From contig NZ_VIRS01000001.1 in assembly GCF_006912135.1 (NCBI RefSeq), positions 186,001 to 250,000 on the forward strand: 64,000 bases of DNA, in the 5' to 3' direction. The notes under the pieces were generated by a model. The model worked only from the letters and a program-made list of their open reading frames with translations. It did not search any database and was not told where the DNA came from. A program made the position numbers and the translations under genes. Shown here piece by piece: positions 1 through 64,000 of this stretch (its first letter is position 1; every line of letters begins with the position of its first letter). The stretch is from Cryptosporangium phraense (lineage in GTDB: Bacteria > Actinomycetota > Actinomycetes > Mycobacteriales > Cryptosporangiaceae).

Positions 1-1
1 C

Positions 2-481
2 GCGATCGCGGTGGCCGCGGGTGCGCAGGTGATCGTCACTGATCCTTCTCCGGACGCCCGCCAGCTGGCGCTCGCGTTCGGAGCGTCGCAGGCTCTGGAC
101 CCGGCCGACGCGGCGGCGATCCCCGACCTGACCGACGGCGGGGCGCACGTCTCACTCGACGCCGTCGGGCACCCGGCCGCGTGCGAGGCGTCGATCCGCG
201 GCCTGCGCCGGCGGGGGCGGCACGTCCAGGTAGGGCTGTTGCCGCCGGCGGGCGGCCGGCCGGCCGTGCCGATGGACCGGGTGATCGCGTACGAGCTGCA
301 GGTGCTGGGCAGCCACGGCCTGGCTGCGCACGAGTACCCGCGGCTGCTCCGCCTGGTGCGGACGCCGTCGTTCCCCCTGGATCGCCTGGTGACGCGCCGG
401 CTGCCGCTGGACGCGGCGCCGCAGGCTCTGGCCGACGTCCCGGCCGCGGGCACGGCGGGCATCACGGTGCTGGAACCCTGA
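2..481 (+). CDS. Zinc-type alcohol dehydrogenase (MDR family), C-terminal part
   Basis: The reading frame is open from the window edge and ends at 481, so only about the last 160 residues are present; the N-terminal GroES-like catalytic half lies outside the window. The visible part is the Rossmann-side and C-terminal section of a medium-chain dehydrogenase/reductase: an AIAVAAGAQVIVTD strand, then SPDARQLALAFGA where the cofactor ribose is normally read, then the conserved LDAVGHP segment and a KxxxPLD-like tail (VTRRLPLDAAPQAL). It probably oxidises or reduces an alcohol or aldehyde with NAD(P); substrate unknown. An internal GTG at 11 is not a credible start because homology-like sequence continues upstream. 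Confidence 0.85.
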   Translation, partial: AIAVAAGAQVIVTDPSPDARQLALAFGASQALDPADAAAIPDLTDGGAHVSLDAVGHPAACEASIRGLRRRGRHVQVGLLPPAGGRPAVPMDRVIAYELQVLGSHGLAAHEYPRLLRLVRTPSFPLDRLVTRRLPLDAAPQALADVPAAGTAGITVLEP

Positions 482-914
482 CGCCGGAGCCGCCGCTTCG
501 GGCGCGTGGTGACCTTCCGCGTAGTGATGGACGTAAGTTCTGGGCAGCAATTTCGCCCGCCGCGACCGCGCCGATCACGGCCACTGCGACACCGGCTACC
601 TCGGAGCACCGACTTCACACGCTCCGGGCTCTCGCGGCCGGCCGGTCCGCTCGCCGGCGCCAACCCGAGCCCCAGTGTGGCCAGGGCATAGCCGGCCTCG
701 GCTCAGCCGGGACCACCGAGGGTGTCGGAGGAATAGGGCACCGGTCATGATCTGGCCAACCTCGACTCCAGACGTTTCCCCAGATTCTTGATCGTGCACG
801 GCAGCTTCGGCGTCGTCGTGCAGGAGACCGAGGAAGCCGCTGCCGCTAGGGGCGAACCTCCAGGCTGCATAGCCCGAGCCGCCCCGGTCCCCCTGCCGGG
901 GCGGCCACCGCCAT
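482..914. other. Intergenic, no supported gene
   Basis: About 430 bp between the dehydrogenase stop and the Nudix stop. Short frames exist on both strands but none has convincing coding character or a ribosome binding site. The minus strand around 535-600 could encode a single hydrophobic stretch (VAVIGAVAAGEIA), so a decayed membrane gene is possible; I do not call one. Confidence 0.4.
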
Positions 915-1385
915 TCACCCGACGACCTGCTCGCCGTTCTCCAAGTACAAAGTTCGGCCGGACCCAGCGGCCACCAGCGCCGCGCGCACACGACGGGCCA
1001 GCAACGGCGACATCCGCGCATCCACCTCGTCGACGGTGCACCACCGCCAGCCGCCCAGCTCCTCCGGCGGCAAACAGATGGCGCTGGTGTCCACGCCCTG
1101 ACCGCCGTCAAAGACGAACATCATGCCCTCGGTCCGGCTCTCCCGCGGCGGCACCCAATCCGACACCAGCAGCCGGCCCGGCCGGACCAGGAGACCGAGC
1201 TCCTCCCTCACCTCACGAGCCGCCGCCTCATAAGGGGACTCGTTCGCCTCGACGGCTCCTCCCGGAAGCTCCCAATAAGGCTTGTAAGTAGGCTCGACCA
1301 GCAGTACACGGCCCAGGTCGTCAATGAAAGCCACCGCCGCGGCGGAGCGCTTGGTCGCCAGAGTCGCGGTGTAGTCGGCAGCCAT
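915..1385 (-). CDS. Nudix hydrolase
   Basis: A 156-residue protein of normal Nudix size. The Nudix box is complete, from GGAVEANE to REVREELGL (about residues 42-64), giving the GX5EX7REUXEEXGU pattern that binds Mg2+ and cleaves nucleoside diphosphates linked to another moiety. The core strand AAAVAFIDD precedes it and a WELPGG lead-in is present. Substrate cannot be read from sequence; sanitising or signalling nucleotides are typical. The ATG has no Shine-Dalgarno sequence, but TAATCT (1397-1392 on the minus strand) sits 6 nt before it, so the message is probably leaderless. A decayed partial copy of this gene lies at 25036-25113. Confidence 0.9.
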   Translation of the reverse strand: MAADYTATLATKRSAAAVAFIDDLGRVLLVEPTYKPYWELPGGAVEANESPYEAAAREVREELGLLVRPGRLLVSDWVPPRESRTEGMMFVFDGGQGVDTSAICLPPEELGGWRWCTVDEVDARMSPLLARRVRAALVAAGSGRTLYLENGEQVVG

Positions 1386-1864
1386 TCGGGCAGATTAGCC
1401 AACTCGCACCACCATGTGTCCCTGAAGCGGGCCGTTGCGCCAAGCGCGCCAGCGCGGCGTCGTCACGCCCACCACCGCTGCCGAGTCTTCGGCCATTCCA
1501 GTAACTGCGCCAGCGCACTGTGCGGGCCGGGCCGACGGCGGAACAGTCGTGCCATCACGCGGGGTCGCTGCGCCCGAGGCTGACGGGACCTCTAGTAGGA
1601 ACACCAGGCGGATCGACCTGACCGCCTCCCGGCGTCGACTCGTGAATCTTGGCTATCTGCATCCGGACCGCTGGCAGGCCGTAGCGGACCATGGTGCCGG
1701 CTACTTCGTCCGCGACCTCGGCCACATGATTGGCCGACTCGAGGCAGAACCAGGGGTCGGCGCCGGGGCGTAGGGAAGTCTGGGTTTGCCTTGCGCTCGC
1801 GCTCCCAAACGTATCGGTCGACGACCGACAGGTTGACTAGGAATCGCAGTCGAGAACCGAAGCC
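1386..1864. other. Mostly non-coding; one doubtful plus-strand ORF
   Basis: A plus-strand frame at 1435-1773 (112 codons) ends with a stretch that looks protein-like (LVNLGYLHPDRW, GYFVRDLGHMIGRLEA), while its first 60 codons look like random high-GC sequence. I see no ribosome binding site and no family. It may be the tail of a degraded gene. The rest of the interval shows nothing recognisable. Confidence 0.25.
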
Positions 1865-2014
1865 TTAAAAGCGATTTTGGACGCCCATCGCAGCGATTGC
1901 CCGCCCATCAGGCAGGACGAAACTTGTTCCAGATCCGGTCATTCCGGCAGCCCTGAGCTGTGGCGCGATCAAATCGCGCCACATTTCCCTGTTGACCGTG
2001 CGGAGGTCCTTCAT
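1865..2014 (-). CDS. Small hypothetical protein (49 aa), possibly a gene remnant
   Basis: An ATG at 2014 opens a 49-residue frame with coding-like character: MKDLRTVNREMW, then IAPQLRAAGMTGSGTSF and VLPDGRAIAAMGVQNRF. The pattern (helix, then a 'gfxgsgxxFxlxdG' turn and strand) resembles the first quarter of small hypothetical proteins that start with a helix-strand module, so this may be a truncated copy of a longer gene. GGACC-type purine stretches are present upstream but no clean Shine-Dalgarno. It lies on the same strand as, and downstream of, the DUF4132 gene with about 165 bp between. Function unknown. Confidence 0.3.
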   Translation of the reverse strand: MKDLRTVNREMWRDLIAPQLRAAGMTGSGTSFVLPDGRAIAAMGVQNRF

Positions 2015-2181
2015 GTGAATTCGTCCCGGGCCTGGTACCGGTGGCAGGTCGTGCGCTCTTGGATTCGGCGCCGGTGGCTCTCGGCGCCTGCTCAGCTCAG
2101 CTGGGTTATCCAGCCTCGGATGAGGATTACCCCCCGATCGTCGGCAGCGAGGTCGTAGCCCTGTGAGCGGCACCACAGTTG

Positions 2182-4761
2182 CTAAACGGAGGTGTCCGCT
2201 CGCCGGGGCAGCTGGGAAAGGATCGTCGGGTCGTCGATGCCCTGGTCGTCGAGGAGTAGGAACGCCTTCGACAGGATTAGCGACAACAGCCGGTCGTCGT
2301 CGAAGGGCAGCAGCACCTGTGGGCCCTGTCCGGCGCCCGGAACGATGCACAGATAGCTGTTCTCGGGCTCCACCAACACGTTCCCGGAGCCCAGATGGAT
2401 GCGGTAGCTCGACAGGTTGCCATGCACCCGCAGATACCGACCGGTCAGCTCGGCCCGTCCGGCGAGCCTGGTGCGGGGCAGGAGCCGGGTGAGCGCGTCC
2501 CGGCGGACCTCGGCCGAAGGGCTCAGCTCCGCGTCGACCGCGGTGTGCCAGTAGGTGACGAGCGGTCCGTCGCCCCGGTCGTACCAAGCTGGATCGGTGG
2601 CGATGGAGGCGACCCCGACCGCCAGGTCGACATCGCGTAGGGCCTCCGAGAGCACCAACCTCGGCACTTCGGCCAGGTCTGCTGCCCGCCATGCGGTGCC
2701 GTCGCGGCGGCCGAAGCGCACCTGGTCGGTGGAGCAGAACTGGGCGACGTCGTCGTGTTGCTCGACCAGCGCGTAGCGGAACGACGCCTGCCAGGTTCCG
2801 GCCCCGAGCTTCTTGACCGCGGTGCCCTCGTAGCCGTCGTCCCAGTAGCCGAGCGCCTTGACGTCCCAGCCACGGCCACTGAGCAGCGCGGCGGCCTGCC
2901 GATAGTTCAGGATGTGCCCGGCGAACCGGTTGGAGTACGAACGGGTGGCTTCCTCGGCGGGCGTGAGCGGGTAGACCTCGCGGAAGATCTGTTTGAGCGG
3001 CTGACTGACGCCCTCGGCTATGAGCCGGTCACGCCAGGCCGTCACCTCCTCGGTGGGAGCGGAGCCGGGATGCCAGAGCCGGACGGGCGTGCCGGCGTGC
3101 GGCGTCACCACGCGGTGGGTCAGGTCTTCCAGCTGCCAGGCTCCGGTTCCGGATGCTCGCGGACGCACGGTGTGTTCACCGATCCGCCAGAGCAGGCCCT
3201 CGGCGAAGACGCCCGTGACCGGATGGGCGAGCAGTTGGGACCGCCAGGTGTCGAACGTCCAGGTGCGTTCGGCCGAAAAAAGGTCATCCACCCGGCGGCG
3301 CTCGGCCGCAAGGGTGGCCCGCATGGCCTTTACCTCGGCGCGGAGCGCTGCCACGGCGTCGGTGTGCTCACGACGGACGGCAGCCGGTGCGGTTTTCAGG
3401 GGCTTGCCGGCCCGGCTGAACTCCAGCCTGACGTCGCGGACCGCGTCGATGGTGATCGTGGCGGCGTACTCACCCAGGTCCACGCTCAAGCGGCGGTCGG
3501 TGTCGAGGCCGTGATCGGGGACGGCCAGTTCGAGGTAGCTGTCAAAGGTGAGGCCGGCCCGCTGAGCGGCGGTGGCGACCAGCGCGTCGATCCGGGCGCG
3601 GAGCGGCTTGTTCCGGACCGCGTCGCGGAGCCGAACCAGCGCCGGTCCCTGCGCGTCACGTGCTTCCAAGACGGCTACTGCCGCGGTGGCCAGTTTCGCT
3701 ACCCGGGGAACCCCGGGGCCGCCCTTCGCGTACGGACGCCCAGCCGCCTTCGCGACCTCGGCCAGCAGCGTCGTGGTGGCCTCGTCGGGATCGGAAGCGG
3801 CGAGCCACACCAGCCCCCGCAGGGTCGTCGTCGACCAGTCGAAGAGCAATCGGCGCTCTGTCCAACCTTCGGCCAGGGTGATTTCCCGCTCGCGCTGACC
3901 GGTGAACAGCACCAGCAACTCACGCACAATCTCGGTGCTGCCCGGGACCGCTGCCAGCAGGTCGGTGCCGCGCCGCTGCCACGCGGCCGACGGCTTGCGT
4001 CCCTCGCCGAGTTCGTCGCAGTGGTCGAGCAGCGCGGACACGGCGGGATCACGGTCGGCGAGCAGCGCTCGGGCGGCTGGGGCGAACTCATCCTCGTCGT
4101 GATTGATCCCGAAGGGCCAGCGGTGTGCCGACTCGTCGGCCAGGCGGCCCAGGAGCGTCGCCACCTCCCGGCGCATGGTGCGCAACTCCGCGACGCCCAT
4201 CCGGAAAGGACCATGCTCACGAAGAAAGCTGTCGACCGCCTTGAGGGCGGGCGCGAATGGTGCCAACGCCTCGGATGGTAAGGAAGCGGCCATCAGCAGG
4301 GGCAGGTGCAGGGCCGCGACGTATCCGAAGCCCGGCCCCCACCCGCCCTGGCTGGGGAATTGCGCGAGCGCCCAGCTCAGGTCGAACGCCGACCAGCTCC
4401 GCCCGGGGCGAGCGACGCGGGATAGCACCGATTCATCGCAGCGCCAACCCCGGTGGCCGTTACCCGAGCCCCGGGCCGACACCCGGCGATGCAGGCTCAG
4501 GCACATGCCGCGTAGCCCGTCCTCCTGTGCGCGCAGACGCGCTTCCAGTTCCCCGGCCGCCGTCTCCGGGTAGGGCGGACGCGGATAATGCCCCGAACCG
4601 TCCCCGCCCGCCCTGATGGCGGCGGAGACCGCCTCATCGACCGCGCTGGCCACGACGTCGGCACGTCGCGAGCCGCCCGGCCCGAATACCGGATCGGCGC
4701 CGGAAGCAACCAGCGCTTCGGCGTCGGGGATGAGCCCGCCGAAGATCAGTGGAGGCGTCAT
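2182..4761 (-). CDS. DUF4132 domain-containing protein
   Basis: An 859-residue protein. The middle and C-terminal half match the DUF4132 family (E. coli YehI-like): a helical region with RLWHPGSAPTEEV and PLKQIFREVYPLTPAE near residues 585-615, an RFAGHILNYRQ block near 630, and a C-terminal domain with YRIHLGSGNVLVEPEN followed by LPFDDDRLLSLILSKAFLL and DDPTI, which is the usual ending of these proteins. The first ~350 residues are alpha-helical and variable. The molecular role of the family is not established. The ATG at 4761 shares one base with the upstream stop (TGATG), so translation is coupled to the small gene before it; a TTG at 4764 is a less likely start. Confidence 0.85.
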   Translation of the reverse strand: MTPPLIFGGLIPDAEALVASGADPVFGPGGSRRADVVASAVDEAVSAAIRAGGDGSGHYPRPPYPETAAGELEARLRAQEDGLRGMCLSLHRRVSARGSGNGHRGWRCDESVLSRVARPGRSWSAFDLSWALAQFPSQGGWGPGFGYVAALHLPLLMAASLPSEALAPFAPALKAVDSFLREHGPFRMGVAELRTMRREVATLLGRLADESAHRWPFGINHDEDEFAPAARALLADRDPAVSALLDHCDELGEGRKPSAAWQRRGTDLLAAVPGSTEIVRELLVLFTGQREREITLAEGWTERRLLFDWSTTTLRGLVWLAASDPDEATTTLLAEVAKAAGRPYAKGGPGVPRVAKLATAAVAVLEARDAQGPALVRLRDAVRNKPLRARIDALVATAAQRAGLTFDSYLELAVPDHGLDTDRRLSVDLGEYAATITIDAVRDVRLEFSRAGKPLKTAPAAVRREHTDAVAALRAEVKAMRATLAAERRRVDDLFSAERTWTFDTWRSQLLAHPVTGVFAEGLLWRIGEHTVRPRASGTGAWQLEDLTHRVVTPHAGTPVRLWHPGSAPTEEVTAWRDRLIAEGVSQPLKQIFREVYPLTPAEEATRSYSNRFAGHILNYRQAAALLSGRGWDVKALGYWDDGYEGTAVKKLGAGTWQASFRYALVEQHDDVAQFCSTDQVRFGRRDGTAWRAADLAEVPRLVLSEALRDVDLAVGVASIATDPAWYDRGDGPLVTYWHTAVDAELSPSAEVRRDALTRLLPRTRLAGRAELTGRYLRVHGNLSSYRIHLGSGNVLVEPENSYLCIVPGAGQGPQVLLPFDDDRLLSLILSKAFLLLDDQGIDDPTILSQLPRRADTSV

Positions 4762-5102
4762 CAACCGCCGACCAAGGCGATCAGGCGGACGAACGAGATC
4801 ACCGGATCGTCGCTGAGGTCGAGCACCTCGTCGAGGCTCTCGATCTGCCTATCCCCGACCAGCAGCACAAAGCCATTCCGGTCGAAAGCGGCCTCGGCGA
4901 CCTCGGCCTGGCGCTCCCAGTCGACCGGCCGGCCCTCGTGAGCGGCCACCAACGGCATACCAACGTCGGTTCGCGCGGCCTCCTCGCGGACCCGCAGCCG
5001 GACGAGTTCGCGCGCGGTCAGCATGGCCGGTAGAACTTCCAGCGACGTCGTGGCCAGCGCCCGGCCAGTTGCTGTTTCATCCTGAAGCGTCACGGTTGCC
5101 AC
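4761..5102 (-). CDS. Hypothetical protein coupled to the DUF4132 gene
   Basis: A 113-residue soluble protein; the GTG start at 5102 is chosen because GGAGG lies 7 nt upstream. It has a short N-terminal strand pair (VATVTLQDETATGRAL), a helix rich in Leu/Arg (LTARELVRLRVREEAART) and a C-terminal part reading FVLLVGDRQIESLDEVLDL then SFVRLIALVGG. I do not recognise a named family, though small partners of this kind recur next to DUF4132 genes. It overlaps the DUF4132 start by one base, so the two are almost certainly one operon and their products may act together. Confidence 0.7.
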   Translation of the reverse strand: MATVTLQDETATGRALATTSLEVLPAMLTARELVRLRVREEAARTDVGMPLVAAHEGRPVDWERQAEVAEAAFDRNGFVLLVGDRQIESLDEVLDLSDDPVISFVRLIALVGG

Positions 5103-5266
5103 GCCACTACCTCCCTCAGCCCGCACTGTCTAGCAACCGGCTCTGACATTTTCGGCGGCGCACCACCCATGCGCGGCCAGCACGGTTGCTTGGGTCCTGG
5201 TGGACTCCAAGTCCGCTTGCGCCATCTTCACGTCCACGCGACGTCGAAGTGAAGGCACGAGGCGAA

Positions 5267-5319
5267 GGTTGCGGGTTATCCGCAACCGGCATCTACCTGC
5301 GATTCCTGTGTCTTAGAGT
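5267..5319 (+). promoter_or_regulatory. Dyad element copy a with -10-like hexamer
   Basis: A perfect inverted repeat GGTTGCGG (5267-5274), spacer GTTAT, CCGCAACC (5280-5287). A TAGAGT hexamer at 5314-5319 begins 30 nt after the CCGCA core. It lies between the divergent DUF4132 operon and the small plus-strand ORFs starting at 5351; the hexamer position favours plus-strand transcription. Same element as copies b-f. Confidence 0.6.
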
Positions 5320-5350
5320 CGGCGAGCGCACCGGGTAGGCGGTCAGTGCC

Positions 5351-5521
5351 GTGGGTGAGAAAGGGCGTGGCGCTTGGTGGCTACTGCTCGGGTTCGGCTG
5401 GATGACGTCGCGCATTTGGTGCCGCCGTCGGTATCTCTCGCGTCCGGATCGGCGGAGATTCGGATGGTGGCGGTACCTGTCTTCAGAACCTGGGGTGGAG
5501 TCGTCTCTGGGCAGCATGTGA
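5351..5521 (+). CDS. Small hypothetical membrane-associated protein (56 aa)
   Basis: GTG at 5351 opens a 56-codon frame: GEKGRGAWWLLLGFGW is a short hydrophobic, Trp-rich stretch, followed by a strongly basic region (CRRRYLSRPDRRRFGWWRY). This looks like a membrane-tethered basic peptide or the surviving start of a longer membrane protein. It is the first frame downstream of dyad copy a. A competing frame (5374-5718) overlaps it, so the reading frame used here is uncertain. Confidence 0.3.
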   Translation: MGEKGRGAWWLLLGFGWMTSRIWCRRRYLSRPDRRRFGWWRYLSSEPGVESSLGSM

Positions 5522-5523
5522 CG

Positions 5524-5718
5524 ATGCCGCTCGACGACACGGCCGAGGCGGAACAGCGTGGCTCCCTCCGGATCCACCGGGCACGGCAGGTGCACAAAGC
5601 AGTCGGGTTCGCAGTTCTCGTGTTGATCACCGCGCTGTGGATCTCAGCGTTATCGATGAGTGGCGCCCGCGTCGATCGTCTCCGTGCTGGCGATTGCCTG
5701 GTCAGCCCTATTCCTTGA
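5524..5718 (+). CDS. Small hypothetical protein with one membrane segment (64 aa)
   Basis: ATG at 5524 starts two bases after the previous stop. The product has an acidic start (PLDDTAEAEQRG), a basic helix (RIHRARQVHK) and a transmembrane segment (AVGFAVLVLITALWISA, about residues 25-41). The arrangement of a basic amphipathic helix running into a membrane helix is reminiscent of the first half of bacterial '2TM domain' proteins. The second helix is missing, so it may be truncated. No convincing ribosome binding site; function unknown. Confidence 0.35.
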   Translation: MPLDDTAEAEQRGSLRIHRARQVHKAVGFAVLVLITALWISALSMSGARVDRLRAGDCLVSPIP

Positions 5719-6142
5719 AGTTGGCGTGAAACTGGGATCCAGAAACTTCGGGCAGCAGCCATATCTGGAGCGGGGCGGCGTCGTAGTGATCCGCCATTTG
5801 GACCGGACGGCTAGCGAGGAATGGCGACGGCTCAACGTTGACTATCTCTCGCTCGACGGATGAGAAATAGATGGGCCGAGGCCGAGGCATTCGACTCTTC
5901 CGACGGCGGTGCTAGAAGTCGTCGCGTTGAGTGAAGCAGTGACATTCCGTCTGCCTGCTCAGCAGGCTGCTCCTTCCATCAACAGCCGGTCCCGAGAAGC
6001 CTCCTCGGGGTGGTTACACGGCCGAGTCCGCCGAGCGGAGGTCGAATTGCTTGCGCGAAAGGCAGGTATGACGTCCTCGAACCCTGAAGTGGGCGGGCGA
6101 CCCCCGATGCCGGGTCCATCAACACGGGCTACCGTCGACCGC
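5719..6142. other. No supported gene
   Basis: A plus-strand frame (5660-5863) with a hydrophobic start and the sequence RTASEEWRRLNVDYLSLDG, and an open frame from 5909 upstream of the next gene, are present but unsupported by start signals. Possibly remnants of decayed genes. Confidence 0.3.
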
Positions 6143-6454
6143 GTGCCCGAGCCGAAGTCAACGCCAGCCGATGGCGAGGAGCGCTGGCCTTTCCGCATCG
6201 TGGTAAACGTGCTGGCGACACCTGAGCAGGTGCAGCGACTTCAGTCGGTACTGGGCGAGGCGCTGTGCGCGGCGCCGGAGAACCACCCGGGGCCGTGTCG
6301 GATCGCGTGGTCGATGGCCTCCGCCGGCGGCGACGAAGGCGCGCTCGACGGTTCCTACGGTCTGGACCGGGACGAGGCGGTGTTCATCCGGGAGGAGCTT
6401 GGGCCGGTACCGGTCTGGCCACGCGAAGACGTCGATCGCAGCCTCGAGCTGTGA
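6143..6454 (+). CDS. Hypothetical protein (103 aa)
   Basis: A small soluble protein. The frame is open further upstream (to 5909), but the upstream part lacks coding character; the GTG at 6143 starts the credible part. It contains a strand-helix unit (FRIVVNVLATPEQVQRLQSV), then HPGPCRIAWSM and a Gly/Asp-rich turn (GGDEGALDGSYGLDRDEA), ending with an acidic tail. No family recognised. The next gene downstream (6672) is on the same strand, 217 bp away. Confidence 0.5.
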   Translation: MPEPKSTPADGEERWPFRIVVNVLATPEQVQRLQSVLGEALCAAPENHPGPCRIAWSMASAGGDEGALDGSYGLDRDEAVFIREELGPVPVWPREDVDRSLEL

Positions 6455-6671
6455 CGCATTGCTGATCGGCAGGTGGCTGGCTCTGTTCGCGAGATGTGAC
6501 CGGGTTCGCTCGTCAGTTCTGACCGCAGTCGGTGGGCGGTCAGGCTCTGGATGTTCGTGAGAAACGACCGCAGACGCGTGGCCCGACGGCGGAACTTCGG
6601 CGGGTTTGTACGACAGGACGGTGGGGCACCGAGCGACCTAAGTGGCCCTTCGCAGTGAGGAGTTTGCGACC

Positions 6672-7040
6672 GTGCGTCGGGTGCTGTTCGTTCTCGCGGC
6701 CACTTCGTGCGGTATCGGCCTCCTCATTTTGTTGAGCGCCGGGACAGGCGCGGGCACTCCGTTTGGCGTCGGATTCGCCGTGCTGTTGGTGCTGGGCAGC
6801 GTCATCGGTAGCCGGTGGGGTCGGGGGCCGGTGGCGCGTGGCGTTCGGGCTCCGCAGCTGGTCGCGGCCGGGGCAGCAGGCCTCGTGTTGCTCCTTGCGG
6901 CGGCCGCCTTGTGCCTGTGGCGGCCCGGCGCGGTCGCCGGTCTGCCGATCTGGCCATTTCTGCTCTGTATGGCGATCAGTGGTTGGTTGATGGTGCTGGT
7001 CGGGATGATGGGCACCAACAAGAGTTCCGTGAGCGAGTGA
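6672..7040 (+). CDS. Small integral membrane protein (122 aa)
   Basis: GTG at 6672, preceded by GAGGAG 10 nt upstream. Four hydrophobic segments are visible: LFVLAATSCGIGLLILLSA (about residues 4-22), FGVGFAVLLVLGSVIG (32-47), LVAAGAAGLVLLLAAAAL (64-81) and FLLCMAISGWLMVLVGMM (96-113), with short polar loops (RWGRGPVARGVR). It is a four-helix membrane protein of unknown function. It faces the histidine kinase gene convergently. Confidence 0.6.
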   Translation: MRRVLFVLAATSCGIGLLILLSAGTGAGTPFGVGFAVLLVLGSVIGSRWGRGPVARGVRAPQLVAAGAAGLVLLLAAAALCLWRPGAVAGLPIWPFLLCMAISGWLMVLVGMMGTNKSSVSE

Positions 7041-7217
7041 TCAGCGGCAGAGCGCCGGAGGCAGTCGCGGGCCGGCTGTCGCGCAAGTACCCGGCTGCGG
7101 GCAGAACTCGCGAACATCAACGTCGAAGGTCGGCCACTGCGGTCCAACCGGACGAGTAAACGCGGTCAAAACTGACGAGCAGAACCATGTGGCCGCGCCG
7201 CGGAAGCCGGACAGCCT

Positions 7218-8345
7218 CTACCTGGAGGCGACGCTGGCCTGGGCCGACCCATCGGTCGGGTTGACGCGACCGCGATGAGTTGGGAGCAGGACGGCGCGCA
7301 GGCTGGCGGTCACCGTGGTGCCCGTCAAGCCGCCGGTCGCGGGGACGGCGGGGTCGCTGTGGATGGTGACGTCGCCGGCGTGGAGGGCGGCCCGCGCCCG
7401 CATGGCCGGGATGCCCAGTCCCCCGGCTTCGCCGGGTGCGTCCTGTTCGTCGGAGTGACGCAGACCGAGGCCGTTGTCGCTGACCTCGAGGACCAGCTGA
7501 TCGCCGTGCTGGGTGAGTCGGACGGCGACGTGGGTCGCGCCGCTGTGTTTGACGGCGTTGCTCAAGGCTTCCTGGGTGATCCGGTAGGCGGTCAGCGCGG
7601 TCGCCAGATCGACGGGAGCCTCGTCGGCCTTCGGGGGGCGGTAGGTGATCGTGATCTCGGGATGCCGCCGGGCGGTGCGGTCGGCCAGCGTCTCCAGGGC
7701 GGCGCTGAGCCCAAGTTCAGTCAGCACCGACGGGTGGAGGTCGGCGATGATGTCGCGCAGCGCGGTGATCTGCTCGGCCGCCACCGCGGCCCCGTCCTCG
7801 GCTGCTTTCCGCATCAGCCCCTCGTCGGTGCTCGCGGCGGCGCGCTCGAGGCTGCGTCGCAGATGAACGAGGGCCTGCAGGGTCTCGTCGTGCAGTTCGC
7901 GGCTGACGTGGGCACGGCTGTTCTCGACGGCCGCGGTGCGCATCCGCTCCCGGTCCTGACTGAACGCGGCGCGAAGTTCCGGCCAGGCCAGGACCGCCGC
8001 GACCGCGACCAGGACCAGCGCCGGGACGTAGAACGCCCGACCCACGCCCAGGCCAAGTACGTTCCGGTCGAACGGCAGGCTCGAGAGGGCCAGCGCGACA
8101 CCGAACAGCGCCCCGGCCAGATACAGGATCCGGGTCCGCCGGGCCGCGCGTACTGCCAGACCCGCGGCGAGACCGGTGCCGACCAGCGCGACGATCAGGT
8201 CGAGGACGCGCGGGATCGGCCGGTGGTCCAGGCAGGCCGCGGTCACGAGGAGGATCACGCACGCGCTGGTCAGCCGCTGTCGCAGAGTCTGGGCCGCGCG
8301 CGGACCGCTCACGGATGGTTCGGGTGACACGACCTCATCGAACAC
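7218..8345 (-). CDS. Two-component sensor histidine kinase (NarL/LuxR-type partner)
   Basis: A 375-residue HisKA_3-type kinase. The first ~120 residues contain four or five membrane segments with no large extracellular loop, so it probably senses a membrane or lipid-phase signal. The phospho-acceptor region reads SRELHDETLQALVHLR (His about residue 152); the N box is ITQEALSNAVKHSGA and the G box DNGLGL with GGLGIPAMRARA. A polar tail of ~35 residues follows the ATPase domain. It lies 84 bp downstream of the response regulator gene on the same strand and should phosphorylate it. GTG start, no obvious Shine-Dalgarno; a second GTG lies five codons in. Confidence 0.9.
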   Translation of the reverse strand: MFDEVVSPEPSVSGPRAAQTLRQRLTSACVILLVTAACLDHRPIPRVLDLIVALVGTGLAAGLAVRAARRTRILYLAGALFGVALALSSLPFDRNVLGLGVGRAFYVPALVLVAVAAVLAWPELRAAFSQDRERMRTAAVENSRAHVSRELHDETLQALVHLRRSLERAAASTDEGLMRKAAEDGAAVAAEQITALRDIIADLHPSVLTELGLSAALETLADRTARRHPEITITYRPPKADEAPVDLATALTAYRITQEALSNAVKHSGATHVAVRLTQHGDQLVLEVSDNGLGLRHSDEQDAPGEAGGLGIPAMRARAALHAGDVTIHSDPAVPATGGLTGTTVTASLRAVLLPTHRGRVNPTDGSAQASVASR

Positions 8346-8429
8346 GAGAATTGGTGCTCAGCGAGGCGGTTGTGACTTGTTTGATGACCGCCGTGTAGTT
8401 ATATCGCGACTTTCCGGATGACTTGCAGG

Positions 8430-9080
8430 TCACGACGGCAGGTGAGCCCGCGCGTACGCGGCGAGCTGTGCCCGGTCGACCAGCCCGAGACGGTTACGCA
8501 GGTCCGCGCGGATGGACTCCACCGTCCGGACGCTGACCGAGAGCTGCTGCGCGGTCTGAGCGTTGGTGTATCCGGCGGCCCACAGCCGGATCGCGGCCTG
8601 TTCCCGCTCGCTCAACGCCGGGGAGGCCGGTTGTGGGCCCCGAGCGAGCCGGACGGCCAGCTGCGGCTGCACGTACTGCCGGCCCGCGGCCACGGCGGCG
8701 ACCGCGGCGGCGAGCTCGGTCGCCGGAGCGTCCTTGAGCACGAAACCCGCTGCGCCGGCCGCGAGGACCGCGCGAACCACCGGAAGATCGTCCTGCGCGG
8801 AGAGGATCAGGATCGGCACGGACGGCGCGGCCCGGCGCAGCTCAGGCAGGTGCCGCAGCGCGTGCCCATCCGGCAGATTCAGATCCAGGATCAGCACGAC
8901 CGGGGCCGCCCGGCCGGTGAGGATTTGGTAGGCCCCGGAGAGCGATCCGGCTTCCGCGACCACCGGGTGACCGGCTTCAGTGAGGAGCAGTCGGGTCCCG
9001 GCCCGCGTCGTGGGATGGTCGTCGACCACGGCCACGCTCACACCCGAGAGTGGGGCAGCTGGTGATGCGCGGTCGGTCAT
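8430..9080 (-). CDS. NarL/FixJ-family response regulator
   Basis: 216 residues: receiver domain (about 13-130) with acidic pair VVDDHPT, phospho-acceptor LILDLNLPDG, the ILSAQDD switch residue and FVLKDA lysine, then a LuxR-type helix-turn-helix (LSEREQAAIRLWAAGYTNAQ to VESIRADLRNRLGL, about 152-200). It presumably regulates genes in response to the kinase encoded just downstream. The ATG at 9080 has no Shine-Dalgarno, but TAGAGT lies exactly 6 nt before it (9092-9087), so the message is probably leaderless. Confidence 0.92.
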   Translation of the reverse strand: MTDRASPAAPLSGVSVAVVDDHPTTRAGTRLLLTEAGHPVVAEAGSLSGAYQILTGRAAPVVLILDLNLPDGHALRHLPELRRAAPSVPILILSAQDDLPVVRAVLAAGAAGFVLKDAPATELAAAVAAVAAGRQYVQPQLAVRLARGPQPASPALSEREQAAIRLWAAGYTNAQTAQQLSVSVRTVESIRADLRNRLGLVDRAQLAAYARAHLPS

Positions 9081-9108
9081 GCCGGGACTCTAATCCGCTC
9101 GATAGCCA

Positions 9109-10014
9109 TCACCACGGAGGCGAATCGGCTGGGGATCGTCGGACGTGGAGAGCGCGAAGCGCCGCGGTCAGCTGGTCGTGTCCCTGCTGGGTACCGATCC
9201 CCGCGCGGGCATTGGGATGCTCGCCGTAGTAACGGATCGCATGAGCGAGAAAGACCGGGTCGATGAAGATCCGCCGCTCAGCGATCCAGAACCGCTCGTA
9301 TTCGGCGGGTACCGGTGGGAAAGGCGACAGTGGGGTGGCGACCGGCCAGCGCGGTCGGTTGAGCAGTAGCCAGATTCCCCGGTTCTTGCCCGAGGGCGGT
9401 GGCGGACCTCCCGGCGCAAGGGCGTCCCAACTCAGCGTATGGATGGAACCCTGGGTCAGGCCACTGGCCCAGCGAATCGCGAGCCCGTCACTGCTCAGCG
9501 TCACGAACGGCCGGCGGAACAACGTCAGCCAAGTCGCGACGGCCAGCAGAACGACGGCCAGCACGACGAAGACGCCGGCAACGACCGCCCGCACCCAGAA
9601 CGAGTCCACGGGCACACGGCCGATCACGAGCAATCCCCCGGCCAGAGCAGCGAAATACGGGAGGGCTGCGTGATCCAGGAGCCGGGTCGGCCCGACGAAG
9701 ACTGCCCGTCCGCGTTGGCGACCGAGCATGAATGCTGCGGGACGCCGTCGGGAGACGCGCCAGAACATCGCGACGTGGAGGCCGAAGAAGACCAATCCGA
9801 CCGCGTACATCGGGAGGAATAACCCAGCCGACCAGTACTCGCCGCGCAAGGGACCCACGAAGAGGACCTTGATGAAGATGCCGACAGCCAAGGCCGCTGC
9901 GCTGAAGGCCAGCGTGACCGTCCGGCTTCGCCGTACCACTGCGGCCACGGCCGACGGGGTGACCTCCTCGGTCTCCAGCGCCGAAGGCAGGGCGGACGGC
10001 TTGCAGTGGGTCAC
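9109..10014 (-). CDS. Novel membrane protein family, paralog 1
   Basis: 301 residues from a GTG at 10014. Four hydrophobic segments (for example TLAFSAAALAVGIFIKVLF, AGLFLPMYAVGLVFFGLHVA, LPYFAALAGGLLVIG and VVAGVFVVLAVVLLAVATW) precede a cytoplasmic-looking C-terminal domain with LSWDALAPGGPPPPS, WLLLNRP, IFIDPVFLAHAIRYY and GEHPNARAGIGTQQ. The same motifs in the same order occur in the tandem genes at 12707 and 13426, so the three are paralogs of a family I cannot name. The start is chosen because it matches the start context of the 12707 paralog (GATACT, 7 nt, GTG). The frame is open upstream to 10122 but that part covers the dyad. Confidence 0.7.
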   Translation of the reverse strand: MTHCKPSALPSALETEEVTPSAVAAVVRRSRTVTLAFSAAALAVGIFIKVLFVGPLRGEYWSAGLFLPMYAVGLVFFGLHVAMFWRVSRRRPAAFMLGRQRGRAVFVGPTRLLDHAALPYFAALAGGLLVIGRVPVDSFWVRAVVAGVFVVLAVVLLAVATWLTLFRRPFVTLSSDGLAIRWASGLTQGSIHTLSWDALAPGGPPPPSGKNRGIWLLLNRPRWPVATPLSPFPPVPAEYERFWIAERRIFIDPVFLAHAIRYYGEHPNARAGIGTQQGHDQLTAALRALHVRRSPADSPPW

Positions 10015-10021
10015 CCGCCGA

Positions 10022-10081
10022 AGTATCGGTCGGCGATGGCTGCGACGGGCGATGGGTCGCGAAAGTTGCGGGAAACCCGCA
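10022..10081 (-). promoter_or_regulatory. Dyad element copy b with -10-like hexamer
   Basis: TGCGG (10067-10071), GAAAC, CCGCA (10077-10081), flanked on the left by GAAAGT. On the minus strand GATACT (10027-10022) begins 40 nt past the dyad, and the GTG start of paralog 1 follows 7 nt later, so transcription is probably leaderless with the dyad centred near -60. Confidence 0.65.
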
Positions 10082-10174
10082 CTACCTGCGTGACCACGCC
10101 GAACGCGCGTGCGGGGCGCCACGGCGGGCGGTCTTCGACTCTCTCAGCCGACGGACCGTTCCCCTGGACCACTG

Positions 10175-10537
10175 TTACTCGATCGCTCCTGGCAGGTCGT
10201 GGTGAGCGGCCAGTGTCGGCAGCTTTGGCGACGGTCGCAACCGTACGGCAGCGCCGTCACCATCCGGAGGCTCATTGCTCGGGATGCCCTCGAAGGCGAA
10301 GTCGGCGTCGCGGGCATCGACGGGCTCCGGATCGGGCAAGAGGAGGCGTGTAGCCAGGTCCGTCGCGTCGGCGAGCGAGTATCCGTAGAAGTCCAGCCGG
10401 ACCCATCCGCCCCGGCCGCGGTTGACCACCTGCACCCGTCGCACACCCGGCAGGAACATTCGCGCATGCGGTCCGGTCGACACAGCAAAGTCGTTGAGGA
10501 ACCGGAGCGCCTCGCGCCAGGACTCGCCCCCGCTCAC
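10175..10537 (-). CDS. Hypothetical protein (120 aa)
   Basis: A soluble protein starting at a GTG that overlaps the stop of the upstream gene by four bases (GTGA). The sequence has a helical start (SWREALRFLNDFAV), two strands (RRVQVVNRGRGGWVRLDFYG) and a helix (SLADATDLATRLLL), then an acidic Pro-rich tail (DPEPVDARDAD, NEPPDGDG). No known family. It is the second gene of a two-gene operon with the small membrane protein at 10534-10794, which lies downstream of dyad copy c. Confidence 0.55.
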   Translation of the reverse strand: MSGGESWREALRFLNDFAVSTGPHARMFLPGVRRVQVVNRGRGGWVRLDFYGYSLADATDLATRLLLPDPEPVDARDADFAFEGIPSNEPPDGDGAAVRLRPSPKLPTLAAHHDLPGAIE

Positions 10538-10794
10538 GCCCCGGGCTCGCTAGTCGATCGCGCTGGGTTGTCTCGTTGCCGGTCCCGACGCCACTCGCCG
10601 ACAAACCGAACGAACCAGCCGACCGCGATAGACGTAAATAGAGCGAGCAGCAACGCGTATCTGACCGTGTCTGTCGCCCAGGCCGCGGCCCGGTAGCTGT
10701 CCGCGAGGCTCCACCCGAACCGAATCGCAGAGACGACGCCCAGACCGGCCACCACCGCCGTGAACCAGGGCCTCCGGTAATCAAGACGTCGCAC
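10534..10794 (-). CDS. Small two-helix membrane protein (86 aa)
   Basis: The GTG at 10794 is preceded by AAGGAG with a 7-nt gap, a strong ribosome binding site; a GTG/ATG further upstream at 10821 is therefore rejected. Two membrane segments (FTAVVAGLGVVSAIRFGWSL and YALLLALFTSIAVGWFVRF) are joined by a polar loop, with a basic C-terminus (GEWRRDRQRDN). Function unknown. It overlaps the next gene by four bases. Unlike the neighbours controlled by dyads b, d, e and f, this transcript has an untranslated leader. Confidence 0.6.
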   Translation of the reverse strand: MRRLDYRRPWFTAVVAGLGVVSAIRFGWSLADSYRAAAWATDTVRYALLLALFTSIAVGWFVRFVGEWRRDRQRDNPARSTSEPGA

Positions 10795-10859
10795 CTGGCA
10801 TCTCCTTGCGTTCACCGCCAACGCGCCGAATCGACCGCCGCGCGCCTAAGCACACGTCG

Positions 10860-10908
10860 ACACTACGAAGGGGCTTCGTTGGTCAGGACCCTTTGCGGAC
10901 AACCCGCA
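10860..10908 (-). promoter_or_regulatory. Dyad element copy c (reverse orientation) with -10-like hexamer
   Basis: TGCGG (10894-10898), ACAAC, CCGCA (10904-10908); on the minus strand it reads GGAAGCTGCGG-N5-CCGCA. A minus-strand TAGTGT (10865-10860) starts 29 nt past the dyad, about one helical turn closer than in copies b, d, e and f. The downstream gene starts at 10794. Confidence 0.5.
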
Positions 10909-10947
10909 GCTTCCGCAGGACAGGGCAGCATCGCCCGGGCACCCGGA

Positions 10948-11358
10948 CTAACTCCGTCCGGACTTCAACTCGTCATCGCTGTCAAACTCGCCGGCCCGCA
11001 CACGATCCACGAGCTCGCCTATCCGCGCCCCAGGCTCAACCCCAGCCGGTAGCACCTCCTTAAGGAGTACCTTGACGCGGCCTACCGGACCCCACCGCGA
11101 CCCTTCGACCCGCAGAACACCCACCTTCCATCGTGCACGGTGGCCCCAGGCCCGCTCAAATATCACCGCGAGCAGAAGGGCTACCAGCATCAATGCAAGG
11201 CCCGATAGATCGGTCGCTCCTCCGTCGAACACGCTGCGGGTCAATGACTCGTATCGTTTGACGCCGCGTACCCAGAAGACCCATGGGGGCCGTTCGACCC
11301 GGACGTCATGATCGCTCGGCTCGAACCCCAATTCTCCAGGCAACTCACTGAACGCCAC
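10948..11358 (-). CDS. Hypothetical membrane protein (136 aa)
   Basis: GTG start at 11358. After a ~35-residue polar head (ELPGELGFEPSDHDVRVERP), residues about 50-70 form one transmembrane segment (LSGLALMLVALLLAVIFERAW). The rest is a small basic-then-acidic domain (VLRVEGSRWGPVGRVKVLLKEV, RIGELVDRVRAGEFDSDDEL). The head also contains PPWVFWVRGVKRYESLTRS, which could be a second, weaker membrane contact. No family recognised. It lies upstream of dyad copy c on the same strand and has no dyad of its own that I can see. Confidence 0.5.
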   Translation of the reverse strand: MAFSELPGELGFEPSDHDVRVERPPWVFWVRGVKRYESLTRSVFDGGATDLSGLALMLVALLLAVIFERAWGHRARWKVGVLRVEGSRWGPVGRVKVLLKEVLPAGVEPGARIGELVDRVRAGEFDSDDELKSGRS

Positions 11359-11562
11359 CGCGTCCGCCTCTCACGGTCGACCCGCCAGGGTATTCGCCTC
11401 GGATGCGCACACGACATTCAGTTCGGCCGGCCTCTTCAAATTCTGACGGAGGCGAGACCTCGGTTCGGCTTACCGACCGCGGGTGCTCGTCACGACGGGT
11501 GGTCCGCCGATGTTCATTTTGACGGGCGCGCGCCTGTCGGGAGACCAAAGTCCGGCGATCTC

Positions 11563-12264
11563 TCAATCCCGAAAGTCGGCGCACACCGTTCGCTGGAAAG
11601 TGGTAGCCGGCGTACGCGCAATCCGCTCGGCACCTTTCCGGAATTGGAGATATAAAACCTCTCCCGGCGAAATATCCCGCAGCTCCTCTACGGTAAAATC
11701 TACGGATAGAGTGCTCCACTTGCTGCTATCCGTCCCGCCGAAAATCGAGTACACCGTGTTGGGCTGGAGCACGTCCAGAGGGTGGTCTGCCGTCCAGCCG
11801 GTCGGCGGAGCGATCAACGAAACCGCCGCATACCGACGAATTCTTTGGTCGCTATCCCAATTGCCTAGCGTGATCAACTTTTCGCCGTCGTCGCGGTATA
11901 GGACGACGCCGTCGATCCACCCCTTACAGACCGCTATGACGGCGACCGGCTGACCGGACGCATCCACGCTCACGCCGGTGAATCCGCCTTGCGGAACGCT
12001 GCAGCCCGATAAAGTCGCCAAAAGGCTCACAAGCCCGATCCTTGCCAGCCAGCGCCCGATCAGATCGATCCAGGCGCGGGGTCTGCCGACATTCTCGCGC
12101 GGCTCGGGCGGCGCGAAAAGCAGGATTCGCTGGGCGCAGAGTCGGGCGACCGAACGATCAGAGCACCGCTCGAAACGACCCTCTTGATGCCTCCCTCGAG
12201 CCTGCCACCCACGGCTGCCATACCGGGGCGGCAAGGCACGCCCGCCTCGCCCTGGCACGATCAT
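11563..12264 (-). CDS. Putative lipoprotein, start uncertain
   Basis: The secure part begins around 12072: WIDLIGRWLARIGLVSLLATLSGC is a signal peptide with lipobox LSGC (Cys codon 12003-12001), followed by ~145 residues of a beta-rich domain (GVSVDASGQPVAVIAVCKGW, DGVVLYRDDGEKLITLG, WTADHPLDVL). No ATG, GTG or TTG gives a normal-length signal peptide in this frame. The only promoter-consistent start is the ATG at 12264, which has the leaderless spacing seen with dyad d but adds ~64 residues that look non-coding. Either a longer leader is real, a non-standard start is used, or the 5' end has been damaged. Function unknown; probably displayed on the outer face of the membrane. Confidence 0.5.
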   Translation of the reverse strand: MIVPGRGGRALPPRYGSRGWQARGRHQEGRFERCSDRSVARLCAQRILLFAPPEPRENVGRPRAWIDLIGRWLARIGLVSLLATLSGCSVPQGGFTGVSVDASGQPVAVIAVCKGWIDGVVLYRDDGEKLITLGNWDSDQRIRRYAAVSLIAPPTGWTADHPLDVLQPNTVYSIFGGTDSSKWSTLSVDFTVEELRDISPGEVLYLQFRKGAERIARTPATTFQRTVCADFRD

Positions 12265-12270
12265 GCGCGA

Positions 12271-12331
12271 AGCGTAAGCAGAGTCTCTGCAATTGCCAGC
12301 GCCCGGAGCCGAAACTTGCGGGTCAACCGCA
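12271..12331 (-). promoter_or_regulatory. Dyad element copy d with -10-like hexamer
   Basis: TGCGG (12317-12321), GTCAA, CCGCA (12327-12331), flanked by GAAACT. On the minus strand TACGCT (12276-12271) begins 41 nt past the dyad and an ATG follows 6 nt later (12264). The spacing is the same as in copies b, e and f. Confidence 0.6.
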
Positions 12332-12636
12332 GCCAAGAGGCATGGTCTGTCCACCTCTTGACCGAATTTCGAGCCTTCCGCTAAGAGCGACTGCACGGAT
12401 ATTGCAACTCCTAGGTAGCCCGCTCGTTAAGCAGTCGCCGCCGCGCGAAGAAACCCCGATACCCGTCCAAAAGTCGCAAGCCGCAACCACCGTCACCGAC
12501 GCCCATGGCCCAACGGCCGGTCGCTGTGAGACGGGCAACGGGAACCCTCGTAACCCGCCGGTCCGTCAGCGGTACGGCCATCGAGCCAAAGGTCGAGGAC
12601 CTGGACCCGCCATCCCAGGTCTACGCTGGTCAGGAA
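12332..12636. other. Intergenic between divergent dyad-controlled units
   Basis: About 300 bp between dyad copies d and e. No frame with start signal and coding character on either strand. Confidence 0.45.
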
Positions 12637-12699
12637 GTTGCGGATAGTCCGCAACCTTGGACTTCATGCTTCCCCGGTCGAACGCTCGCGCTCGATACT
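12637..12699 (+). promoter_or_regulatory. Dyad element copy e with -10-like hexamer
   Basis: GTTGCGG (12637-12643), ATAGT, CCGCAAC (12649-12655), a perfect 7-bp dyad preceded by GGAA. GATACT (12694-12699) begins 41 nt past the CCGCA core and the GTG start of paralog 2 follows 7 nt later. Confidence 0.65.
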
Positions 12700-12706
12700 G
12701 CGTCGA

Positions 12707-13420
12707 GTGACGATCGACCCGGTGACGCGCCGCAGCCGCCGAACGGCGCTGGTCTTCGGCGCCCTCGGAGCCGGCAGCGTCGCCGCTCTCTGGGCCGTGA
12801 GCCGCCGCCGACCCGCGAGTCTCGCAATCGGCCTGCGCCGAGGAAAACCGGCATTCGTTGCGCCGAGCACTCCGGTGCTCCGCGGATCGCTCGTCGTCAC
12901 CTCTGCCCCGTTCGCCGCGCTTCTCGCGACGTCGCCCTTCTTCGCCGCACTGTTCGACGGCACCACCCGCGTCCTGTTTCACGCAGCAACCGCGTCTGTG
13001 GCCATCGTCGGTCTGGGACTTCACATCTGGACGCTCTACCGAGCCGCGCCGCTCCGTATCACCCCGGATGCCATCATCGCCCCGCTGCGACGCCGCATCC
13101 CGTGGGACGCACTCGCGCCTGACGGCCCCAGCTCGCGGTCCGCGCGCGGCACCACGGTGTGGCTGCTCGTCCGGACCGCGGCCCCCGACGGCCGACCTGA
13201 CGTCCGCGTCGCCACCACCCGATATTCAATACCGCCGTGCTCCCGAGACCTGCGCGACGTCTACGTCGACCCGGCGCTCCCCGGCGCCGCTCTGCGCTAC
13301 TACCGCGATCACTCCGGCGCCCGCCCGTCGATCGGCCCACCTGACGGATTCCAACGCCTGCTCACCGCGCTCGCCCAAGACGTCCCCCGCGTGGCCGCGA
13401 CACTACTGCACGGGCGCTGA
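12707..13420 (+). CDS. Novel membrane protein family, paralog 2
   Basis: 237 residues from GTG 12707. It opens with DPVTRRSRRTALVFGALGAG, has membrane segments at about 18-32, 67-85 (LVVTSAPFAALLATSPFF) and 95-115, then the shared C-terminal domain: RIPWDALAPDGPSSRSARG, VWLLVRTA, VYVDPALPGAALRYYRDH, ARPSIGPPDGFQRLLTAL. It is shorter than its tandem neighbour because the second membrane segment region is missing. The 5' context (GATACT, 7 nt, GTG) matches paralog 1. It forms an operon with paralog 3, whose ATG lies 5 nt after this stop. Confidence 0.7.
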   Translation: MTIDPVTRRSRRTALVFGALGAGSVAALWAVSRRRPASLAIGLRRGKPAFVAPSTPVLRGSLVVTSAPFAALLATSPFFAALFDGTTRVLFHAATASVAIVGLGLHIWTLYRAAPLRITPDAIIAPLRRRIPWDALAPDGPSSRSARGTTVWLLVRTAAPDGRPDVRVATTRYSIPPCSRDLRDVYVDPALPGAALRYYRDHSGARPSIGPPDGFQRLLTALAQDVPRVAATLLHGR

Positions 13421-13425
13421 GCACG

Positions 13426-14262
13426 ATGAGAGCCGACCCCGTGACCCGCCGCAGCCGACGCATCGCCTTACTCTTCGGCGTCCTCGGCGCGGGCGGATTT
13501 ACTGCGTGGCATCTCTGGCCGACCGAACAGCTCTACGCCCTGCCGGTCTGGATCATCGTCATCCCTGTCGGCCTTGTCCCGATTCTCGTCGGGATCTACA
13601 TGGCCCTGTTCTGGTCGGCGAACCGCAGGCCACCGGCCGGCCTGCAGATCGGCCACCGACGCGGCACGGCGATGTTCCTCGCCCCGAGCACCCCGCTGAT
13701 CCGCGGAGCCGTGTTCCTCCTGACCACGCCGTTCCTGGCCGGTCTCGTCACTGAACACAGCTTTACCGAGCTAACCACCGGTGCCGCGAAAACGGTCGTT
13801 TGCGCTCTTCTCGTCCTCGTCGCGATCGGGATCACCGGCGCGCACGTCTGGTTGTTCTACCGATCAGCGCCGCTCCGTCTCACCGCCGAGGGCGTCGTTA
13901 CTCCGCTCGGCCGCAGGATCCCGTGGGACGCCTTCGCGCGCGACGGGCCTAGCTCCCGGTCCGTCGAAGGCAATACGGTCTGGCTACTCGTCCGCCATGC
14001 CACCCCCGGCGGCCGCCCCTACACCGGACCAGTACTCGCAGCGCGGACGCCGACCTACGAGTGGTACCCGCTCACCCTCGACGGCATCTTCATCGACCGT
14101 CAGTTCCTCGCGGCCGCGCTGCGCTACTACGCCGAGCACCCGGACGCTCGCCCCACGATCGGCACCGCTGACAGCTACCACCGCCTACTGACCGCGCTCA
14201 CCAACTCGAGGGTGACCACCGGCAACGCGGCCGCCCACCAGCCGGGCGCATCTCCCCCGTGA
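13426..14262 (+). CDS. Novel membrane protein family, paralog 3
   Basis: 278 residues. N-terminus MRADPVTRRSRRIALLFGVL is nearly identical in layout to paralog 2, which points to a recent tandem duplication. Membrane segments: about 15-30, 38-62 (VWIIVIPVGLVPILVGIYMA), 88-104 (LIRGAVFLLTTPFLAGLV) and 122-142. The C-terminal domain carries RRIPWDAFARDGPSSRS, VWLLVRHA, IFIDRQFLAAALRYYAEHP and ARPTIGTADSYHRLLTAL. The order membrane anchor, PWDA(L/F)A turn, LRYY helix is common to all three copies. Function unknown. Co-transcribed with paralog 2 from dyad copy e. Confidence 0.7.
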   Translation: MRADPVTRRSRRIALLFGVLGAGGFTAWHLWPTEQLYALPVWIIVIPVGLVPILVGIYMALFWSANRRPPAGLQIGHRRGTAMFLAPSTPLIRGAVFLLTTPFLAGLVTEHSFTELTTGAAKTVVCALLVLVAIGITGAHVWLFYRSAPLRLTAEGVVTPLGRRIPWDAFARDGPSSRSVEGNTVWLLVRHATPGGRPYTGPVLAARTPTYEWYPLTLDGIFIDRQFLAAALRYYAEHPDARPTIGTADSYHRLLTALTNSRVTTGNAAAHQPGASPP

Positions 14263-14358
14263 TGACGCCGACGGCCTCGTGCCCACGACGTTTTAGGGCG
14301 GCCGGCTCCGCGACGACCTGACCACCACGATCGTCCGCTGAGCGACGAACGGTCATGC

Positions 14359-14538
14359 TCACCAGCCCGAGACGCTCATTCCGCGGCGCAGGCTAGCCCG
14401 AAGACGTGACTTCGCAATCCGGTACCGCAGTCGGGGCAACCAACCGGACTCAGGGGTGAGCCCCATACGCGTGCGCAGAAGTTCCTCCTCCGTACGCAGA
14501 CCCTCGCAAAACAGTGCGCGGAAGTCGACGAAGCTCAT
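14359..14538 (-). CDS. Small basic helical protein (59 aa), coupled to upstream gene
   Basis: ATG at 14538 overlaps the stop of the 14535-14978 gene (ATGA). The product is mostly helical and basic: MSFVDFRALFCEGLRTEEEL, RTRMGLTPESGWLPRLRYRI, AKSRLRASLRRGM. The tight coupling and coding character make it a likely real gene. No family recognised. Confidence 0.5.
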   Translation of the reverse strand: MSFVDFRALFCEGLRTEEELLRTRMGLTPESGWLPRLRYRIAKSRLRASLRRGMSVSGW

Positions 14539-14978
14539 GCCCGCCCTTCAGCCATCCGAACGGAAAGCCGGTGCTCGTCCGGGATCGCCGGCGGCTCATC
14601 CGCTGCCGTGGACCAGGCCACCCCGCCCCGATGCCTCGCCCACTGCAGTGCCCTACCGGGCGGCTCCTGAACGTGGCTGTAGAAGACGTCCATACCCATC
14701 CGCTCCGCCGTCATCGATGTCCGCCCCAAGCCATCCGGATCGCGGGTGAGGTCCCAGTCCAGGCCCAATACCAAATCCCGCGTCGGGCCGTGCTGGACGA
14801 AGAGAACGCACAACGCACCGCACTCGTACCGGCCCGGGTCGACCCAGCTCGCGAGGATCCGCACGCTCGGGTCCGCCTCCAGCCGGGCGGTCTCCAGCAT
14901 TGCTCGCCGCACAGCCTCCCCATAAACCGACCGATCCTGTTCCGATTCCACGTCGACGGGCCTCCCGGTGCGCGCCAC
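14535..14978 (-). CDS. Hypothetical protein (147 aa)
   Basis: The frame is open from 15098, but its first 40 codons look non-coding and overlap the neighbour by 16 bases; the GTG at 14978 is the first start with plausible protein downstream. Visible features: a helix (SVYGEAVRRAMLETARLEAD), two strands with a DPGRYECG turn and LCVLFVQHGPTRDLVLGLDW, a DPDG loop and a C-terminal EWxxxxxAVAWST-like stretch (ALQWARHRGGVAWST). Looks like a small alpha/beta regulatory or immunity-type fold, but I do not recognise a family. It is followed by the coupled 59-residue gene. Confidence 0.5.
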   Translation of the reverse strand: MARTGRPVDVESEQDRSVYGEAVRRAMLETARLEADPSVRILASWVDPGRYECGALCVLFVQHGPTRDLVLGLDWDLTRDPDGLGRTSMTAERMGMDVFYSHVQEPPGRALQWARHRGGVAWSTAADEPPAIPDEHRLSVRMAEGRA

Positions 14979-15082
14979 CGCGTTACTACGCCGGCCGTTG
15001 GGTGACTCTGGCGTAGGCAGCGCCCCGCTCAATCTTCGACCGCGACGCCCAACCGCGCCCCGGGCTCGTTCTCGATCCCACG

Positions 15083-15583
15083 TCAGTGGTCCGCCCACGG
15101 CTCGACGTACCGCATCCGCCCTGGCTCCAGATCGAGCCGGCGGATCTCGTCGTCGAAGCGACGCAGTTCGTCATCGGTGAACTCGAAATACAACGCCTGG
15201 CCGCTGTCGGCCATGGTGAACACCTCGAACTCGCCGCCGCGGAGGGACCCGTCGGTATGGCGCCCGTAGCCGTCGGCGCAGATCATCCACGGACCGAGTG
15301 TCTCGACGAGCCGATACTCCTCGTCCTCACGCGGATCCAGATCGACGATCCACCCACCCGGCGCCCGCGCCGCACCTAGCTCTGCGAGCCGTGCAAACGG
15401 ACCCGTCAGCGATTCCGGCAACGTCGGCCAGTCGGAGAGCACGGACATCTGCATGGTCGCCACCACCGGCCGGACGATCTCCAGCGCCACCGGCACCAGT
15501 AGTAACAGCTCCCCCAACGGCACGTCGTCGGTCAGCAGCGCGCAATAGCGCCGACCACCTTCCACCCACCTCTTGCCTCTCAC
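15083..15583 (-). CDS. Hypothetical protein, second gene of the DUF4240-like operon
   Basis: 166 residues. The GTG at 15583 overlaps the upstream stop by four bases; another GTG at 15565 after AAGAGG is possible. The N-terminal third is hydrophobic (LGELLLLVPVALEIVRPVVA). The rest is soluble: LSDWPTLPESLTGPFARLAE, WIVDLDPREDEEYRLVE, WMICADGYG, GEFEVFTMADSGQALYFEFT, then DDELRRFDDEIRRLD. The pattern resembles small SMI1/immunity-like or DUF-type regulators, without a clear match. Co-transcribed with the 15580-16449 gene from dyad copy f. Confidence 0.55.
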   Translation of the reverse strand: MRGKRWVEGGRRYCALLTDDVPLGELLLLVPVALEIVRPVVATMQMSVLSDWPTLPESLTGPFARLAELGAARAPGGWIVDLDPREDEEYRLVETLGPWMICADGYGRHTDGSLRGGEFEVFTMADSGQALYFEFTDDELRRFDDEIRRLDLEPGRMRYVEPWADH

Positions 15584-16449
15584 GCCACCGGACCGGGAAG
15601 CGGCGGTAGCACAGCCAGCGAAAAGGCATCCCGGACCAGCCCGAAAACGAGCAAGAAATCCTCCTCGACGCTCGCCCGCAACCGGTCCGAGGTCGGAGCC
15701 GTCATGCGCTCGATCCCGAAGTACACCACTGCCTGCGCACGGCGCTTGCCCCCACGGGCTCGAGGCTTCTCGAACTCGTCGGGTTCGAAGGCGTACCGGA
15801 AGTTCAGCTCCAGGTCGGGTATGCCCGCCGGCTTCCACCAGGCCTGCCACGCCGGGTCCTTCACGATCGAGTCGTGAACCATGTCTTGCGCGGTCGAATG
15901 CGCGCGGAAGCCGTCCTCTCCGACGCGCTGCCAGCCGATGCCGTAGCTGCTGTGCAGTTGCAGCCACGGCGGCACCCACGGATCGTCGTCGTGGGGCTCC
16001 TCCGTGCCCCAGGCCTGCCAGTTGCTGCCGGTCTCGTAACTGAGCGGGGTTTCGTGGTCCCACGCCAGATCGGTCGCCCGCTCCCACGCGTCCGGAGCGA
16101 CCGAAAGCAGGAACTCCCCGTCCATCGCGTCCAGCGTCGTCAGCAGCGCCGCCGGATCGATCAGGGCCCGCTCGTAGACCGCGCGCCCCGCGGCGACGGT
16201 GCCGGCCCGTACGTAGAGAAACGAGTCGTCGGACAGCCCCAGCGACTCGCCGGACTCCGGATCGACCAGATCCTGTTCGGCGTGCGCCGGCGTGTCCAGC
16301 CGATACAAGACCTCCGCCAGCTGATCGGCGAAGCTTGTGATCTCGGCCTCCGGACGCGTCGCGAGCACGGCGGTCAGCCGTTCGATCGACTCCTCCGTGA
16401 CCACCCCACCCAGCTGCCTCACCAACGACCAGAACTCGTCCTCCGTCAC
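15580..16449 (-). CDS. DUF4240 domain protein
   Basis: 289 residues from GTG 16449. The N-terminal ~130 residues begin MTEDEFWSLVRQLGG and carry SFADQLAEVLYRLDTPAHAEQ and DSFLYVRAGTVAAGR, the usual opening of DUF4240 proteins, which recur near toxin/immunity and polymorphic loci. The C-terminal half is an additional beta-rich domain (SSYGIGWQRVGEDGFRAHS, DLELNFRYAFEPDEFE, AVVYFGIERMTAPTSDRL). Family role is not known. TACGGT lies 6 nt before the GTG, consistent with a leaderless message from dyad copy f, and the gene overlaps its downstream partner by four bases. Confidence 0.75.
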   Translation of the reverse strand: MTEDEFWSLVRQLGGVVTEESIERLTAVLATRPEAEITSFADQLAEVLYRLDTPAHAEQDLVDPESGESLGLSDDSFLYVRAGTVAAGRAVYERALIDPAALLTTLDAMDGEFLLSVAPDAWERATDLAWDHETPLSYETGSNWQAWGTEEPHDDDPWVPPWLQLHSSYGIGWQRVGEDGFRAHSTAQDMVHDSIVKDPAWQAWWKPAGIPDLELNFRYAFEPDEFEKPRARGGKRRAQAVVYFGIERMTAPTSDRLRASVEEDFLLVFGLVRDAFSLAVLPPLPGPVA

Positions 16450-16455
16450 GCACGG

Positions 16456-16516
16456 ACCGTAGCCACAGCTCACAGCGCCACACCAGCGAAACTGGGAAGC
16501 TGCGGAAAACCCGCAG
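16456..16516 (-). promoter_or_regulatory. Dyad element copy f with -10-like hexamer
   Basis: CTGCGG (16500-16505), AAAAC, CCGCAG (16511-16516), preceded by GGAAG. On the minus strand TACGGT (16461-16456) begins 40 nt past the dyad, 6 nt before the GTG of the DUF4240-type gene. On the plus side a TAGTTC lies 6 nt before the DUF1990 ATG (16580), so the site may serve both directions. Confidence 0.6.
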
Positions 16517-16579
16517 AGCCCGCTTCGTCCGCGGCCGTCGACCTCTGGTGGTCGCCGCGGAATGGGGTAGTTCTCCGAT

Positions 16580-17128
16580 ATGAGAATTCGGGCGAATGCC
16601 CTGCTTGAACGTGCGGGATCGCTCGCCCTCACCTACTCCCAGGTCGGCGCAACCGCGAGCCAGGCCCCGCCCGGCTACCGGTTCTTCCGTCGCCGTGAGC
16701 GCGTCAGCGACCATGCTGCGGACTTCGACCGCGCCGTGACGGCGCTCCGAGGCTGGCAGATGCACCGGGGCGCGGGCCTGACCGTCCTCGCCGACGGCGA
16801 CGCACGGCTCGGTTCCCACGTCGTCGTCGGCTTCGGCCCCGCCCCTTTCACCCTCCTGGCGCCCTGCCGAGTCGTCGACGACATCGACGGCGACAAGCAC
16901 AGCGGCTTCGCTTACGGCACCCTCCAAGGACACCCCGAAAGCGGCGAGGAGCGCTTCGTCGTGGAGAGAACTGCCGAAGGCGTCTTCTTCGAGGTCACCG
17001 CCTTCTCCAAACCGGCAACCCCGTTGGCCAGGCTCGGCGGGCCTCTCACCCGCCTCGTCCAGGACCGGGTCACCACGCGGTATCTCCGCTCACTGCGCCG
17101 AGCACTAGCGGAACCCCCAGGCAGGTAG
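16580..17128 (+). CDS. DUF1990 family protein
   Basis: 182 residues, the normal size. Diagnostic features: TYSQVGAT near the start, PPGYRFFRRRERV, RAVTALRGWQMHRGAGL, the AYGTLQGHPESGEERF block (about 113-130) and the C-terminal FSKPATPLARLGGPLTRLV then RYLRSLRRAL. The fold is START-like, with a hydrophobic ligand pocket inferred for the family; no enzyme activity is established. The gene is divergent from the DUF4240-type operon across dyad copy f. Confidence 0.85.
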   Translation: MRIRANALLERAGSLALTYSQVGATASQAPPGYRFFRRRERVSDHAADFDRAVTALRGWQMHRGAGLTVLADGDARLGSHVVVGFGPAPFTLLAPCRVVDDIDGDKHSGFAYGTLQGHPESGEERFVVERTAEGVFFEVTAFSKPATPLARLGGPLTRLVQDRVTTRYLRSLRRALAEPPGR

Positions 17129-17299
17129 CCCGAGACGTGCGAGCGACACGCTCCGCCCCTGCGTCGTCGCGACGACGTCGTTCTTGCCGACACCCCGGCC
17201 GGTTGGGCGTAGCGGATCGCGACGACTTTCCGGATCCGCTCCACACCTCGTGTGGCCGGCGCGTCCTAGGAGGGAGGCTTGCCCACCGAGAGGAGCGGC

Positions 17300-17782
17300 G
17301 TGTCGACGTTCGACGAGTACGTGGCGGAGCGGGGTGTCGCGCTGCTCCGGTTCGCCTATCTGCTCACCGGTGACCACCAGCTGGCCGAGGACCTCGTCCA
17401 GGAGTCGCTGGTCCGCGTTCATCGTCGCTGGTCGCGCATCCGGCGCACCGATCGGCCGGGCGCCTACGTCCGCCAGACGATCCTCCGCCAGTACCTGAGC
17501 TGGCGACGGCGCTCCTCGTCCTCGGAGATCCCGGTCGCGGTGGACGCCGACCGGTCCGGCGACGGTGACCCCGCCGACAGGGTCAGCGAGCGCGCCGCCC
17601 TGATGGCGGCGCTGGCCACGCTCCCACGGCAACAGCGGGCGGTGCTCGTGCTCCGGTTCTACGAGGACCGCGACGACGGCGAGATCGCCGCGCTACTCGG
17701 GTGCACGGCGGCCACGGTCCGCAGCCACGCCAGCCGTGGCCTGGCCCGCTTACGCGCCAACGCCGCGGCCGAGATCCGATGA
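17300..17782 (+). CDS. ECF sigma factor, SigE-like (SigE70 family)
   Basis: 160 residues from GTG 17300 (AGGAG four bases upstream); a TTG at 17279 with AGGAGG is an alternative. Region 2 is visible as FDEYVAERGVALLRFAYLL and DHQLAEDLVQESLVRVHRRW (about 4-42); region 4 as LPRQQRAVLVLRFYEDRDD and GEIAALLGCTAATVRSHASR (about 103-148). It directs RNA polymerase to an unknown stress or cell-envelope promoter set. The downstream gene at 17794 encodes a single-pass membrane protein and probably serves as its anti-sigma factor. Confidence 0.92.
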   Translation: MSTFDEYVAERGVALLRFAYLLTGDHQLAEDLVQESLVRVHRRWSRIRRTDRPGAYVRQTILRQYLSWRRRSSSSEIPVAVDADRSGDGDPADRVSERAALMAALATLPRQQRAVLVLRFYEDRDDGEIAALLGCTAATVRSHASRGLARLRANAAAEIR

Positions 17783-17793
17783 AGGGAAGATCG

Positions 17794-18843
17794 ATGACCG
17801 AGTGGGACGACGACGGGCTGAAGACCCTGCTGGCCGAGTGCGCCGAGGACGTCACCGAAGCTCCCGGGCTAGTGAGCGGCGTCCACGCCCGGCGCCGCCG
17901 CGCCCGCAGGCGCATGGTGGCGGCCGCGGTCGTCGCGCTCATCGTTCTCGCCGGGGGGATCCTGTTGTGGCCGCGCGCCGACGACGCCGACCGGTTGCAG
18001 GCCCTCGACCGTCCGTCCGGCGCCGTGCCGGGCGCGCCCGTCACGGTCGGCTGGCTCCCCGCCGGATTCGCCGAGCCCCACGCCCACCTCGCCGGCCCGG
18101 GAGCGTGGTCGATCGAGACCGACCGCGCCACGCCGATCGGCCAGCTCGCGATTCAGGTCCTCTCCGACGAACCGGTCCCCCGGACGAAGCCCGGAACGCT
18201 GACGAACATCACGCTCGACGGCACGCCGGCGACCCTCTACACCGTCCCGCAGCACGGTGCCGGTGCCCCGCCCTACACCGCGCTCCCGGAAGCCGAAGGG
18301 CCCTACCTCGAGCTGATCTACCAGCGGAAGCCCGGTCAGTGGATCCGCATCGTCGCCAGCAACAAGGCCGGCGACGTCCCGCTCGGGATCTCCGAGGACG
18401 ACCTGCGCCGGGTCGCGGCCGGACTCGTCGACGGCGTCACGCCGATCGAGGACCTGGTCCGTTTCCGGTCGCTACCCGACGGCGTCGTGCTCAGCGAGAT
18501 GTCGGGGTCCGCGCGCCTGGCCGAGGCGGCGTTCTGCCTGCCCGGCCAGGCTCCGGCACAGTGCGTTTCGAAGGGGCCCGGCATCGTGCTCACCGTGCAA
18601 CTCGCGAACGGCTTCCCGCGCCCGTTCACCGATACGGCTGGCTGGCCGGCCAAGGCGATCCGGGTCGGCGACCGGACCGTCGACATGCGGCTCAACCCCG
18701 GTCTCGGCGAGATCGAGGCCCGGATGGAGCTCGCCGACGGCGTCGTCGTGTCGGCCTACCGGAGCAAACGGCTGCCGCTGAGCTGGGATCAACTGGCCCG
18801 GTTCGTCGCCGGGATCGACCCCGGCGACGATTTCCCGCGCTAG
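17794..18843 (+). CDS. Single-pass membrane protein, probable anti-sigma partner
   Basis: 375 residues counted from the second Met (ATG 17794); the ATG at 17779 overlaps the sigma stop (ATGA) and may be used instead. The cytoplasmic head (WDDDGLKTLLAECAEDV, about 60 residues) ends in a basic RRRRARRRM stop, then one transmembrane helix (MVAAAVVALIVLAGGILLW, about 42-60) and a large extracytoplasmic domain (~310 residues) with two related-looking halves and Cys residues near 235-245 (AAFCLPGQAPAQCVSKG). No zinc-binding HxxxCxxC motif is visible in the head. The topology and the operon support an anti-sigma or sensor role for the adjacent ECF factor. Confidence 0.75.
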   Translation: MTEWDDDGLKTLLAECAEDVTEAPGLVSGVHARRRRARRRMVAAAVVALIVLAGGILLWPRADDADRLQALDRPSGAVPGAPVTVGWLPAGFAEPHAHLAGPGAWSIETDRATPIGQLAIQVLSDEPVPRTKPGTLTNITLDGTPATLYTVPQHGAGAPPYTALPEAEGPYLELIYQRKPGQWIRIVASNKAGDVPLGISEDDLRRVAAGLVDGVTPIEDLVRFRSLPDGVVLSEMSGSARLAEAAFCLPGQAPAQCVSKGPGIVLTVQLANGFPRPFTDTAGWPAKAIRVGDRTVDMRLNPGLGEIEARMELADGVVVSAYRSKRLPLSWDQLARFVAGIDPGDDFPR

Positions 18844-18938
18844 CGGATTGGCCTGTCCGCCGACGTGAGCGGCCCGCGGCTGTGAGAGGGAGTGCGAGCA
18901 GGCTGAGCGTCGGCCGAATCGGCTACGCCGACCACTCG

Positions 18939-19781
18939 TCAGTAGTGCGCAACGGCGTTCAGTCGCCGACGTAGCTCACGACCCTCGTGGGTGAGAATCT
19001 CGTTCTTGATCCGCATGAAGCGCGGCCGCACGCCCCGGTTGGGCGCGGCGCAGTGAACTATGGCCGGATGGCAGAAAACCATGTCGCCTGGCTCGCCGGT
19101 CAATTCGACAACCCTCAGCGGGACGCCGCCGACGAGTGTTTCGCCGGTCATGAAAGCGGCGGATCGGTCGGCCGGCGACGGCGCGTGACCGGTCAGCGCT
19201 CGGAGCCACGGGTGCGAGCGATGGAATCGCTCCCAGTGCGTCATTCCCGAACCGCGTCGCTGATCCGCAGATGATCCCGCTGCCTGCTGGAGCAGCAGAC
19301 GATGGGAACCGGACAGGAGCAGCGTTCCACCGCATCCCGGACCCACCGACGAGACGAAGCTGACGACAAACAGCCCCTTCGGGCCATCAAGGTGCAGGTC
19401 GCAGGGATTGTCCCAATGCCAGAGCCGAGTCGGTACCTGCCAGACGCCCGGCTCGGGAAAGGTGACCAGGCAGCGGCCCCAATCTCTCGGCGTCCGCCAG
19501 GCACCCTTCCCGAGCAGGTCGTCGACGACGCCGCGTACCCGCCCGGTCAGGATTCTGGCCTGGATCGGGTCGCGCTTGGCGGCTCTCAGGTCCCCGGCAA
19601 AGGGTCGCCAACCAGAGCGGTCGTCGACATCAAAACCGTGTCTCTCTTTCAGCTCCCGCCACCAGCGCCGTTGCATCGCGAGCCCGTCAGCGGGCAAGAA
19701 CGCGCGCTTGACCACCACATATCCGTCACGATCGAACCGCCGGACATCCGCGGGCGCGAGCGTGGCCAGGACTGATCGCAT
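18939..19781 (-). CDS. Phytanoyl-CoA dioxygenase (PhyH) family enzyme
   Basis: 280 residues from ATG 19781, with AGGAGG 10 nt upstream; the frame is open further but has no coding character there. An Fe(II)/2-oxoglutarate oxygenase: opening FDRDGYVVVKRAFLPADG, the HxD metal motif in RLWHWDNPCD (about 126-135), the distal His in VFCHPAIVHCAAPN and the 2-oxoglutarate Arg in RPRFMRIKNE. Enzymes of this type hydroxylate small molecules or amino-acid/ectoine-like substrates; this one has no biosynthetic neighbour that reveals its substrate. Confidence 0.85.
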   Translation of the reverse strand: MRSVLATLAPADVRRFDRDGYVVVKRAFLPADGLAMQRRWWRELKERHGFDVDDRSGWRPFAGDLRAAKRDPIQARILTGRVRGVVDDLLGKGAWRTPRDWGRCLVTFPEPGVWQVPTRLWHWDNPCDLHLDGPKGLFVVSFVSSVGPGCGGTLLLSGSHRLLLQQAAGSSADQRRGSGMTHWERFHRSHPWLRALTGHAPSPADRSAAFMTGETLVGGVPLRVVELTGEPGDMVFCHPAIVHCAAPNRGVRPRFMRIKNEILTHEGRELRRRLNAVAHY

Positions 19782-20073
19782 GAGGTTCCGTCCTCCTGGG
19801 CGGCGGCGCCCGCAGCAGACCGTCCACCCGGCCGAGGCCGCAGCACCCGATCTCCCACGGGGTCTTACCCCACGGCCCACCGCAAGGCGCAGTGAACGAT
19901 GCCTGGACGATCCCAGGTCCCGGACGAACCTCCAACCACTTTCCCGGCCGGCCGGACCTACGGCCAGCGGCTCGATCCGGATCCGAGCGCTGCGCTCGCG
20001 CGGTGACGACCGAAGAACGTCGCCAGCGCCGACACTGATCTCCACATAGGAAAGAGCGAATGTTGCTCACCGA

Positions 20074-20361
20074 TTGCCGAACCGGTCGGGGCCGGGGTCA
20101 CACATCGCCACCGCAAGCTTCATGGTCGCCTCGGAGGCACGCGGCTGCGGCGTCGGCACGGCGTTGTGCCGCTTCGCGCTGGACTGGGCGAGAAGCCAGA
20201 ACTACGCCGGGATGCAGTTCAACGCGGTGGTCGAAACGAACCTCGCGGCGGTGGGGCTCTACCACCGTCATGGCTTCGGGATCCTGGTTACAGTCCCCCG
20301 GGCATTCGCTCACCCGACCCGGGGCCGCGTCGGTCTGCATCTGATGTTCTCGGAGTTCTGA
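20074..20361 (+). pseudogene. GNAT acetyltransferase, 5'-truncated
   Basis: The frame encodes only the C-terminal half of a GNAT enzyme: PNRSGPGSHIATASFMVASE, then the acetyl-CoA pyrophosphate loop ARGCGVGTALCRFAL, the AMQFN-like strand (GMQFNAVVETN), AAVGLYHRHGF and the end VGLHLMFSEF. The first ~60-70 residues of the fold are missing; upstream in the same frame is unrelated sequence and a stop at 20047. The acetyl-CoA loop is intact but a functional protein is unlikely. Transcribed away from the PhyH gene. Confidence 0.7.
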
Positions 20362-20551
20362 GTCAAGGCCCTGAACGCAACAAGGGTGGACGTCGGTGCG
20401 TCGCGCGGCCGCCCGGAACACGCATGTCGACTGTTACGAGCCGAACGTTCCCGGCGTCACGCCGCCGATCGAACGGTGCGCCGTTCCGCGCGAATCTGGT
20501 TCCAGGACGGGGAAACACCTTCCCGGCGAAACTCTCCGGAGGCTGGACGAC

Positions 20552-20686
20552 ATGAGCGGCTGCTACGACAACTCGTACCACTACTGCAACGACAACTACT
20601 CGTACGACTACGACTGCCGCCCGCGTCGTCGCCACCACAAGCGCCGTCACCACAACGACTGCTGGGACTACAGCTACTGCTCCTGA
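20552..20686 (+). CDS. Tyr/Cys/His-rich small protein (44 aa)
   Basis: ATG at 20552 with GGAGG 9 nt upstream. The 44 residues contain 8 Tyr, 5 Cys and 5 His: SGCYDNSYHYCNDNYSYDYD, then CRPRRRHHKRRHHNDC and WDYSYCS. The Cys/His spacing could bind metal, and the alternation of Tyr/Asp with a basic His/Arg block is unlike random high-GC sequence. A terminator-like hairpin follows 18 nt after the stop. No known family; could be a secreted-like or structural peptide, but there is no signal sequence. Confidence 0.5.
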   Translation: MSGCYDNSYHYCNDNYSYDYDCRPRRRHHKRRHHNDCWDYSYCS

Positions 20687-20704
20687 TCCACCCAGCACCA
20701 TCCC

Positions 20705-20734
20705 GGCCCGGACCGCGACACCGCGCTCCGGGCC
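20705..20734. terminator. Hairpin between convergent genes
   Basis: Perfect 8-bp inverted repeat GGCCCGGA (20705-20712) and TCCGGGCC (20727-20734) with a 14-nt loop, no T-run. It sits between the small peptide gene and the convergent 20760 gene, as expected for an actinobacterial bidirectional terminator. Confidence 0.5.
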
Positions 20735-20759
20735 GTTCCACGTCCACATTGGATTCGGG

Positions 20760-20957
20760 TTAGCGGAAGATCAACTGGATCGCCGCGATCAACTCCTTGG
20801 CTATCGTGACGAGCCCGACAACGACGCCGACCCACAACGAGGCGGCCTGAAGCCGGTCACGAGCGCGCGAGCCAGACTCGGGTGCTGGCGCCGCGGAAGC
20901 TACCGTCGCCGGTGAGGGCTTGGCAGCTACAGCGGCTAATTGCGCGGCGATGGTCAC
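20760..20957 (-). CDS. Tail-anchored protein, in frame with the upstream membrane protein after one amber codon
   Basis: From the GTG at 20957 the product is 65 residues: an Ala-rich helix (TIAAQLAAVAAKPSPATVAS), a linker and a C-terminal membrane helix (SLWVGVVVGLVTIAKELIAAIQLIF). The same frame is open upstream through a Pro-rich, coding-like segment (TVPPERAHQPPPVQPSESP) up to the TAG (21095-21093) that ends the 21803-21093 gene. No ATG or GTG occurs between that TAG and 20957. So the two genes form one reading frame interrupted by a single TAG. Either a fusion was split by a nonsense mutation, or the stop is read through, or the downstream part is a separate gene from 20957. Confidence 0.5.
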   Translation of the reverse strand: MTIAAQLAAVAAKPSPATVASAAPAPESGSRARDRLQAASLWVGVVVGLVTIAKELIAAIQLIFR

Positions 20958-21092
20958 CGGCTCTGCAGGTGCTGGAGAAGGCGACTCCGATGGCTGGACC
21001 GGCGGCGGCTGGTGAGCCCGCTCGGGAGGAACGGTCTGCGGTCCGGTCGCGCGCCCGGTCTCCGAGTCCTCCGAGTCCCTACCGCCGGAAGA

Positions 21093-21803
21093 CTACGGAA
21101 GCCATGACGTGACTCTCGGCCAGAAAATTGCCGCCCCGAGAGCCAGAGATGCCGTGGCTCCGGTGAGCGTCGCGACGATGACCGCAGCGCGGTAACCGCC
21201 TGGAGACGTACTCCCGTAGGAGTCGTAGCCGGCATAGACGATGACGGCCGCTCCGGCGGCGGCGACGCCAGTCATCACCCGCCGGTCGACGCGGGTCCGC
21301 CGGGCGGCGGCTGCACTCACACCGGCAGTGAGCGCCACGGCGCCCAGGGCCGTCGCCCCCGCCCGCAGAACCGACTGTTCGTCACTGCCGATGTACGGCA
21401 GAAGGTCGAGCGCGAGGCAGGCCAGGCCGAGCAGGCCAAGGCCCCCGCTGAGCCCGGCCAGACTGAAACCGAACGCCAACAGCAGAACTCCGAGGCCGGC
21501 CAGCGAAATGACCAGCGCGGTCAGCGACACCGGCGCCTGCCAGTTGCTCGGCAGCCACCACGACACGTCATGGTTGGTGACGGCCACGACAAGGCCGGCC
21601 GCGAAGAGCAGGCCGCCCGTCGCCCGGACCGCGACCTCCCCACCGGCAGAGGCGGCTACCAGGCAACCGGCAGCGACCGCCAGTGCCGAGAACACCGCGA
21701 GCACCGCGACATTGTCGCCGTTCTCTTCGATCTGCCAACCGAGCAACAGGCCGACGACCCCGAGGAAGATGATGACCAGCCCGATCCATACCCGACCGAC
21801 CAC
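21093..21803 (-). CDS. Integral membrane protein, 7-8 predicted helices
   Basis: 236 residues, hydrophobic almost throughout: VWIGLVIIFLGVVGLLLGW, VAVLAVFSALAVAAGCLVA, ATGGLLFAAGLVVAVT, VSLTALVISLAGLGVLLLAF, LGLLGLACLALDLL, TALGAVALTAGVSAAAA, and two further segments towards the end (VMTGVAAAGAAVIVYAG and VIVATLTGATASLALGAAIF). Short polar loops only, with SGGLGLLG in the middle. No transporter motif is visible. It ends in TAG, after which the frame continues to 20760 (see the next entry). ATG start without a strong Shine-Dalgarno. Confidence 0.6.
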   Translation of the reverse strand: MVGRVWIGLVIIFLGVVGLLLGWQIEENGDNVAVLAVFSALAVAAGCLVAASAGGEVAVRATGGLLFAAGLVVAVTNHDVSWWLPSNWQAPVSLTALVISLAGLGVLLLAFGFSLAGLSGGLGLLGLACLALDLLPYIGSDEQSVLRAGATALGAVALTAGVSAAAARRTRVDRRVMTGVAAAGAAVIVYAGYDSYGSTSPGGYRAAVIVATLTGATASLALGAAIFWPRVTSWLP

Positions 21804-21954
21804 GACTCCCCCAGACCAAAGTCAAGTCACCGTTGTCAACATCGCAAAGCAATCACCGATAGTCGTCGCGCCGCGTCGACCGCCCATGAGCGCTCCCTGA
21901 ATGTCTCCAGATTTCCGGGCGCACCAGGCTGCGGACATGGCCGGGGCGATTCGG

Positions 21955-22464
21955 TCAGGCGCCGTAGCCTTTGGTCGCGACGTTGCCCAGCGTGAGTACC
22001 AGGATCGCGACGACGTTGAGTACGGCGACGACCAGGCCGACGATGCCGAACGCGCGGGCAGCACCGGTGTGTGGCGGACCGTCGTTGGTCAGGCCGCCGA
22101 GCCAGGCCGCCAGTCCGCCGAAGATCGCGGGACCGCCTGACCAGAAAATCGGGACGGACAGCACCGACAACGCGCCGAGCGTGATCGCTCCGACCTTGCT
22201 GCGGCCGGCGGTCCGGCGGGTGAAGAGGGCGATGGCGAAGCCGACGGCCAGGCAGATCGCGGCGACGACCGAGAGGCTGACCAGGGAGTCTTTGACGCCT
22301 TGCGATCGGTGGATGTCGTGGTCGCTCGCGACGAACATTCCGATCACGAAGACGGCGAGCTGGACGCCGGTGGACAACGCGATGGCCGCGCCGACGAGGA
22401 GGGCAGCTGACGGCGAGCGGCGGATGTTCGCGGCCTGCACGGCGCCGGATTCGGTCTGGGACAC
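21955..22464 (-). CDS. Integral membrane protein (DUF4190-like layout)
   Basis: 169 residues from a GTG at 22464 with AGGAG 6 nt upstream. About 28 polar residues precede four to five membrane segments (ALLVGAAIALSTGVQLAVFV, LVSLSVVAAICLAVGFAIAL, VGAITLGALSVLSVPIF, AFGIVGLVVAVLNVVAILVL). A polar loop RRTAGRSK separates the first and second pairs. The layout resembles small membrane proteins that pair with sensor kinases. The divergent neighbour is a membrane histidine kinase; they share a ~180-bp upstream region. Confidence 0.6.
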   Translation of the reverse strand: MSQTESGAVQAANIRRSPSAALLVGAAIALSTGVQLAVFVIGMFVASDHDIHRSQGVKDSLVSLSVVAAICLAVGFAIALFTRRTAGRSKVGAITLGALSVLSVPIFWSGGPAIFGGLAAWLGGLTNDGPPHTGAARAFGIVGLVVAVLNVVAILVLTLGNVATKGYGA

Positions 22465-22647
22465 GGTGTTCTCCTGGGTGTTCGGCCCGGACGCTCCGGG
22501 GCTGCGACCAGCATCGGAGGCATGCCATCCCGAAGGCGATGCTCTCGCCGTCCTCTTGTGTCATCGGCCGTCCCGGGATTGTCCCGTCATGGCCCGAGGT
22601 TTGTCCCGCAGCAGACGTGTTCGCCGACGATCCAGCATCATGGCGAT

Positions 22648-24375
22648 GTGAGCGTCCAGCCCAACAGCGCTACCGGGCCACCGGGCTTCCCGGCTGCGAT
22701 CGTCGGCGTCGCGCTCGCCACCGGCGCCGGGATGCTCCCGGTCTTCGCCGGACTCAATCTCGATCGGCTGCCGACCGCCGCGACCGTGAGCGCCGGCTGG
22801 GGAGCACTGGGCCTGGCCGCCGGGCTCTTGGTAGACCGACCGGACACCAGACGCCTGGGATGGGTGTTCGCAGCGTGTGCGGCTATCCCGGCGGTGGTAG
22901 GCGGAGTCGCCCTGATCCAGGACGACGATCTACCCTGGGTCGCGTTCGCGCGGCTCTGGGACCGGTTCGGGTTGCTCACCATCGCCGTCGCGCTGCTCGC
23001 GATTGCCTGGGCCGTTGGCCGGCCCCGCGACCGGATGTCCCGCCGTCGGCTGGTATGGCTCGCCTTCTGGGCCGCCGTCTTGTTCGGGTCCGTGATGGGT
23101 GGTCGGCTGACCGCGGACGAGGGCCGGGCCGCGCTCGTGACGATGATCGGGTTGTGGACGTTTGCGGCGGCCACCTCCCGGGTGCTGCTCGTCCGTGAGT
23201 TGCGCCCGATCGTCGAGCCGCTGATTGACGCCGCCCTGGTCGTGGGTGCCGTCGCAGTCAGCGCCGCCCTCGGTGTCGGCGCTCGCGCGGTGGGTCGATG
23301 GTCGGGTCTGCCGTCGCCGGACGCGTCCGGGGCGTTCGTAGCGGTCGCGGCGGCCGCGATGTCCTGGCCGCTCGGGATCTGGATCCGTCGCACTTACCTG
23401 GAACGCCGGTATGGGCCTGGCGTGCTCACGCCCGCCGATGTCGCGCTGATCACGGCGGGTTTGCATCGGGAGGCCGATCCGCGCGAGCTGCTGGCGAAGG
23501 CGGCCACCCTTGTGGCCGCGGCGAGCGGGCACCGGGAGGTGAGCATCGTGCTCGGCGCTGACGAGCCGGATCACCCGGGCGGACTCTTTCTGAACCATGC
23601 GCTGGTGGTCGCGGGCGATCGGGTCGGCACGCTCTCCGTCCGCCTCGAGCATCCCGAGGGCCCTGAACCGCGCCAGAGTCGAATGGTGACGCAGTTACTG
23701 CCGACGGTCTCGCTGGTCGCCCGCGCGGTTGGGCTGGCGATCGAAGCCGAGCATGCCCGGCAGGACGTCGCCCGCGAACGCGATCTCGAACGGTCCCGCA
23801 TCCTCGGCGACCTGCACGACGGCGTCGGTCCGGTCTTGGCCGGGTTGAGCATGCGGGTACAGGCCGCACTGCGCCGCGACCCCACACCTCTTCTCGAGGC
23901 GCTGTCCAACGAGCTGGCCGACTGCCGTGGCGATCTTCGGCGGATCGTGTCCGGGCTGACGCCATCCGCCCTTCACGACGGAGACCTGGCCGAGGCTCTG
24001 ACGCGGTTGGTCGAGAGCTTCGCCAGTGAGGACCGCAGCATCAGTCTGCGTACGGAACCCTGGCCGACGTCAGGGCCGGCGCTGACGCCAGAGGTCACGG
24101 TCGCCGTCTACCGCTGTGTCGCCGAGGGCATCACCAACGCGCTGCGGCACGGCAACCCGTCGCGGGTGACCGTCGACGTACGAATCGCGGTAGCTGGGCG
24201 GATCGAGGTGGACGTGCGCGATGACGGCACTGGCGGGAACGTCGTACCGGGCGTCGGCCTCACGTCACTGCTGCGTCGAGCCGAACAACTCGGGGGGCGA
24301 CTGAAAGTCGAGTCGGCGCAGCCGACCGGCGTCCACCTGCACGTCGAGCTGCCGGTTGCGGGAGCCGTCGCATGA
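22648..24375 (+). CDS. Membrane-bound sensor histidine kinase (LuxR-type partner)
   Basis: 575 residues from GTG 22648 (the frame is open to 22522 but without coding character). The N-terminal ~270 residues contain seven to eight membrane segments (for example IVGVALATGAGMLPVFAGL, LLTIAVALLAIAWAVG, LVWLAFWAAVLFGSVMGG, LIDAALVVGAVAVSAALGVG). A GAF-like region (about 280-380) follows, then the phospho-acceptor helix SRILGDLHDGVGPVLAGLS, N box YRCVAEGITNALRHGNPS and G box VRDDGTGGN with GVGLTSLLRRAEQLGG. It overlaps the response regulator start by four bases, so the two make one operon. Confidence 0.92.
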   Translation: MSVQPNSATGPPGFPAAIVGVALATGAGMLPVFAGLNLDRLPTAATVSAGWGALGLAAGLLVDRPDTRRLGWVFAACAAIPAVVGGVALIQDDDLPWVAFARLWDRFGLLTIAVALLAIAWAVGRPRDRMSRRRLVWLAFWAAVLFGSVMGGRLTADEGRAALVTMIGLWTFAAATSRVLLVRELRPIVEPLIDAALVVGAVAVSAALGVGARAVGRWSGLPSPDASGAFVAVAAAAMSWPLGIWIRRTYLERRYGPGVLTPADVALITAGLHREADPRELLAKAATLVAAASGHREVSIVLGADEPDHPGGLFLNHALVVAGDRVGTLSVRLEHPEGPEPRQSRMVTQLLPTVSLVARAVGLAIEAEHARQDVARERDLERSRILGDLHDGVGPVLAGLSMRVQAALRRDPTPLLEALSNELADCRGDLRRIVSGLTPSALHDGDLAEALTRLVESFASEDRSISLRTEPWPTSGPALTPEVTVAVYRCVAEGITNALRHGNPSRVTVDVRIAVAGRIEVDVRDDGTGGNVVPGVGLTSLLRRAEQLGGRLKVESAQPTGVHLHVELPVAGAVA

Positions 24376-25004
24376 TCGGGGTCCTGCTGGTCGACGATCA
24401 CCCGATCGTCCTGTCCGGGCTGGCCGCGCTGGTACAGTCCGACGACGGGCTGGAACTGCAGGCCACAGCACGATCAGTCGCCGAGGCGTCGGCGGTGTCG
24501 ACAACCCCCGATGTCGCCCTCGTCGACCTCGACCTCCCCGACGGCGACGGGATCTCGCTCGGTGCGGGGCTGAAGGCCCGCTGGCCAGCGATCCGCGTAG
24601 TCGTGCTCACCATGCATGCCGACGACCAGGCGGTCATGCGCAGCATCGGCGCCGGCCTCGACGGATATTTACTCAAGGACTCCGACCCGGAGGACATCCT
24701 GGCCGCGATCCACACCGTCGCGGGCGGGACGATGGTGCTCGGCCGGGGGGCCAAAGCGGCGGTTGTGGCGGCCGCCGCCGTCGCACCGCGTACCGATGGG
24801 CTGGCCCGCCTGGACGCGCGTGAGCTGGAAATCCTCGAACTGCTGGTTCAGGGTCTGACGACATCTCAGGTCGCGGCCCGGCTGTATCTGGCGCCGAAGA
24901 CGATACGTAACCGGGTCTCGGATCTCGTCGGCAAGCTGGGCGTGGCCTCGCGGGAAGACGCGATCGAGGTCGCGAGAGCGTTAGGCCTGCGGCCCCGCCG
25001 CTGA
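24372..25004 (+). CDS. NarL/FixJ-family response regulator
   Basis: 210 residues. Receiver domain: LLVDDHPIVLSGLAAL, phospho-acceptor ALVDLDLPDGDG, VVLTMHADD and YLLKDSDP (about 3-125). HTH domain: LDARELEILELLVQGLTTSQ and VAARLYLAPKTIRNRVSDL (about 145-195), ending in a short basic tail. ATG overlaps the kinase stop (ATGA), so the cognate pair is clear. Target genes are unknown; the divergent membrane protein at 21955-22464 is the obvious candidate. Confidence 0.93.
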   Translation: MIGVLLVDDHPIVLSGLAALVQSDDGLELQATARSVAEASAVSTTPDVALVDLDLPDGDGISLGAGLKARWPAIRVVVLTMHADDQAVMRSIGAGLDGYLLKDSDPEDILAAIHTVAGGTMVLGRGAKAAVVAAAAVAPRTDGLARLDARELEILELLVQGLTTSQVAARLYLAPKTIRNRVSDLVGKLGVASREDAIEVARALGLRPRR

Positions 25005-25035
25005 TCTTGGGTCCGGCACGCGACGAGGACTGCGG

Positions 25036-25113
25036 GGCCCGGCCGGACCAGAAGACCGAGCCCCTCCGTCACCTCACGAGCCGGGTCGTCGGTGAAAGCC
25101 ACCGCCGCGGCGA
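25036..25113 (-). pseudogene. Nudix gene remnant, internal copy of 915-1385
   Basis: 25036-25083 matches 1175-1222 at 45 of 48 bases, and 25084-25113 matches 1316-1345 at about 27 of 30. Between the two blocks exactly 93 nt (31 codons) are missing, so the remnant reads AAAVAFTDDPAREVTEGLGLL in frame with the first half of the Nudix box and the preceding strands removed. No intact start or C-terminal half. It sits between the response regulator and PIG-L genes and records a past duplication of the Nudix gene. Confidence 0.7.
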
Positions 25114-25115
25114 AC

Positions 25116-25922
25116 TCACCGAGAGGCCGGAGCCTGGGCTCCGGCGTCGGCGAAAATGTCGTCGAGCGGCCCACCCGGCACACCGCCGCGTTCCACGAAC
25201 CACTCGCGGCCCAGCACAGCGGCGAAGACCCTCGGCGGGAGGCGCAGCAGGGCTCCGACCGTGCGCGGCCCGCCTTCTGCCTGGCTCGCGTGCGCGGCTA
25301 GCGCCGCTCGCTTCGCGCCGAGATGCTTCCGGACGTCGACGACGTGCGTGATCGACGCCCGGTCGGTGAACACCGTGTCGACGTCGTTCAGCGGCAAACG
25401 CGGCAGCAGTCGGCCGGTGAGGCGCAGCAGGCGGAGCACCGGGCGGAGCGCGTCCCGGTCGATCGTGGCTTCGAGGACGCGGACCCCGGCGAGCCGGCCG
25501 GCCCGGGCGCCGACGTGGTGCACGTGTACGTGGTCGGGGTGCCCGTAGCCGCCGCGGGCGTCGTAGCTCAGCAGCACGTCGGCCCGTTCGTCGTGGAGCA
25601 GCGCGGCCAGCCGGACGGCCGCCTCGTCGATCGGGACGTCACGGAAGCGCCGGGCGCCCGGGGCGTCGCCGTGGAGGCCGGAGTCGGCGTAGCCGAGCGT
25701 CTCGACGCGGGCGCAGCCGAGCGCCGCGGCCGATCGCTGGAGCTCCCGCCACCGCCGACGTCCGAGGCCGTCGCCCGCGGACGCCAGACCGGCCTCGCCG
25801 ACCGTGGCCACGACGAGGACGACGCGGTGCCCCTCGGCGGCCGCGCGGGCGAGCGTGCCGCCGGTCAGCAGCGCCTCGTCGTCCGGATGCGCGTGGAACG
25901 CGACGACCGTGCGCGGGCTCAT
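25116..25922 (-). CDS. PIG-L family deacetylase
   Basis: 268 residues, normal for the LmbE/MshB/PIG-L family. Metal-binding AHPDDEALLTG (about 9-19) and the second site GYGHPDHVHVHH (about 115-126) are both intact; VVLVVATVGEAG lies between. These zinc enzymes remove the N-acetyl group from GlcNAc-type sugars. The ATG at 25922 overlaps the stop of the glycosyltransferase gene (ATGA), so the enzyme probably acts on the glycoside that the transferase makes, by analogy with the MshA-MshB pair of mycothiol synthesis. Whether this is mycothiol itself cannot be said; mshA and mshB are normally unlinked to a flippase gene. Confidence 0.9.
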   Translation of the reverse strand: MSPRTVVAFHAHPDDEALLTGGTLARAAAEGHRVVLVVATVGEAGLASAGDGLGRRRWRELQRSAAALGCARVETLGYADSGLHGDAPGARRFRDVPIDEAAVRLAALLHDERADVLLSYDARGGYGHPDHVHVHHVGARAGRLAGVRVLEATIDRDALRPVLRLLRLTGRLLPRLPLNDVDTVFTDRASITHVVDVRKHLGAKRAALAAHASQAEGGPRTVGALLRLPPRVFAAVLGREWFVERGGVPGGPLDDIFADAGAQAPASR

Positions 25923-27049
25923 CGGCCGGCTCCGGCGAGTCGGTTCCGGCCCGCCCGGTCGTAGAGCGCGTCGGCCGCGGCGAGCACCGAGTCCCAGTCG
26001 ACGGCCGGTCGCACCGCGCCGTTGTGGGCGCGGACGGCCCGCAGCGTCGCCGGGTCGGCGAGCAGACCGGCGATCGTCGTCCGGAACTCGGTCTCGGAGG
26101 CGGCGAGCCAGCCTTCCACGCCGTGTGCGACGAAGTCGCCGACGCCGCTCCCGGCCCTGGCCAGCACCGGCAGTCCGGCGCTGCGCGCCTCCAGCGCCGC
26201 GATGCCGAACGACTCCCGCAACGCCGGCGCCAGGTACAGGTCGGCCCGGCCGAGCAGGCCGCGGATGGCCGCCCGGTCCAGGGCACCGGTCAGCGTGACG
26301 TCCGTCTGCGCCCCGGCGACGACGACGTCCCGGCGCAACGCGGGCAGCAGCGGGCCGTCGCCCACGAGCACGGTCCGGAACCGATACTCGGCGCGGAGGT
26401 CGAGCAAGGTCCGGAGCAGCGCCCGGGGACGCTTCCGCCGGACCATCCGCGACACGCTGATCAGCGTCGGCACGTCGTCGACCGGAGCGACGGGCGGCTG
26501 CCGCCAGGCGTCCGCATCGATGCCGTTGGCCAGAACGGAGACCGGTGCACCATCGAGAGCCTCCCGGACCGCGGCGGCCGCCGCGGTACTGACCGCGGCC
26601 CAGGCGACCGGCCACGTGCGCGCACCGTGCCACCGGGCGTACCCGCGGACCAGCGGCAGCACGTCGTGCCACATCGAGTGCACCGAGACGGCGGTCGGCC
26701 GGCCGGTGCGCATCGACGACCGGGCGGCGGACCAGGACAGCGGCGAGAACGTCGAGAGGTGAACGTGCACGGCGTCGACGCCGAAGGCGTCGAGGACGCG
26801 CTCCAGCCCACGCTGGGTGACGCCGCGGTAGGGTCCGGCGCCCGGCGAGCCCGCGCCGAGACGGACGACCGGCACGTGCGCGAAGTGGGTGGCGAACCGG
26901 TCGGCTTCGGGGAGGTCGGGCGGGGCCGTCGTCGTGACGACGATCGGCTCGTGGCCGACGCTCCGCTGGCGGGTGGCCAGATCGTGGACCTGCAGCTCGA
27001 CGCCGCCGAGCCGCGGCAGGTAGACGTCGGTGACGTGGGCGATGCGCAT
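25919..27049 (-). CDS. Family 4 glycosyltransferase (GT-B)
   Basis: 376 residues from ATG 27049. N-terminal acceptor domain: IAHVTDVYLPRLGGVELQVH (the Gly-rich loop typical of GT4) and HVHLSTFSPLSW. Donor domain: LISVSRMVRRKRPRALLRTL, VGDGPLLPALRR, DVTLTGALDRAAIRGLL, then LYLAPALRESFGIAALEARS with the catalytic EX7E-type acidic pair (ESFGIAALEA), and HGVEGWLA. It transfers a nucleotide-sugar hexose or GlcNAc to an unknown acceptor. It is 17 bp downstream of a flippase-like gene and coupled to a PIG-L deacetylase. Confidence 0.9.
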   Translation of the reverse strand: MRIAHVTDVYLPRLGGVELQVHDLATRQRSVGHEPIVVTTTAPPDLPEADRFATHFAHVPVVRLGAGSPGAGPYRGVTQRGLERVLDAFGVDAVHVHLSTFSPLSWSAARSSMRTGRPTAVSVHSMWHDVLPLVRGYARWHGARTWPVAWAAVSTAAAAAVREALDGAPVSVLANGIDADAWRQPPVAPVDDVPTLISVSRMVRRKRPRALLRTLLDLRAEYRFRTVLVGDGPLLPALRRDVVVAGAQTDVTLTGALDRAAIRGLLGRADLYLAPALRESFGIAALEARSAGLPVLARAGSGVGDFVAHGVEGWLAASETEFRTTIAGLLADPATLRAVRAHNGAVRPAVDWDSVLAAADALYDRAGRNRLAGAGR

Positions 27050-27066
27050 GGGTGCTCCGGAAGGGT

Positions 27067-28056
27067 TCAGGCGGGACGGATGCGGCGGCCGAGCGCCCAG
27101 AGCGCGGTGGCGACGCCACCGACCGGGATCTCGGCGAGGAAGATGAAGGCCCGGTAGAGCAGGACGCCGGCCAGCGCGGCGGTGGGATCGACGCCCAGCA
27201 CCGCGAACACGGCCACGGTTCCGGCCTCGACGAGTCCGGCGCCGCCGGGCGTCAGCGCGAGCAGCGTCAGGGCCCGCTCGGCGACGAGACCGCCGAAGAC
27301 GACCGGCGGGGCGACGTGCAGGCCGACGGCGGCCAGGCACAGCCAGAGCAGCAGACCCTGGAGGAGCAGGTAACCGCTCATCCCGCCGGTCAGCGCGGCC
27401 CAGCGGCGGCGCACGAGCTCGCCGGACCCGGTGAACACGGCTTCCGCGTGCGCGGTCCAGCCGAGCGGCCGGCTTCCCGTCCGCTGGGCCACCCGTTCGA
27501 TGAATCCGACGACGCTCAGCAGCGCGCTCAGGCGTCCGGACATCGCGGCGACGAGCAGGCCGCCGAGCACCGCGGCGAGGCCGGAGATCCCCAGCCAGAG
27601 CGGGCCGGGGCGGACCGGGCCGAGCACGAGCAGCGCACCGGTCGCGACCAGCGGGAGCAGCAGCTTGCTCGCGACGTCGCTGGCCTTGGAGACGATCGTG
27701 AAGCGGGCGAAGTCCCGGCCGCTGTGCCCCCAGCCGCGCACCATCCCGAGGTTCATCGCGGTGCCGGCGACCCCGCCCAGCGGCAGCACGTTGGAGACCG
27801 CGCTGCCGGAGAGGTTGAGCGTCAGCGCGCGGCGGCGGGTCAGCCCGGGCAGCGACGCGGTGAGCACCAGCGTGTGCACCCAGAGCCCGAGCATCCAGAC
27901 GACGCCGAGCGCGCACAGACGTCCCCAGCCGAGCCCGGCGAGCCGGTGCAGGGCGACCGACCACGATGCGCCCAGGGCACCGAGGTGGCGGCAGGCGAGA
28001 ACAGCTAGCGCGGTCGCGGCCAGGAGCAGCAGCGCGCGGCGGATTCGGTGCGTCAC
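27067..28056 (-). CDS. Flippase-like / lysylphosphatidylglycerol-synthase-TM family protein (UPF0104)
   Basis: 329 residues, about eight to nine membrane segments (LLLLAATALAVLACRH, LCALGVVWMLGLWVHTLVL, LLLPLVATGALLVLG, ISGLAAVLGGLLVAA, SGYLLLQGLLLWLCLAAVG). The family signature blocks are LNLSGSAVSNVLPLGGVAGT (about 81-100) and the late TPGGAGLVEAG with ALAGVLLYRAFIFLAEI. Relatives move or hold lipid-linked intermediates across the membrane and often sit with glycosyltransferases. GTG start at 28056. First gene of a three-gene operon with the GT4 and PIG-L enzymes; a role in exporting the product or its lipid-linked form is inferred. Confidence 0.85.
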   Translation of the reverse strand: MTHRIRRALLLLAATALAVLACRHLGALGASWSVALHRLAGLGWGRLCALGVVWMLGLWVHTLVLTASLPGLTRRRALTLNLSGSAVSNVLPLGGVAGTAMNLGMVRGWGHSGRDFARFTIVSKASDVASKLLLPLVATGALLVLGPVRPGPLWLGISGLAAVLGGLLVAAMSGRLSALLSVVGFIERVAQRTGSRPLGWTAHAEAVFTGSGELVRRRWAALTGGMSGYLLLQGLLLWLCLAAVGLHVAPPVVFGGLVAERALTLLALTPGGAGLVEAGTVAVFAVLGVDPTAALAGVLLYRAFIFLAEIPVGGVATALWALGRRIRPA

Positions 28057-28258
28057 GCCTGCACGGTGGCAGTCGTTTCCTGACTAGGAGCTGAAAGTGA
28101 GTTCCGGCGACCGCGGAACAGCACGGCGGACCGGTTCGTGGAACGCTGGCGGCACGGTACGAGCACGCGAGCCCCGGAGGACCGATGATCCACGACCACC
28201 CGGCGGACACGGCACGACCTGGCCCGGAGCACCGGTCCCGGCCGGGCCGCTGACGCCG

Positions 28259-29209
28259 ATGCTCGCCGTCGAGTGCTCCCGCTTCGGTGGCCCCGAAGTC
28301 CTCCGGCTGGTCGACCGGCCCGAGCCCACCGCCGGCCCCGGACAGGTGTTGATCGAGGGGACCGCGGCCGGGGTGAACTTCGCCGACACCAGCCGGATCG
28401 CCGGCTCCTACCATCCGGTTCCAACATTGCCGTTCGTCCCCGGCACCGAGGTCGTCGGCCGCACCGGCGCCGGCCGGCGGGTGCTGGCCCCGACCTTCGA
28501 CGGGGGCGGCTTCGCCGAGTGGGCGGTGGTCGCCGCCGATCAGGCCGTTCCGGTCCCGGACGCCGTCGACGACGCGGCCGCGCTCGCTCTGCTCGTGCAG
28601 GGCCTCACCGCCTGGCACCTGCTCCGCAACTCCGCCCGCCTCCGTCCGGGCGAGACCGTGGTGGTCAACGCGGCCGCCGGGGGCGTCGGCTCGTTGCTGA
28701 TCCAGCTGGCCCGGCAGTTCGGCGCGGCCCGGGTGATCGGCACCGCGTCCACCCCGGCCAAGCGGGAGCTCGCGCTCTCCCTGGGCGCCGACGCGGCGAT
28801 TCCCGACGACGCCGACGGCTACGCCGAGCGGGTCAGGGCGGCCAACGACGGCGCCCCGGTGGACGTCGTCCTCGACTCGATCGGCGGCCGGACGTTCAGC
28901 GCCGGGCTGGACGCGCTGGCGAATTTCGGACGGCTGGTGACGTTCGGCAACGCGTCCCGGCAGGGGCGGCCGCCGGTCGACCCGGCCGTCCTCGCCGAGC
29001 GGAACCTGGCCGTCGCCGGTTTCTGGCTGCGGCCGGCCCTGGCGGACCCCGGCGCCTACTCCGAGCCGCTCACCGAGCTGTTCGGGCTGGTCGAGACCGG
29101 TCGGCTACGGCCGCTCACGCACGCGGCGTATCCGCTCGCGGACGTCGGCCGGGCATTCGACGACCTCCTCGCCCGGCGCACCACCGGGAAAGTCACGCTC
29201 CGCCCCTGA
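28259..29209 (+). CDS. Zinc-independent quinone oxidoreductase (MDR family)
   Basis: 316 residues from ATG 28259. GroES-like half: VLIEGTAAGVNFADTSRIAG and PFVPGTEVVGR; Rossmann half: AAAGGVGSLLIQLARQFGA (about 140-158), SLGADAAIPDD, VDVVLDSIGG and FGRLVTFGNASRQG; C-terminal HAAYPLADVGRAFDDLLARR. The catalytic zinc ligands of alcohol dehydrogenases are absent and the layout is that of NADPH:quinone oxidoreductases (QorA type). Divergent from the flippase operon over ~200 bp that I cannot assign further. A VOC gene follows 35 bp downstream. Confidence 0.9.
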   Translation: MLAVECSRFGGPEVLRLVDRPEPTAGPGQVLIEGTAAGVNFADTSRIAGSYHPVPTLPFVPGTEVVGRTGAGRRVLAPTFDGGGFAEWAVVAADQAVPVPDAVDDAAALALLVQGLTAWHLLRNSARLRPGETVVVNAAAGGVGSLLIQLARQFGAARVIGTASTPAKRELALSLGADAAIPDDADGYAERVRAANDGAPVDVVLDSIGGRTFSAGLDALANFGRLVTFGNASRQGRPPVDPAVLAERNLAVAGFWLRPALADPGAYSEPLTELFGLVETGRLRPLTHAAYPLADVGRAFDDLLARRTTGKVTLRP

Positions 29210-29244
29210 CCGTTGCTCCCGTCGGCGCCCGAGGAGGCCGCGCG

Positions 29245-29475
29245 ATGACCACCGGACTGACCCTGACCACCGTCAACCTCAGCACGCCGGACCCGCCGGG
29301 CCTCGCCCGGTTCTACGCGCGGCTGCTGGGCTGGGAGATCGCGTCGGAGGAGCCGACCTTCGTGTCGCTCCGGCCGCCGGACGGCGGCGTCGGGCCGGCC
29401 GAGTGGCAGCCCCAGGAGGACGTGCGGGTCTACCTCGATCCGGCCGGGCACCCGTTCTGCCTCTGGCTCGGCTGA
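29245..29475 (+). CDS. VOC (glyoxalase/bleomycin-resistance) family protein, internally deleted
   Basis: 76 residues from ATG 29245 (GAGGAGG upstream). The beginning (LTLTTVNLSTPDPPGLARFY, ARLLGWEIASEEPTFVSLRP) and the end (WQPQEDVRVYLDPAGHPFCL) are those of VOC proteins of about 120-125 residues, but about 45-50 residues between RPPDGGV and AEWQPQ are absent without disturbing the frame. That removes the second beta-alpha unit and half of the metal/substrate site. Function is probably lost or altered. Same strand as the quinone oxidoreductase and probably co-transcribed. Confidence 0.75.
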   Translation: MTTGLTLTTVNLSTPDPPGLARFYARLLGWEIASEEPTFVSLRPPDGGVGPAEWQPQEDVRVYLDPAGHPFCLWLG

Positions 29476-29501
29476 GCCGCGATCACCGTCGAAGGTGCCG
29501 G

Positions 29502-29927
29502 TCAGCGCCGGGGTTCCTCGCACAGGTCGCGGCCGTTCGCGCACAGGTAGTAGTTGACGTTCGCGACCAGCGGGGTGTGCGACCGGATGCGATACACGAT
29601 CCGGCCGCTGCCCTTCTCCACCGCGATCACGTAGGGCTTGGACAGGTCCCATCCGCCGTCGCCGCCGCCGAACGCGTCGTTGGCCCCGTCGGCGTAGCCG
29701 TCGTTGTAGGCGTCGGTGACCGGCCGCCGGGAGGTCGCCGGCAGTGCCGCTCCCTCCTGGAGCGCCCGGCCCTCCTGCCGGCCCTGGGCCTCGCCCGTGC
29801 GGAGCCCGGCCGAATACCCGGCGCTGCGCGCCGACTCCGTCGACGGGGCCGTCGCGCGGCCGAGCCAGAAGACGGTCGCCGCGGCGACCGCCACGAGGAT
29901 CACTGCCACTGCGGTTCGCGGACGCAT
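29502..29927 (-). CDS. Hypothetical exported or membrane-anchored protein (141 aa)
   Basis: After a short basic start, residues about 5-22 are one hydrophobic helix (TAVAVILVAVAAATVFWLG) without a lipobox, so it is likely anchored by its N-terminus. The rest is soluble and extracytoplasmic: a Gly/Ala/Ser repeat-like helix (SARSAGYSAGLRTGEAQGRQ), a Gly/Asp loop (GYADGANDAFGGGDGG) and a small beta domain (KPYVIAVEKGSGRIVYRIRS) ending with two Cys (YYLCANGRDLCEE). No family recognised. Convergent with the VOC gene. Confidence 0.55.
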   Translation of the reverse strand: MRPRTAVAVILVAVAAATVFWLGRATAPSTESARSAGYSAGLRTGEAQGRQEGRALQEGAALPATSRRPVTDAYNDGYADGANDAFGGGDGGWDLSKPYVIAVEKGSGRIVYRIRSHTPLVANVNYYLCANGRDLCEEPRR

Positions 29928-30006
29928 GTGCCCACCTCACATCGATGGCCGCCTCGGGTGCAGGCCGCCATCGTCGCAGCGGACGACTACCCGACTGACG
30001 TTTCCG

Positions 30007-30522
30007 CTACCAGCGGCCGCGGTGAACGACTTCGTCGAACGGGCGACGCTTCGGGTTCTCGATCGGGCGCAGCGGCCGGTCGGCCGGGTACCCGAGACCG
30101 ATCAGGAACGCCACCTGGTACTCGGCCGGCACCCCGAGAATCTCGCGGGCCCTCTCCTGATCCCCGACCGACGAATGCCCGGCCCCGATCCCCAGATCCA
30201 CCGCGGCCAGCATGATGGCATACGTCGCCTGACCGAGGTCGTACTGATCGACCACCTTGCTGCGCTCGTCCGGCGGCTCGGGCACCACGAGCGCGATCGC
30301 CGCCTGTGCTCCGGGGATGTGCTGGGCCCCGCGCCAGACGGTGCCGAGCTCAGCCAGCTGTTCCCGGTCGGTGACCAGCACGAAGTCCCAGTGCTGCCGG
30401 TTCGACGCCGACGGAGCACGCCAGCCGGCCTCGAGAATCCGGTCGAGGTGCTCGTCGGAGATCGGTTCCGGCGTGTACTCGCGGACGTTCCGGCGTGAAC
30501 GGATCGCGTCCCAGGTTTCCAT
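30007..30522 (-). CDS. Nitroreductase family protein
   Basis: 171 residues. FMN-binding RSRRNVREYTPEPIS near the start, APSASNRQHWDFVLVTDRE, the central GQATYAIMLAAVDLGIGAGH helix and C-terminal FLIGLGYPADRPLRPIENPK. The fold is the FMN-dependent NAD(P)H nitroreductase; natural substrates of such enzymes range from quinones to iodotyrosine-like compounds, so the name says little. Divergent from the peptide deformylase gene. Confidence 0.9.
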   Translation of the reverse strand: METWDAIRSRRNVREYTPEPISDEHLDRILEAGWRAPSASNRQHWDFVLVTDREQLAELGTVWRGAQHIPGAQAAIALVVPEPPDERSKVVDQYDLGQATYAIMLAAVDLGIGAGHSSVGDQERAREILGVPAEYQVAFLIGLGYPADRPLRPIENPKRRPFDEVVHRGRW

Positions 30523-30609
30523 CGGGCCTCCTCAGGAGTCGAGCCTGAAACGGAACAGGCCCTCGAAACGTAAATCGGCACGCACGAGCGGACAACTACC
30601 CTGATTCCT

Positions 30610-31242
30610 GTGACGACCGTCGACGACTCCCTCGCCGCTCAGGTGAAGACGCTGCTGACCGCGCCCCGGCCGTGGACCATCGTGCCGGTGGGCAGCCCGG
30701 TGCTGCGCCGGCCGGCCGCCCGCTACGAGGGCCAGCTCCCCGACGATCTGCTCGCCGAACTCCTCGACGCGATGCGCGCCCACCTGCCCGGCGTCGGCGT
30801 CGGGCTGGCCGCGCCCCAGGTGGGGATCCCGCTGGCGATGGCCGTCATCGACGACCCGGCCCGGATCGCCCCCGAGCTGGCCGCGGCGCGCGAACGTCCG
30901 CCGCAGGCGCCGCTCGATCTCGTCAACCCGTCCGTCACCCCGCTGGGCGACGAGACGGTGGCGTTCTACGAAGGTTGCCTGAGCGTCGACGGGCTCACCG
31001 CGGTGGTGGCCCGGCACCGCCGGGTCCGGCTGACCGCAGCGGACCGTAGCGGCCGCACCTACGCGCTGGAGCTCTCCGGCTGGCCGGCCCGCATCGCCCA
31101 GCACGAGGCCGACCACCTCGACGGGATCCTCTACCTCGACCGCGCCGAGCCACGCTCGATCTCGACCACCGCCGCCTACGGGCAGTACTGGTCCGACCCG
31201 ACCCCGGCCCGCGCCGCCACCGCCCTGGGCTTCCCGGCCTGA
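30610..31242 (+). CDS. def: Peptide deformylase
   Basis: 210 residues from GTG 30610. The three deformylase motifs are intact: GVGLAAPQVG (about 63-72), EGCLS (about 122-126, with the metal-binding Cys) and HEADHLDG (about 165-172, two His and the catalytic Glu). The enzyme removes the formyl group from new proteins. The N-terminal extension of ~20 residues and acidic C-terminal tail are those of actinobacterial second copies rather than the housekeeping one, which usually sits near fmt. A terminator-like hairpin follows at 31271. Confidence 0.92.
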   Translation: MTTVDDSLAAQVKTLLTAPRPWTIVPVGSPVLRRPAARYEGQLPDDLLAELLDAMRAHLPGVGVGLAAPQVGIPLAMAVIDDPARIAPELAAARERPPQAPLDLVNPSVTPLGDETVAFYEGCLSVDGLTAVVARHRRVRLTAADRSGRTYALELSGWPARIAQHEADHLDGILYLDRAEPRSISTTAAYGQYWSDPTPARAATALGFPA

Positions 31243-31270
31243 CCGGCCCGTCCGCACCAGCCGCGGAAGG

Positions 31271-31290
31271 CCCGTCCGTTCCGGACCGGG
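31271..31290. terminator. Hairpin between convergent genes
   Basis: Near-perfect inverted repeat, CCCGTCCG and CGGACCGGG with one extra base, loop TTC, in the gap between the deformylase and flavin reductase genes. No T-run, as usual in high-GC genomes. Confidence 0.4.
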
Positions 31291-31305
31291 CGCCCGGGTG
31301 ACCCG

Positions 31306-31788
31306 TCAGGTCAGGTGGCGGAAGCGGCTGCCGTGGAACACCAGCGGGCTCAGGTCGTGGTGGGCGTCGAGGTCCTGGACCCGCAGCACCACGATGTCGT
31401 GGTCACCGGCCCGCACCTCCTGGTCGATGCTCGTCTCGAACCACCCGCTGGCCTGCTCCAGCAGCACCGCGCCGTCGTCGGTGGCCCGCCACGACAGACC
31501 GGCGAACCGGTCCGCCGATTTGCCGGCCAGGCGGCGTCCGGCCTGTTCGAGCTCACCGCTGAGAATGCTGACGCCCAGCCGGCGGGCGTCGCGCAGCACC
31601 GGCCAGGTGGTCGACGTGTGGGCGACGCAGAACGACACCAGCGGCGGGTCGAGCGAGACCGACGTGAAGCTGCTCGCGAGCAGCCCGGCCGGGCGGTCGC
31701 CGAGCACCGCCGCCACCGCGACGACCCCGGACGGGAAGGCCCCGAACACGTGCCGGAGCCGGTGCGGATCGATGGCCAACGAGGTCAT
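31306..31788 (-). CDS. Flavin reductase (HpaC/FlaRed family)
   Basis: 160 residues from ATG 31788, four bases after the hydrolase stop; a GTG at 31803 overlapping that stop is possible. FMN-binding features: FGAFPSGVVAVAAVL near the start, ASSFTSVSLDPPLVSFCVAH, RLGVSILSGELEQAGRRLAG, and the C-terminal GDHDIVVLRVQDLDAH and SPLVFHGSRF. It supplies reduced FMN to the two flavin monooxygenases encoded further up the operon, which cannot reduce flavin themselves. Last gene of the ten-gene operon. Confidence 0.9.
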   Translation of the reverse strand: MTSLAIDPHRLRHVFGAFPSGVVAVAAVLGDRPAGLLASSFTSVSLDPPLVSFCVAHTSTTWPVLRDARRLGVSILSGELEQAGRRLAGKSADRFAGLSWRATDDGAVLLEQASGWFETSIDQEVRAGDHDIVVLRVQDLDAHHDLSPLVFHGSRFRHLT

Positions 31789-31792
31789 GCCC

Positions 31793-32485
31793 TCACCACG
31801 CACTGGATTCGACCGTGACGACCGGCACCAGCGACTCCCGCAGCGCCTCGAGGAACGTCACGATCTCCGCGGCCACCGACCGGTGCTGCAGGTCGTTGAG
31901 GACGTCGTGATGGCCGCCCCGCACCACCGCGAGCCGGGCCCGGGGCAGCGACTTGGCCGCGCCGGTCAGGGCGGCCCGGTCGGCGTACGGGTCGGCGTCA
32001 CCGACGAGCAGCAGGTGCGGGAGCTCGCTGGTGCTCCCGTAGACGGCGTCGAGCAGGTCGCTGGGGACGGCCGAGTCCAGCGCACCGGGCCGGAAGTCCG
32101 CATCCCCGCTCAGCACCCCGCGGTGGGTCGGACAGTGGGTGCGCGCGTCCAGCTCGGCGTCCCATCCGTCCGTGGTCTGAACACCGTAGCCGGGGAGCCC
32201 GGCCAGCACGACCGCGTCCACCCCCGGCAAGTCTCCGCGCGCCGCCGCCGCGCCCACCACGGCCGCCCCCAGGTCCGCCCCGATCAGCACGACCGGCGCC
32301 ACGAAGTCGTCCCCGAGGTCGGAGACGGCCGCGGCCGGTGGAAGGACCCGGACGTGGTAGGCGTCCGCGGCCAGCCGGGCGCCGAGGCGGCCGTAGCTGC
32401 GCTGCGTCTCTCCCCGGCCGGGCAGGATCAGGATCGTGCCCCGGGTGCGGAGCCCCGACGGCGCGCTGTAGTCGTGCTCGGACAT
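31793..32485 (-). CDS. Alpha/beta hydrolase
   Basis: 230 residues. RGTILILPGRGETQRSYGRL is the first strand and oxyanion loop; the nucleophile elbow reads VVLIGADLGAAVVGAA (Asp rather than Ser at the elbow position, which is unusual). LLLVGDADPYADRAAL holds the acid and VRGGHHDVLNDLQ the catalytic His pair. A nucleophilic Asp is known in haloalkane dehalogenases and epoxide hydrolases, so a dehalogenase- or epoxide-hydrolase-type reaction on the monooxygenase product is possible. It starts one base after the FAD-monooxygenase stop. Confidence 0.8.
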   Translation of the reverse strand: MSEHDYSAPSGLRTRGTILILPGRGETQRSYGRLGARLAADAYHVRVLPPAAAVSDLGDDFVAPVVLIGADLGAAVVGAAAARGDLPGVDAVVLAGLPGYGVQTTDGWDAELDARTHCPTHRGVLSGDADFRPGALDSAVPSDLLDAVYGSTSELPHLLLVGDADPYADRAALTGAAKSLPRARLAVVRGGHHDVLNDLQHRSVAAEIVTFLEALRESLVPVVTVESSAW

Positions 32486-32486
32486 G

Positions 32487-34157
32487 TCAGGCTCCTGCCA
32501 GTTCGGTGGTGAGGACGGCGGCCCGGGCCCCGAGGATCCGGTCGAGGACCGCGGCGGCCCCGCCGTCCGGGAGCTCCGCGCCGCGCCAGGCGACGTGCTG
32601 GTCGGGCCGGACGAGGACGTTCGCCGCCCCGTACAGCTCGCGGACCTGCGGATCGGTGAGGTGGACGACCGTGAACGGCAGCCGCCGTCCGGCCGCCTCG
32701 GCGGCGAACGCGGCCTCGACCGTGCGGTCGGCGGAGAGCACCAGCAGCGCGAACGCGTTCCCGATCCGGTCGTACAGCGTCCCGCCGTACGGGTCGACGA
32801 CGCCGTCGGGCGCGCGGTGTCCGGGCCGCGGGTCGTCCTCGTAGACGTCCGGACGCCAGCCCGGCTCGGTCTCCCGCTGACCGTCCTCGTACCAGACGAC
32901 GGCCGAGGCGTCGTAGCGCTCGTCGAACGTGACCCCGGACGCGTCCAGCCGGTCGGCGCCGATCCGGCGGGTGATCTCCTCGCGCCGGGCCACGGCCGAC
33001 TCGCTGACGTCGTCGTCGGCCGGTACCCCGATCCGGCGCACCGCGGCCAGCGTGGCCCGCCCGCGGACCGCCCGGGCCAGCGCGAACTCCGCGACCCGCC
33101 AGTTGTGCGGACGTCGCTCCTGGTCGTAGGAGTCGAGCAGCGCGTCGGGGGCCGAGCCGTCGAGCACCGCGGCGAGCTTCCAGCCGAGGTTCACGACGTC
33201 GCCGAAGCCCTCGCCGAGGTTGCCGCCGGGCGTGCGGACGTGGGCCGCGTCGCCGGCCAGCAGCACCCGGCCCGACCGGAACGTCCGGGCGATGCGGGTG
33301 GCCTCGTAGAACGTCGTCGCCGAGGCGATCTGGAGGTCGAGGTCGAACCCGAACGCGGCCCGCGCGGTGTCGAGCAGCTCCTGTTCGGACGGTTCGTGGT
33401 CCAGCGGGTACGGCCCGGCGTAGACCCGCCACTCCCGGGTGCTGACCGCGGCCAGGAACCCGGACGCCTTCTGGTTGAAGACGATGTTCGTGCCGCTGGG
33501 CGCCGGGCCGACGCGGTCGGAGATGTCGCCGGTGCGGACGATCAGCCGCAGGCGTTTCTCGGTGGCCCGCTCGCCGTCGCGCTCGATGCCGGCCAGGCGC
33601 CGGACCGTGCTGCTGCCGCCGTCCGCGCCGAGAACGTAGCGGGCCCGGATCGTCCGCCCGGAAACGACCGCGTCGATGCCGTCGGCGTGCTCGCGCAGCG
33701 CGGTGAGCGCGTGGCCGCCCGCGACCGGCACCCCGCGCGCGGCCAGGTGGTCGAGGAACACCTTCTGCAGCGCCGACTGTGGCCGGCGCAGGGCCTCCTC
33801 GGACGAGGGAGCCCGGCTGAACGACGGCGCCCGGTTCGGGGCCAGGTCGTGGCCGACCAGCGAGGTGACCAGCCGGATCCCGCGGTTCCACTCGGGCGGG
33901 AACGTCCACTCGTCGCGGATCTGCTGCAACAGCCCCCAGCGGCGGAAGTGCTCGACGACCCGAGGGGTGTGGCCCATCGCGCCGGCCCGGATCAGCGTCG
34001 CCTCCCGGGCCCGGTCGACGACCGCGACGCCGACCCCGCGGGCCGAGAGCTCGACGGCGGCCGACAGGCCCACCGGCCCGGCCCCCACGACCAGCACGTC
34101 GACGTCGGCCGGCGGCGCCACCGACGGGAAGCGGACGGTGTGGACGTCGCGGTTCAC
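32487..34157 (-). CDS. FAD-dependent aromatic monooxygenase (PheA/TfdB family)
   Basis: 556 residues, the length of phenol/resorcinol hydroxylases. Dinucleotide-binding VDVLVVGAGPVGLSAAVELS (about 19-38), the FAD/NAD motif VLGADGGSSTVRRLAG, the GD motif RVLLAGDAAHVRTPGGNLGE, GFGDVVNLGWKLAAVLDG, and a C-terminal thioredoxin-like dimer domain (FALLVLSADRTVE, NVLVRPDQHVAWRG). It hydroxylates an aromatic ring with NAD(P)H. The GTG at 34157 overlaps the stop of the LLM gene by four bases. It indicates that the operon's substrate has an aromatic part or is converted to one. Confidence 0.9.
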   Translation of the reverse strand: MNRDVHTVRFPSVAPPADVDVLVVGAGPVGLSAAVELSARGVGVAVVDRAREATLIRAGAMGHTPRVVEHFRRWGLLQQIRDEWTFPPEWNRGIRLVTSLVGHDLAPNRAPSFSRAPSSEEALRRPQSALQKVFLDHLAARGVPVAGGHALTALREHADGIDAVVSGRTIRARYVLGADGGSSTVRRLAGIERDGERATEKRLRLIVRTGDISDRVGPAPSGTNIVFNQKASGFLAAVSTREWRVYAGPYPLDHEPSEQELLDTARAAFGFDLDLQIASATTFYEATRIARTFRSGRVLLAGDAAHVRTPGGNLGEGFGDVVNLGWKLAAVLDGSAPDALLDSYDQERRPHNWRVAEFALARAVRGRATLAAVRRIGVPADDDVSESAVARREEITRRIGADRLDASGVTFDERYDASAVVWYEDGQRETEPGWRPDVYEDDPRPGHRAPDGVVDPYGGTLYDRIGNAFALLVLSADRTVEAAFAAEAAGRRLPFTVVHLTDPQVRELYGAANVLVRPDQHVAWRGAELPDGGAAAVLDRILGARAAVLTTELAGA

Positions 34158-35467
34158 GACGCGTACCGGTTCGCCGGGACCGGCAGCCCGAGGTGTCCGC
34201 GCAGGGTGTCGGCCTCGTAGGAGGTGCGGAACAGCTCCCGCTTCTGGAGCAGCGGAACCACCGACTCGACGAAGAACTCCAGCTCCTCCGACGTGCGGAA
34301 CGCGAGGTTGATCCCGTCGAACGTGTCGGCCGCGAACCACTGCTCGATCGTGTCGGCGACGGTCTGCGGCGAGCCGACGAACGGCGAGTGCTTGAACTCG
34401 TTGACGCTGTCGACGACCTGCCGCAGCGTGAGGTTCTCGCGCCGGGCCCGCTCGATGATCTTCGTCGCCCCGGTGCGTCCGCCCCGCTCGGCCAGGTGCG
34501 CGACGTCCGGGAACGGCCCGTCCGGGTCGTAGACGCTGAAGTCGTGGGCGCCGAAGCCCCGGCCGAGCAGGGCCAGGTTCCGCGCGAAGTCGTTGTCCTC
34601 GGCGAAGATCTCCCGCTCGCGCTCCCGGGCGGCGGCGTCGGTCGGGGCCACGACCGGGCCGCCGTGGATGAAGATCTTGATGTGGTCGGGGTCGCGCCCG
34701 GCCGCCGCGGTGCGTCGCTTGACGTCGGTGTAGTACTCGTGGGCGGCGTCGAGCGAGCTGCCCGGCGCGTAGATGCCCTCGGCCACGGCCGCGGCCAGGT
34801 TGCGCCCCTCCTCCGAGACCCCGGCCTGGAAGATCACCGGCTGTCCCTGCGGCGACCGCGAGAGGTTCAGCGGCCCGTCCACGCGGAAGTGCTCGCCGAC
34901 GTGGTTCAGCGCGTGCAGCTTCGTCGGGTCGAGGAACACGTCGCCCGACGCCGGGAACGCGTCGTCCTCGTAGGAGTCCCAGAGACCGCGGATCACCTCG
35001 ACGGCCTCCAGCGCGCGTCCGTAGCGGGTCGCGTAGTCGAGGTGCTCCTCGAGCCCGTAGTTGCGCGAGGTGCCGGTGTCGAAGCTGGTGACGACGTTCC
35101 AGCCGGCCCGGCCGCCGCTGATGTGGTCGAGCGACGCGAACCGGCGGGCCAGGTTGAACGGCGAGTTGTACGTCGAGCTCGCGGTGCCGACCAGGCCGAT
35201 GTGCGACGTGTGGACCGCGACCGCGGACAGCAGCGTCAGCGGCTCCAGCCGGTTCAGGTAGTGCGACGGATAGGTGCTGTTGATGAACTGGCTGTCGACG
35301 ATGAACAGCGCGTCGAACAGCGCCTCCTCGGCGAGCTGGGCCTGCCGGATGTAGTACCGGATGTCGATGCTGGCGTTCTTGGCGATCCGCGGGTCTTTCC
35401 ACAGACCGTGCTGGCCGGGGCCGCCGACACCGTAGGGATGCAGCGCGAGGTGGATCTGGCGGGGCAT
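34154..35467 (-). CDS. NtaA/SnaA/DszA-type flavin-dependent monooxygenase 1
   Basis: 437 residues of the LLM (luciferase-like) class. Opening IHLALHPYGVGGPGQHGLW, VDSQFINSTYPSHYL, RLEPLTLLSAVAVHTSHIGL, then SLDHISGGRAGWNVVTSFDT and YGLEEHLDYATRYGRALEAV with the WDSYEDDAF stretch, and the late FRTSYEADTLRGHLGLP tail typical of this subfamily. These enzymes use FMNH2 supplied by a separate reductase to cleave C-S or C-N bonds or to hydroxylate aminopolycarboxylates and organosulfur compounds. It is about 55-60% identical by eye to monooxygenase 2 in these blocks. Confidence 0.92.
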   Translation of the reverse strand: MPRQIHLALHPYGVGGPGQHGLWKDPRIAKNASIDIRYYIRQAQLAEEALFDALFIVDSQFINSTYPSHYLNRLEPLTLLSAVAVHTSHIGLVGTASSTYNSPFNLARRFASLDHISGGRAGWNVVTSFDTGTSRNYGLEEHLDYATRYGRALEAVEVIRGLWDSYEDDAFPASGDVFLDPTKLHALNHVGEHFRVDGPLNLSRSPQGQPVIFQAGVSEEGRNLAAAVAEGIYAPGSSLDAAHEYYTDVKRRTAAAGRDPDHIKIFIHGGPVVAPTDAAAREREREIFAEDNDFARNLALLGRGFGAHDFSVYDPDGPFPDVAHLAERGGRTGATKIIERARRENLTLRQVVDSVNEFKHSPFVGSPQTVADTIEQWFAADTFDGINLAFRTSEELEFFVESVVPLLQKRELFRTSYEADTLRGHLGLPVPANRYAS

Positions 35468-35479
35468 GGAACCTCCCGA

Positions 35480-36277
35480 TCAGGCGTGCAGGAGCGCGCG
35501 GAGCTCTTCGCGACCGGCCCGGTCGGCCGCGGCCGACCGCAGCGTCGGGACCGAGCGCACGAGGAGCTGGGTGTAGGGGTGTTCGGGCGCGGTGACGACC
35601 CGCCGGGCCGGCCCGTCCTCGACGAGCTCGCCCTGGTACATCACGGCGATCCGGTCGGCGACACCGACGACCGACCCGAGGTCGTGGGAGATGAAGATCT
35701 GCGCGGTCGGCAGGCCCTTGAGGATCTCCAGGATCTGGACGCGGTTCGCGGAGTCGAGCGCGCTGACCGGTTCGTCGAGGATGAGCAGGGCCGGGTCGGT
35801 GATCAGGGCCCGGGCGACCGCGACGCGCTGCCGCTGGCCACCGGAGATCGCGCTGGGCAGCCGGTCGAGCAGGTCCTCGTCCAGCCGGACGCGCTCCAGC
35901 AGATGGCGGGCCCGGGAGGTCGCCTCGTCACGGTTCACGCCCCGGACCAGCAGGGGCTCGATCAGCGACTCCTCGACGGTCAGGTCCGGGTCGAGGCTGC
36001 GCAGCGGGTCCTGGAAGACGTACTGGACGACGCCCCGGCGCCGGAACGCCCGCCAGTGCCGGGAGCGGAACCCGGTCACGTCGGCCCCGTCGACCAGGAC
36101 CGTTCCGGACGACGCGGGCACCAGCCCGAGCACGGCGCGGGCCAGCGTCGACTTGCCCGACCCGGTCTCGCCGATCACGCCGACGGTCTCGCCCGGCTCC
36201 ACCCGGAGCGAGACGTTCCGCAGCGCGTGATGACGCCGGTAGTGGACGTTCAGGCCGGTGATCTCAAGCAGTGGCAC
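35480..36277 (-). CDS. ABC transporter ATPase (Dpp/Opp F-type)
   Basis: 265 residues. Walker A GETGSGKSTLAR (about 34-45), the Q loop VVQYVFQDPLRS, signature SGGQRQRVAVAR, Walker B ALLILDEPVSALDS and the switch ISHDLG. The D/F pair of ATPases in peptide/nickel importers is recognisable from the DPLRSLDP Q-loop context. It overlaps the other ATPase gene by 14 bases. Together with two permeases and a lipoprotein it makes a complete importer of the peptide/nickel/opine class; the substrate is probably the compound the monooxygenases degrade. Confidence 0.93.
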   Translation of the reverse strand: MPLLEITGLNVHYRRHHALRNVSLRVEPGETVGVIGETGSGKSTLARAVLGLVPASSGTVLVDGADVTGFRSRHWRAFRRRGVVQYVFQDPLRSLDPDLTVEESLIEPLLVRGVNRDEATSRARHLLERVRLDEDLLDRLPSAISGGQRQRVAVARALITDPALLILDEPVSALDSANRVQILEILKGLPTAQIFISHDLGSVVGVADRIAVMYQGELVEDGPARRVVTAPEHPYTQLLVRSVPTLRSAAADRAGREELRALLHA

Positions 36278-37079
36278 GGGTCGACTCCAGGTACTTGTCC
36301 AGGCCGTACTGCTCGTGCTCGGCGATGAGCAGCCGGGTGTACTCGTGCTGCGGGTCGTGCAGCACGTCGCTCGTCGTGCCCCGCTCGACGACCTCGCCGT
36401 CGCGCAGCACCAGCACTTCGTCGCAGACCTGGGCGATCACGGCCAGGTCGTGGGAGACCACGAGCAGCGCCAGCCCGTTCCGTTCCCGCAGGTCGGCCAG
36501 GAGGTCGAGGATCTCGGCCTGGACGATGACGTCGAGCGCGGTGGTGGCCTCGTCGGCGATGAGCACGGCCGGGTCGGCCGCGATCGCCGCGGCGATCAGC
36601 ACCCGCTGCAGCATCCCGCCGGAGAGCTCGTAGGTGTACTGCTGGTAGACCAGCGCCGGGTTGCGCAGGTGGACCGCGGCCAGCAGCTCGAGCGTGCGCC
36701 GGCGCGCCTCCCGGCGCGAGACCCGCAGCTTGACCCGGACGACCTCGGCGATCTGCGCCCCGACCCGGATCGACGGGTTCAGGTACGACGCCGGGTCCTG
36801 GAACACCGCGCTGATCGTCGACCCGCGCAGCCCGGTCCAGTCGGCGTCCGACAACCCGGTGATGTCCCGGCCGCCGATCTCGACCGAGCCGGAGGTGATC
36901 GCGAAGTGCTCGGGGAGGATGCCGAGCGCGGCCCGGCAGGTCAGCGTCTTGCCGCTGCCGGACTCGCCGACGATGCCGACGACCCGGCCGGGCGTCAGGT
37001 CGAACGAGATGCCGTGCACGATCTCGCGGTCGTGGACGTAGTCGTGGATGTGAAGGTCCCGGACGGACAGTGCGGTCAT
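36264..37079 (-). CDS. ABC transporter ATPase (Dpp/Opp D-type)
   Basis: 271 residues from ATG 37079, overlapping the permease stop by four bases. Walker A GESGSGKTLTCRAALG (about 39-54), Q loop VFQDPASYLNP, signature YELSGGMLQRVLIAAAIA, Walker B AVLIADEATTALDVIVQAEI and switch VVSHDLAVIAQ. The C-terminal family extension (HDPQHEYTRLLIAE) marks the peptide/nickel-type subfamily. Partner of the 35480-36277 ATPase. Confidence 0.93.
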   Translation of the reverse strand: MTALSVRDLHIHDYVHDREIVHGISFDLTPGRVVGIVGESGSGKTLTCRAALGILPEHFAITSGSVEIGGRDITGLSDADWTGLRGSTISAVFQDPASYLNPSIRVGAQIAEVVRVKLRVSRREARRRTLELLAAVHLRNPALVYQQYTYELSGGMLQRVLIAAAIAADPAVLIADEATTALDVIVQAEILDLLADLRERNGLALLVVSHDLAVIAQVCDEVLVLRDGEVVERGTTSDVLHDPQHEYTRLLIAEHEQYGLDKYLESTRATA

Positions 37080-37918
37080 CGGACCTGTGCCGCCTTCCTC
37101 GCGTCGACCAGAGCTCGTCCGGCCGCCCCGGACACGTCGCGGATCGCGTCGGCCAGAAGGTTGGAGGCCCAGACCGTCGCCATGATCAGCAGGGCCGGCG
37201 CAGCCGGCGCGAACGGCCGGTAGTGCAGGTAGTTGAGGTCGGAGGCGAGCAGACCGCCCCAGGTCGGCGCGGGTGGCTGCACGCCGATGCCGAGGAACGT
37301 GAGGCTGGAGACGATGATGAAGCCGAGGCCGATGGTCTGGGCCAGCGCGACCGCGACCGGCGGGAGCACCTTGGCCCAGACGTGCCTGCGGACGATCCAC
37401 CCGATCGACGCGCCGGAGATCCGCGCCGCCTCCACGTACTGCGAGTGCGCGACCGACATCGTGGCCGCCCGCGTCACCCGGTAGAACAGCGGCGAGACGA
37501 GGACGCCGGTGACGACCATGGCCTGGGTGAGCCCGTTGCCCAGCAGCGCGGTGACGGCCACCGCGAAGACCAGGAACGGCAGGGCGACGAGCGTGTCGGC
37601 CAGCCGGAGCGTCGTCCACTCGAAGACCCGTCCGAGCAGGACCGACAGCAGGCCGGGGACGGTTCCCACGACGAGCGCGACCAGCGCGACGAGCACCGAA
37701 CCGACGACGCTGTCGCGCGAGCCCTCGAGCAACCGGCTGAAGACGTCGCGGCCGAGGTAGTCGGTGCCGAGCCAGTGGTCGCCGGAGACGCCGAGGAGCG
37801 GGGTCGTGGTCGCCCGGTCGGGCGCCACCAGCGGGCCGGCGATCGCGAGCAGCGCGACGACCGACAGGATCACGAGCGCGATGCGGCCGGCCCGGAGGGC
37901 GAGAACACGACGGACCAT
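37076..37918 (-). CDS. ABC transporter permease (DppC-like)
   Basis: 280 residues, six membrane segments (IALVILSVVALLAIAGPLV; SVLVALVALVVGTVPGLLSV; TLVALPFLVFAVAVTALLG; VVTGVLVSPLFYRVT; LAQTIGLGFIIVSSLTFLGI; PALLIMATVWASNLLADAI). The EAA coupling loop sits around YVEAARISGASIGWIVRRHV, and GIGVQPPAPTWGGLLASDL is the conserved PxxPxWG stretch after it. Second permease of the importer; stops in a four-base overlap with the ATPase gene. Confidence 0.92.
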   Translation of the reverse strand: MVRRVLALRAGRIALVILSVVALLAIAGPLVAPDRATTTPLLGVSGDHWLGTDYLGRDVFSRLLEGSRDSVVGSVLVALVALVVGTVPGLLSVLLGRVFEWTTLRLADTLVALPFLVFAVAVTALLGNGLTQAMVVTGVLVSPLFYRVTRAATMSVAHSQYVEAARISGASIGWIVRRHVWAKVLPPVAVALAQTIGLGFIIVSSLTFLGIGVQPPAPTWGGLLASDLNYLHYRPFAPAAPALLIMATVWASNLLADAIRDVSGAAGRALVDARKAAQVR

Positions 37919-37921
37919 CGC

Positions 37922-38953
37922 TCACACCCCCCGGTGCGCGGCCGGCGTGATCCGGCCGAGCACGAGGTTGACGATCAGGTTGAAGCTCACGACCAGCACG
38001 ATCGAGACGACCAGCACGCCCTGCACCTCGGGCACGTCGCCGGCCTGGGCGGCGTCGTTCGCGAACCGGCCGAAGCCCTGCAGGCCGAAGATCCACTCGG
38101 TGACGACCGAGGCGCCGATGATGACCGGGAACTTCAGGCCGAGGACGGCCAGCGCCGGCCCGACGCCGTTGGGCAGGACGTGCCGGAAGAAGATCCGGCG
38201 ACGCCCGAGCCCGCGGACCACCGCCCCGGTGACGTAGTTCTCCGAGTACGCCCCGACCAGCCCGGCGCGCAGCTGCCGGGCCACGTCGGCGATCGCGTCG
38301 AAGCTCAGCGCGAGCGCGGGCAGCAGCAGGTGCGAGAACCACGGCGAGATGCCGACGCCGAACGGCACGTAGCCGCCGGACGGGAACCAGCCGAGCCCGA
38401 CCGCGAAGATCTCGACGAGCAGGATCCCGATGACGAACGGCGGCATGATCGAGAACAGCGTCAGCACGGCGGTGATCGACCGGTCGATCCAGGTGCCGCG
38501 CCGGAGCGCGGCCAGCGCTCCGAACGCGAACCCGAAGACGACGCCGATGACCATCGCCAGCGTGGCCACCGACAGGCTGATCGCCAGCCCCTCGGCGATC
38601 AGCGTCGTGACGTCGACCCCGTTGGTCCAGCTGCGCCCGAGGTCGCCGTGGAGGACGTCGCCCAGCCAGTGCCAGTACTGGACGAGGAACGGCTGGTCGA
38701 GGCCCCACTCGTGCTCGATCCGGGCCACCGCCTCCGGGGTGGCCTCCTCGCCCAGCTGGCTGTGCGCCGGGCTCAGCCCGCTCAGCGCCCGCAGCGCGAA
38801 CGTCACGAACGTCGCCACCAGGAAGACCGGCACGAAGATCGCGAGCGAGCGGGCGACGGTGACCAGGACCTGGACGGCGCCCCGCCGCAGGGTGAGGCCG
38901 GGAGCGGCGTCGATCACCGCGGGGGCGGCGTCGACGACCGCGACGCTAGCCAT
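37922..38953 (-). CDS. ABC transporter permease (DppB-like)
   Basis: 343 residues with an unusually long N-terminal extension (~30 residues, AAPAVIDAAPGLTLRRG) before the first membrane helix (LAIFVPVFLVATFVTFALRA). The hallmark LGLDQPFLVQYWHWLGDVLH-type loop is present (WGLDQPFLVQYWHWLGDVLH), with six segments and the coupling loop VTGAVVRGLGRRRIFFRHVL. It overlaps the binding-protein gene by eight bases and is 3 bp from the second permease. Confidence 0.92.
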   Translation of the reverse strand: MASVAVVDAAPAVIDAAPGLTLRRGAVQVLVTVARSLAIFVPVFLVATFVTFALRALSGLSPAHSQLGEEATPEAVARIEHEWGLDQPFLVQYWHWLGDVLHGDLGRSWTNGVDVTTLIAEGLAISLSVATLAMVIGVVFGFAFGALAALRRGTWIDRSITAVLTLFSIMPPFVIGILLVEIFAVGLGWFPSGGYVPFGVGISPWFSHLLLPALALSFDAIADVARQLRAGLVGAYSENYVTGAVVRGLGRRRIFFRHVLPNGVGPALAVLGLKFPVIIGASVVTEWIFGLQGFGRFANDAAQAGDVPEVQGVLVVSIVLVVSFNLIVNLVLGRITPAAHRGV

Positions 38954-40433
38954 TGTCGATCCGCACGCCGGTCCAGTCGAGGTGGCCGGGGTTGGCCGGC
39001 AGCGCCGAGAGCGCCTTGCTCTTGGCCAGCAGGTTCGGTGAGGAGTAGGTGAAGACCAGCGCCTTGCTCTCCAGCCCGGCCCGGGTGGCGGCCTGCAGCG
39101 TGGTCGCGTACTGCGGGGAGTCCAGCGGGGTCTGCCGGACCTTCGCCGCCGCGGCCTCGAACCCGGACGGCTCGTACGGCGAGCTCAGGTTGAGCGGCCC
39201 GTTCGGCCCGAAGTGCGCGGTGAGCGTCTGCAGAGCCGAGTCGCGGCCGGTCGTCCCGTACAGCGACAGCGTCAGATCCTTGGCGAAGAACGGCGTCGCC
39301 CAGTTCTTGTCGACCTTGATGTCGATCGTGATCCCGACCGCGGCCAGCTGGGACTGGACGATCTCGGCCTGCGGGTCGGCGTTCGGGATGACCAGCGTCA
39401 GCTTGATCTTCGGAATGCCCTTCAGCAGTTCCCGGGACTTGGCCGGGTCGTACGGGTACTTGTCCGTCGACTGCGGGTCGTAGGCGACGTACCCCTTCGG
39501 GAACGGCTGGTCGGTCGACTCGCCGTACCCGAACCCGAGCTTGTCGACGAACTCCTGACGGTTGATCGCGTACCGGACCGCGTCGACGACCTTGGGGTTC
39601 GTGAACGGGGCCTTGTTGATGTTGATGCTGATGTTGTTCGCGTTGAACCCGGGCTGCACGAACACGTCCAGGTCGGCGTCCTTGGCCGCCTTGGCGTTGT
39701 TCGGCGTGATGTCGGCGAAGTTGTAGACGCCGGTCTGCAGGCCGGAGACCACGGTGGCCGCGTCCGGGGCGGAGACCAGCTCGACGTTGTCGAGGTGGAT
39801 GTTCTTCGCGTCCCAGTAGTCGGGGTTCTTCTTCAGCACGGCCTTGGTGCCGGGGATCAGCTGGGTCACGATGAACGGCCCGGCGCCGACCGGACGCTGG
39901 TCGAGCGTCTCGGGGTCGCTCTTCGGGCTGGCGATCTGGAGCACGCGCTCACCGAACAGCAGCGGGATCTGGTAGTCGGTCTGCGTGAGGTGCACGACCG
40001 CGTCCAGGTCGCCGCTCGTCGTCACCGACTTGATCGACGTCAGGTCGCCGAAGAGCGCGGAGTTCTTCTGGGTCTTGGCCCGGTCGATCGCGGCCTTCAC
40101 CGCGGCCGCGTTCACCGGCGTCCCGTCGCTGAACTTGAGGCCCTCCCGGAGGTGGAACGTCACCTCGTCGCCGGTGTCGTTGTACTTCCAGCTCTCGGCC
40201 AGGTCGGGGACCGCGTTGCCCTTCTCGTCGGTCTTGGTCAGCGACGCGTAGACGAGCGCGAGCTCGCGGAACTGCGCGCCGCTGCCCGAGACGACCGGGT
40301 CCCAGTGCGTCGGGAAGTAGGACGTGGCCCACTTCAGCGTGGCCGTGCCGTCGCCGGAGGCGCCGGTCCCGCCGCCGGCGCAGGCGCCCAGCACGAGGGT
40401 GAGCACGACTGCGAGGGCTAAGCGGATCCGCAT
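38946..40433 (-). CDS. ABC transporter substrate-binding lipoprotein (family 5)
   Basis: 495 residues counted from ATG 40433 (GGAAGAGAA upstream; an ATG at 40466 is an artefact of the open frame). Signal peptide with lipobox LVLGAC, then WATSYFPTHWDPVVSGSGAQ, the family-5 landmark LAESWKYNDTGDEVTFHLRE and FSDGTPVNAAAVKAAID, GAGPFIVTQLIPGTKAVLKK and NAFRDPLRY-like NPKVVDAVRYAINRQEFVD. It binds the substrate outside the membrane; peptides, nickel chelates, opines and sulfonates are all known ligands of the family. 29 bp downstream of monooxygenase 2. Confidence 0.92.
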   Translation of the reverse strand: MRIRLALAVVLTLVLGACAGGGTGASGDGTATLKWATSYFPTHWDPVVSGSGAQFRELALVYASLTKTDEKGNAVPDLAESWKYNDTGDEVTFHLREGLKFSDGTPVNAAAVKAAIDRAKTQKNSALFGDLTSIKSVTTSGDLDAVVHLTQTDYQIPLLFGERVLQIASPKSDPETLDQRPVGAGPFIVTQLIPGTKAVLKKNPDYWDAKNIHLDNVELVSAPDAATVVSGLQTGVYNFADITPNNAKAAKDADLDVFVQPGFNANNISININKAPFTNPKVVDAVRYAINRQEFVDKLGFGYGESTDQPFPKGYVAYDPQSTDKYPYDPAKSRELLKGIPKIKLTLVIPNADPQAEIVQSQLAAVGITIDIKVDKNWATPFFAKDLTLSLYGTTGRDSALQTLTAHFGPNGPLNLSSPYEPSGFEAAAAKVRQTPLDSPQYATTLQAATRAGLESKALVFTYSSPNLLAKSKALSALPANPGHLDWTGVRIDNG

Positions 40434-40462
40434 GGCGGTTCTCTTCCTTCGGTGGGGAGGGT

Positions 40463-41803
40463 TCATCGGACCGGCTCCGGCGTGCGCCGGGCCGCGGTGT
40501 GGCGGTTCTCGGGGAGGGGAAGGCCGAGGTTCCCGCGCAGGGTGTCCGCTTCGTACTCTTCGCGGACGACGCCCCGCTCGCGCAGGATCGGCACGACCTG
40601 ATCGGTGAAGCGGGCGAACTCGCGCGGCGAGTTGACGCTGATGCTGACGCCGTCGAAGCCGCCGCCGTCGAACCAGCGCTGGATCTCGGTCGCCACGGTC
40701 AGGGGCGAGCCGACGAACGGCGACCGGCCGGCGTCGAGCTGGCGCTGCACCACCTGGCGCAGCGTGAGGCCGTGCTCGCGGGCGTGCCGGGCGATGCCCT
40801 CGGCCTGGGTGCGGAAGCTGCTACCCGGGTCGACGTCGGGGAACGGCGCGTCCAGGTCGTACTGGCGGAAGTCGTGCCAGCCGAACGGGCGGCCGAGTTC
40901 GGCCAGCGCCTTGTCGAAGCTCTTCGCGCCGAGGATCTCGGTCTCCCGGGCCCTGGCCTCGTCGTCGGTGTCGGCGACGATCGGGAAGATCCCGGGCATG
41001 ATCAGGACGTTCTCCGGGTCGCGTCCCTTCTCGGCCGCGCGACGGCGGAGCTCGGTGCGGAATGCCCGGGCCTGCTCGAGCGTCGCCGCGTGGGTGAAGA
41101 TCGCGTCGGCGATCGCCGCGCCCAGGTCGCGGCCGTCTTCCGAGTCGCCGGCCTGGAAGATCACCGGCTGGCCCTGCCGGGAGCGCTCGAGGTTGAGCGG
41201 GCCGACGACCTGGAAGAACTCGCCGCGGTGGTTCAGCGCGTGCTGCTTGGTGCGGTCGAAGAAGACCTTGCTCTCCTTGTCGCGCGGGAACGCGTCGGCC
41301 TCGTAGGAGTCCCAGAGTCCCTGGGACACCCGGACGTGCTCGAGCGCCCGGGAGTACCGCGTCGGGTAGTCGTAGTGCTCGTCGCGGCTGTAGTTGCCCG
41401 CGGTACCGGCGTCGCCGCTGGTCACGACGTTCCAGCCGGCGCGGCCGCCGCTGATGTGGTCGAGCGAGTAGAGCCGCCGGGCCAGGTTGAACGGCTCGTT
41501 GTACGAGGTGGTGGCCGTGCCGACCAGACCGATGTGCGTGGTGTGCACGGCGATCGCCGACAGCAGGGTCAACGGCTCGAGCCGGCTGAGGTAGTGATTC
41601 GGCGAGTCCGGCGTGATGAACTGGCTGTCGACGATGAAGACGAGGTCGAACTTGGCCGCCTCGGCCTCGCGGGCTCGGGCGATGTACCAGTGGACGTCGA
41701 CGCTCGCGTCGGCGGCGACGTCCGGATCGAGCCACGTGTGGTGCTGACCGGGACCGCCGGCTCCGAGGAGGATGGCGCCGAGTTTCAGGGTGCGGCGAGA
41801 CAT
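40463..41803 (-). CDS. NtaA/SnaA/DszA-type flavin-dependent monooxygenase 2
   Basis: 446 residues; first gene of the operon. KLGAILLGAGGPGQHHTWLD at the start, VDSQFITPDSPNHYLSRLEP, SLDHISGGRAGWNVVTSGDA, WDSYEADAFPRDKESKVFFD and the C-terminal EYEADTLRGNLGLPLPENRH, the same skeleton as monooxygenase 1. The two enzymes may attack successive bonds of one compound or two related compounds. The ~220-bp region upstream is shared with the LysR gene and contains the operator at 41987-42005. Confidence 0.92.
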   Translation of the reverse strand: MSRRTLKLGAILLGAGGPGQHHTWLDPDVAADASVDVHWYIARAREAEAAKFDLVFIVDSQFITPDSPNHYLSRLEPLTLLSAIAVHTTHIGLVGTATTSYNEPFNLARRLYSLDHISGGRAGWNVVTSGDAGTAGNYSRDEHYDYPTRYSRALEHVRVSQGLWDSYEADAFPRDKESKVFFDRTKQHALNHRGEFFQVVGPLNLERSRQGQPVIFQAGDSEDGRDLGAAIADAIFTHAATLEQARAFRTELRRRAAEKGRDPENVLIMPGIFPIVADTDDEARARETEILGAKSFDKALAELGRPFGWHDFRQYDLDAPFPDVDPGSSFRTQAEGIARHAREHGLTLRQVVQRQLDAGRSPFVGSPLTVATEIQRWFDGGGFDGVSISVNSPREFARFTDQVVPILRERGVVREEYEADTLRGNLGLPLPENRHTAARRTPEPVR

Positions 41804-41986
41804 ACGGGTGCCTTCCGGGCCGTGTCGGGGGGTTCTTCGAGGGGGCGCGACTCAGGCGCCTCGGGGGCCGTGACGGCGATGTCAGCGACAGTCCGCGGGG
41901 AGGTGCATCACACTGACCGGCGGCTTCATGTCGACTATCCTGATCGAGGAAGTAGGGAATGTCCAACGACGGTTCGCGATCGGGAT

Positions 41987-42005
41987 TCATCACGTCTACT
42001 GATGA
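41987..42005. promoter_or_regulatory. LysR-type operator
   Basis: TCATCA (41987-41992), CGTCTAC, TGATGA (42000-42005): a perfect dyad with the T-N11-A geometry of LysR-regulator boxes, centred in the divergent promoter region, 22 bp before the LysR start. The regulator probably controls its own gene and the monooxygenase operon from here. Confidence 0.65.
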
Positions 42006-42026
42006 GTTCCCGGTGAGGGGGTGGGC

Positions 42027-42884
42027 ATGACGCTGGACATCGCGCCGCTGCGGAGCCTGGTCGCGGTGGCCGACCGCGGCGGGTTCCAGCGGGCGGCGCG
42101 CTCGCTGCAGCTGAGCCAGAGCGCGATCAGCCAGCACGTCCGCCGGTTGGAGACGGCGATCGGTCGTCCGCTCGTCGTCCGCCACGGCCGCGGTTCGCGC
42201 TTCACCCCGGACGGCGAGCACCTGCTGGCCCACGCCCGGCGGATCCTCGCCGCCCACGACGAAGCGCTGCGCGCGTTCGGCGTCGAGACCGACCGGGCGG
42301 TGGTCATCGGGTCGACCGAGCACGCCGCCGCGCAGTTGCTGCCCGCGCTGACCGCGGCGCTGGAAGAGAGCCTCCCGGCCAGCCGGACGCGGTTCCGGAT
42401 CGACCGGGGCACCCGCCTGCGCGACAGCCTCGCGGCCGGCACGATCGACCTCGCGCTGCTGCTGGGCAGCAGCGACGACCCGCGGGCGGTGCCGGTCGGC
42501 GAGCTGGAGCTGACCTGGTACGCGGCCCCGTCGTGGGCGCCGTCGGCCGGTCGGCCGATCCCGATCGCCGCGTTCGACGACCCGTGCGTGCTCCGCTCGC
42601 GCGCGTTGGAGACGCTGGCCGAGCACGGCATCCCGGCCGAGATCAGCGCCGAGTCGGCGCAGCTCGCCGGGGTGCAGGCCGCGGTCGGGGCCGGCCTCGG
42701 CGTCGCGCTCATGGCGACGCTCGGCCAGACGCCGGAGGGCCTGGTGCCGCGGGTCGACCTGCCGGCGCCCCGGCCGCTCCCGCTGAACGTGTGGTCGCGG
42801 ACCGGCCTGCCGCCCGAGGTCACGCAGGCCGCCGCCGCCGCGATCGCGCGATTGCTCGTATTCGAACTAGCAGAGGGTGCCTGA
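42027..42884 (+). CDS. LysR-family transcriptional regulator
   Basis: 285 residues from ATG 42027 (a GTG six bases upstream is also possible). N-terminal winged HTH: LRSLVAVADRGGFQRAARSL and QLSQSAISQHVRRLETAIGR. The ligand-binding domain begins near FGVETDRAVVIGSTEHAAAQ and ends with PEVTQAAAAAIARLLVFEL. It is the local regulator of the divergent ten-gene operon; a small molecule related to the substrate is the likely effector. The cupin gene starts right after its stop. Confidence 0.92.
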   Translation: MTLDIAPLRSLVAVADRGGFQRAARSLQLSQSAISQHVRRLETAIGRPLVVRHGRGSRFTPDGEHLLAHARRILAAHDEALRAFGVETDRAVVIGSTEHAAAQLLPALTAALEESLPASRTRFRIDRGTRLRDSLAAGTIDLALLLGSSDDPRAVPVGELELTWYAAPSWAPSAGRPIPIAAFDDPCVLRSRALETLAEHGIPAEISAESAQLAGVQAAVGAGLGVALMATLGQTPEGLVPRVDLPAPRPLPLNVWSRTGLPPEVTQAAAAAIARLLVFELAEGA

Positions 42885-43337
42885 ATGTCTGGTTTGTATC
42901 TTCCCGAGGATCCTTTTCACCGACGGCTGCACCGCATCGCGCCGTCCGGCCTGATCGGCGACACCACGCAGACCACCGGTATGCGCCGGGTGGAGGCGAT
43001 CAGCGGCAAGACCGTCGGGGCCGAGAACCTCTGGATGGGACAGACCCACGTCCCGGCGTCCACGAACTCGGCCAACCATCACCACGGCGCCTCGGAGACG
43101 GCGATCTACGTGGTCGCGGGCTCGCCGGTCTTCGTGTTCCTCGACCTGGAGGGAGAGGAACCGGTGGAGACGCGGATCCAGACCGGCCCGGGCGATTACG
43201 TGTTCGTGCCGCCGTACGTGCCGCACCGGGAGGAGAACCCGGACCCGGAGGTGGAGGCGGTGGTGGTGATCGCGAGGACTACCCAGGAGGCGATCGTGGT
43301 CAATCTGGAGGAGTTGAGCTGGGACGGAGTGCGGTGA
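42885..43337 (+). CDS. Cupin-domain protein
   Basis: 150 residues, starting one base after the LysR stop. Cupin motif 1 SANHHHGASETAIYVVAG (about 62-79) with three His and a Glu for metal, motif 2 GPGDYVFVPPYVPHREENP (about 98-116) with a His. Single-domain cupins of this type act as dioxygenases, isomerases or binding proteins; co-transcription with LysR suggests a step in, or sensing of, the catabolic pathway opposite. The following 160 bp have no gene. Confidence 0.88.
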   Translation: MSGLYLPEDPFHRRLHRIAPSGLIGDTTQTTGMRRVEAISGKTVGAENLWMGQTHVPASTNSANHHHGASETAIYVVAGSPVFVFLDLEGEEPVETRIQTGPGDYVFVPPYVPHREENPDPEVEAVVVIARTTQEAIVVNLEELSWDGVR

Positions 43338-43509
43338 AGCCAGCAACGGTGCTGAGGTGGGTGACCGAGTGGGTTGAACCCCTCGGCCGGGTCGACCGTA
43401 CTGCCTCACAGGGAGTGAACTCAGTGCGGCTGCGAGTGTCCGGCCCGTACTGAGGACTCCTGGTGGCCGGAGCGGGGTCCGGCGACCTGGGGATACGGGG
43501 GACGAGTTG

Positions 43510-45699
43510 GTGCATCGCAGGATGGGGCAGCGTGGCCTGACCCGGTCGGCACTCTGGTGGGTGCGTGGGCTGATCCTGGCGCTGACGACGGCCGCGCTCG
43601 GCGTCGCCGGCAATCTTGCCTCCGATACGGTCCACCTCCGACAGTTGCGGAACCCGGCGGTCGTGTGGGGTGTCCTGCTGGTATCAGTCGTCGTCGCGTA
43701 TCTGATCGGCCTGTGGGCGAAGGCGCCGCGTGACACCGCGATCGACAGCCTCACGGATGCCGCGGCTCGTCTAGCCGAGGAGTCCACCCTGTTCTGGCGC
43801 GAGCACGCCTGGGCCGGCGGTCTCGCGAACGATTGGATCGACGTACGTTGGTCGGTCGACCTGGACCATTCCGTCCTCGACCTGAAGGACTCCAGTTCGG
43901 CCTCGGGTCGCGCCCGTCGCAAACAGCGGAAACGGCCCGCCCCGATGCCGGCTACGGTCCCGGATGGTTCGGTCGTCGATCTTTACGACCAGGTGTTCTC
44001 GAGGTTTCCCCGCGCACAGTTGGTGATCACCGGCCCGCCGGGATCCGGCAAGAGCGTCGCGATGCTGAAGCTCTTGCTCTCGATACTCGCCGACCGTGCC
44101 GACTCCACGTCGAAGAGCCGGCCGAGCTCAGCGGTCCCGGTCTGGGTCAGCCTGTGTGATTGGAATCCTGAGGCTGTCGAGTTGTCCGACTACGCGGCAG
44201 CAGCGATGACTCGGGACTACACAGCGTTGACTCGGGGGCCGGCCGGACGTGGCACCGCCCGCGCGCTGATAGACGGCGGCCACGTGTCCTTGATGCTCGA
44301 CGGGCTCGACGAAATGCCCGGCCAATGGCTTAGCGCCGCCCTCACAGCGATCGACGCGATCAGCCAACGCGTCCGGGTGGTCCTGACTGCCCGACCGGAC
44401 GGCTACACATCAGCGCGGAGCACCGGTCGACTGAGCCGGCCGGTCGTGGTGCGGCTGGCGGGCATCGATCTCGACACCGCGGCGGCCTATCTCGACCGAG
44501 GTCACGACGATCCAGGAGTGCGGAGCCAGTGGTCCGACGTCGTCGAGAGGCTCGGTGCACGGCCAACCTCGGCACTGGCGGCCATCCTTCATACGCCACT
44601 GGGGCTGCATCTGGCCCGCTATGGCTACGACGGCCGGCAGCAGGGGCACCAGCCACTGGAACTCCTCGGTTTATGCACCGACGATGAGATTTGGGATGTT
44701 CTGGTCGCGCAGTACCTACGCTATGCCTATCCGGTCGACGGTGATCTCGGCCGCCGCCGCCGGCGGCTGCGCCGACGCCGCGAACGAGCGATCTACTTGC
44801 TGGGTTGGGTAGCGCACCACATGGGACAGAGCCGGGACCTACCCTGGTGGGCAACTCTCCGCTGGCTTCCCCGCCGAGGTCTCGTTCCCCTGGGTGCGGC
44901 CGCCCTCGGCACTCTGACCGCCGTGACGACCGGGGTCACCGCCCTGCTCCTCGGAGGCCACCTGTCGTGGTGGGCCGTGCCGTCGGCTGCGGTGGGGGGC
45001 GCAGTGGCCGGTGGGTGGTCGGTCGGACGGTCGGCCGGGGCTGCCCCCAGCCGCGTCGACGTGCGGCGTCTGACGCGGGACGAGGTCACTGTGACGACGT
45101 CAGCGGCGGCCCTGATCGGGGTGCTGTTCGGTGGCCTTACCGCGGTGCGAAGCGGGCTTGCAGCTGGGTGCTGGGTAGGTTTCGGTCTGGCATTCTTGGT
45201 CCTTCTCGGCATAGGGCGGAGCGCTGACCGTTTCCGCGGCGGCCTCCTGACGCTGTGGTCCCAGCCGTTGGCTGATTCAGCGGCTACCACCCCCGCCGGG
45301 TCGTACCGGGCGGATGTCCCGCGCACGGCGCTCGACCTGGTCATCTGCCTGCCGCTTGTCACCGGATTCCTGACGGTGTCCGCGTCGTTCAGCCTCGCGC
45401 CGACGCTGGCACTCGTGTTCGGCGTAGGGGGTGGCACAGTGCTCGGCGCCATCCGTGGCCCGGCGCCCGGGATGCTGGCCCTGCTGAGCCCGGTGGCCAC
45501 CGCGCTGTGCTGGCGCCGGTGGGTGCGGATGGTGCCGACGCTCGAGGTCGCGGCCCAACAGCAGGTGCTCCGCCGGGTCGGCGCGATCTACCAGTTCCGT
45601 CATGCCGAACTGCAGAACCATTTGGCCAGACAGTGGAAGGTCGGCTCTTCGCCAGGTCGCGCCACCTCAGTTCCCGTCTCACCGACTCCGCGCGCCTGA
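43510..45699 (+). CDS. Membrane-anchored NACHT-domain NTPase
   Basis: 729 residues from GTG 43510 (TTG 43507 also possible). Two N-terminal membrane segments (WVRGLILALTTAALGVAG; VVWGVLLVSVVVAYLIGLW, about 18-72) are followed by a STAND-type NTPase: Walker A VITGPPGSGKSVAMLKLLL (about 172-190), Walker B SLMLDGLDEMPGQW (about 260-273), a sensor VRVVLTARPDGYTSA and winged-helix-like region (ALAAILHTPLGLHLARYGYD). The C-terminal 280 residues contain at least six more membrane helices. NACHT proteins act as ligand-triggered switches, in bacteria often in defence or signalling; here the double membrane anchoring is unusual. No adjacent nuclease or effector gene is visible. Confidence 0.85.
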   Translation: MHRRMGQRGLTRSALWWVRGLILALTTAALGVAGNLASDTVHLRQLRNPAVVWGVLLVSVVVAYLIGLWAKAPRDTAIDSLTDAAARLAEESTLFWREHAWAGGLANDWIDVRWSVDLDHSVLDLKDSSSASGRARRKQRKRPAPMPATVPDGSVVDLYDQVFSRFPRAQLVITGPPGSGKSVAMLKLLLSILADRADSTSKSRPSSAVPVWVSLCDWNPEAVELSDYAAAAMTRDYTALTRGPAGRGTARALIDGGHVSLMLDGLDEMPGQWLSAALTAIDAISQRVRVVLTARPDGYTSARSTGRLSRPVVVRLAGIDLDTAAAYLDRGHDDPGVRSQWSDVVERLGARPTSALAAILHTPLGLHLARYGYDGRQQGHQPLELLGLCTDDEIWDVLVAQYLRYAYPVDGDLGRRRRRLRRRRERAIYLLGWVAHHMGQSRDLPWWATLRWLPRRGLVPLGAAALGTLTAVTTGVTALLLGGHLSWWAVPSAAVGGAVAGGWSVGRSAGAAPSRVDVRRLTRDEVTVTTSAAALIGVLFGGLTAVRSGLAAGCWVGFGLAFLVLLGIGRSADRFRGGLLTLWSQPLADSAATTPAGSYRADVPRTALDLVICLPLVTGFLTVSASFSLAPTLALVFGVGGGTVLGAIRGPAPGMLALLSPVATALCWRRWVRMVPTLEVAAQQQVLRRVGAIYQFRHAELQNHLARQWKVGSSPGRATSVPVSPTPRA

Positions 45700-45704
45700 C
45701 GTCC

Positions 45705-46955
45705 TCAGGAGACGGTGACCGGGTGGTCGACGACGGCGTCGAACAGGTAGCCCTGGGTGTTGAACGGGGTGGTGTCCGGTTGAGTGTGGCCGGTGGTGTC
45801 GCTCGCGCGGGCGCGGAGGGTGTGCGGACCGGCGGCGGCCGGCCGCCAGGGCAGGTGCCAGCGCTGCCAGCCGTCGCGTTGCGGCCGGCCGCTCAGGTGG
45901 GCCGGTCGCCAGGTGGCTCCGTCGGTGCTGACCTCCACCCGCCGGATCGGGCCGTGCCCCGACCAGGAGCGTCCGTGCAGCGTGTAGCTGGAGCCGAGCG
46001 CGAAGCGTTCGTCCCAGGCCAGCTCGAAAGCGCTCTTGATCGTCTGCCGGCCGAGGACGACGCCGTCCTCCGGGTAGGACGGGCCCCAGAGCCGGTAGAA
46101 CTGGGTGTTCCAGGGCGAGAGCAGCGGGGTGGCGGAGACCTCGATGTGACCGAGCCACTTGATCGACGAGATGCCGACCCACGACGGCGCGACCACGCGG
46201 ACCGGGAAGCCGTGGTCGGGCGGGAGCGGGCGGCCGTTCATCTCGTAGGCCAGCAGCACGTCGTGCAAAGCCTTCTCGATCGGCATCGGCCGGCGGACCC
46301 GGCCGAGGTTCGTTCCGTTGCTGACGTAGTCCGGGTCCAGACCCTCCGGCATGACGTCGACCGCCTGCGGGGTGAGGCCGGCGTGGCGCAGGACGGTGGA
46401 CAGCCGCACACCGCGCCACTCGGCGACGCCGATCGCCCCCAGCCGCCAGGCGGTGCCGGTCGCCGGCTGATCCTGCTGCGTGTCGAAGAAGCTCCGGCCG
46501 TTGCCCGCGCACTCGATGACGGCGAGCCGGGTGGTCGCCGGGAGCGATCGCAGCTGCCGGTAGGTGAACTCGATCGGAGCAGCGGCGGTGGGGGCTCCAC
46601 GCAGTCCGGTACCGAACAACCGGAGCCGCCAGCCGTCCACATCGATCAGTGGGGTGCGGGTGTGGTTGCGGACGAAGAACCGGTCGACCGGGACCGTGTA
46701 GCCCTGCCCCCGCATCGCCTCCCACCGCATCTCGGCATTGGTACCTCGCAGATAGAAGAGGCTCTCCGGCGTCGGCTTGACGATCGTGGGTGGCGTCTCG
46801 GCCGCGGCCGAGACGCGGCCACCACCCGCGGTGACGCCGGTCGCGGCGATCAGTCCGGCCGTGGCGGTGTGCCGCAGGAACGACCGGCGGCTGTGACCCG
46901 CGCCCAGCCACTGGGTCACGCGCGCGCGGTCGTAGGCGTGCTCGTCGTGGATCAT
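45705..46955 (-). CDS. Sulfite-oxidase-family molybdoenzyme, TAT-exported
   Basis: 416 residues. A twin-arginine signal (HSRRSFLRHTATAGLIAATG, about 21-40) directs folded export. The Mo-binding domain has the FFVRNHTRTP opening, the conserved Cys in LAVIECAGNGRSFF and PPDHGFPVRVVAPSWVGISS, WLGHIEVS; the C-terminal immunoglobulin-like dimerisation domain carries RVEVSTDGATWRPA. Heme domain absent, as in bacterial SorA/YedY relatives. It oxidises sulfite or a related thio-compound. Sulfite is the expected product of the organosulfur monooxygenases encoded at 34-42 kb, so the two may be functionally linked. Confidence 0.88.
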   Translation of the reverse strand: MIHDEHAYDRARVTQWLGAGHSRRSFLRHTATAGLIAATGVTAGGGRVSAAAETPPTIVKPTPESLFYLRGTNAEMRWEAMRGQGYTVPVDRFFVRNHTRTPLIDVDGWRLRLFGTGLRGAPTAAAPIEFTYRQLRSLPATTRLAVIECAGNGRSFFDTQQDQPATGTAWRLGAIGVAEWRGVRLSTVLRHAGLTPQAVDVMPEGLDPDYVSNGTNLGRVRRPMPIEKALHDVLLAYEMNGRPLPPDHGFPVRVVAPSWVGISSIKWLGHIEVSATPLLSPWNTQFYRLWGPSYPEDGVVLGRQTIKSAFELAWDERFALGSSYTLHGRSWSGHGPIRRVEVSTDGATWRPAHLSGRPQRDGWQRWHLPWRPAAAGPHTLRARASDTTGHTQPDTTPFNTQGYLFDAVVDHPVTVS

Positions 46956-47035
46956 CAGTCCTCCGGACGTCGAATCGATGCGGAGAGGCCTGGACCCACA
47001 GTATTGGAGTTAGCCGACCGAGATAGTAGGAAACG

Positions 47036-47311
47036 CTACTCGGGGACGAGGATCTCGTTCCACTCCCGAATCGTGTACCCCCGAACCACGCCGTTCAGCA
47101 CGAACGGATCACCGGCCACGAAGTCCTCGGCCGCCTGGCGGCTCCGGAAGATCGCCATCGATCCGTCGGCCTGCGGATCGGCGAACACGCCGATCATCAG
47201 CAGGTCCCCGCGCCCGTGGTACTCGTCCAGCCGGGCCTTGTGGGCAGGAAGATGCTCCGGGGCCCGCTCGGCCACGTTGTCGGCGGACTCGTACGACACG
47301 ACGTACTTCAT
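47036..47311 (-). CDS. YciI family protein
   Basis: 91 residues from ATG 47311, overlapping the SRPBCC stop (ATGA). KYVVSYESADNVAERAPEHL, AHKARLDEYHGRGDLLMIGV, QADGSMAIFRSRQAAEDFVA, GDPFVLNGVVRGYTIREW is the complete ferredoxin-like YciI fold with the catalytic-looking His and Asp. Family members include chlorohydroquinone-dehalogenase-like and stress proteins; here it travels with an SRPBCC protein and an ArsR regulator, a common association in actinobacteria. Confidence 0.85.
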   Translation of the reverse strand: MKYVVSYESADNVAERAPEHLPAHKARLDEYHGRGDLLMIGVFADPQADGSMAIFRSRQAAEDFVAGDPFVLNGVVRGYTIREWNEILVPE

Positions 47312-47781
47312 CGCGCCGTGCCGTTCGCGAACGCCGCCAGCGTGGCGCTCCACGCGCCCGGGTCCTCGAACGTCTTGCGCATCGCCTCGGCGTCGGCGCC
47401 GTAGGCGTCCAGATCGCGGTGTTCCAGGACGACGCGGGTGCGCCCGCCGTCGACCGGGTGGAACTGGACCTCGACCGAGGTGACGAGGTCGGGATCGAAC
47501 TTCCAGTCGGCACCGATCTGCCAGGTCACGACGAACCGGGCCGGCGGGTCCCAGACGGTCACGAACCCGGTGGAGGTCTCGCTCCCGTCGGTGTGCCGGG
47601 TGTACCAGCGGCCGCCCTCCTCGGGTTCCACGACGATCTGCTCGATCGGCGCGGAACCGATGTGATGGTCGGCCGGCCACCACGAGGTCATGTCGGCGGT
47701 GAAGATCCGGAACGCGGTGTCCGGGTCGACGTCCACCGTGACCTCGCGGCTCACCGTGTCAATGGTCTGAGTCATCGTCAT
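47308..47781 (-). CDS. SRPBCC/AHSA1-type ligand-binding protein
   Basis: 157 residues. VSREVTVDVDPDTAFRIFTA and DMTSWWPADHHIGS at the start, VEPEEGGRWYTRHTDGSE, GFVTVWDPPARFVVTWQI, and the long C-terminal helix that caps the pocket (AEAMRKTFEDPGAWSATLAA). It probably binds a hydrophobic ligand. The start lies inside the ArsR gene (23-base overlap), so expression follows the regulator. Confidence 0.85.
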   Translation of the reverse strand: MTMTQTIDTVSREVTVDVDPDTAFRIFTADMTSWWPADHHIGSAPIEQIVVEPEEGGRWYTRHTDGSETSTGFVTVWDPPARFVVTWQIGADWKFDPDLVTSVEVQFHPVDGGRTRVVLEHRDLDAYGADAEAMRKTFEDPGAWSATLAAFANGTAR

Positions 47782-48100
47782 TGCTCCGATCGTGTTCCTC
47801 GGTCCGGGCCGCGCGACGGGCGAACGCGGCCAGGGACCGCTCCCAGAAACCGTCGAGATGCCGTCGCAGTTGCGCTAGTGCCTCGGGGTCGACCTGGTAG
47901 ATCCGGCGGGTGCCCTCCTGCCGGTCGGAGATCAGGCCGACGTCCTTGAGAACCTTCAGATGCTGGGAGACCGCCGGACGGCTGATCGGCAGCTCGTCGG
48001 CCAGTTGCCCGACGGACAGCGGCCCGGTCGACAGGCGATCGAGGATCGCCTGCCGGGACGGGTCGCCCAGCGCGGTGAGCATTGCGGAAGCGTTCGTCAT
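47759..48100 (-). CDS. ArsR-family transcriptional regulator
   Basis: 113 residues from ATG 48100. Winged HTH: MLTALGDPSRQAILDRLSTG, SVGQLADELPISRPAVSQHL, KVLKDVGLISDRQEGTRRIY, then VDPEALAQLRRHLDGFWERS. No metal-binding Cys box, so it responds to something else or to the SRPBCC ligand. The acidic tail (RTEEHDRSNDDDSD) overlaps the next gene. Its own perfect operator lies 6 bp before the start. Confidence 0.9.
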   Translation of the reverse strand: MTNASAMLTALGDPSRQAILDRLSTGPLSVGQLADELPISRPAVSQHLKVLKDVGLISDRQEGTRRIYQVDPEALAQLRRHLDGFWERSLAAFARRAARTEEHDRSNDDDSDH

Positions 48101-48106
48101 GACGAA

Positions 48107-48126
48107 CGGTAAGTTACTACTTACCG
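48107..48126. promoter_or_regulatory. ArsR operator
   Basis: Perfect dyad CGGTAAGT (48107-48114), TACT, ACTTACCG (48119-48126), immediately upstream of the ArsR start. Position and symmetry indicate autoregulation. Confidence 0.65.
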
Positions 48127-48229
48127 AAGAGCCGGGCAAGGTGGTTGACCCTCCGCGACCGGCAGGCCACTGTGAACCCGGTTGCCCGGTCGGGCAATCC
48201 CGCCACGAAAGGGTCCTGGGGGAGGTCGC

Positions 48230-51200
48230 GTGGCTCGTTCGCTCCGCCTGCGGATCCTGGGCCCACTGCGCATCTGGCGGGACGGCGTCGAGCTGAACGT
48301 CGGGCACGGCAAACAGGCGAACCTGCTGGCGCTGTTGCTCGCGCGGGCAAATCAGCCGGTGGGCACCGGTGAGTTGATCGCGATGCTGTGGAGCGCGGAT
48401 CCCCCGGCGACCGCGGTCAACGTCGTCCAGAAGTACGTCGGCGCGCTACGGCGGCTGCTCGAACCCGGGATCGCGGCCCGGGACACCGGGTCCTACCTCG
48501 TGCGCCGGGGCGCCGGCTACATGTTCTCGGCCGGGCCGGACGTGCTCGACGTCGTCCGGTTCCGGGAGTCGATCGAGGCCGCCCGGGCCGACCCGGAGCC
48601 GCGGGCCGCGCTGGACGCCTACGCCGAGGCGCTCGGGCTGTGGCGAGGGCCGGTGGCCGACGGATTCGTCCGGGAGACCGGGGCGATGCCGGTGTTCGCC
48701 GCGGTGGAGGACGAGTTCCTCGACGCGTGCGCGGCGGCGGCCGAACTCGCGGTCGCGCTCGGGGCCCCCGACCGGGTGGCCCAGCCGTTGCAGCTGGCCG
48801 CGTCGATGGCGCCGCTGCACGAGCCGGTGCTGGCCGCGCTGGTCACGACCCTCGGCGCGGCCGGGCGTCAGGCCGACGCGCTGGCGGTGTACCAGCAGGT
48901 GCGCACCCGGCTGGCCGAGGAGCTCGGCGTCGACCCGGGCCGGGCCCTGCAGGACGCACAGCAGTTCGTGTTGACCCGGTCGCTACCGTCCCAGCCGCCG
49001 ACGAGGGCCACGACGCCGTCGCCCGGACTCGTCGGCCGGGCCGAGGAGCTCGCGGTACTCCGGCAGGGGCTGGAGTCCGCCCGGACCGGGGGCGCGTCGC
49101 TGGTGCTGCTCGAGGGCGAGCCGGGGGTCGGCAAGACGCGCCTGGTCGAGGCGGCCGCGGGCGAGGCCGCCCAGCGCGGCGCGCTCGTCGTCTGGGGCTC
49201 CTGTCTGGAGGGGGACGGCACTCCGGCGATGTGGCCGTGGGTCCGCACGATCGGCGCGGTGCTCGACCACCTGCCCACCGCCGAGCGGGAGAAGTGGCTG
49301 GCCGGAAGCCTCGGCCGGCTCGTCGAGACCCGGGACGGCACCCCGGCCCTCCCGCGCAGCGACGACCAGTTCCGCCTGTTCGAGCAGGCCGCGACCGCGC
49401 TGGCCGCGGCCGGGGCCCGTCAGCCGGTGATGGTCGTGATCGACGACCTGCAGTGGGCCGACGTTGCCTCGCTGCACCTGTTCGTGCACCTCACCGCCCG
49501 GTTACCGGCCGGCGTCCTGCTCGTCGGAACTCTGCGCAACTGGGCCCCGCTGCCCGATCGCGAGCTGACCCGCGTCCTGGCCGAGGCCAGCCGGGTGCCG
49601 GGCCACCGTCGGATCCGGCTCGGCCCGCTCAGCCCGGACGAGGTCGCGGAACTCGTCCGGCGCGAGACCGGTCAGCTTCCCGACGTCGGCGCGGTCCGGC
49701 GGATCCGGCTGCGAACGGCGGGGAACCCGTTCTTCGTCCGGGAACTCGCCCGGTTGCTGGCCGACGAGGGCGAACTGACCGAGGACGCGGTCGCCGAGGC
49801 CGGGGTGCCCTCCACCGTCCGGGACATCGTCCGGGGCCGGCTGGCCGGCCTCGACGAACCGGCCCGGGACCTGCTGCAGATCGCCGCGCTCGTCGGCCGC
49901 GACGTCGACCTCCGCCTGCTCGCCCGGGCCGCGGACCTCACCGCGCAGGCCTGCCTCGACCGGCTGGAGCCGGTCGAGGCCCTGGGCCTGCTCGGCCCGG
50001 ACCCGGGGAATCCGTTCTCCTACCGGTTCGCCCACGACCTGGTCCGCGAGTCGGTCTCGGTGGCGGCGTCGCGCCGGCAGGAGCCCGGGCTGCACCTGCG
50101 CATCGCGAACGCCCTGGAAGACGGGGCTCAGGACGGCGAGTCCGTGGCCGAGCGGCTGGCCCACCACCTCTGGTCGGCCGGTCCGCTGGCCGATCCGGCC
50201 CGCACGGCCGCCGCGCTGGTCCGCGCGGGCCGCCGGGCAACGATGAAGTACGCGTTCGAGGCGGCCGAGCGACAACTGCTGTCCGCCGTCGACGTGGCCC
50301 GCGGTGCGGGGCTGCCCGAACTGGAGCTCGCCGCGCTCTCCCAGCTCACGACGTTTCTCGGGATGCGCGTCGGCTCCCCCGCCGCCGACCTCCGGCTGCT
50401 GCAGCGGGCCGAGACGCTCGCCCGGACGCTCGGCCGCGAGCTGGACGCCGTCGAGTTCCTCTACTCGCAGTGGATCCGGTTCTCCCAGGGCGTCGACATC
50501 GGCCGTAGTGGCCGGCAGGCGCAGCAGATGCTCGACCAGGGCCTGAGCTCGCGGAGTCCGATCGTCGGCGCCTACGGCGCCTGCGCCTGGGGCGTCCACC
50601 AGTACGAGATCGGCCACAGCGGCGAGGCCGTCCGGTCCCTGACTCGGGCCTACCGGCTGGTGACCGAGGAGGACGTCGAACCCGACGAGGTGCTGCTCCA
50701 GCGACGCCTGCAACGCGAGGTCCCGGTCTGGCTCGCGACGATGACGGCGTTGCACGGCGACGTCGACGCGGCCCGGCGCCTGTTCGCCACCGCGGAAGCC
50801 GACGCGGGCGACGATCGCTCGGCGACCACGATCTGGGCCGGCATGGCCGCGCTGACCGCGGCGACGGTCGGCGATCCGGCCTGGGCGCTACGGGCCGCGG
50901 AGCGGGGCATCGCCACCGACCTCGAGTTCTCCTGGATCCTCCTCGGCACCTACCAGCGGCTGGCCCGGAGCTGGGCCGGAGCGGTCACCGGCGACGACCC
51001 CGGCCGGGCCGCCGCCGAGGCCCGCGACCTGATCGAGGAGCGGCTCGTCGACCCGCCGCTCGCGAGCGCCGCCACCTGGTACGGGCTGCTGGCCGAGGCC
51101 TGGCTGGCCGCGGGCGAGCCGGACGAGGCGGCCGCGGCGCTCGACCGCGCCGACGCGATCGCGGACGCGACCGGTCAGCGCGACGCCGCCGGTCTGATCG

Positions 51201-51370
51201 CGCTGATGCACGCCCGGGTGCTCGCGGCCCGCGGCCGCCCGGCCGACGAGGTCCGGGCCGCGGCCGAGGACGCCCGCGCGCTCTCGCTCGCGGCCGAGGC
51301 CCACCTGTTCGTCCGGCGAGCCGACGACTTCCTGGCCGAGCTCGCACTGAAGAAGCCGCGCTCGCACTGA
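48230..51370 (+). CDS. SARP-type regulator with AAA ATPase and TPR-like domain
   Basis: 1046 residues from GTG 48230 (GGGGGAGG upstream). N-terminal OmpR-type winged HTH (LRLRILGPLRIWRDG, KQANLLALLLARANQPVGTG, about 1-95) and the bacterial transcriptional activation domain to about 250. The ATPase follows: Walker A LLEGEPGVGKTRLVEAAA (about 300-317), Walker B MVVIDDLQWADVASLHL, and a winged region. The last ~400 residues are helical repeats. Proteins of this build (AfsR-like) switch on nearby biosynthetic or stress genes when their ATPase is active. The gene is divergent from the ArsR operon. Confidence 0.9.
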   Translation: MARSLRLRILGPLRIWRDGVELNVGHGKQANLLALLLARANQPVGTGELIAMLWSADPPATAVNVVQKYVGALRRLLEPGIAARDTGSYLVRRGAGYMFSAGPDVLDVVRFRESIEAARADPEPRAALDAYAEALGLWRGPVADGFVRETGAMPVFAAVEDEFLDACAAAAELAVALGAPDRVAQPLQLAASMAPLHEPVLAALVTTLGAAGRQADALAVYQQVRTRLAEELGVDPGRALQDAQQFVLTRSLPSQPPTRATTPSPGLVGRAEELAVLRQGLESARTGGASLVLLEGEPGVGKTRLVEAAAGEAAQRGALVVWGSCLEGDGTPAMWPWVRTIGAVLDHLPTAEREKWLAGSLGRLVETRDGTPALPRSDDQFRLFEQAATALAAAGARQPVMVVIDDLQWADVASLHLFVHLTARLPAGVLLVGTLRNWAPLPDRELTRVLAEASRVPGHRRIRLGPLSPDEVAELVRRETGQLPDVGAVRRIRLRTAGNPFFVRELARLLADEGELTEDAVAEAGVPSTVRDIVRGRLAGLDEPARDLLQIAALVGRDVDLRLLARAADLTAQACLDRLEPVEALGLLGPDPGNPFSYRFAHDLVRESVSVAASRRQEPGLHLRIANALEDGAQDGESVAERLAHHLWSAGPLADPARTAAALVRAGRRATMKYAFEAAERQLLSAVDVARGAGLPELELAALSQLTTFLGMRVGSPAADLRLLQRAETLARTLGRELDAVEFLYSQWIRFSQGVDIGRSGRQAQQMLDQGLSSRSPIVGAYGACAWGVHQYEIGHSGEAVRSLTRAYRLVTEEDVEPDEVLLQRRLQREVPVWLATMTALHGDVDAARRLFATAEADAGDDRSATTIWAGMAALTAATVGDPAWALRAAERGIATDLEFSWILLGTYQRLARSWAGAVTGDDPGRAAAEARDLIEERLVDPPLASAATWYGLLAEAWLAAGEPDEAAAALDRADAIADATGQRDAAGLIALMHARVLAARGRPADEVRAAAEDARALSLAAEAHLFVRRADDFLAELALKKPRSH

Positions 51371-51374
51371 AGAA
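51340..51374 (+). repeat. 20-bp tandem duplication over the SARP stop codon
   Basis: GCTCGCACTGAAGAA occurs at 51340-51354 and again at 51360-51374, period 20 bp. The first copy is read in frame (ELALKK); the duplication shifts the second copy by two frames and supplies the TGA. Before the duplication the protein would have ended differently. Confidence 0.6.
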
Positions 51375-51458
51375 CCAGGGAACGCCTCGTTCAGCATCTG
51401 TTCCGTGCTCGTCGGGTCCAATCACGACGACGAACCGGCGAGCGAAGCGAGGAAGCCG

Positions 51459-52283
51459 ATGCCCACCATCACCACCTCCGACGGCACCGAGATCTTCTAC
51501 AAGGACTGGGGAACCGGTCAGCCGATCGTCTTCAGCCACGGATGGCCGCTGTCGTCCGACGACTGGGACGCCCAGATGCTGTTCTTCCTGGACCACGGCT
51601 ACCGGGTGATCGCGCTCGACCGTCGCGGGCACGGCCGCTCGTCGCAGGGCAGCGAGGGCCACGACATGGACCACTACGCCGACGACCTGGCCGCGCTGAC
51701 CGAGCACCTCGACCTGCACGACGCCATCCACGTCGGCCACTCCACCGGTGGCGGCGAGATCGCGCGTTACCTGGGCCGGCACGGCGAGAGCCGGGTCGCC
51801 AAGGTGGTGTTCATCTCCTCGGTGCTCCCGTACGTCATGCAGGACGACACCCACCCGATCGGGCTGCCGGCCTCGGTGTTCGAGGGCTTCCGGACCGCGC
51901 TGGCCGCCAACCGCCCGGAGTTCTACCAGGAGGTCGCGGCCGGCCCGTTCTACGGCTTCAACCGGCCGGGCGTCGAACCGTCCGAGCCGATCATCCGCAA
52001 CTGGTGGCGGCAGGGAATGTCCGGCGGGGCCAAGGCCCAGTACGACGGCGTGTACGGGTTCGCCCACGCCGACTTCACCGCCGACCTGGAGAAGATCACC
52101 GTCCCGGTGCTGGTCATGCACGGCGACGACGATCAGATCGTCGTCTACGCCAACACCGCACCGCGGACCGTGGAGCTGGTGAAGAACGGCACGCTGAAGA
52201 CGTACGCGGGCTTCCCGCACGGCATGCCCACGACCCACGCGGACACGATCAACGCCGACCTGCTGGAGTTCTTCCGATCCTGA
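51459..52283 (+). CDS. Alpha/beta hydrolase, non-heme chloroperoxidase-like
   Basis: 274 residues. TEIFYKDWGTGQPIVFSHGW, the nucleophile elbow IHVGHSTGGGEIARYLGRHG (Ser about 97), acid Asp in VLVMHGDDDQIVVYAN and His in GFPHGMPTTHADTIN. This is the perhydrolase/chloroperoxidase subfamily: serine esterases that also form peracids. Natural role unclear. Same strand as the LuxR-type regulator that starts 8 bp downstream, so the two are probably co-transcribed. Confidence 0.88.
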   Translation: MPTITTSDGTEIFYKDWGTGQPIVFSHGWPLSSDDWDAQMLFFLDHGYRVIALDRRGHGRSSQGSEGHDMDHYADDLAALTEHLDLHDAIHVGHSTGGGEIARYLGRHGESRVAKVVFISSVLPYVMQDDTHPIGLPASVFEGFRTALAANRPEFYQEVAAGPFYGFNRPGVEPSEPIIRNWWRQGMSGGAKAQYDGVYGFAHADFTADLEKITVPVLVMHGDDDQIVVYANTAPRTVELVKNGTLKTYAGFPHGMPTTHADTINADLLEFFRS

Positions 52284-52290
52284 GACCGGT

Positions 52291-52911
52291 GTGACCCCCG
52301 AAACGCCGGGACCCGACCGGATCCCGGTCAGCGTCCACGGCGACGACCCGCTGATCGTGGCCGGCCTCGTTCACTTCCTGACGTCCAGCCCGCTGGTCGA
52401 GCTGTGTGAGGCCGACGGCGGCGTCGCGGTGCTCTTCGCCGAGCGGGTCGACCGCCCGGTCATGAGTCGGCTGCGGGCGCTCGGCCGGACCGGCCGCGTC
52501 GTGCTGGTCGTCCCCCGCGTGCGGGAGCCGGAGCTGCTGCGCGCGCTCGACGGCGGGGTGTCGGTGATCCTGCTGCGGCACCAGGTCACGCCGGAGGGCC
52601 TGCTCGACGCGGTCCGCACCGCGGCCGGCCACGATCGGGCCCTCCCGCGCGACGCCGTCGATCAGCTCGTCGACGTCGTGCTCAGGCTCCGGCGGGAAGC
52701 CGGAGCGCGGGTCAGCGCGCACCCGCCGACGGACCGCGAGCTGGACGTCCTGCGGCTGCTGGCCGACGGCCTGGAGACGAGGGAGATCGCCGAACGACTC
52801 GAGTTCTCCGAACGCACGGTCAAGAACGTGCTGCACGGCGTGACTTCCCGCTTCCGGCTGCGGAACCGGACCCACGCGGTGGCCCACGCCATCCGCGAGG
52901 GCTACCTGTAG
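52291..52911 (+). CDS. LuxR-type regulator with degenerate receiver
   Basis: 206 residues from GTG 52291. The C-terminal HTH is normal (PTDRELDVLRLLADGLETRE, IAERLEFSERTVKNVLHGVT). The N-terminal ~125 residues have the length and Lxxx-strand pattern of a receiver (IPVSVHGDDPLIVAGLVHFL, VVLVVPRVREPELLRALDGG, VTPEGLLDAVRTAA), but the phospho-acceptor Asp is replaced: the strand reads GGVAVLFAERVDR. Such atypical response regulators act without phosphorylation or bind a ligand. No kinase gene is adjacent. Confidence 0.8.
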   Translation: MTPETPGPDRIPVSVHGDDPLIVAGLVHFLTSSPLVELCEADGGVAVLFAERVDRPVMSRLRALGRTGRVVLVVPRVREPELLRALDGGVSVILLRHQVTPEGLLDAVRTAAGHDRALPRDAVDQLVDVVLRLRREAGARVSAHPPTDRELDVLRLLADGLETREIAERLEFSERTVKNVLHGVTSRFRLRNRTHAVAHAIREGYL

Positions 52912-52915
52912 CCGG

Positions 52916-53584
52916 TCAGGTGGCGATGCCGACGGTCTGGCCGACGGTCTCCGGGCGGTCGATCGTCGCCAGTAGGAAGTGGGCGACGTCGGCGCGCGGG
53001 ATCGAGCGGCCGCCGCGCACGTTGGCGCCGACCCGGGTGCGGTACCGGCCGGTGAGCGGCTTGTTCAGCAGGCGCGGCGGCCGGACGATCGTCCACGCCC
53101 GATCGCTGGCCCGCACCAGGTCCTCCATCTCGGCCAGGTCGAGGTAGGAGTCCCAGAACGCCTTCCGGACGATCGGCCCGAGGACGTTGCGCATGATGAA
53201 GCCCTCCTCCGGGTCACGGGACGGCGGATCCGGCCGCTCCGGGGACGGCACGGTCGGCACCGGGACGGCGCTGACCACGACCAGCCGCCGGACGTCGGCC
53301 GTCCGCATGGCCGGGAGCACGAGCCGGATCGCCGACGTCATCACCCCGGCCTCGGCCCTGGAGCGGGGGCCCAGCGCGCACAGCACCGCGTGGGCCCCGG
53401 CGAACGCGGGCCCGAGCGGCTCGGGACCGGTGGCCGTCGCGAAGTCCATCCGGACGCCGCGGACGCCGGCCGGTAACCGCTCGGGCGACCGGACCACCGC
53501 GGTCACGTCGTCACCGCGCTCGATCGCCTGGGTGACCAGCGCGGAGCCGACACCGCCGGTCGCGCCGAGGATCGCGAGTTTCAT
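52916..53584 (-). CDS. NAD(P)-binding SDR/NmrA-like protein
   Basis: 222 residues from ATG 53584. Opening KLAILGATGGVGSALVTQAI is the Rossmann loop; HAVLCALGPRSRAEAGVMTS, RRLVVVSAVPVPTVPSPERP and AWTIVRPPRLLNKPLTGRYR follow, then PRADVAHFLLATIDRPETVG. Substrate unknown; redox or sensor roles are both known for the family. It is divergent from a TetR gene and the two share two operator copies, so the TetR protein probably represses it. Confidence 0.85.
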   Translation of the reverse strand: MKLAILGATGGVGSALVTQAIERGDDVTAVVRSPERLPAGVRGVRMDFATATGPEPLGPAFAGAHAVLCALGPRSRAEAGVMTSAIRLVLPAMRTADVRRLVVVSAVPVPTVPSPERPDPPSRDPEEGFIMRNVLGPIVRKAFWDSYLDLAEMEDLVRASDRAWTIVRPPRLLNKPLTGRYRTRVGANVRGGRSIPRADVAHFLLATIDRPETVGQTVGIAT

Positions 53585-53599
53585 GGGGCGCTCCATTTC

Positions 53600-53648
53600 C
53601 TGAGTGTGCACTCAGCATGGCGCCGAACATATCTGAGTGTCAACTCAG
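53600..53648. promoter_or_regulatory. Paired TetR operators
   Basis: CTGAGTGTGCACTCAG (53600-53615) and CTGAGTGTCAACTCAG (53633-53648), two near-identical dyads 17 bp apart, with mirrored flanks (ATTTCCTGAGT left, ACTCAGGAAAT right). They occupy the whole gap between the divergent SDR and TetR genes. Confidence 0.7.
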
Positions 53649-53671
53649 GAAATGACCCCTAGACTTCCGGC

Positions 53672-54280
53672 ATGACGAGCACCGGTGTGCGCCGCGGGCG
53701 TCCCCCGTCGGGCGGGCGCGAGGCGATCCTGCGGGCCGCGCTGCAGATCCTGCGCGAGCGCGGGGCCAGCCGGCTGACCACGAAGGAGGTCGCCCAGCGG
53801 GCCGGGGTCTCCGAAGGCAGCGTGTTCTACCACTTCAGCGACCGCGCCGGCCTGCTCACCGCGGTCATCGAGGACGCGCTCTCCGAGCTGAAGGCGCTCA
53901 ACGACGGCGAACTGCACGGCGACGACGTGAGCGCGGTGCTCGACCGGTTCACCGGGCTGGTCGAGAGCTTCCTCGACCGCACGCTGACCTCGATGATCGC
54001 CGCCCAGTCGGACGCCGATCTGCGCGCCGCACTGGTCGACCACCTGGCCGCCAACGACATGGGCGCGCACCGGGGCATCCAGATCCTCAGCGCCTACGTG
54101 CGGGGCGCCCAGAAGGCCGGGGCGGTCCGGGCCGACGTCGACCCGGACGCGGTCGCGACGCTCATCTTCGCCGTGCCGTTCCTGCACGCGGCCCACCGTC
54201 AGCTGCTCGGCGACGAGTACCTGGCCCGCCTTCCGGGACGGCGGGAACTACTCGACACGCTCGACGTCCTACTGCGGTGA
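53672..54280 (+). CDS. TetR-family regulator
   Basis: 202 residues. HTH: ILRAALQILRERGASRLTTK and EVAQRAGVSEGSVFYHFSDR (about 15-57), preceded by a short basic tail. The C-terminal helices (DDVSAVLDRFTGLVESFLDR, ALVDHLAANDMGAHRGIQIL, AQKAGAVRADVDPDAVATLI) form the ligand-binding and dimer part. It should repress its own gene and the divergent SDR gene through the paired operators. Ends two bases before the convergent HD gene. Confidence 0.92.
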   Translation: MTSTGVRRGRPPSGGREAILRAALQILRERGASRLTTKEVAQRAGVSEGSVFYHFSDRAGLLTAVIEDALSELKALNDGELHGDDVSAVLDRFTGLVESFLDRTLTSMIAAQSDADLRAALVDHLAANDMGAHRGIQILSAYVRGAQKAGAVRADVDPDAVATLIFAVPFLHAAHRQLLGDEYLARLPGRRELLDTLDVLLR

Positions 54281-54850
54281 TCAGATCGTCGCGTGGCCGT
54301 AGACAGTCGCCAACCCGGCCAGATCCGGGTCTCCGTACCGGCTCCGCAGGAACTTGAAGCGGGTCGCCTTCTCCTCCCCGAACCGGGCCACGGTCGCCGT
54401 GTAGGTGTCGGCCGAGACGAACACCGGCGGCGACTTCTTGCTGTGGAACTTGTCGGCGTACATGACCAGTTCCTCCTCCGGCGTCTCGGCCAGGTAGTCC
54501 GCCACCGGCAACGGCAGCTCCTGCGCGACGACGTCGGCGCCGGTCAGGCCGACGCCGGTGTGGTGCGAGCACATACGGCACAGGCGGTCGGGCAGCCCGA
54601 GCGACCGGAGCAGCGCGTCGCCCAGGATCCCGTGCCGGATGTACGCCGCGCCCTGCAGCCGGTACACACCGACGTCGTGCAGCAACGCTCCGGCGTTCAC
54701 CAGCTCCGCGTCCACGTCGGCGTCCGCCGGAAGCAGTTGGAGGGCGAGGTCGCGGACGATCCGGCAATGGGTGAAGACCAGGTCGAACGCCTCGGGGGTC
54801 GGCGCGTAGCGCCGGTGCAGGTCCTCGATCTCCCGGTCGGACGGGATCAC
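54281..54850 (-). CDS. HD-domain phosphohydrolase-like protein
   Basis: 189 residues from GTG 54850, overlapping the upstream stop by four bases. HD motif: FDLVFTHCRIVRDLALQLLP, LVNAGALLHDVGVYRLQGAA (His-Asp), YIRHGILGDALLRSLGLPDR, HHTGVGLTGADVVAQELPLP, then VMYADKFHSKKSPPVFVSAD. All metal-binding positions of the HD superfamily are present, so it probably hydrolyses a phosphate ester or nucleotide. Third gene of a three-gene operon. Confidence 0.88.
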   Translation of the reverse strand: MIPSDREIEDLHRRYAPTPEAFDLVFTHCRIVRDLALQLLPADADVDAELVNAGALLHDVGVYRLQGAAYIRHGILGDALLRSLGLPDRLCRMCSHHTGVGLTGADVVAQELPLPVADYLAETPEEELVMYADKFHSKKSPPVFVSADTYTATVARFGEEKATRFKFLRSRYGDPDLAGLATVYGHATI

Positions 54851-55245
54851 GTCGGCAGCGCGTAGCGCAGTTCGGTGGACTCCCCCGGCAGCACGAACTC
54901 GGTCCACTCGACCAGGTCGCCGTCCGACCAGAACTCACGACGCACGAGCAGCACCGGCAGACCGGCGGGAACGTCGAGCGTCGCCACCTGCTCGGGCGTC
55001 GGCAGCGCGGCCCGGACGGACTCGATCACCTCGTCGACCGGCGAGCCCTGCGCGGCCAGCCGGCCCGCGACCTCGGTCACGTCCGGGATCGGACGGGCCA
55101 GGTCGCGCACGACGGAGTCCGGCCGGCGCCGGACGCGCGTGCCTTCGGTCCAGCCCTCCCGCTGCAGCTCCTCGATGGCCGGCACCTCGTCGCCCGGCTG
55201 CAACTGGCCGGTGAGGATCTGTCCACGAATCTGGTCGGCGGTCAC
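54847..55245 (-). CDS. GntR/UTRA-like regulator, HTH truncated
   Basis: 132 residues from GTG 55245 (four-base overlap with the Sel1 gene). The first 30 residues resemble the first half of a GntR winged HTH (ADQIRGQILTGQLQPGDEVP) but the recognition helix and wing are missing. After a linker (RRRPDSVVRDLARPIP) comes a compact UTRA-like ligand domain (ATLDVPAGLPVLLVRREFWS, DGDLVEWTEFVLPGESTELR). It probably senses a small molecule without binding DNA by itself. Middle gene of the operon. Confidence 0.75.
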   Translation of the reverse strand: MTADQIRGQILTGQLQPGDEVPAIEELQREGWTEGTRVRRRPDSVVRDLARPIPDVTEVAGRLAAQGSPVDEVIESVRAALPTPEQVATLDVPAGLPVLLVRREFWSDGDLVEWTEFVLPGESTELRYALPT

Positions 55246-56159
55246 GATCCCGACACTAGGGCCTGCAGCTCGTGTTCCGCGTTCGGGTCGCCCGCGTTCA
55301 TCGCTTCGGTGTACCAGCGCACGGCGGCCGCGGTGTCGCCCCGCTCGCGGTACAGGACGGCCAGGTTCGTCATCGCTCCGGAGAACCCGGCCTTGGCCGC
55401 CCGGCGCAGCCACCGCTCGCCCGTCCCCTCGTCGCCCCGGGCCAGCGCGAGCTGGGCCAGCGACCCCATCGCGTACGCGTTCTCGCTGCGTGCGGCCCGC
55501 TCGAGCCACTCCTCCGCGGCCGGGTCCCGCAGGTCGTGCAGGCCGAGCCCGAGCAGGTACATCGCCTCGGGGTGGCCGGCCTCGGCCGCCCGCCGCCACC
55601 ACTCGACCGCTTCGGCGACCCGCTCGGCGTCGTCCAGCAGCGCGCCGAACGCGCACCAGACGTCCGGATCCGGGCTGGTCTCGGCGTGCGCGCGGGCCGA
55701 GGCCAGGACCGCGTCGGCCGCGTCCGCGTCCCCGCGGTCCCGGTACAGCCGGCGCAGGCCGAGGGCGGCCGTCAGGTCACCCGCGTCGGCCGCGGCCCGC
55801 AGGCCCGGTTCGGCCCGGTCCCGGTATTCGGACGCTTTCGCGGCCTGCCCGCGCCGGGTGTACACGGCGGCCAGATTGAGCGACGCCTCCGGCACCCCGG
55901 CCTCGACGGCTTTGCGCAGCCATTGCAGGCCCTCGATCGTCCTCCCGGCCCGGATCCGCTGTTTGCCCAGCTCGTTGCAGGCCGGCCCGTACCCCGCGGC
56001 GGCGGCCTCCTCGTACAGGGGCGTCGACGGCCCCTCGTGCCCGAGGAGGTCGAGCCGACGCCCCTCCCGGTACCGCTCCTCCGGCGATCGCCGCCGCACC
56101 CTTAGCTCCACATCGGTACTACGTGCCGGACGGCCGGACCGGCTCATCGCGTCCGTCAT
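55242..56159 (-). CDS. Sel1/TPR-repeat protein
   Basis: 305 residues. Repeats of about 36-37 residues with the GxAxxxLG pattern (for example AAAGYGPACNELGKQRIRAG; AVEAGVPEASLNLAAVYTRR; AAEAGHPEAMYLLGLGLHDL; AAKAGFSGAMTNLAVLYRER), preceded by a basic head. Such solenoids hold protein-protein contacts, often in signalling. First gene of the operon; the start at 56159 lies about 80 bp from the divergent LAL regulator. Confidence 0.85.
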   Translation of the reverse strand: MTDAMSRSGRPARSTDVELRVRRRSPEERYREGRRLDLLGHEGPSTPLYEEAAAAGYGPACNELGKQRIRAGRTIEGLQWLRKAVEAGVPEASLNLAAVYTRRGQAAKASEYRDRAEPGLRAAADAGDLTAALGLRRLYRDRGDADAADAVLASARAHAETSPDPDVWCAFGALLDDAERVAEAVEWWRRAAEAGHPEAMYLLGLGLHDLRDPAAEEWLERAARSENAYAMGSLAQLALARGDEGTGERWLRRAAKAGFSGAMTNLAVLYRERGDTAAAVRWYTEAMNAGDPNAEHELQALVSGS

Positions 56160-56236
56160 TGTCTGACCGTAACGCGCCGCCGGCTAGCCGAACGGCTGGC
56201 GGACGGGACCGCCGACGGGAAAGAGAATTGCTGATC

Positions 56237-59206
56237 GTGACCGCTCCGATCGGACGCGAGCGCGAGCTGGACGCGCTCGACGCCACGCTCGCGGACGGCG
56301 TCGGCGGCTGCACGGTCGTGACCGGCCCGGCCGGCATCGGCAAGTCGTACCTGCTCGACGCGGTCATCCGCCGGGCCCGCGAGCGCGGGACGACCGTCGC
56401 GACCCGGCGCGCGTTCGAGCTCGACCGTGCGGTGCCGCTGATCTCGCTGGCGTCCGCGCTGCGGAACTGCGACCCGCCGTCGGCGTCGTTCGGCTGGCTG
56501 CCGGGCGAGTCCGGGAACACGTTCCGGACGCTCGAACGGCTCGGCGCGTCGCTGGAAACCAGCGCGGCCGAGCGTCCGCTGGTCGTCGCGATCGACGACG
56601 CCCAGTGGATCGACGAGTTCAGCGCGCTCGCTATCCGTCAGCTCGTGCCCGCGCTCGCGTCGTCCCCGGTGCGGTGGTTGCTGGCTCGTCGTCCGCAACC
56701 GGAGGGGACCCCGGGACAGCAGGTCGTCTCCTGGCTGCGCCAGGAGGGCGCGGACGAGGTCGTGCTCGGCGGCCTCCCGGAGGACGCGGTCGGCGCGCTC
56801 TGCGCGCAGGTCCTCGACGCCGAGGTCGACAGCACCGTGCTCGCGCTGGCGTCCGGGTTCGGGGGCAGTCCGCTGCAGGTGACGCAGCTGATGCGGTCGT
56901 TGCGGGTGACGGATCAGCTGGTGATCGCGGACGGGGTGGCGACGGTCGTCGGCACCGAGTTGCCGTCGTCGTTCGTCGCGATGGTGCGTCAGGTGCTGGA
57001 TCAGTTGCCGGACGACCCCCGTACGGTGGTGCGTTCGAGTGCGGTGTTCGGCCGTCCTTTCGGGCTGGGCGAGGTCGCGCGGTTGCTCGGGCGGCGGCCG
57101 GCCGAGCTGGTGCCGCTGATCGAGCTGGCGGTCTCCGCGTCGCTGCTGACCGACGCCGGTGGCGTGCTGACGTTCGTGCACGATCTGGTTCGGCGCGCGG
57201 TCCACAGCACGCTCGGTGAGGCGGTCGCGGTCGTGCTGCACCGCGAGGCGGCGACGATCGCCCGCGCCGACGGACGGCCGCCGATGGAGATCGCCGAACA
57301 CCTGCTGTCCGGCGGCCGCGACGGTCGGCGCGAAGCCGTCGACGAGCTCCGGGCGGCGGCCGCCGACGTCGCCGCGATGGCACCCAGCACCGCCGCTGAC
57401 CTGCTCGTCCACGCGTTGGACGTCCTCGGGGAGCACGGGCCGGGACGGACGGCGCTGGTGGCCGAGGCCGTCGGCCTCCTGGCCGCGGCCGGGCGCCTGG
57501 ACCAGGCCCGCGACCTCGGTCGCGCGGCGCTGCGCGCCGGACTCGACCGGCCGACCGAGGCACGGCTGCTCCTCGGCCTGGCCGAGGCGTTCAAGCACGC
57601 CGGGCACAACGCGACCGCGGTCGGGTACGCCGATCAGGGGCTTCGGCACACTGATGGGGACGCGCTGGCCGCGCGGTTGTACGCGATCCGCGCGCACGCC
57701 CAGGTGTACACCGGGGACCTGGCCGGGGCGGACCGGTCCGGCGAGCAGGCCGACGTGATCGGGCGCGCCGTCGGGGAGCCCGGCGCGTCGGTGTTCGGGC
57801 TGTGCGCGAGGAGTCTGGTCGCGCAGGCGCGCGGCGATCTCGGCGGTGCGCTGCGCCACGCCGAGGTGGCGACGGCGCTGGCCGACGAGGTCGGTGGAGA
57901 GGCGCTGCAGCGGCATCCGAGGATCTGGCTGGCCGCCGCGCTGACCGAGCTGGATCGGCTGGACGAGGCGGCGCGGGAGATCGAACGCGGGCGGGACGAG
58001 TCGGATCGGCTGGGGACGGGCTGGTCGGCGCCCCTGTGGCACTACTACGGGGCGGCGGTGCTGCTGGCCCGGGGTGAGCTCGAGGATGCCGTGGCCGAGG
58101 CGAACGCGGGGGTCGCGGTAGCGGAGCGGTTGGGGTCTCACCAGCTGGCGTTGCCGCTGCTGGGGACGTTGGTGCGGGTGGCCGTGGAGCGGGGCGCGGT
58201 GGACGCGGCGGTCGAGTACCGCGGCCGGATGGAGGCGCTGGTGGCCGGCGGCATGAGCGCCGCTCCGGAGGATGTCGAGTATCCGAGGGGGTTGGTGCTG
58301 GCGGCGGTGGGGGATGTGGGCGGTGCTCTCGAGGTGCTCGGGCCGTTGGTCGACGGCCTGCCGGAGCGGCCGGTGCTGATAGCCCAGGATCCGGGTGCGG
58401 CCGCAACCCTGGTGCGGATCTTGGTGGAGGGTGGCGATGTCGAGCGCGCGGAGGTGGTAGCCCGAACCGCCGCGGCGGTGGCCGCCCGCAACGCGCCGCG
58501 GCCCGAGGCCGACCGGCCCGGCTCGGCGAACGGCGCCGGGGTGGATCCGGGGGTGGATCGAGGCGGGTTGGCGGGGCTGGTTGGTGGGGCGGCTCATGCG
58601 GCCGGGTTGCTCAACCGGGACCTGTCCGCGCTGCGGACCGCGATCGAAGCCTTCCGCCGAACGCCCCGGCGCCTGGCCCTCGCCACCGCCCTGGCGGACG
58701 CGGCCGCCGCAGCGGATGCGGGTGCCTCGGCGGATGCGGGTGACCTGGTCGGCTTTGAGTCGGAGTCGGAGTCGGAGTCGGGGGCGGAGGCGTGGCGCGC
58801 CGAGGCGCTGGCGCTCGCCTCCGCCTGCGGAGCCCACCGCCTCCGCCGATCGCTCACCAGCCCCGCGAACGCCACGGCCCCGACGAGCGGCCGGGCCGCA
58901 ACCCACGCGGGCGTCTCACTCGAAGCAGACCCGGACCACCCAAGCGCGGACGACGGGTCGGTGTCGATCGGGTCGGCGTTGGAGCGGCTGTCGCCGGCCG
59001 AGCGGCGGGTGGCCCTACTGGTGGCCGACGGGCTGACGAACCACCAAGTCGCGGCCCACCTGCACCTGTCCCGCCACACCGTCGACAGCCACCTCCGCAA
59101 GATCTTCGCCAAGTGGACGATCCAAAGCCGAGTAGCCCTGGCCACCGTAGTCGCCCGAGACCTCCCCACCCGAGAGCCAGACGCAAGCAGCACCCCTCAG
59201 CGATGA
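56237..59206 (+). CDS. LAL-family LuxR regulator (ATPase + HTH)
   Basis: 989 residues from GTG 56237 (TTG 56228 possible). N-terminal ATPase: IGRERELDALDATLADGVGG, Walker A VVTGPAGIGKSYLLDAVIRR (about 27-46), Walker B LVVAIDDAQWIDEFSALAIR. The middle ~550 residues are helical repeats (AEAFKHAGHNATAVGYADQG, GDLGGALRHAEVATALADEV). The C-terminal LuxR HTH is LSPAERRVALLVADGLTNHQ and LSRHTVDSHLRKIFAKWTIQ. An acidic Ser/Glu insert made of repeated GAGTCG (58757-58780) precedes the HTH. Divergent from the Sel1 operon. Confidence 0.92.
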   Translation: MTAPIGRERELDALDATLADGVGGCTVVTGPAGIGKSYLLDAVIRRARERGTTVATRRAFELDRAVPLISLASALRNCDPPSASFGWLPGESGNTFRTLERLGASLETSAAERPLVVAIDDAQWIDEFSALAIRQLVPALASSPVRWLLARRPQPEGTPGQQVVSWLRQEGADEVVLGGLPEDAVGALCAQVLDAEVDSTVLALASGFGGSPLQVTQLMRSLRVTDQLVIADGVATVVGTELPSSFVAMVRQVLDQLPDDPRTVVRSSAVFGRPFGLGEVARLLGRRPAELVPLIELAVSASLLTDAGGVLTFVHDLVRRAVHSTLGEAVAVVLHREAATIARADGRPPMEIAEHLLSGGRDGRREAVDELRAAAADVAAMAPSTAADLLVHALDVLGEHGPGRTALVAEAVGLLAAAGRLDQARDLGRAALRAGLDRPTEARLLLGLAEAFKHAGHNATAVGYADQGLRHTDGDALAARLYAIRAHAQVYTGDLAGADRSGEQADVIGRAVGEPGASVFGLCARSLVAQARGDLGGALRHAEVATALADEVGGEALQRHPRIWLAAALTELDRLDEAAREIERGRDESDRLGTGWSAPLWHYYGAAVLLARGELEDAVAEANAGVAVAERLGSHQLALPLLGTLVRVAVERGAVDAAVEYRGRMEALVAGGMSAAPEDVEYPRGLVLAAVGDVGGALEVLGPLVDGLPERPVLIAQDPGAAATLVRILVEGGDVERAEVVARTAAAVAARNAPRPEADRPGSANGAGVDPGVDRGGLAGLVGGAAHAAGLLNRDLSALRTAIEAFRRTPRRLALATALADAAAAADAGASADAGDLVGFESESESESGAEAWRAEALALASACGAHRLRRSLTSPANATAPTSGRAATHAGVSLEADPDHPSADDGSVSIGSALERLSPAERRVALLVADGLTNHQVAAHLHLSRHTVDSHLRKIFAKWTIQSRVALATVVARDLPTREPDASSTPQR
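58757..58780 (+). repeat. Hexanucleotide tract, GAGTCG x4
   Basis: Four perfect copies of GAGTCG inside the LAL gene encode SESESESE-type residues (ESESESESGAEAW). Being 6 bp long the unit preserves the frame when it expands or contracts, so it can change the length of an acidic linker but not switch the gene off. Confidence 0.7.
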
Positions 59207-59277
59207 TGCCGACATGGACGCAACGCTCCCGGCTCCGCTGAGCGTGTTCGCAGCTCACTCGCCCGGTCACCCTGAAA

Positions 59278-60486
59278 GTGGAGGCGAAGAGCGATCGCGG
59301 CGTCTCCGGGCAGAAGGAGATGTACACCAGCGCCCTTCACGCCGACGTCTACATCGCCGACCTCACCGGCGCGAACCCGAACGTCTATCTGGAGCTCGGC
59401 GTCCGCTGGGCGCTCCGGGACCGCGTCACGATCATCGTCTGCCAGTCGATCACCGAGGATCTCCGGTTCAACGTCCAGACGGCCAAGGCGATCCGCTACG
59501 GGAAGGAGCCGGGCGTACTGAAGACGGCTCGGCAACGGGTCGTCGACAAGATCATCCAGACCCAGCGCGACGACGAGATCGACAGCCTCATCCGGGTGCT
59601 GATTCCGGATCTCTACACCACCAGCCGTGCGGACGTCGACAGGCTCCGCAGCCGCATCCGCGAGCTCGAGGAGGAGCGCGGTGAAGAGCTGGTCGAGGCC
59701 GCGCTCGCGCCCGACACCCCGCAGGATCAGGGGCGTCGCTTCCTCGAGGAAGCGATCACGAAGAGCCCGCGGAACTTCCGCGCGCACCTGGCGCTGGGCG
59801 ACCTTCACCGACGCGAAGGGCGCTTCGGCCTCGCGATCGAGCGGCTCGATCAGGCCACCCGCCTGCAGCCGGGGTCGGCCGAGGCCTGGCGACTGCTCGG
59901 CGTCGCGCTGACCAAGGCCGAGCGCCTGGACGAAGCGCGCACCGCGTTCGAGCGTTCGCTCGACCTCGATCCGCACCACAGCGAGACCTGGTCCAACCTC
60001 GGCGGCCGACGCCGGCGCGCGGCGATGCGCCCGGACGGCAGCATCGATCGGGCGATGCTCCGCGAGGCCCGCGACGCCTACCTACGCGCGAGCCGCATCG
60101 ACCGGGCCGACTCCTACCCGCTGGGCAACGCGGCCCTGATCTCGCTGATGCTGAGCACTACCGACCCGGCCCTCGCCGAAGCCGCGAACACCGAGTTCAC
60201 GCGGCTCTTCCACGTCGCCACCGCGGAGGTGGTCGACCCCGAACGCACGGATGAGTGGAAGCTCCTGGACCTGGCCACCGCGCTGGCTTACCGTGGCCGG
60301 CTCGCCGAGGGCGAGCAACGACTGGCCGAGGCCGCGGCACTCGTCCCGCGTCCGGAACTCCCCGACCGGTTCGGCGCGTTCGTCCGCACGCTCAGCGACG
60401 TGATCGCGGTGCTGCCGGACGACCACCCGCACCGCGACGCGTTTGTTCGGCTGGCTGGAGCCGGGCGGGCGGCGATGGGCGCGTGA
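59278..60486 (+). CDS. Nucleotide-binding (TIR/deoxyribosyltransferase-like) protein with TPR repeats, 5' end damaged
   Basis: The secure frame starts near 59278 (GTG). Its N-terminal part, VSGQKEMYTSALHADVYIAD, LTGANPNVYLELGVRWALRD, is the second half of a nucleotide-binding domain of the TIR/nucleoside-deoxyribosyltransferase type; a coiled segment (DVDRLRSRIRELEEERGEEL) and TPR repeats (AHLALGDLHRREGRFGLAIE; AWRLLGVALTKAERLDEART) follow. The first half of the domain (~50 residues) is missing. A plausible original start (ATG 59214, MDATLPAPLSVFA) is present but in another frame, so a deletion or frameshift of the 5' end has occurred around 59250-59270. Related intact proteins have roles in NAD-linked signalling or defence; whether this copy works is uncertain. 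Confidence 0.75.
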   Translation: MEAKSDRGVSGQKEMYTSALHADVYIADLTGANPNVYLELGVRWALRDRVTIIVCQSITEDLRFNVQTAKAIRYGKEPGVLKTARQRVVDKIIQTQRDDEIDSLIRVLIPDLYTTSRADVDRLRSRIRELEEERGEELVEAALAPDTPQDQGRRFLEEAITKSPRNFRAHLALGDLHRREGRFGLAIERLDQATRLQPGSAEAWRLLGVALTKAERLDEARTAFERSLDLDPHHSETWSNLGGRRRRAAMRPDGSIDRAMLREARDAYLRASRIDRADSYPLGNAALISLMLSTTDPALAEAANTEFTRLFHVATAEVVDPERTDEWKLLDLATALAYRGRLAEGEQRLAEAAALVPRPELPDRFGAFVRTLSDVIAVLPDDHPHRDAFVRLAGAGRAAMGA

Positions 60487-61827
60487 CTACGTCGGCACCA
60501 CGCGGTACACCGCGTTGGCCTTGTCGTCGCTGACGTACAGCGCCTTGTCCGGGCCCTGCACGGCCATCACCGGGCGGCCCCACCGCGAGCCGTCGCGATT
60601 CTGGAAACCGGTCAGCAGCGTCTGCTGCGGGCCGAGCGTGTTCCCCCGCCAGGCGAAGAACGAGACCTCGGGCGGGCGGGGCGGGTGACGATTCCACGAG
60701 CCGTGGATCCCGACCAGCGCACCCGGCCCGTAGCCTCCACCCAGGCCCGGCGCGAAACTCAGCCCCAGCGGCGCCGAGTGGGCGCCCATCCCCTGCTCGA
60801 CCGGCGCCAGCGACGCACAGTCCAGCTTCGACCCGTCGGCGTTCGTCTGGACGTCCCGGACGAACGGGCGGCGGGTGTAGCTCAGCGGCGAGTCCTTGTC
60901 GCCGAGCTTCAGGTCCGGGTCCGGGTTGCAGTACGGCCAGCCGAGGTCGCGGCCCTGGGTGAGGCGGGCCAGCGGCTCCAGCGGGTGGTCGTTGACGTAC
61001 TCCTGCAGCACCTCACCCTGGTCGCGGCCCGGGTGCGGGTACTCGATGTTGTCCCGGTTGTTCACCGCGGTCCAGACCGCGCCGTCGGGGGCGATCGCCA
61101 GACCGGTGCCGTTGCGGACGCCGCGGGCGAACACGGCGGGCTTGCCGCCGCCCGGGGGCACCCGCAGAATCGTCGCCCGCTCGGGGTCGGCGTCGCGGTC
61201 CTCGGCCGAGATGTTGCCGGTCGAGCCGACCGACACGTACAGCGCGCCGTCCCGGCCGATCGCGACGCTCTTCAGCGCGTGCGCGTAGTGCCCGCCGAGC
61301 TCGGGACTCTTCGCGTCGGGGAGCCCGGAGACCACGACCCGCCGGCCCGACACCGCACCGGCGCGGTAGACGAACGAGTCGACCTGGTCGCTCTCGGCCA
61401 CGTACAGCGTGTTCCCCGCGAACGCCAGGCCGTGCGGCTGGTTCAGCCCGCGCACCAAGGTCCGCTGGGCCGGTACGCCGGCCCCCGGCACGAGCTCGAC
61501 GACCTCGCCCGCCGACGGGCGGGACACCAGCAGCCGGCCGTCGGGCGTCCAGGCCAGGAGGCGGGCGCCGGTCACCCGGGCCCAGACCGTGACCGTCCAG
61601 CCGGGCGGGGCCTGCAGCGTGCGGGTCCGGTCGAACGGGTCGTCGCCGTTGCCGGCCAGCGGCCGTACCGACGTGGCGGTCAGCGCGGGCACGTCGGCGT
61701 CGGCCACCGACGCGGACGGGGGCACGGTCTGCTTGGGCGGGCTGTCGTCGGCCCGCCCGTCCGTGGAGCACGCCGCGATCGCGCACACCAGTCCGCCGGC
61801 CACTACCGCCCGCGCGAAGCTGTTCAT
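60487..61827 (-). CDS. Soluble sugar dehydrogenase-like beta-propeller lipoprotein
   Basis: 446 residues from ATG 61827 with a lipobox AIAAC, so it is anchored to the outer face of the membrane. The six-bladed propeller of PQQ-type glucose/sorbosone dehydrogenases is visible as RVTGARLLAWTPDGRLLVSR, GLNQPHGLAFAGNTLYVAES, SVAIGRDGALYVSVGSTGN, GVRNGTGLAIAPDGAVWTAV and GSKLDCASLAPVEQGMGAHS. The His/Asp residues that bind PQQ cannot all be confirmed by eye, so it may use or have lost the cofactor. Convergent neighbour ends one base away; a LysR gene starts 11 bp upstream. Confidence 0.8.
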   Translation of the reverse strand: MNSFARAVVAGGLVCAIAACSTDGRADDSPPKQTVPPSASVADADVPALTATSVRPLAGNGDDPFDRTRTLQAPPGWTVTVWARVTGARLLAWTPDGRLLVSRPSAGEVVELVPGAGVPAQRTLVRGLNQPHGLAFAGNTLYVAESDQVDSFVYRAGAVSGRRVVVSGLPDAKSPELGGHYAHALKSVAIGRDGALYVSVGSTGNISAEDRDADPERATILRVPPGGGKPAVFARGVRNGTGLAIAPDGAVWTAVNNRDNIEYPHPGRDQGEVLQEYVNDHPLEPLARLTQGRDLGWPYCNPDPDLKLGDKDSPLSYTRRPFVRDVQTNADGSKLDCASLAPVEQGMGAHSAPLGLSFAPGLGGGYGPGALVGIHGSWNRHPPRPPEVSFFAWRGNTLGPQQTLLTGFQNRDGSRWGRPVMAVQGPDKALYVSDDKANAVYRVVPT

Positions 61828-61837
61828 CTGCCCATTC

Positions 61838-62773
61838 CTACCCGATTCGGTCCACCCAACTCGGCATCCACACATCTTCGGACCGCCGATCTCCGCGGCC
61901 GGACGCGAGATGGTCCCGCAGGAGGGCCAGGCCCGGGTGCGGGTTGTCGGCGCGCCAGATCAGCGACATCGGGTAGATCGGCGTCGGGTTCCGGATCGGG
62001 ATCCGGCGCAGGCCGAAGCTGTCCGGCCACAGGTACCGCGACCCCTCCCCGACCAGCGTCGCCAGCTGCGCCGTCGCGGCGATCTCGGCCAGCTGGGCCT
62101 CGTACCCGAACACCGGCCCGGCCACGTCGATCGTCAGGCCGAACGCCGCGGCCAGCTCGTCGTAGTAGTCGGTCCACTCGGTCTCCGGCGCGAGCCCCGG
62201 CATCCAGAGCCGATGTCCGGCGAGCTCCGACACGGAGACCGAGCCCGCGAACGCCAACGGATGATCCGGCCCCACCAGCAGCTGGTGCGCGTCGTCGATC
62301 ACCCGCGCCGCGGTCAGGGGCGGCGCCAACGCGCCTCGCACCGCGTGGAACGTCGCGTCGATCGTGCCCGCGGCGACGGCCTCGGCCGCCGCGTTCACGT
62401 TCGCGTCCAGCATCGTCACGACGTCCAGATCGACGTCCGGATGCTGACGGTGGAACTCCTGCAGGACCCCGGCAGGCGCGATGCGCCGGCTGTGGACGTC
62501 GACGCGCAACGCGCGCCGGCCGGGGCGGACCGACGCGTCGGCGCGGTCGGCGACGCGGAGCAGCTCGCGGGCGTGCGGCAGGAAGGCCTGGCCGTCGACG
62601 GTCAGCCGGACGCCCCGCGGGGTGCGGGTGAACAGCACGACGTGCAGGTCGCGCTCGAGGGCGGCGACGCGTTTGGACACGGCCTGCTGGGTGACGCCGA
62701 GCGCGGCGGCCGCGTCCTGGAACTGGCCGATGTCGACGGCGGCCACGAACGTCCGGACGGCCTGGAGATCCAC
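61838..62773 (-). CDS. LysR-family transcriptional regulator
   Basis: 311 residues from GTG 62773. HTH: LQAVRTFVAAVDIGQFQDAA and LGVTQQAVSKRVAALERDLH. The effector domain starts near RRALRVDVHSRRIAPAGVLQ and ends with PIYPMSLIWRADNPHPGLAL. It lies upstream of the sugar dehydrogenase gene on the same strand (11-bp gap) and is divergent from the MFS gene, either of which it may control. Confidence 0.92.
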   Translation of the reverse strand: MDLQAVRTFVAAVDIGQFQDAAAALGVTQQAVSKRVAALERDLHVVLFTRTPRGVRLTVDGQAFLPHARELLRVADRADASVRPGRRALRVDVHSRRIAPAGVLQEFHRQHPDVDLDVVTMLDANVNAAAEAVAAGTIDATFHAVRGALAPPLTAARVIDDAHQLLVGPDHPLAFAGSVSVSELAGHRLWMPGLAPETEWTDYYDELAAAFGLTIDVAGPVFGYEAQLAEIAATAQLATLVGEGSRYLWPDSFGLRRIPIRNPTPIYPMSLIWRADNPHPGLALLRDHLASGRGDRRSEDVWMPSWVDRIG

Positions 62774-62858
62774 GGACCTAGCAATACAACATCCGGTTGT
62801 GGCGCGCCGAGGCCACCGTTGTTTGAACCCGCACGGCCCCGGGCGGTGGGATCGCCCG

Positions 62859-64000
62859 GTGGATCTGGGGCGGCAGTTCCGGTGGCTGTGGGCGTCGTTC
62901 GCGGTCAGCGCGTACGGGTCGGGGCTCGGCTTCGGCGCGTTCCCGCTGATCGCGGTGCTCGTGTTGCACGAGGGGCCGGCCGCGGTGTCGGCGCTCTCGG
63001 CGGTGGCGCCCGCGGTGGGGGCGCTGATCGCGGTGCCGCTGGGGCCGTGGGTGGAGCGCCGGCGCAAGCGTCCGGTGATGATCGCGACGGACCTGGCCCG
63101 GTTCGCGGTGCTGCTCACGGTGCCGATCGCGTATGCGCTGCACCGGCTGTCGTACGTCCAGCTGGTGGGCGTCGCCGTGGTGATGGCGGCGGGGAAGATC
63201 GCGTTCAACGCGGCGGCGGGCGCGTACCTGAAGGCGGTCGTCCGGCCGGACGGCCTGCTGGTGGCGAACGCGCGGTTCGAATCGACGACGTGGAGCTCGA
63301 TCGCGGTGGGGCCGCCGCTCGGCGGGGCGGCGATCGGGGTGTTCGGGCCGGTCGTCACCGTGGTGGCGGACGCGTGCAGCTACGGGTTGTCGGCGCTCTG
63401 CCTGACCGCGGCCGGGGCCGGGGGGCGGCCGGAGTCCTCGGGCCGGGCCGACGTGCTCGGTGGGTTCCGGTTCCTGGCCGGACATCCCGTGCTGCGACGG
63501 TTGTTCGTCAACCAGCTCCTGGTCGCGGGCCTGATCATGGCGACCGAGCCGTTGCTGGCCGTGCTTCTCCTCCGTGACCTGGGGTTCGCGCCGTGGCAGT
63601 ACGGGCTGGCGTTCGCGGCGCCGTGCGTCGGCGGGTTGATCGGGTCGCGCCTGGCCCGGCCGGTGGTGGAGCGGTTCGGCCGGCGGCGGGTGCTGGTCGT
63701 GGTCGGGACGCTGCGGGCGGTCCCGCTGCTCGGGCTGGCGTTCGTGCGGCCGGGGGTGGCCGGGCTGGTCACGGTGATCGGGGTCGAGCTGGCGATCATC
63801 GTCGGCATGAGCCTGTACACGCCGGTGCTGGCCACGTACCGGCTCGAGCAGGCGCCGCCGGAGCTGGTGGCGCGGGCGCTGACCGCCTGGTCGATCGGGA
63901 GCAGCGGGTCGATCGCCGGGCTGAGCGCGCTCGGGGGTGTGGTGGCCGCGGCGACCGGACCGCGGGCCGCGATCGCGCTGGCCGGGGTGGTGATCCTGGG
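62859..64000 (+). CDS. Major facilitator superfamily exporter, 3' end outside window
   Basis: At least 380 residues from GTG 62859 (a TTG at 62823 is an alternative). The MFS_3-type start (FRWLWASFAVSAYGSGLGFG, FPLIAVLVLHEGPAAVSAL) and the loop 2-3 motif with PWVERRRKRPVMIATDLARF are present, followed by at least eight more membrane segments. The related family members export drugs, siderophores or natural products. The gene continues past the window. Confidence 0.9.
   Translation, partial: MDLGRQFRWLWASFAVSAYGSGLGFGAFPLIAVLVLHEGPAAVSALSAVAPAVGALIAVPLGPWVERRRKRPVMIATDLARFAVLLTVPIAYALHRLSYVQLVGVAVVMAAGKIAFNAAAGAYLKAVVRPDGLLVANARFESTTWSSIAVGPPLGGAAIGVFGPVVTVVADACSYGLSALCLTAAGAGGRPESSGRADVLGGFRFLAGHPVLRRLFVNQLLVAGLIMATEPLLAVLLLRDLGFAPWQYGLAFAAPCVGGLIGSRLARPVVERFGRRRVLVVVGTLRAVPLLGLAFVRPGVAGLVTVIGVELAIIVGMSLYTPVLATYRLEQAPPELVARALTAWSIGSSGSIAGLSALGGVVAAATGPRAAIALAGVVIL

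Follow-up and report, generated by a model that had tools for sequence, protein, structure and literature searches.

Three related membrane-protein genes lie close together in the window (the whole 64,000-nucleotide stretch of Cryptosporangium phraense DNA that was analysed), which raises the question of what these proteins are and what, besides homology, ties them to this locus. The earlier note had grouped them into one family, and the three open reading frames (Table 1) can indeed be aligned along their length, with the motifs PWDA[LF]A..GP, WLL[VL], RYY and AR..IG in the same order and aligned across all three. In a 13-member alignment, from which the remote relatives and any members that were partial, fused or broken in frame (G003:C1, G003:C40, G003:C58 and G001:C27) were left out, the 12707 and 13426 proteins are 48% identical to each other and 31% and 29% identical, respectively, to the product of the 9109..10014 gene (the 9112 protein); in the three-row alignment, identity to the latter is 38% and 35%. 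A search of the organism's own genome (G000) with the three-row profile recovered three more paralogs (E = 8e-37, 7e-28 and 2e-7), two on contig C3 (14 kb apart) and one on C63, so that the genome holds at least six members. With a six-row profile run over 61 related genomes, the family was found in all four genus genomes searched and in one other genome; a 13-row profile over 101 genomes of the order found it in 12, and a search of 394 genomes of the class, with six candidates scored per genome, gave two. Eight remote matches align with the family mainly in the C-terminal region (hhalign 99.4%, columns 126-271). By these searches the family is genus-centred, with thin, distant relatives elsewhere in the order.

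The age of the paralogs differs from what their proximity had suggested. The earlier note took three copies in a short stretch as a sign of recent amplification; this is contradicted by the 13-member tree, which contains two subfamilies that are present in sister species too. One supported group, without resolved branching inside it, unites the 12707 and 13426 genes with one gene of the sister genome G003, while the 9112 gene and one G001 gene (52% identity) form the second. Since the window genes group with genes of G003 and G001, both subfamilies predate the split of these species. The two tandem genes, at 48% identity, have diverged from one another to about the same degree as each has from the G003 gene (51% for 12707 and 54% for 13426). 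In the sister genomes, sequences matching parts of the window region are scattered, and the gene order differs.

The N-terminal half of the proteins is rich in transmembrane (TM) segments, which appear as strong segments in a simple hydropathy scan, in a number that depends on the threshold, and as four long helices in a low-confidence model of the 9112 protein. The C-terminal domain consists of strands, an IPWDA turn and then DPxFLAxAxRYYxxHPxAR, and several weak profile comparisons suggest that it is probably PH-like; its location is probably cytoplasmic. The family profile matched a clear bPH_6 protein, L077, at E = 6.4e-5 (a single near-threshold match), and L077 matched bPH_6 itself at 3.3e-25. 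Profile-profile comparison with bPH_6 by hhalign gave 44.6% for the genus members, 71.5% for the domain of the widened family and 84.6% when the TM part was included, over 26-55 columns only, against 0.1-0.5% for reversed controls in the same comparison; L077, being a bPH_6 protein, had been removed from the widened profile. The family resembles bPH_6 (PF10756) and STM3941_fam (NF041635) in that short strands and a PW turn come after a TM segment, with weak profile matches to both, and differs from bPH_6 in that its conserved C-terminal DPxFLAxAxRYYxxHPxARxxIGT falls outside the bPH_6-aligned part. The bPH_6 gathering score of 22 bits was reached by none of the 13 members, one of which matched at E ≤ 0.1 (0.044); among the remote relatives, L073 (0.023) and L072 (0.38) fell below the cut-off and L077 above it. 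The curated 40 bits of STM3941_fam were likewise not reached: the 9112 protein scored 15.6 bits, two of the 13 members gave weak matches, and L072 scored 23.6 bits. The family profile found nothing among solved structures beyond a best value of 0.13, taken as chance, and AlphaFold2 runs with the three window sequences gave two models (pLDDT 45.4 and 41.1), both too poor for use. The statement of the earlier note that no known family fits thus stands at every curated cut-off tested in Pfam and NCBIfam, and the titles and abstract openings of the papers listed showed nothing on the membrane protein family or the regulon.

The genes are linked by their promoters. As the earlier note had observed, two of them share a layout in which a dyad lies 68 (10014) or 69 (12707) bases before the start codon and is followed by GATACT-N7-GTG. 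What it overlooked is the adjacent two-component system, which very probably accounts for the dyad. On the - strand, the membrane protein gene (10014-9109) is followed after 28 bp by a NarL-type regulator gene (9080-8430) and after a further 84 bp by a histidine kinase gene (8345-7218). The regulator gene has its own TAGAGT-N6-ATG, with the hexamer from 9092 and the same arrangement on C16 and in G001, so that the 10014 promoter need not be its only one. In the kinase, hydropathy places the TM segments so close together that there is no room for a large outside domain. Regulators of this type are numerous (at least 52 matches in the own genome and at least 63-75 in each of three sister genomes); among the matches listed for five genomes, close relatives are G000:C16 (79%) and G001:C10 (77%), and all others are at most 42%, which is also the best value listed for G003; G002 likewise lacks a close regulator. 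The window, C16 and G001 regulators share the same recognition-helix stretch, VSVRTVESIRA. Solved structures of its full-length relatives are those of DevR, ChrA and VraR; the DNA-binding part of the window regulator gave weak matches that include EsrB and VraR (7e-5 to 1e-4).

Table 1. Positions of genes, candidate operator dyads and -10-like hexamers in the window
Feature	Position	Strand	Remarks
Family member, 301 aa	9109..10014	-	The 9112 protein; GTG at 10014, putatively leaderless; about four TM helices, then a probable C-terminal PH-like domain
Family member, 237 aa	12707..13420	+	GTG start, putatively leaderless; about 40 residues missing in the region of the second TM helix
Family member, 278 aa	13426..14262	+	5 bp 3' of the 12707..13420 gene; no dyad of its own
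NarL-type response regulator	8430..9080	-	Response_reg 1.7e-20 and GerE 4.8e-11, the NarL/FixJ domain composition
Histidine kinase	7218..8345	-	HisKA_3 6e-6 / HATPase_c; N-terminal TM segments close together
Small protein, two predicted TM helices	10534..10794	-	GTG 10794 after AAGGAG
Putative lipoprotein gene	11563..12264	-	LLATLSGC about 80 aa past the start; no Pfam match
DUF4240 gene	15580..16449	-	GTG 16449
Candidate operator dyad	5269..5285	+	Exact; small TM-like ORF (5374-5718) as uncertain downstream gene
Candidate operator dyad	10066..10082	-	GTGCGG-N5-CCGCAA, 1 mismatch; ahead of the 10014 gene
Candidate operator dyad	10893..10909	-	1 mismatch; ahead of the small two-TM gene
Candidate operator dyad	12316..12332	-	1 mismatch; ahead of the putative lipoprotein gene
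Candidate operator dyad	12638..12654	+	TTGCGGATAGTCCGCAA, exact; ahead of the 12707 gene
Candidate operator dyad	16500..16516	-	Exact core, both outer bases changed; ahead of the DUF4240 gene
-10-like hexamer TAGAGT	5314-5319	+	28 bp from the 5269..5285 dyad
-10-like hexamer GATACT	10022..10027	-	38 bp downstream of its dyad; GTG 7 nt further on
-10-like hexamer TAGTGT	10865-10860	-	27 bp from the 10893..10909 dyad
-10-like hexamer TACGCT	12276-12271	-	39 bp from the 12316..12332 dyad; possible leaderless ATG 12264
-10-like hexamer GATACT	12694..12699	+	39 bp downstream of its dyad; GTG 7 nt further on
-10-like hexamer TACGGT	16461-16456	-	38 bp from the 16500..16516 dyad; putative leaderless GTG 16449

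The dyads are concentrated around regulators of this kind. The core TGCGGN5CCGCA occurs six times in the window, all within 11.3 kb (5270-16515), against 0.37 expected and a maximum of three in 100 shuffles; over the full 17 bases, two of the six are exact, three have one mismatch and one has two. The whole genome contains six exact dyads (two in the window, three within 83 bases on C16 and one on C22), five of which lie at most 4 kb from one of its two regulator copies, and the C16 group stands directly before the 79%-identical response regulator. In G001, the only two exact dyads flank the regulator-kinase pair (regulator 77%), one on each side. G002, which lacks a close regulator, has no exact dyad; G003, which lacks one too, has a single exact dyad, on C31. 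Beside the C16 and G001 regulators the dyads form arrays with a 22-bp period (stretch L014: 5227, 5249, 5271, 5293; stretch L049: 8356, 8378, 8400), each series including one dyad with two mismatches. When the 300 bases before each of 12 separate family genes were scanned, allowing up to two mismatches, only three contained a dyad, starting at -67 (G003:C5), -68 (window 10014) and -69 (window 12707). Whether paralogs elsewhere in the genome also carry the dyad had been raised in the earlier note, and by the same measure none of the three does. The 13426 gene, also scanned, showed no dyad, as befits the second gene of its pair. Scans for tRNA genes (window 1-30000) and Rfam families (4500-17500) returned none.

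Spacing between the dyads and putative promoter elements is regular. For every one of the six window dyads, a single TANNNT or [GC]ATANT is present within 15-59 bases, counting both sides, and it always lies 27, 28, 38 or 39 bases away, so that the spacings fall into two classes separated by one helical turn; the corresponding binomial value of 2e-12 is far too small, because pattern and offsets were chosen after looking. A dyad combined with SATANT, a hexamer picked after seeing the 10014 and 12707 sites, with 27-41 bases between, occurred in four whole genomes only at those two sites, with none in the backward control. In four of the six cases (10014, 12707, 12264 and 16449), a start codon follows 6-7 bases after the hexamer, which suggests leaderless mRNAs; for the 11563..12264 gene, the position of LLATLSGC makes a later start possible. 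In the C16 and G001 stretches, none of the nine core dyads is accompanied by the strict hexamer at these offsets, and a looser CAATCT at 28 is common to both RHS-side promoters there.

A comparable site is that of ComA of Bacillus subtilis, a NarL-type regulator described in one source as binding an inverted TTGCGG with a preferred 4-nt spacer, 5 being tolerated (PMC4797271). Here, too, a NarL-type regulator is paired with an inverted TTGCGG repeat, which that source gives as ComA's activator site (PMC4797271), and the half-site occurs with a spacer of 5 throughout, the value at which our search pattern was fixed. The two differ in spacer (5 here, 4 preferred by ComA as described there), in arrangement (22-bp arrays versus ComA's inverted plus direct repeat), in kinase and in target genes, and ComA is not named among the regulator's solved-structure matches. 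The dyad might instead belong to another regulator, or be a small dispersed palindromic repeat whose nearness to two-component genes is accidental. Genome-wide totals, which do not exceed the backward control (exact, 6 versus 7; core, 54 versus 67 in G000 and 44 versus 95 in G001), would fit such a view, as would the degenerate dyad (two mismatches) that G003, without a close regulator, keeps at the same place before its family gene. The case for an operator hence rests on clustering, not abundance, and clustering next to each of the three close regulators, which belong to two species, together with the fixed distance from dyad to start codon, the in-phase 22-bp arrays and the half-site identical to the one reported for ComA, makes a repeat or foreign site improbable. 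That TTGCGG-N5-CCGCAA serves the adjacent NarL-type system as its operator is, in our judgement, highly probable.

What this system might respond to is indicated by the other regulator copies. On C16 and in G001, the dyads lie between the regulator gene and a divergent giant RHS-type gene, beside an NlpC/P60 gene. The C16 product (2120 aa) carries RHS_repeat and ends in a Cytotoxic domain, while the G001 product exceeds 2800 aa, with repeats identified by eye. Such neighbours point to an envelope or competition signal.

Starting from homology, operator pattern, promoter geometry and gene order, all read directly from the DNA, we infer that the family comprises TM plus PH-like membrane proteins, two of whose promoters would be targets of the neighbouring NarL-type system, possibly with feedback on its kinase; we consider this combined reading moderately probable. 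The membrane-embedded kinase would sense the state of the envelope and phosphorylate the regulator, which would bind TTGCGG-N5-CCGCAA dyads centred about 48 or about 60 bp before the predicted transcription start and activate mostly leaderless mRNAs. Because the 10014 gene lies ahead of the regulator and kinase genes in the same direction, the system would boost its own expression together with that of the membrane protein. The latter may in turn feed back on the kinase in the manner of LiaF, and the 12707 and 13426 products would be further effectors at the membrane. LiaF combines LiaI-LiaF-TM and Toastrack domains, and LiaFSR and VraTSR are envelope-stress systems of Firmicutes. The 9109..10014 gene resembles their arrangement in standing beside a NarL-type regulator and kinase, a likeness of layout, not homology: unlike LiaF and VraT, none of the 13 members matched a LiaF or Toastrack model in Pfam at E 0.1 (a remote relative, L075, matched DUF2157 at 0.079, below the cut-off), and the C-terminal domain looks PH-like instead of Toastrack. 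A LiaF-like feedback role is a tentative proposal, which we consider rather doubtful. More speculative still, and unlikely as a whole, is a scenario in which a duplicated envelope-sensing system recruited a TM plus PH-like protein as a third component replacing LiaF, with the same dyad code linking these proteins to a wall hydrolase gene and the genome's RHS-type competition gene elsewhere, one signal reaching several phased, mostly leaderless promoters.

Feedback may also be absent altogether, the membrane proteins being solely effectors of envelope protection or remodelling and the gene order incidental. We put this at nearly even chances. Against it speak a member that sits 28 bp ahead of the regulator and behind a dyad, and a frame-broken G003 member that adjoins another NarL-type system end to end. 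In its favour, no family member was found on G000:C16 or G001:C10, the contigs that carry the system's other copies, and when 13 family-bearing stretches were searched with this regulator and kinase, just two (the window and G003:C1) had a regulator match less than about 1 kb from a family gene. The neighbourhood on C16 might further suggest that the membrane proteins are immunity or accessory proteins of an RHS-type competition system sharing the operator, as the genome's only RHS gene found with PF05593 (two matches, both in this gene) starts beside the C16 array and its product ends in the Cytotoxic domain. Toxins of this class usually have small, soluble immunity proteins, no RHS match occurs in the window and no family member on C16, and we regard this role as very improbable. 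Our preferred reading remains that of membrane proteins under the control of the NarL-type system.

To our knowledge, neither the site nor the targets are known for most NarL-type regulators of actinobacteria. In the present case the sequence reveals a candidate site, at least six candidate promoters and two copies of the regulator, each with its kinase, so that the whole putative regulon is directly testable with one purified domain, and a membrane protein family without a named family acquires a first functional context. As a side observation, the exact dyad on C22 is located close to the start of an ORF, taken in its longest reading, which resembles an XRE-type gene, the domain having been recognized by eye.

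A profile search of this genome (G000) with PF05593 matched a single RHS gene, whose RHS-type product carries the Pfam Cytotoxic domain (PF09000) at its C-terminal end. Its 2120-aa reading frame is divergent from the second copy of the regulator, with dyad (operator) arrays in 22-bp steps located in between, and further dyads lie ahead of an NlpC/P60 gene. The same layout, comprising NlpC/P60, kinase, regulator, operator arrays and a giant RHS-like gene (product >2800 aa), is repeated in the sister genome G001.

Features discussed, by window or contig stretch (L)
Feature	Location
Exact operator with TAGAGT	window:5269-5320
ORF behind it	window:5374-5718
Family gene with gap	window:12707-13420
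Dyad arrays and further dyads, G000:C16	L014:5227-5309, 7315-7375
RHS-type gene, G000:C16	L063:10277-16639
Layout elements, G001:C10	L049:8356-8416, 10400-10460, 10530-19001
Broken family member, G003:C1	L051:7803-8755
Degenerate dyad, G003:C5	L052:1774-1790

In the window, the exact operator is followed by TAGAGT at 28 bp; no clear gene was seen downstream of it, and in the ORF behind it one end looks TM-like and the codon bias is weak. One family gene has an in-frame gap of ~40 residues in the region of the second TM helix, which would alter the number of membrane crossings.

The sister genome G003, which has no close relative of the window's regulator, retains a degenerate dyad that stands as far from the start codon as those of the family genes in the window. 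One of its family members, interrupted by a frame change, adjoins end to end a different NarL-type regulator, 36% identical to the window's.
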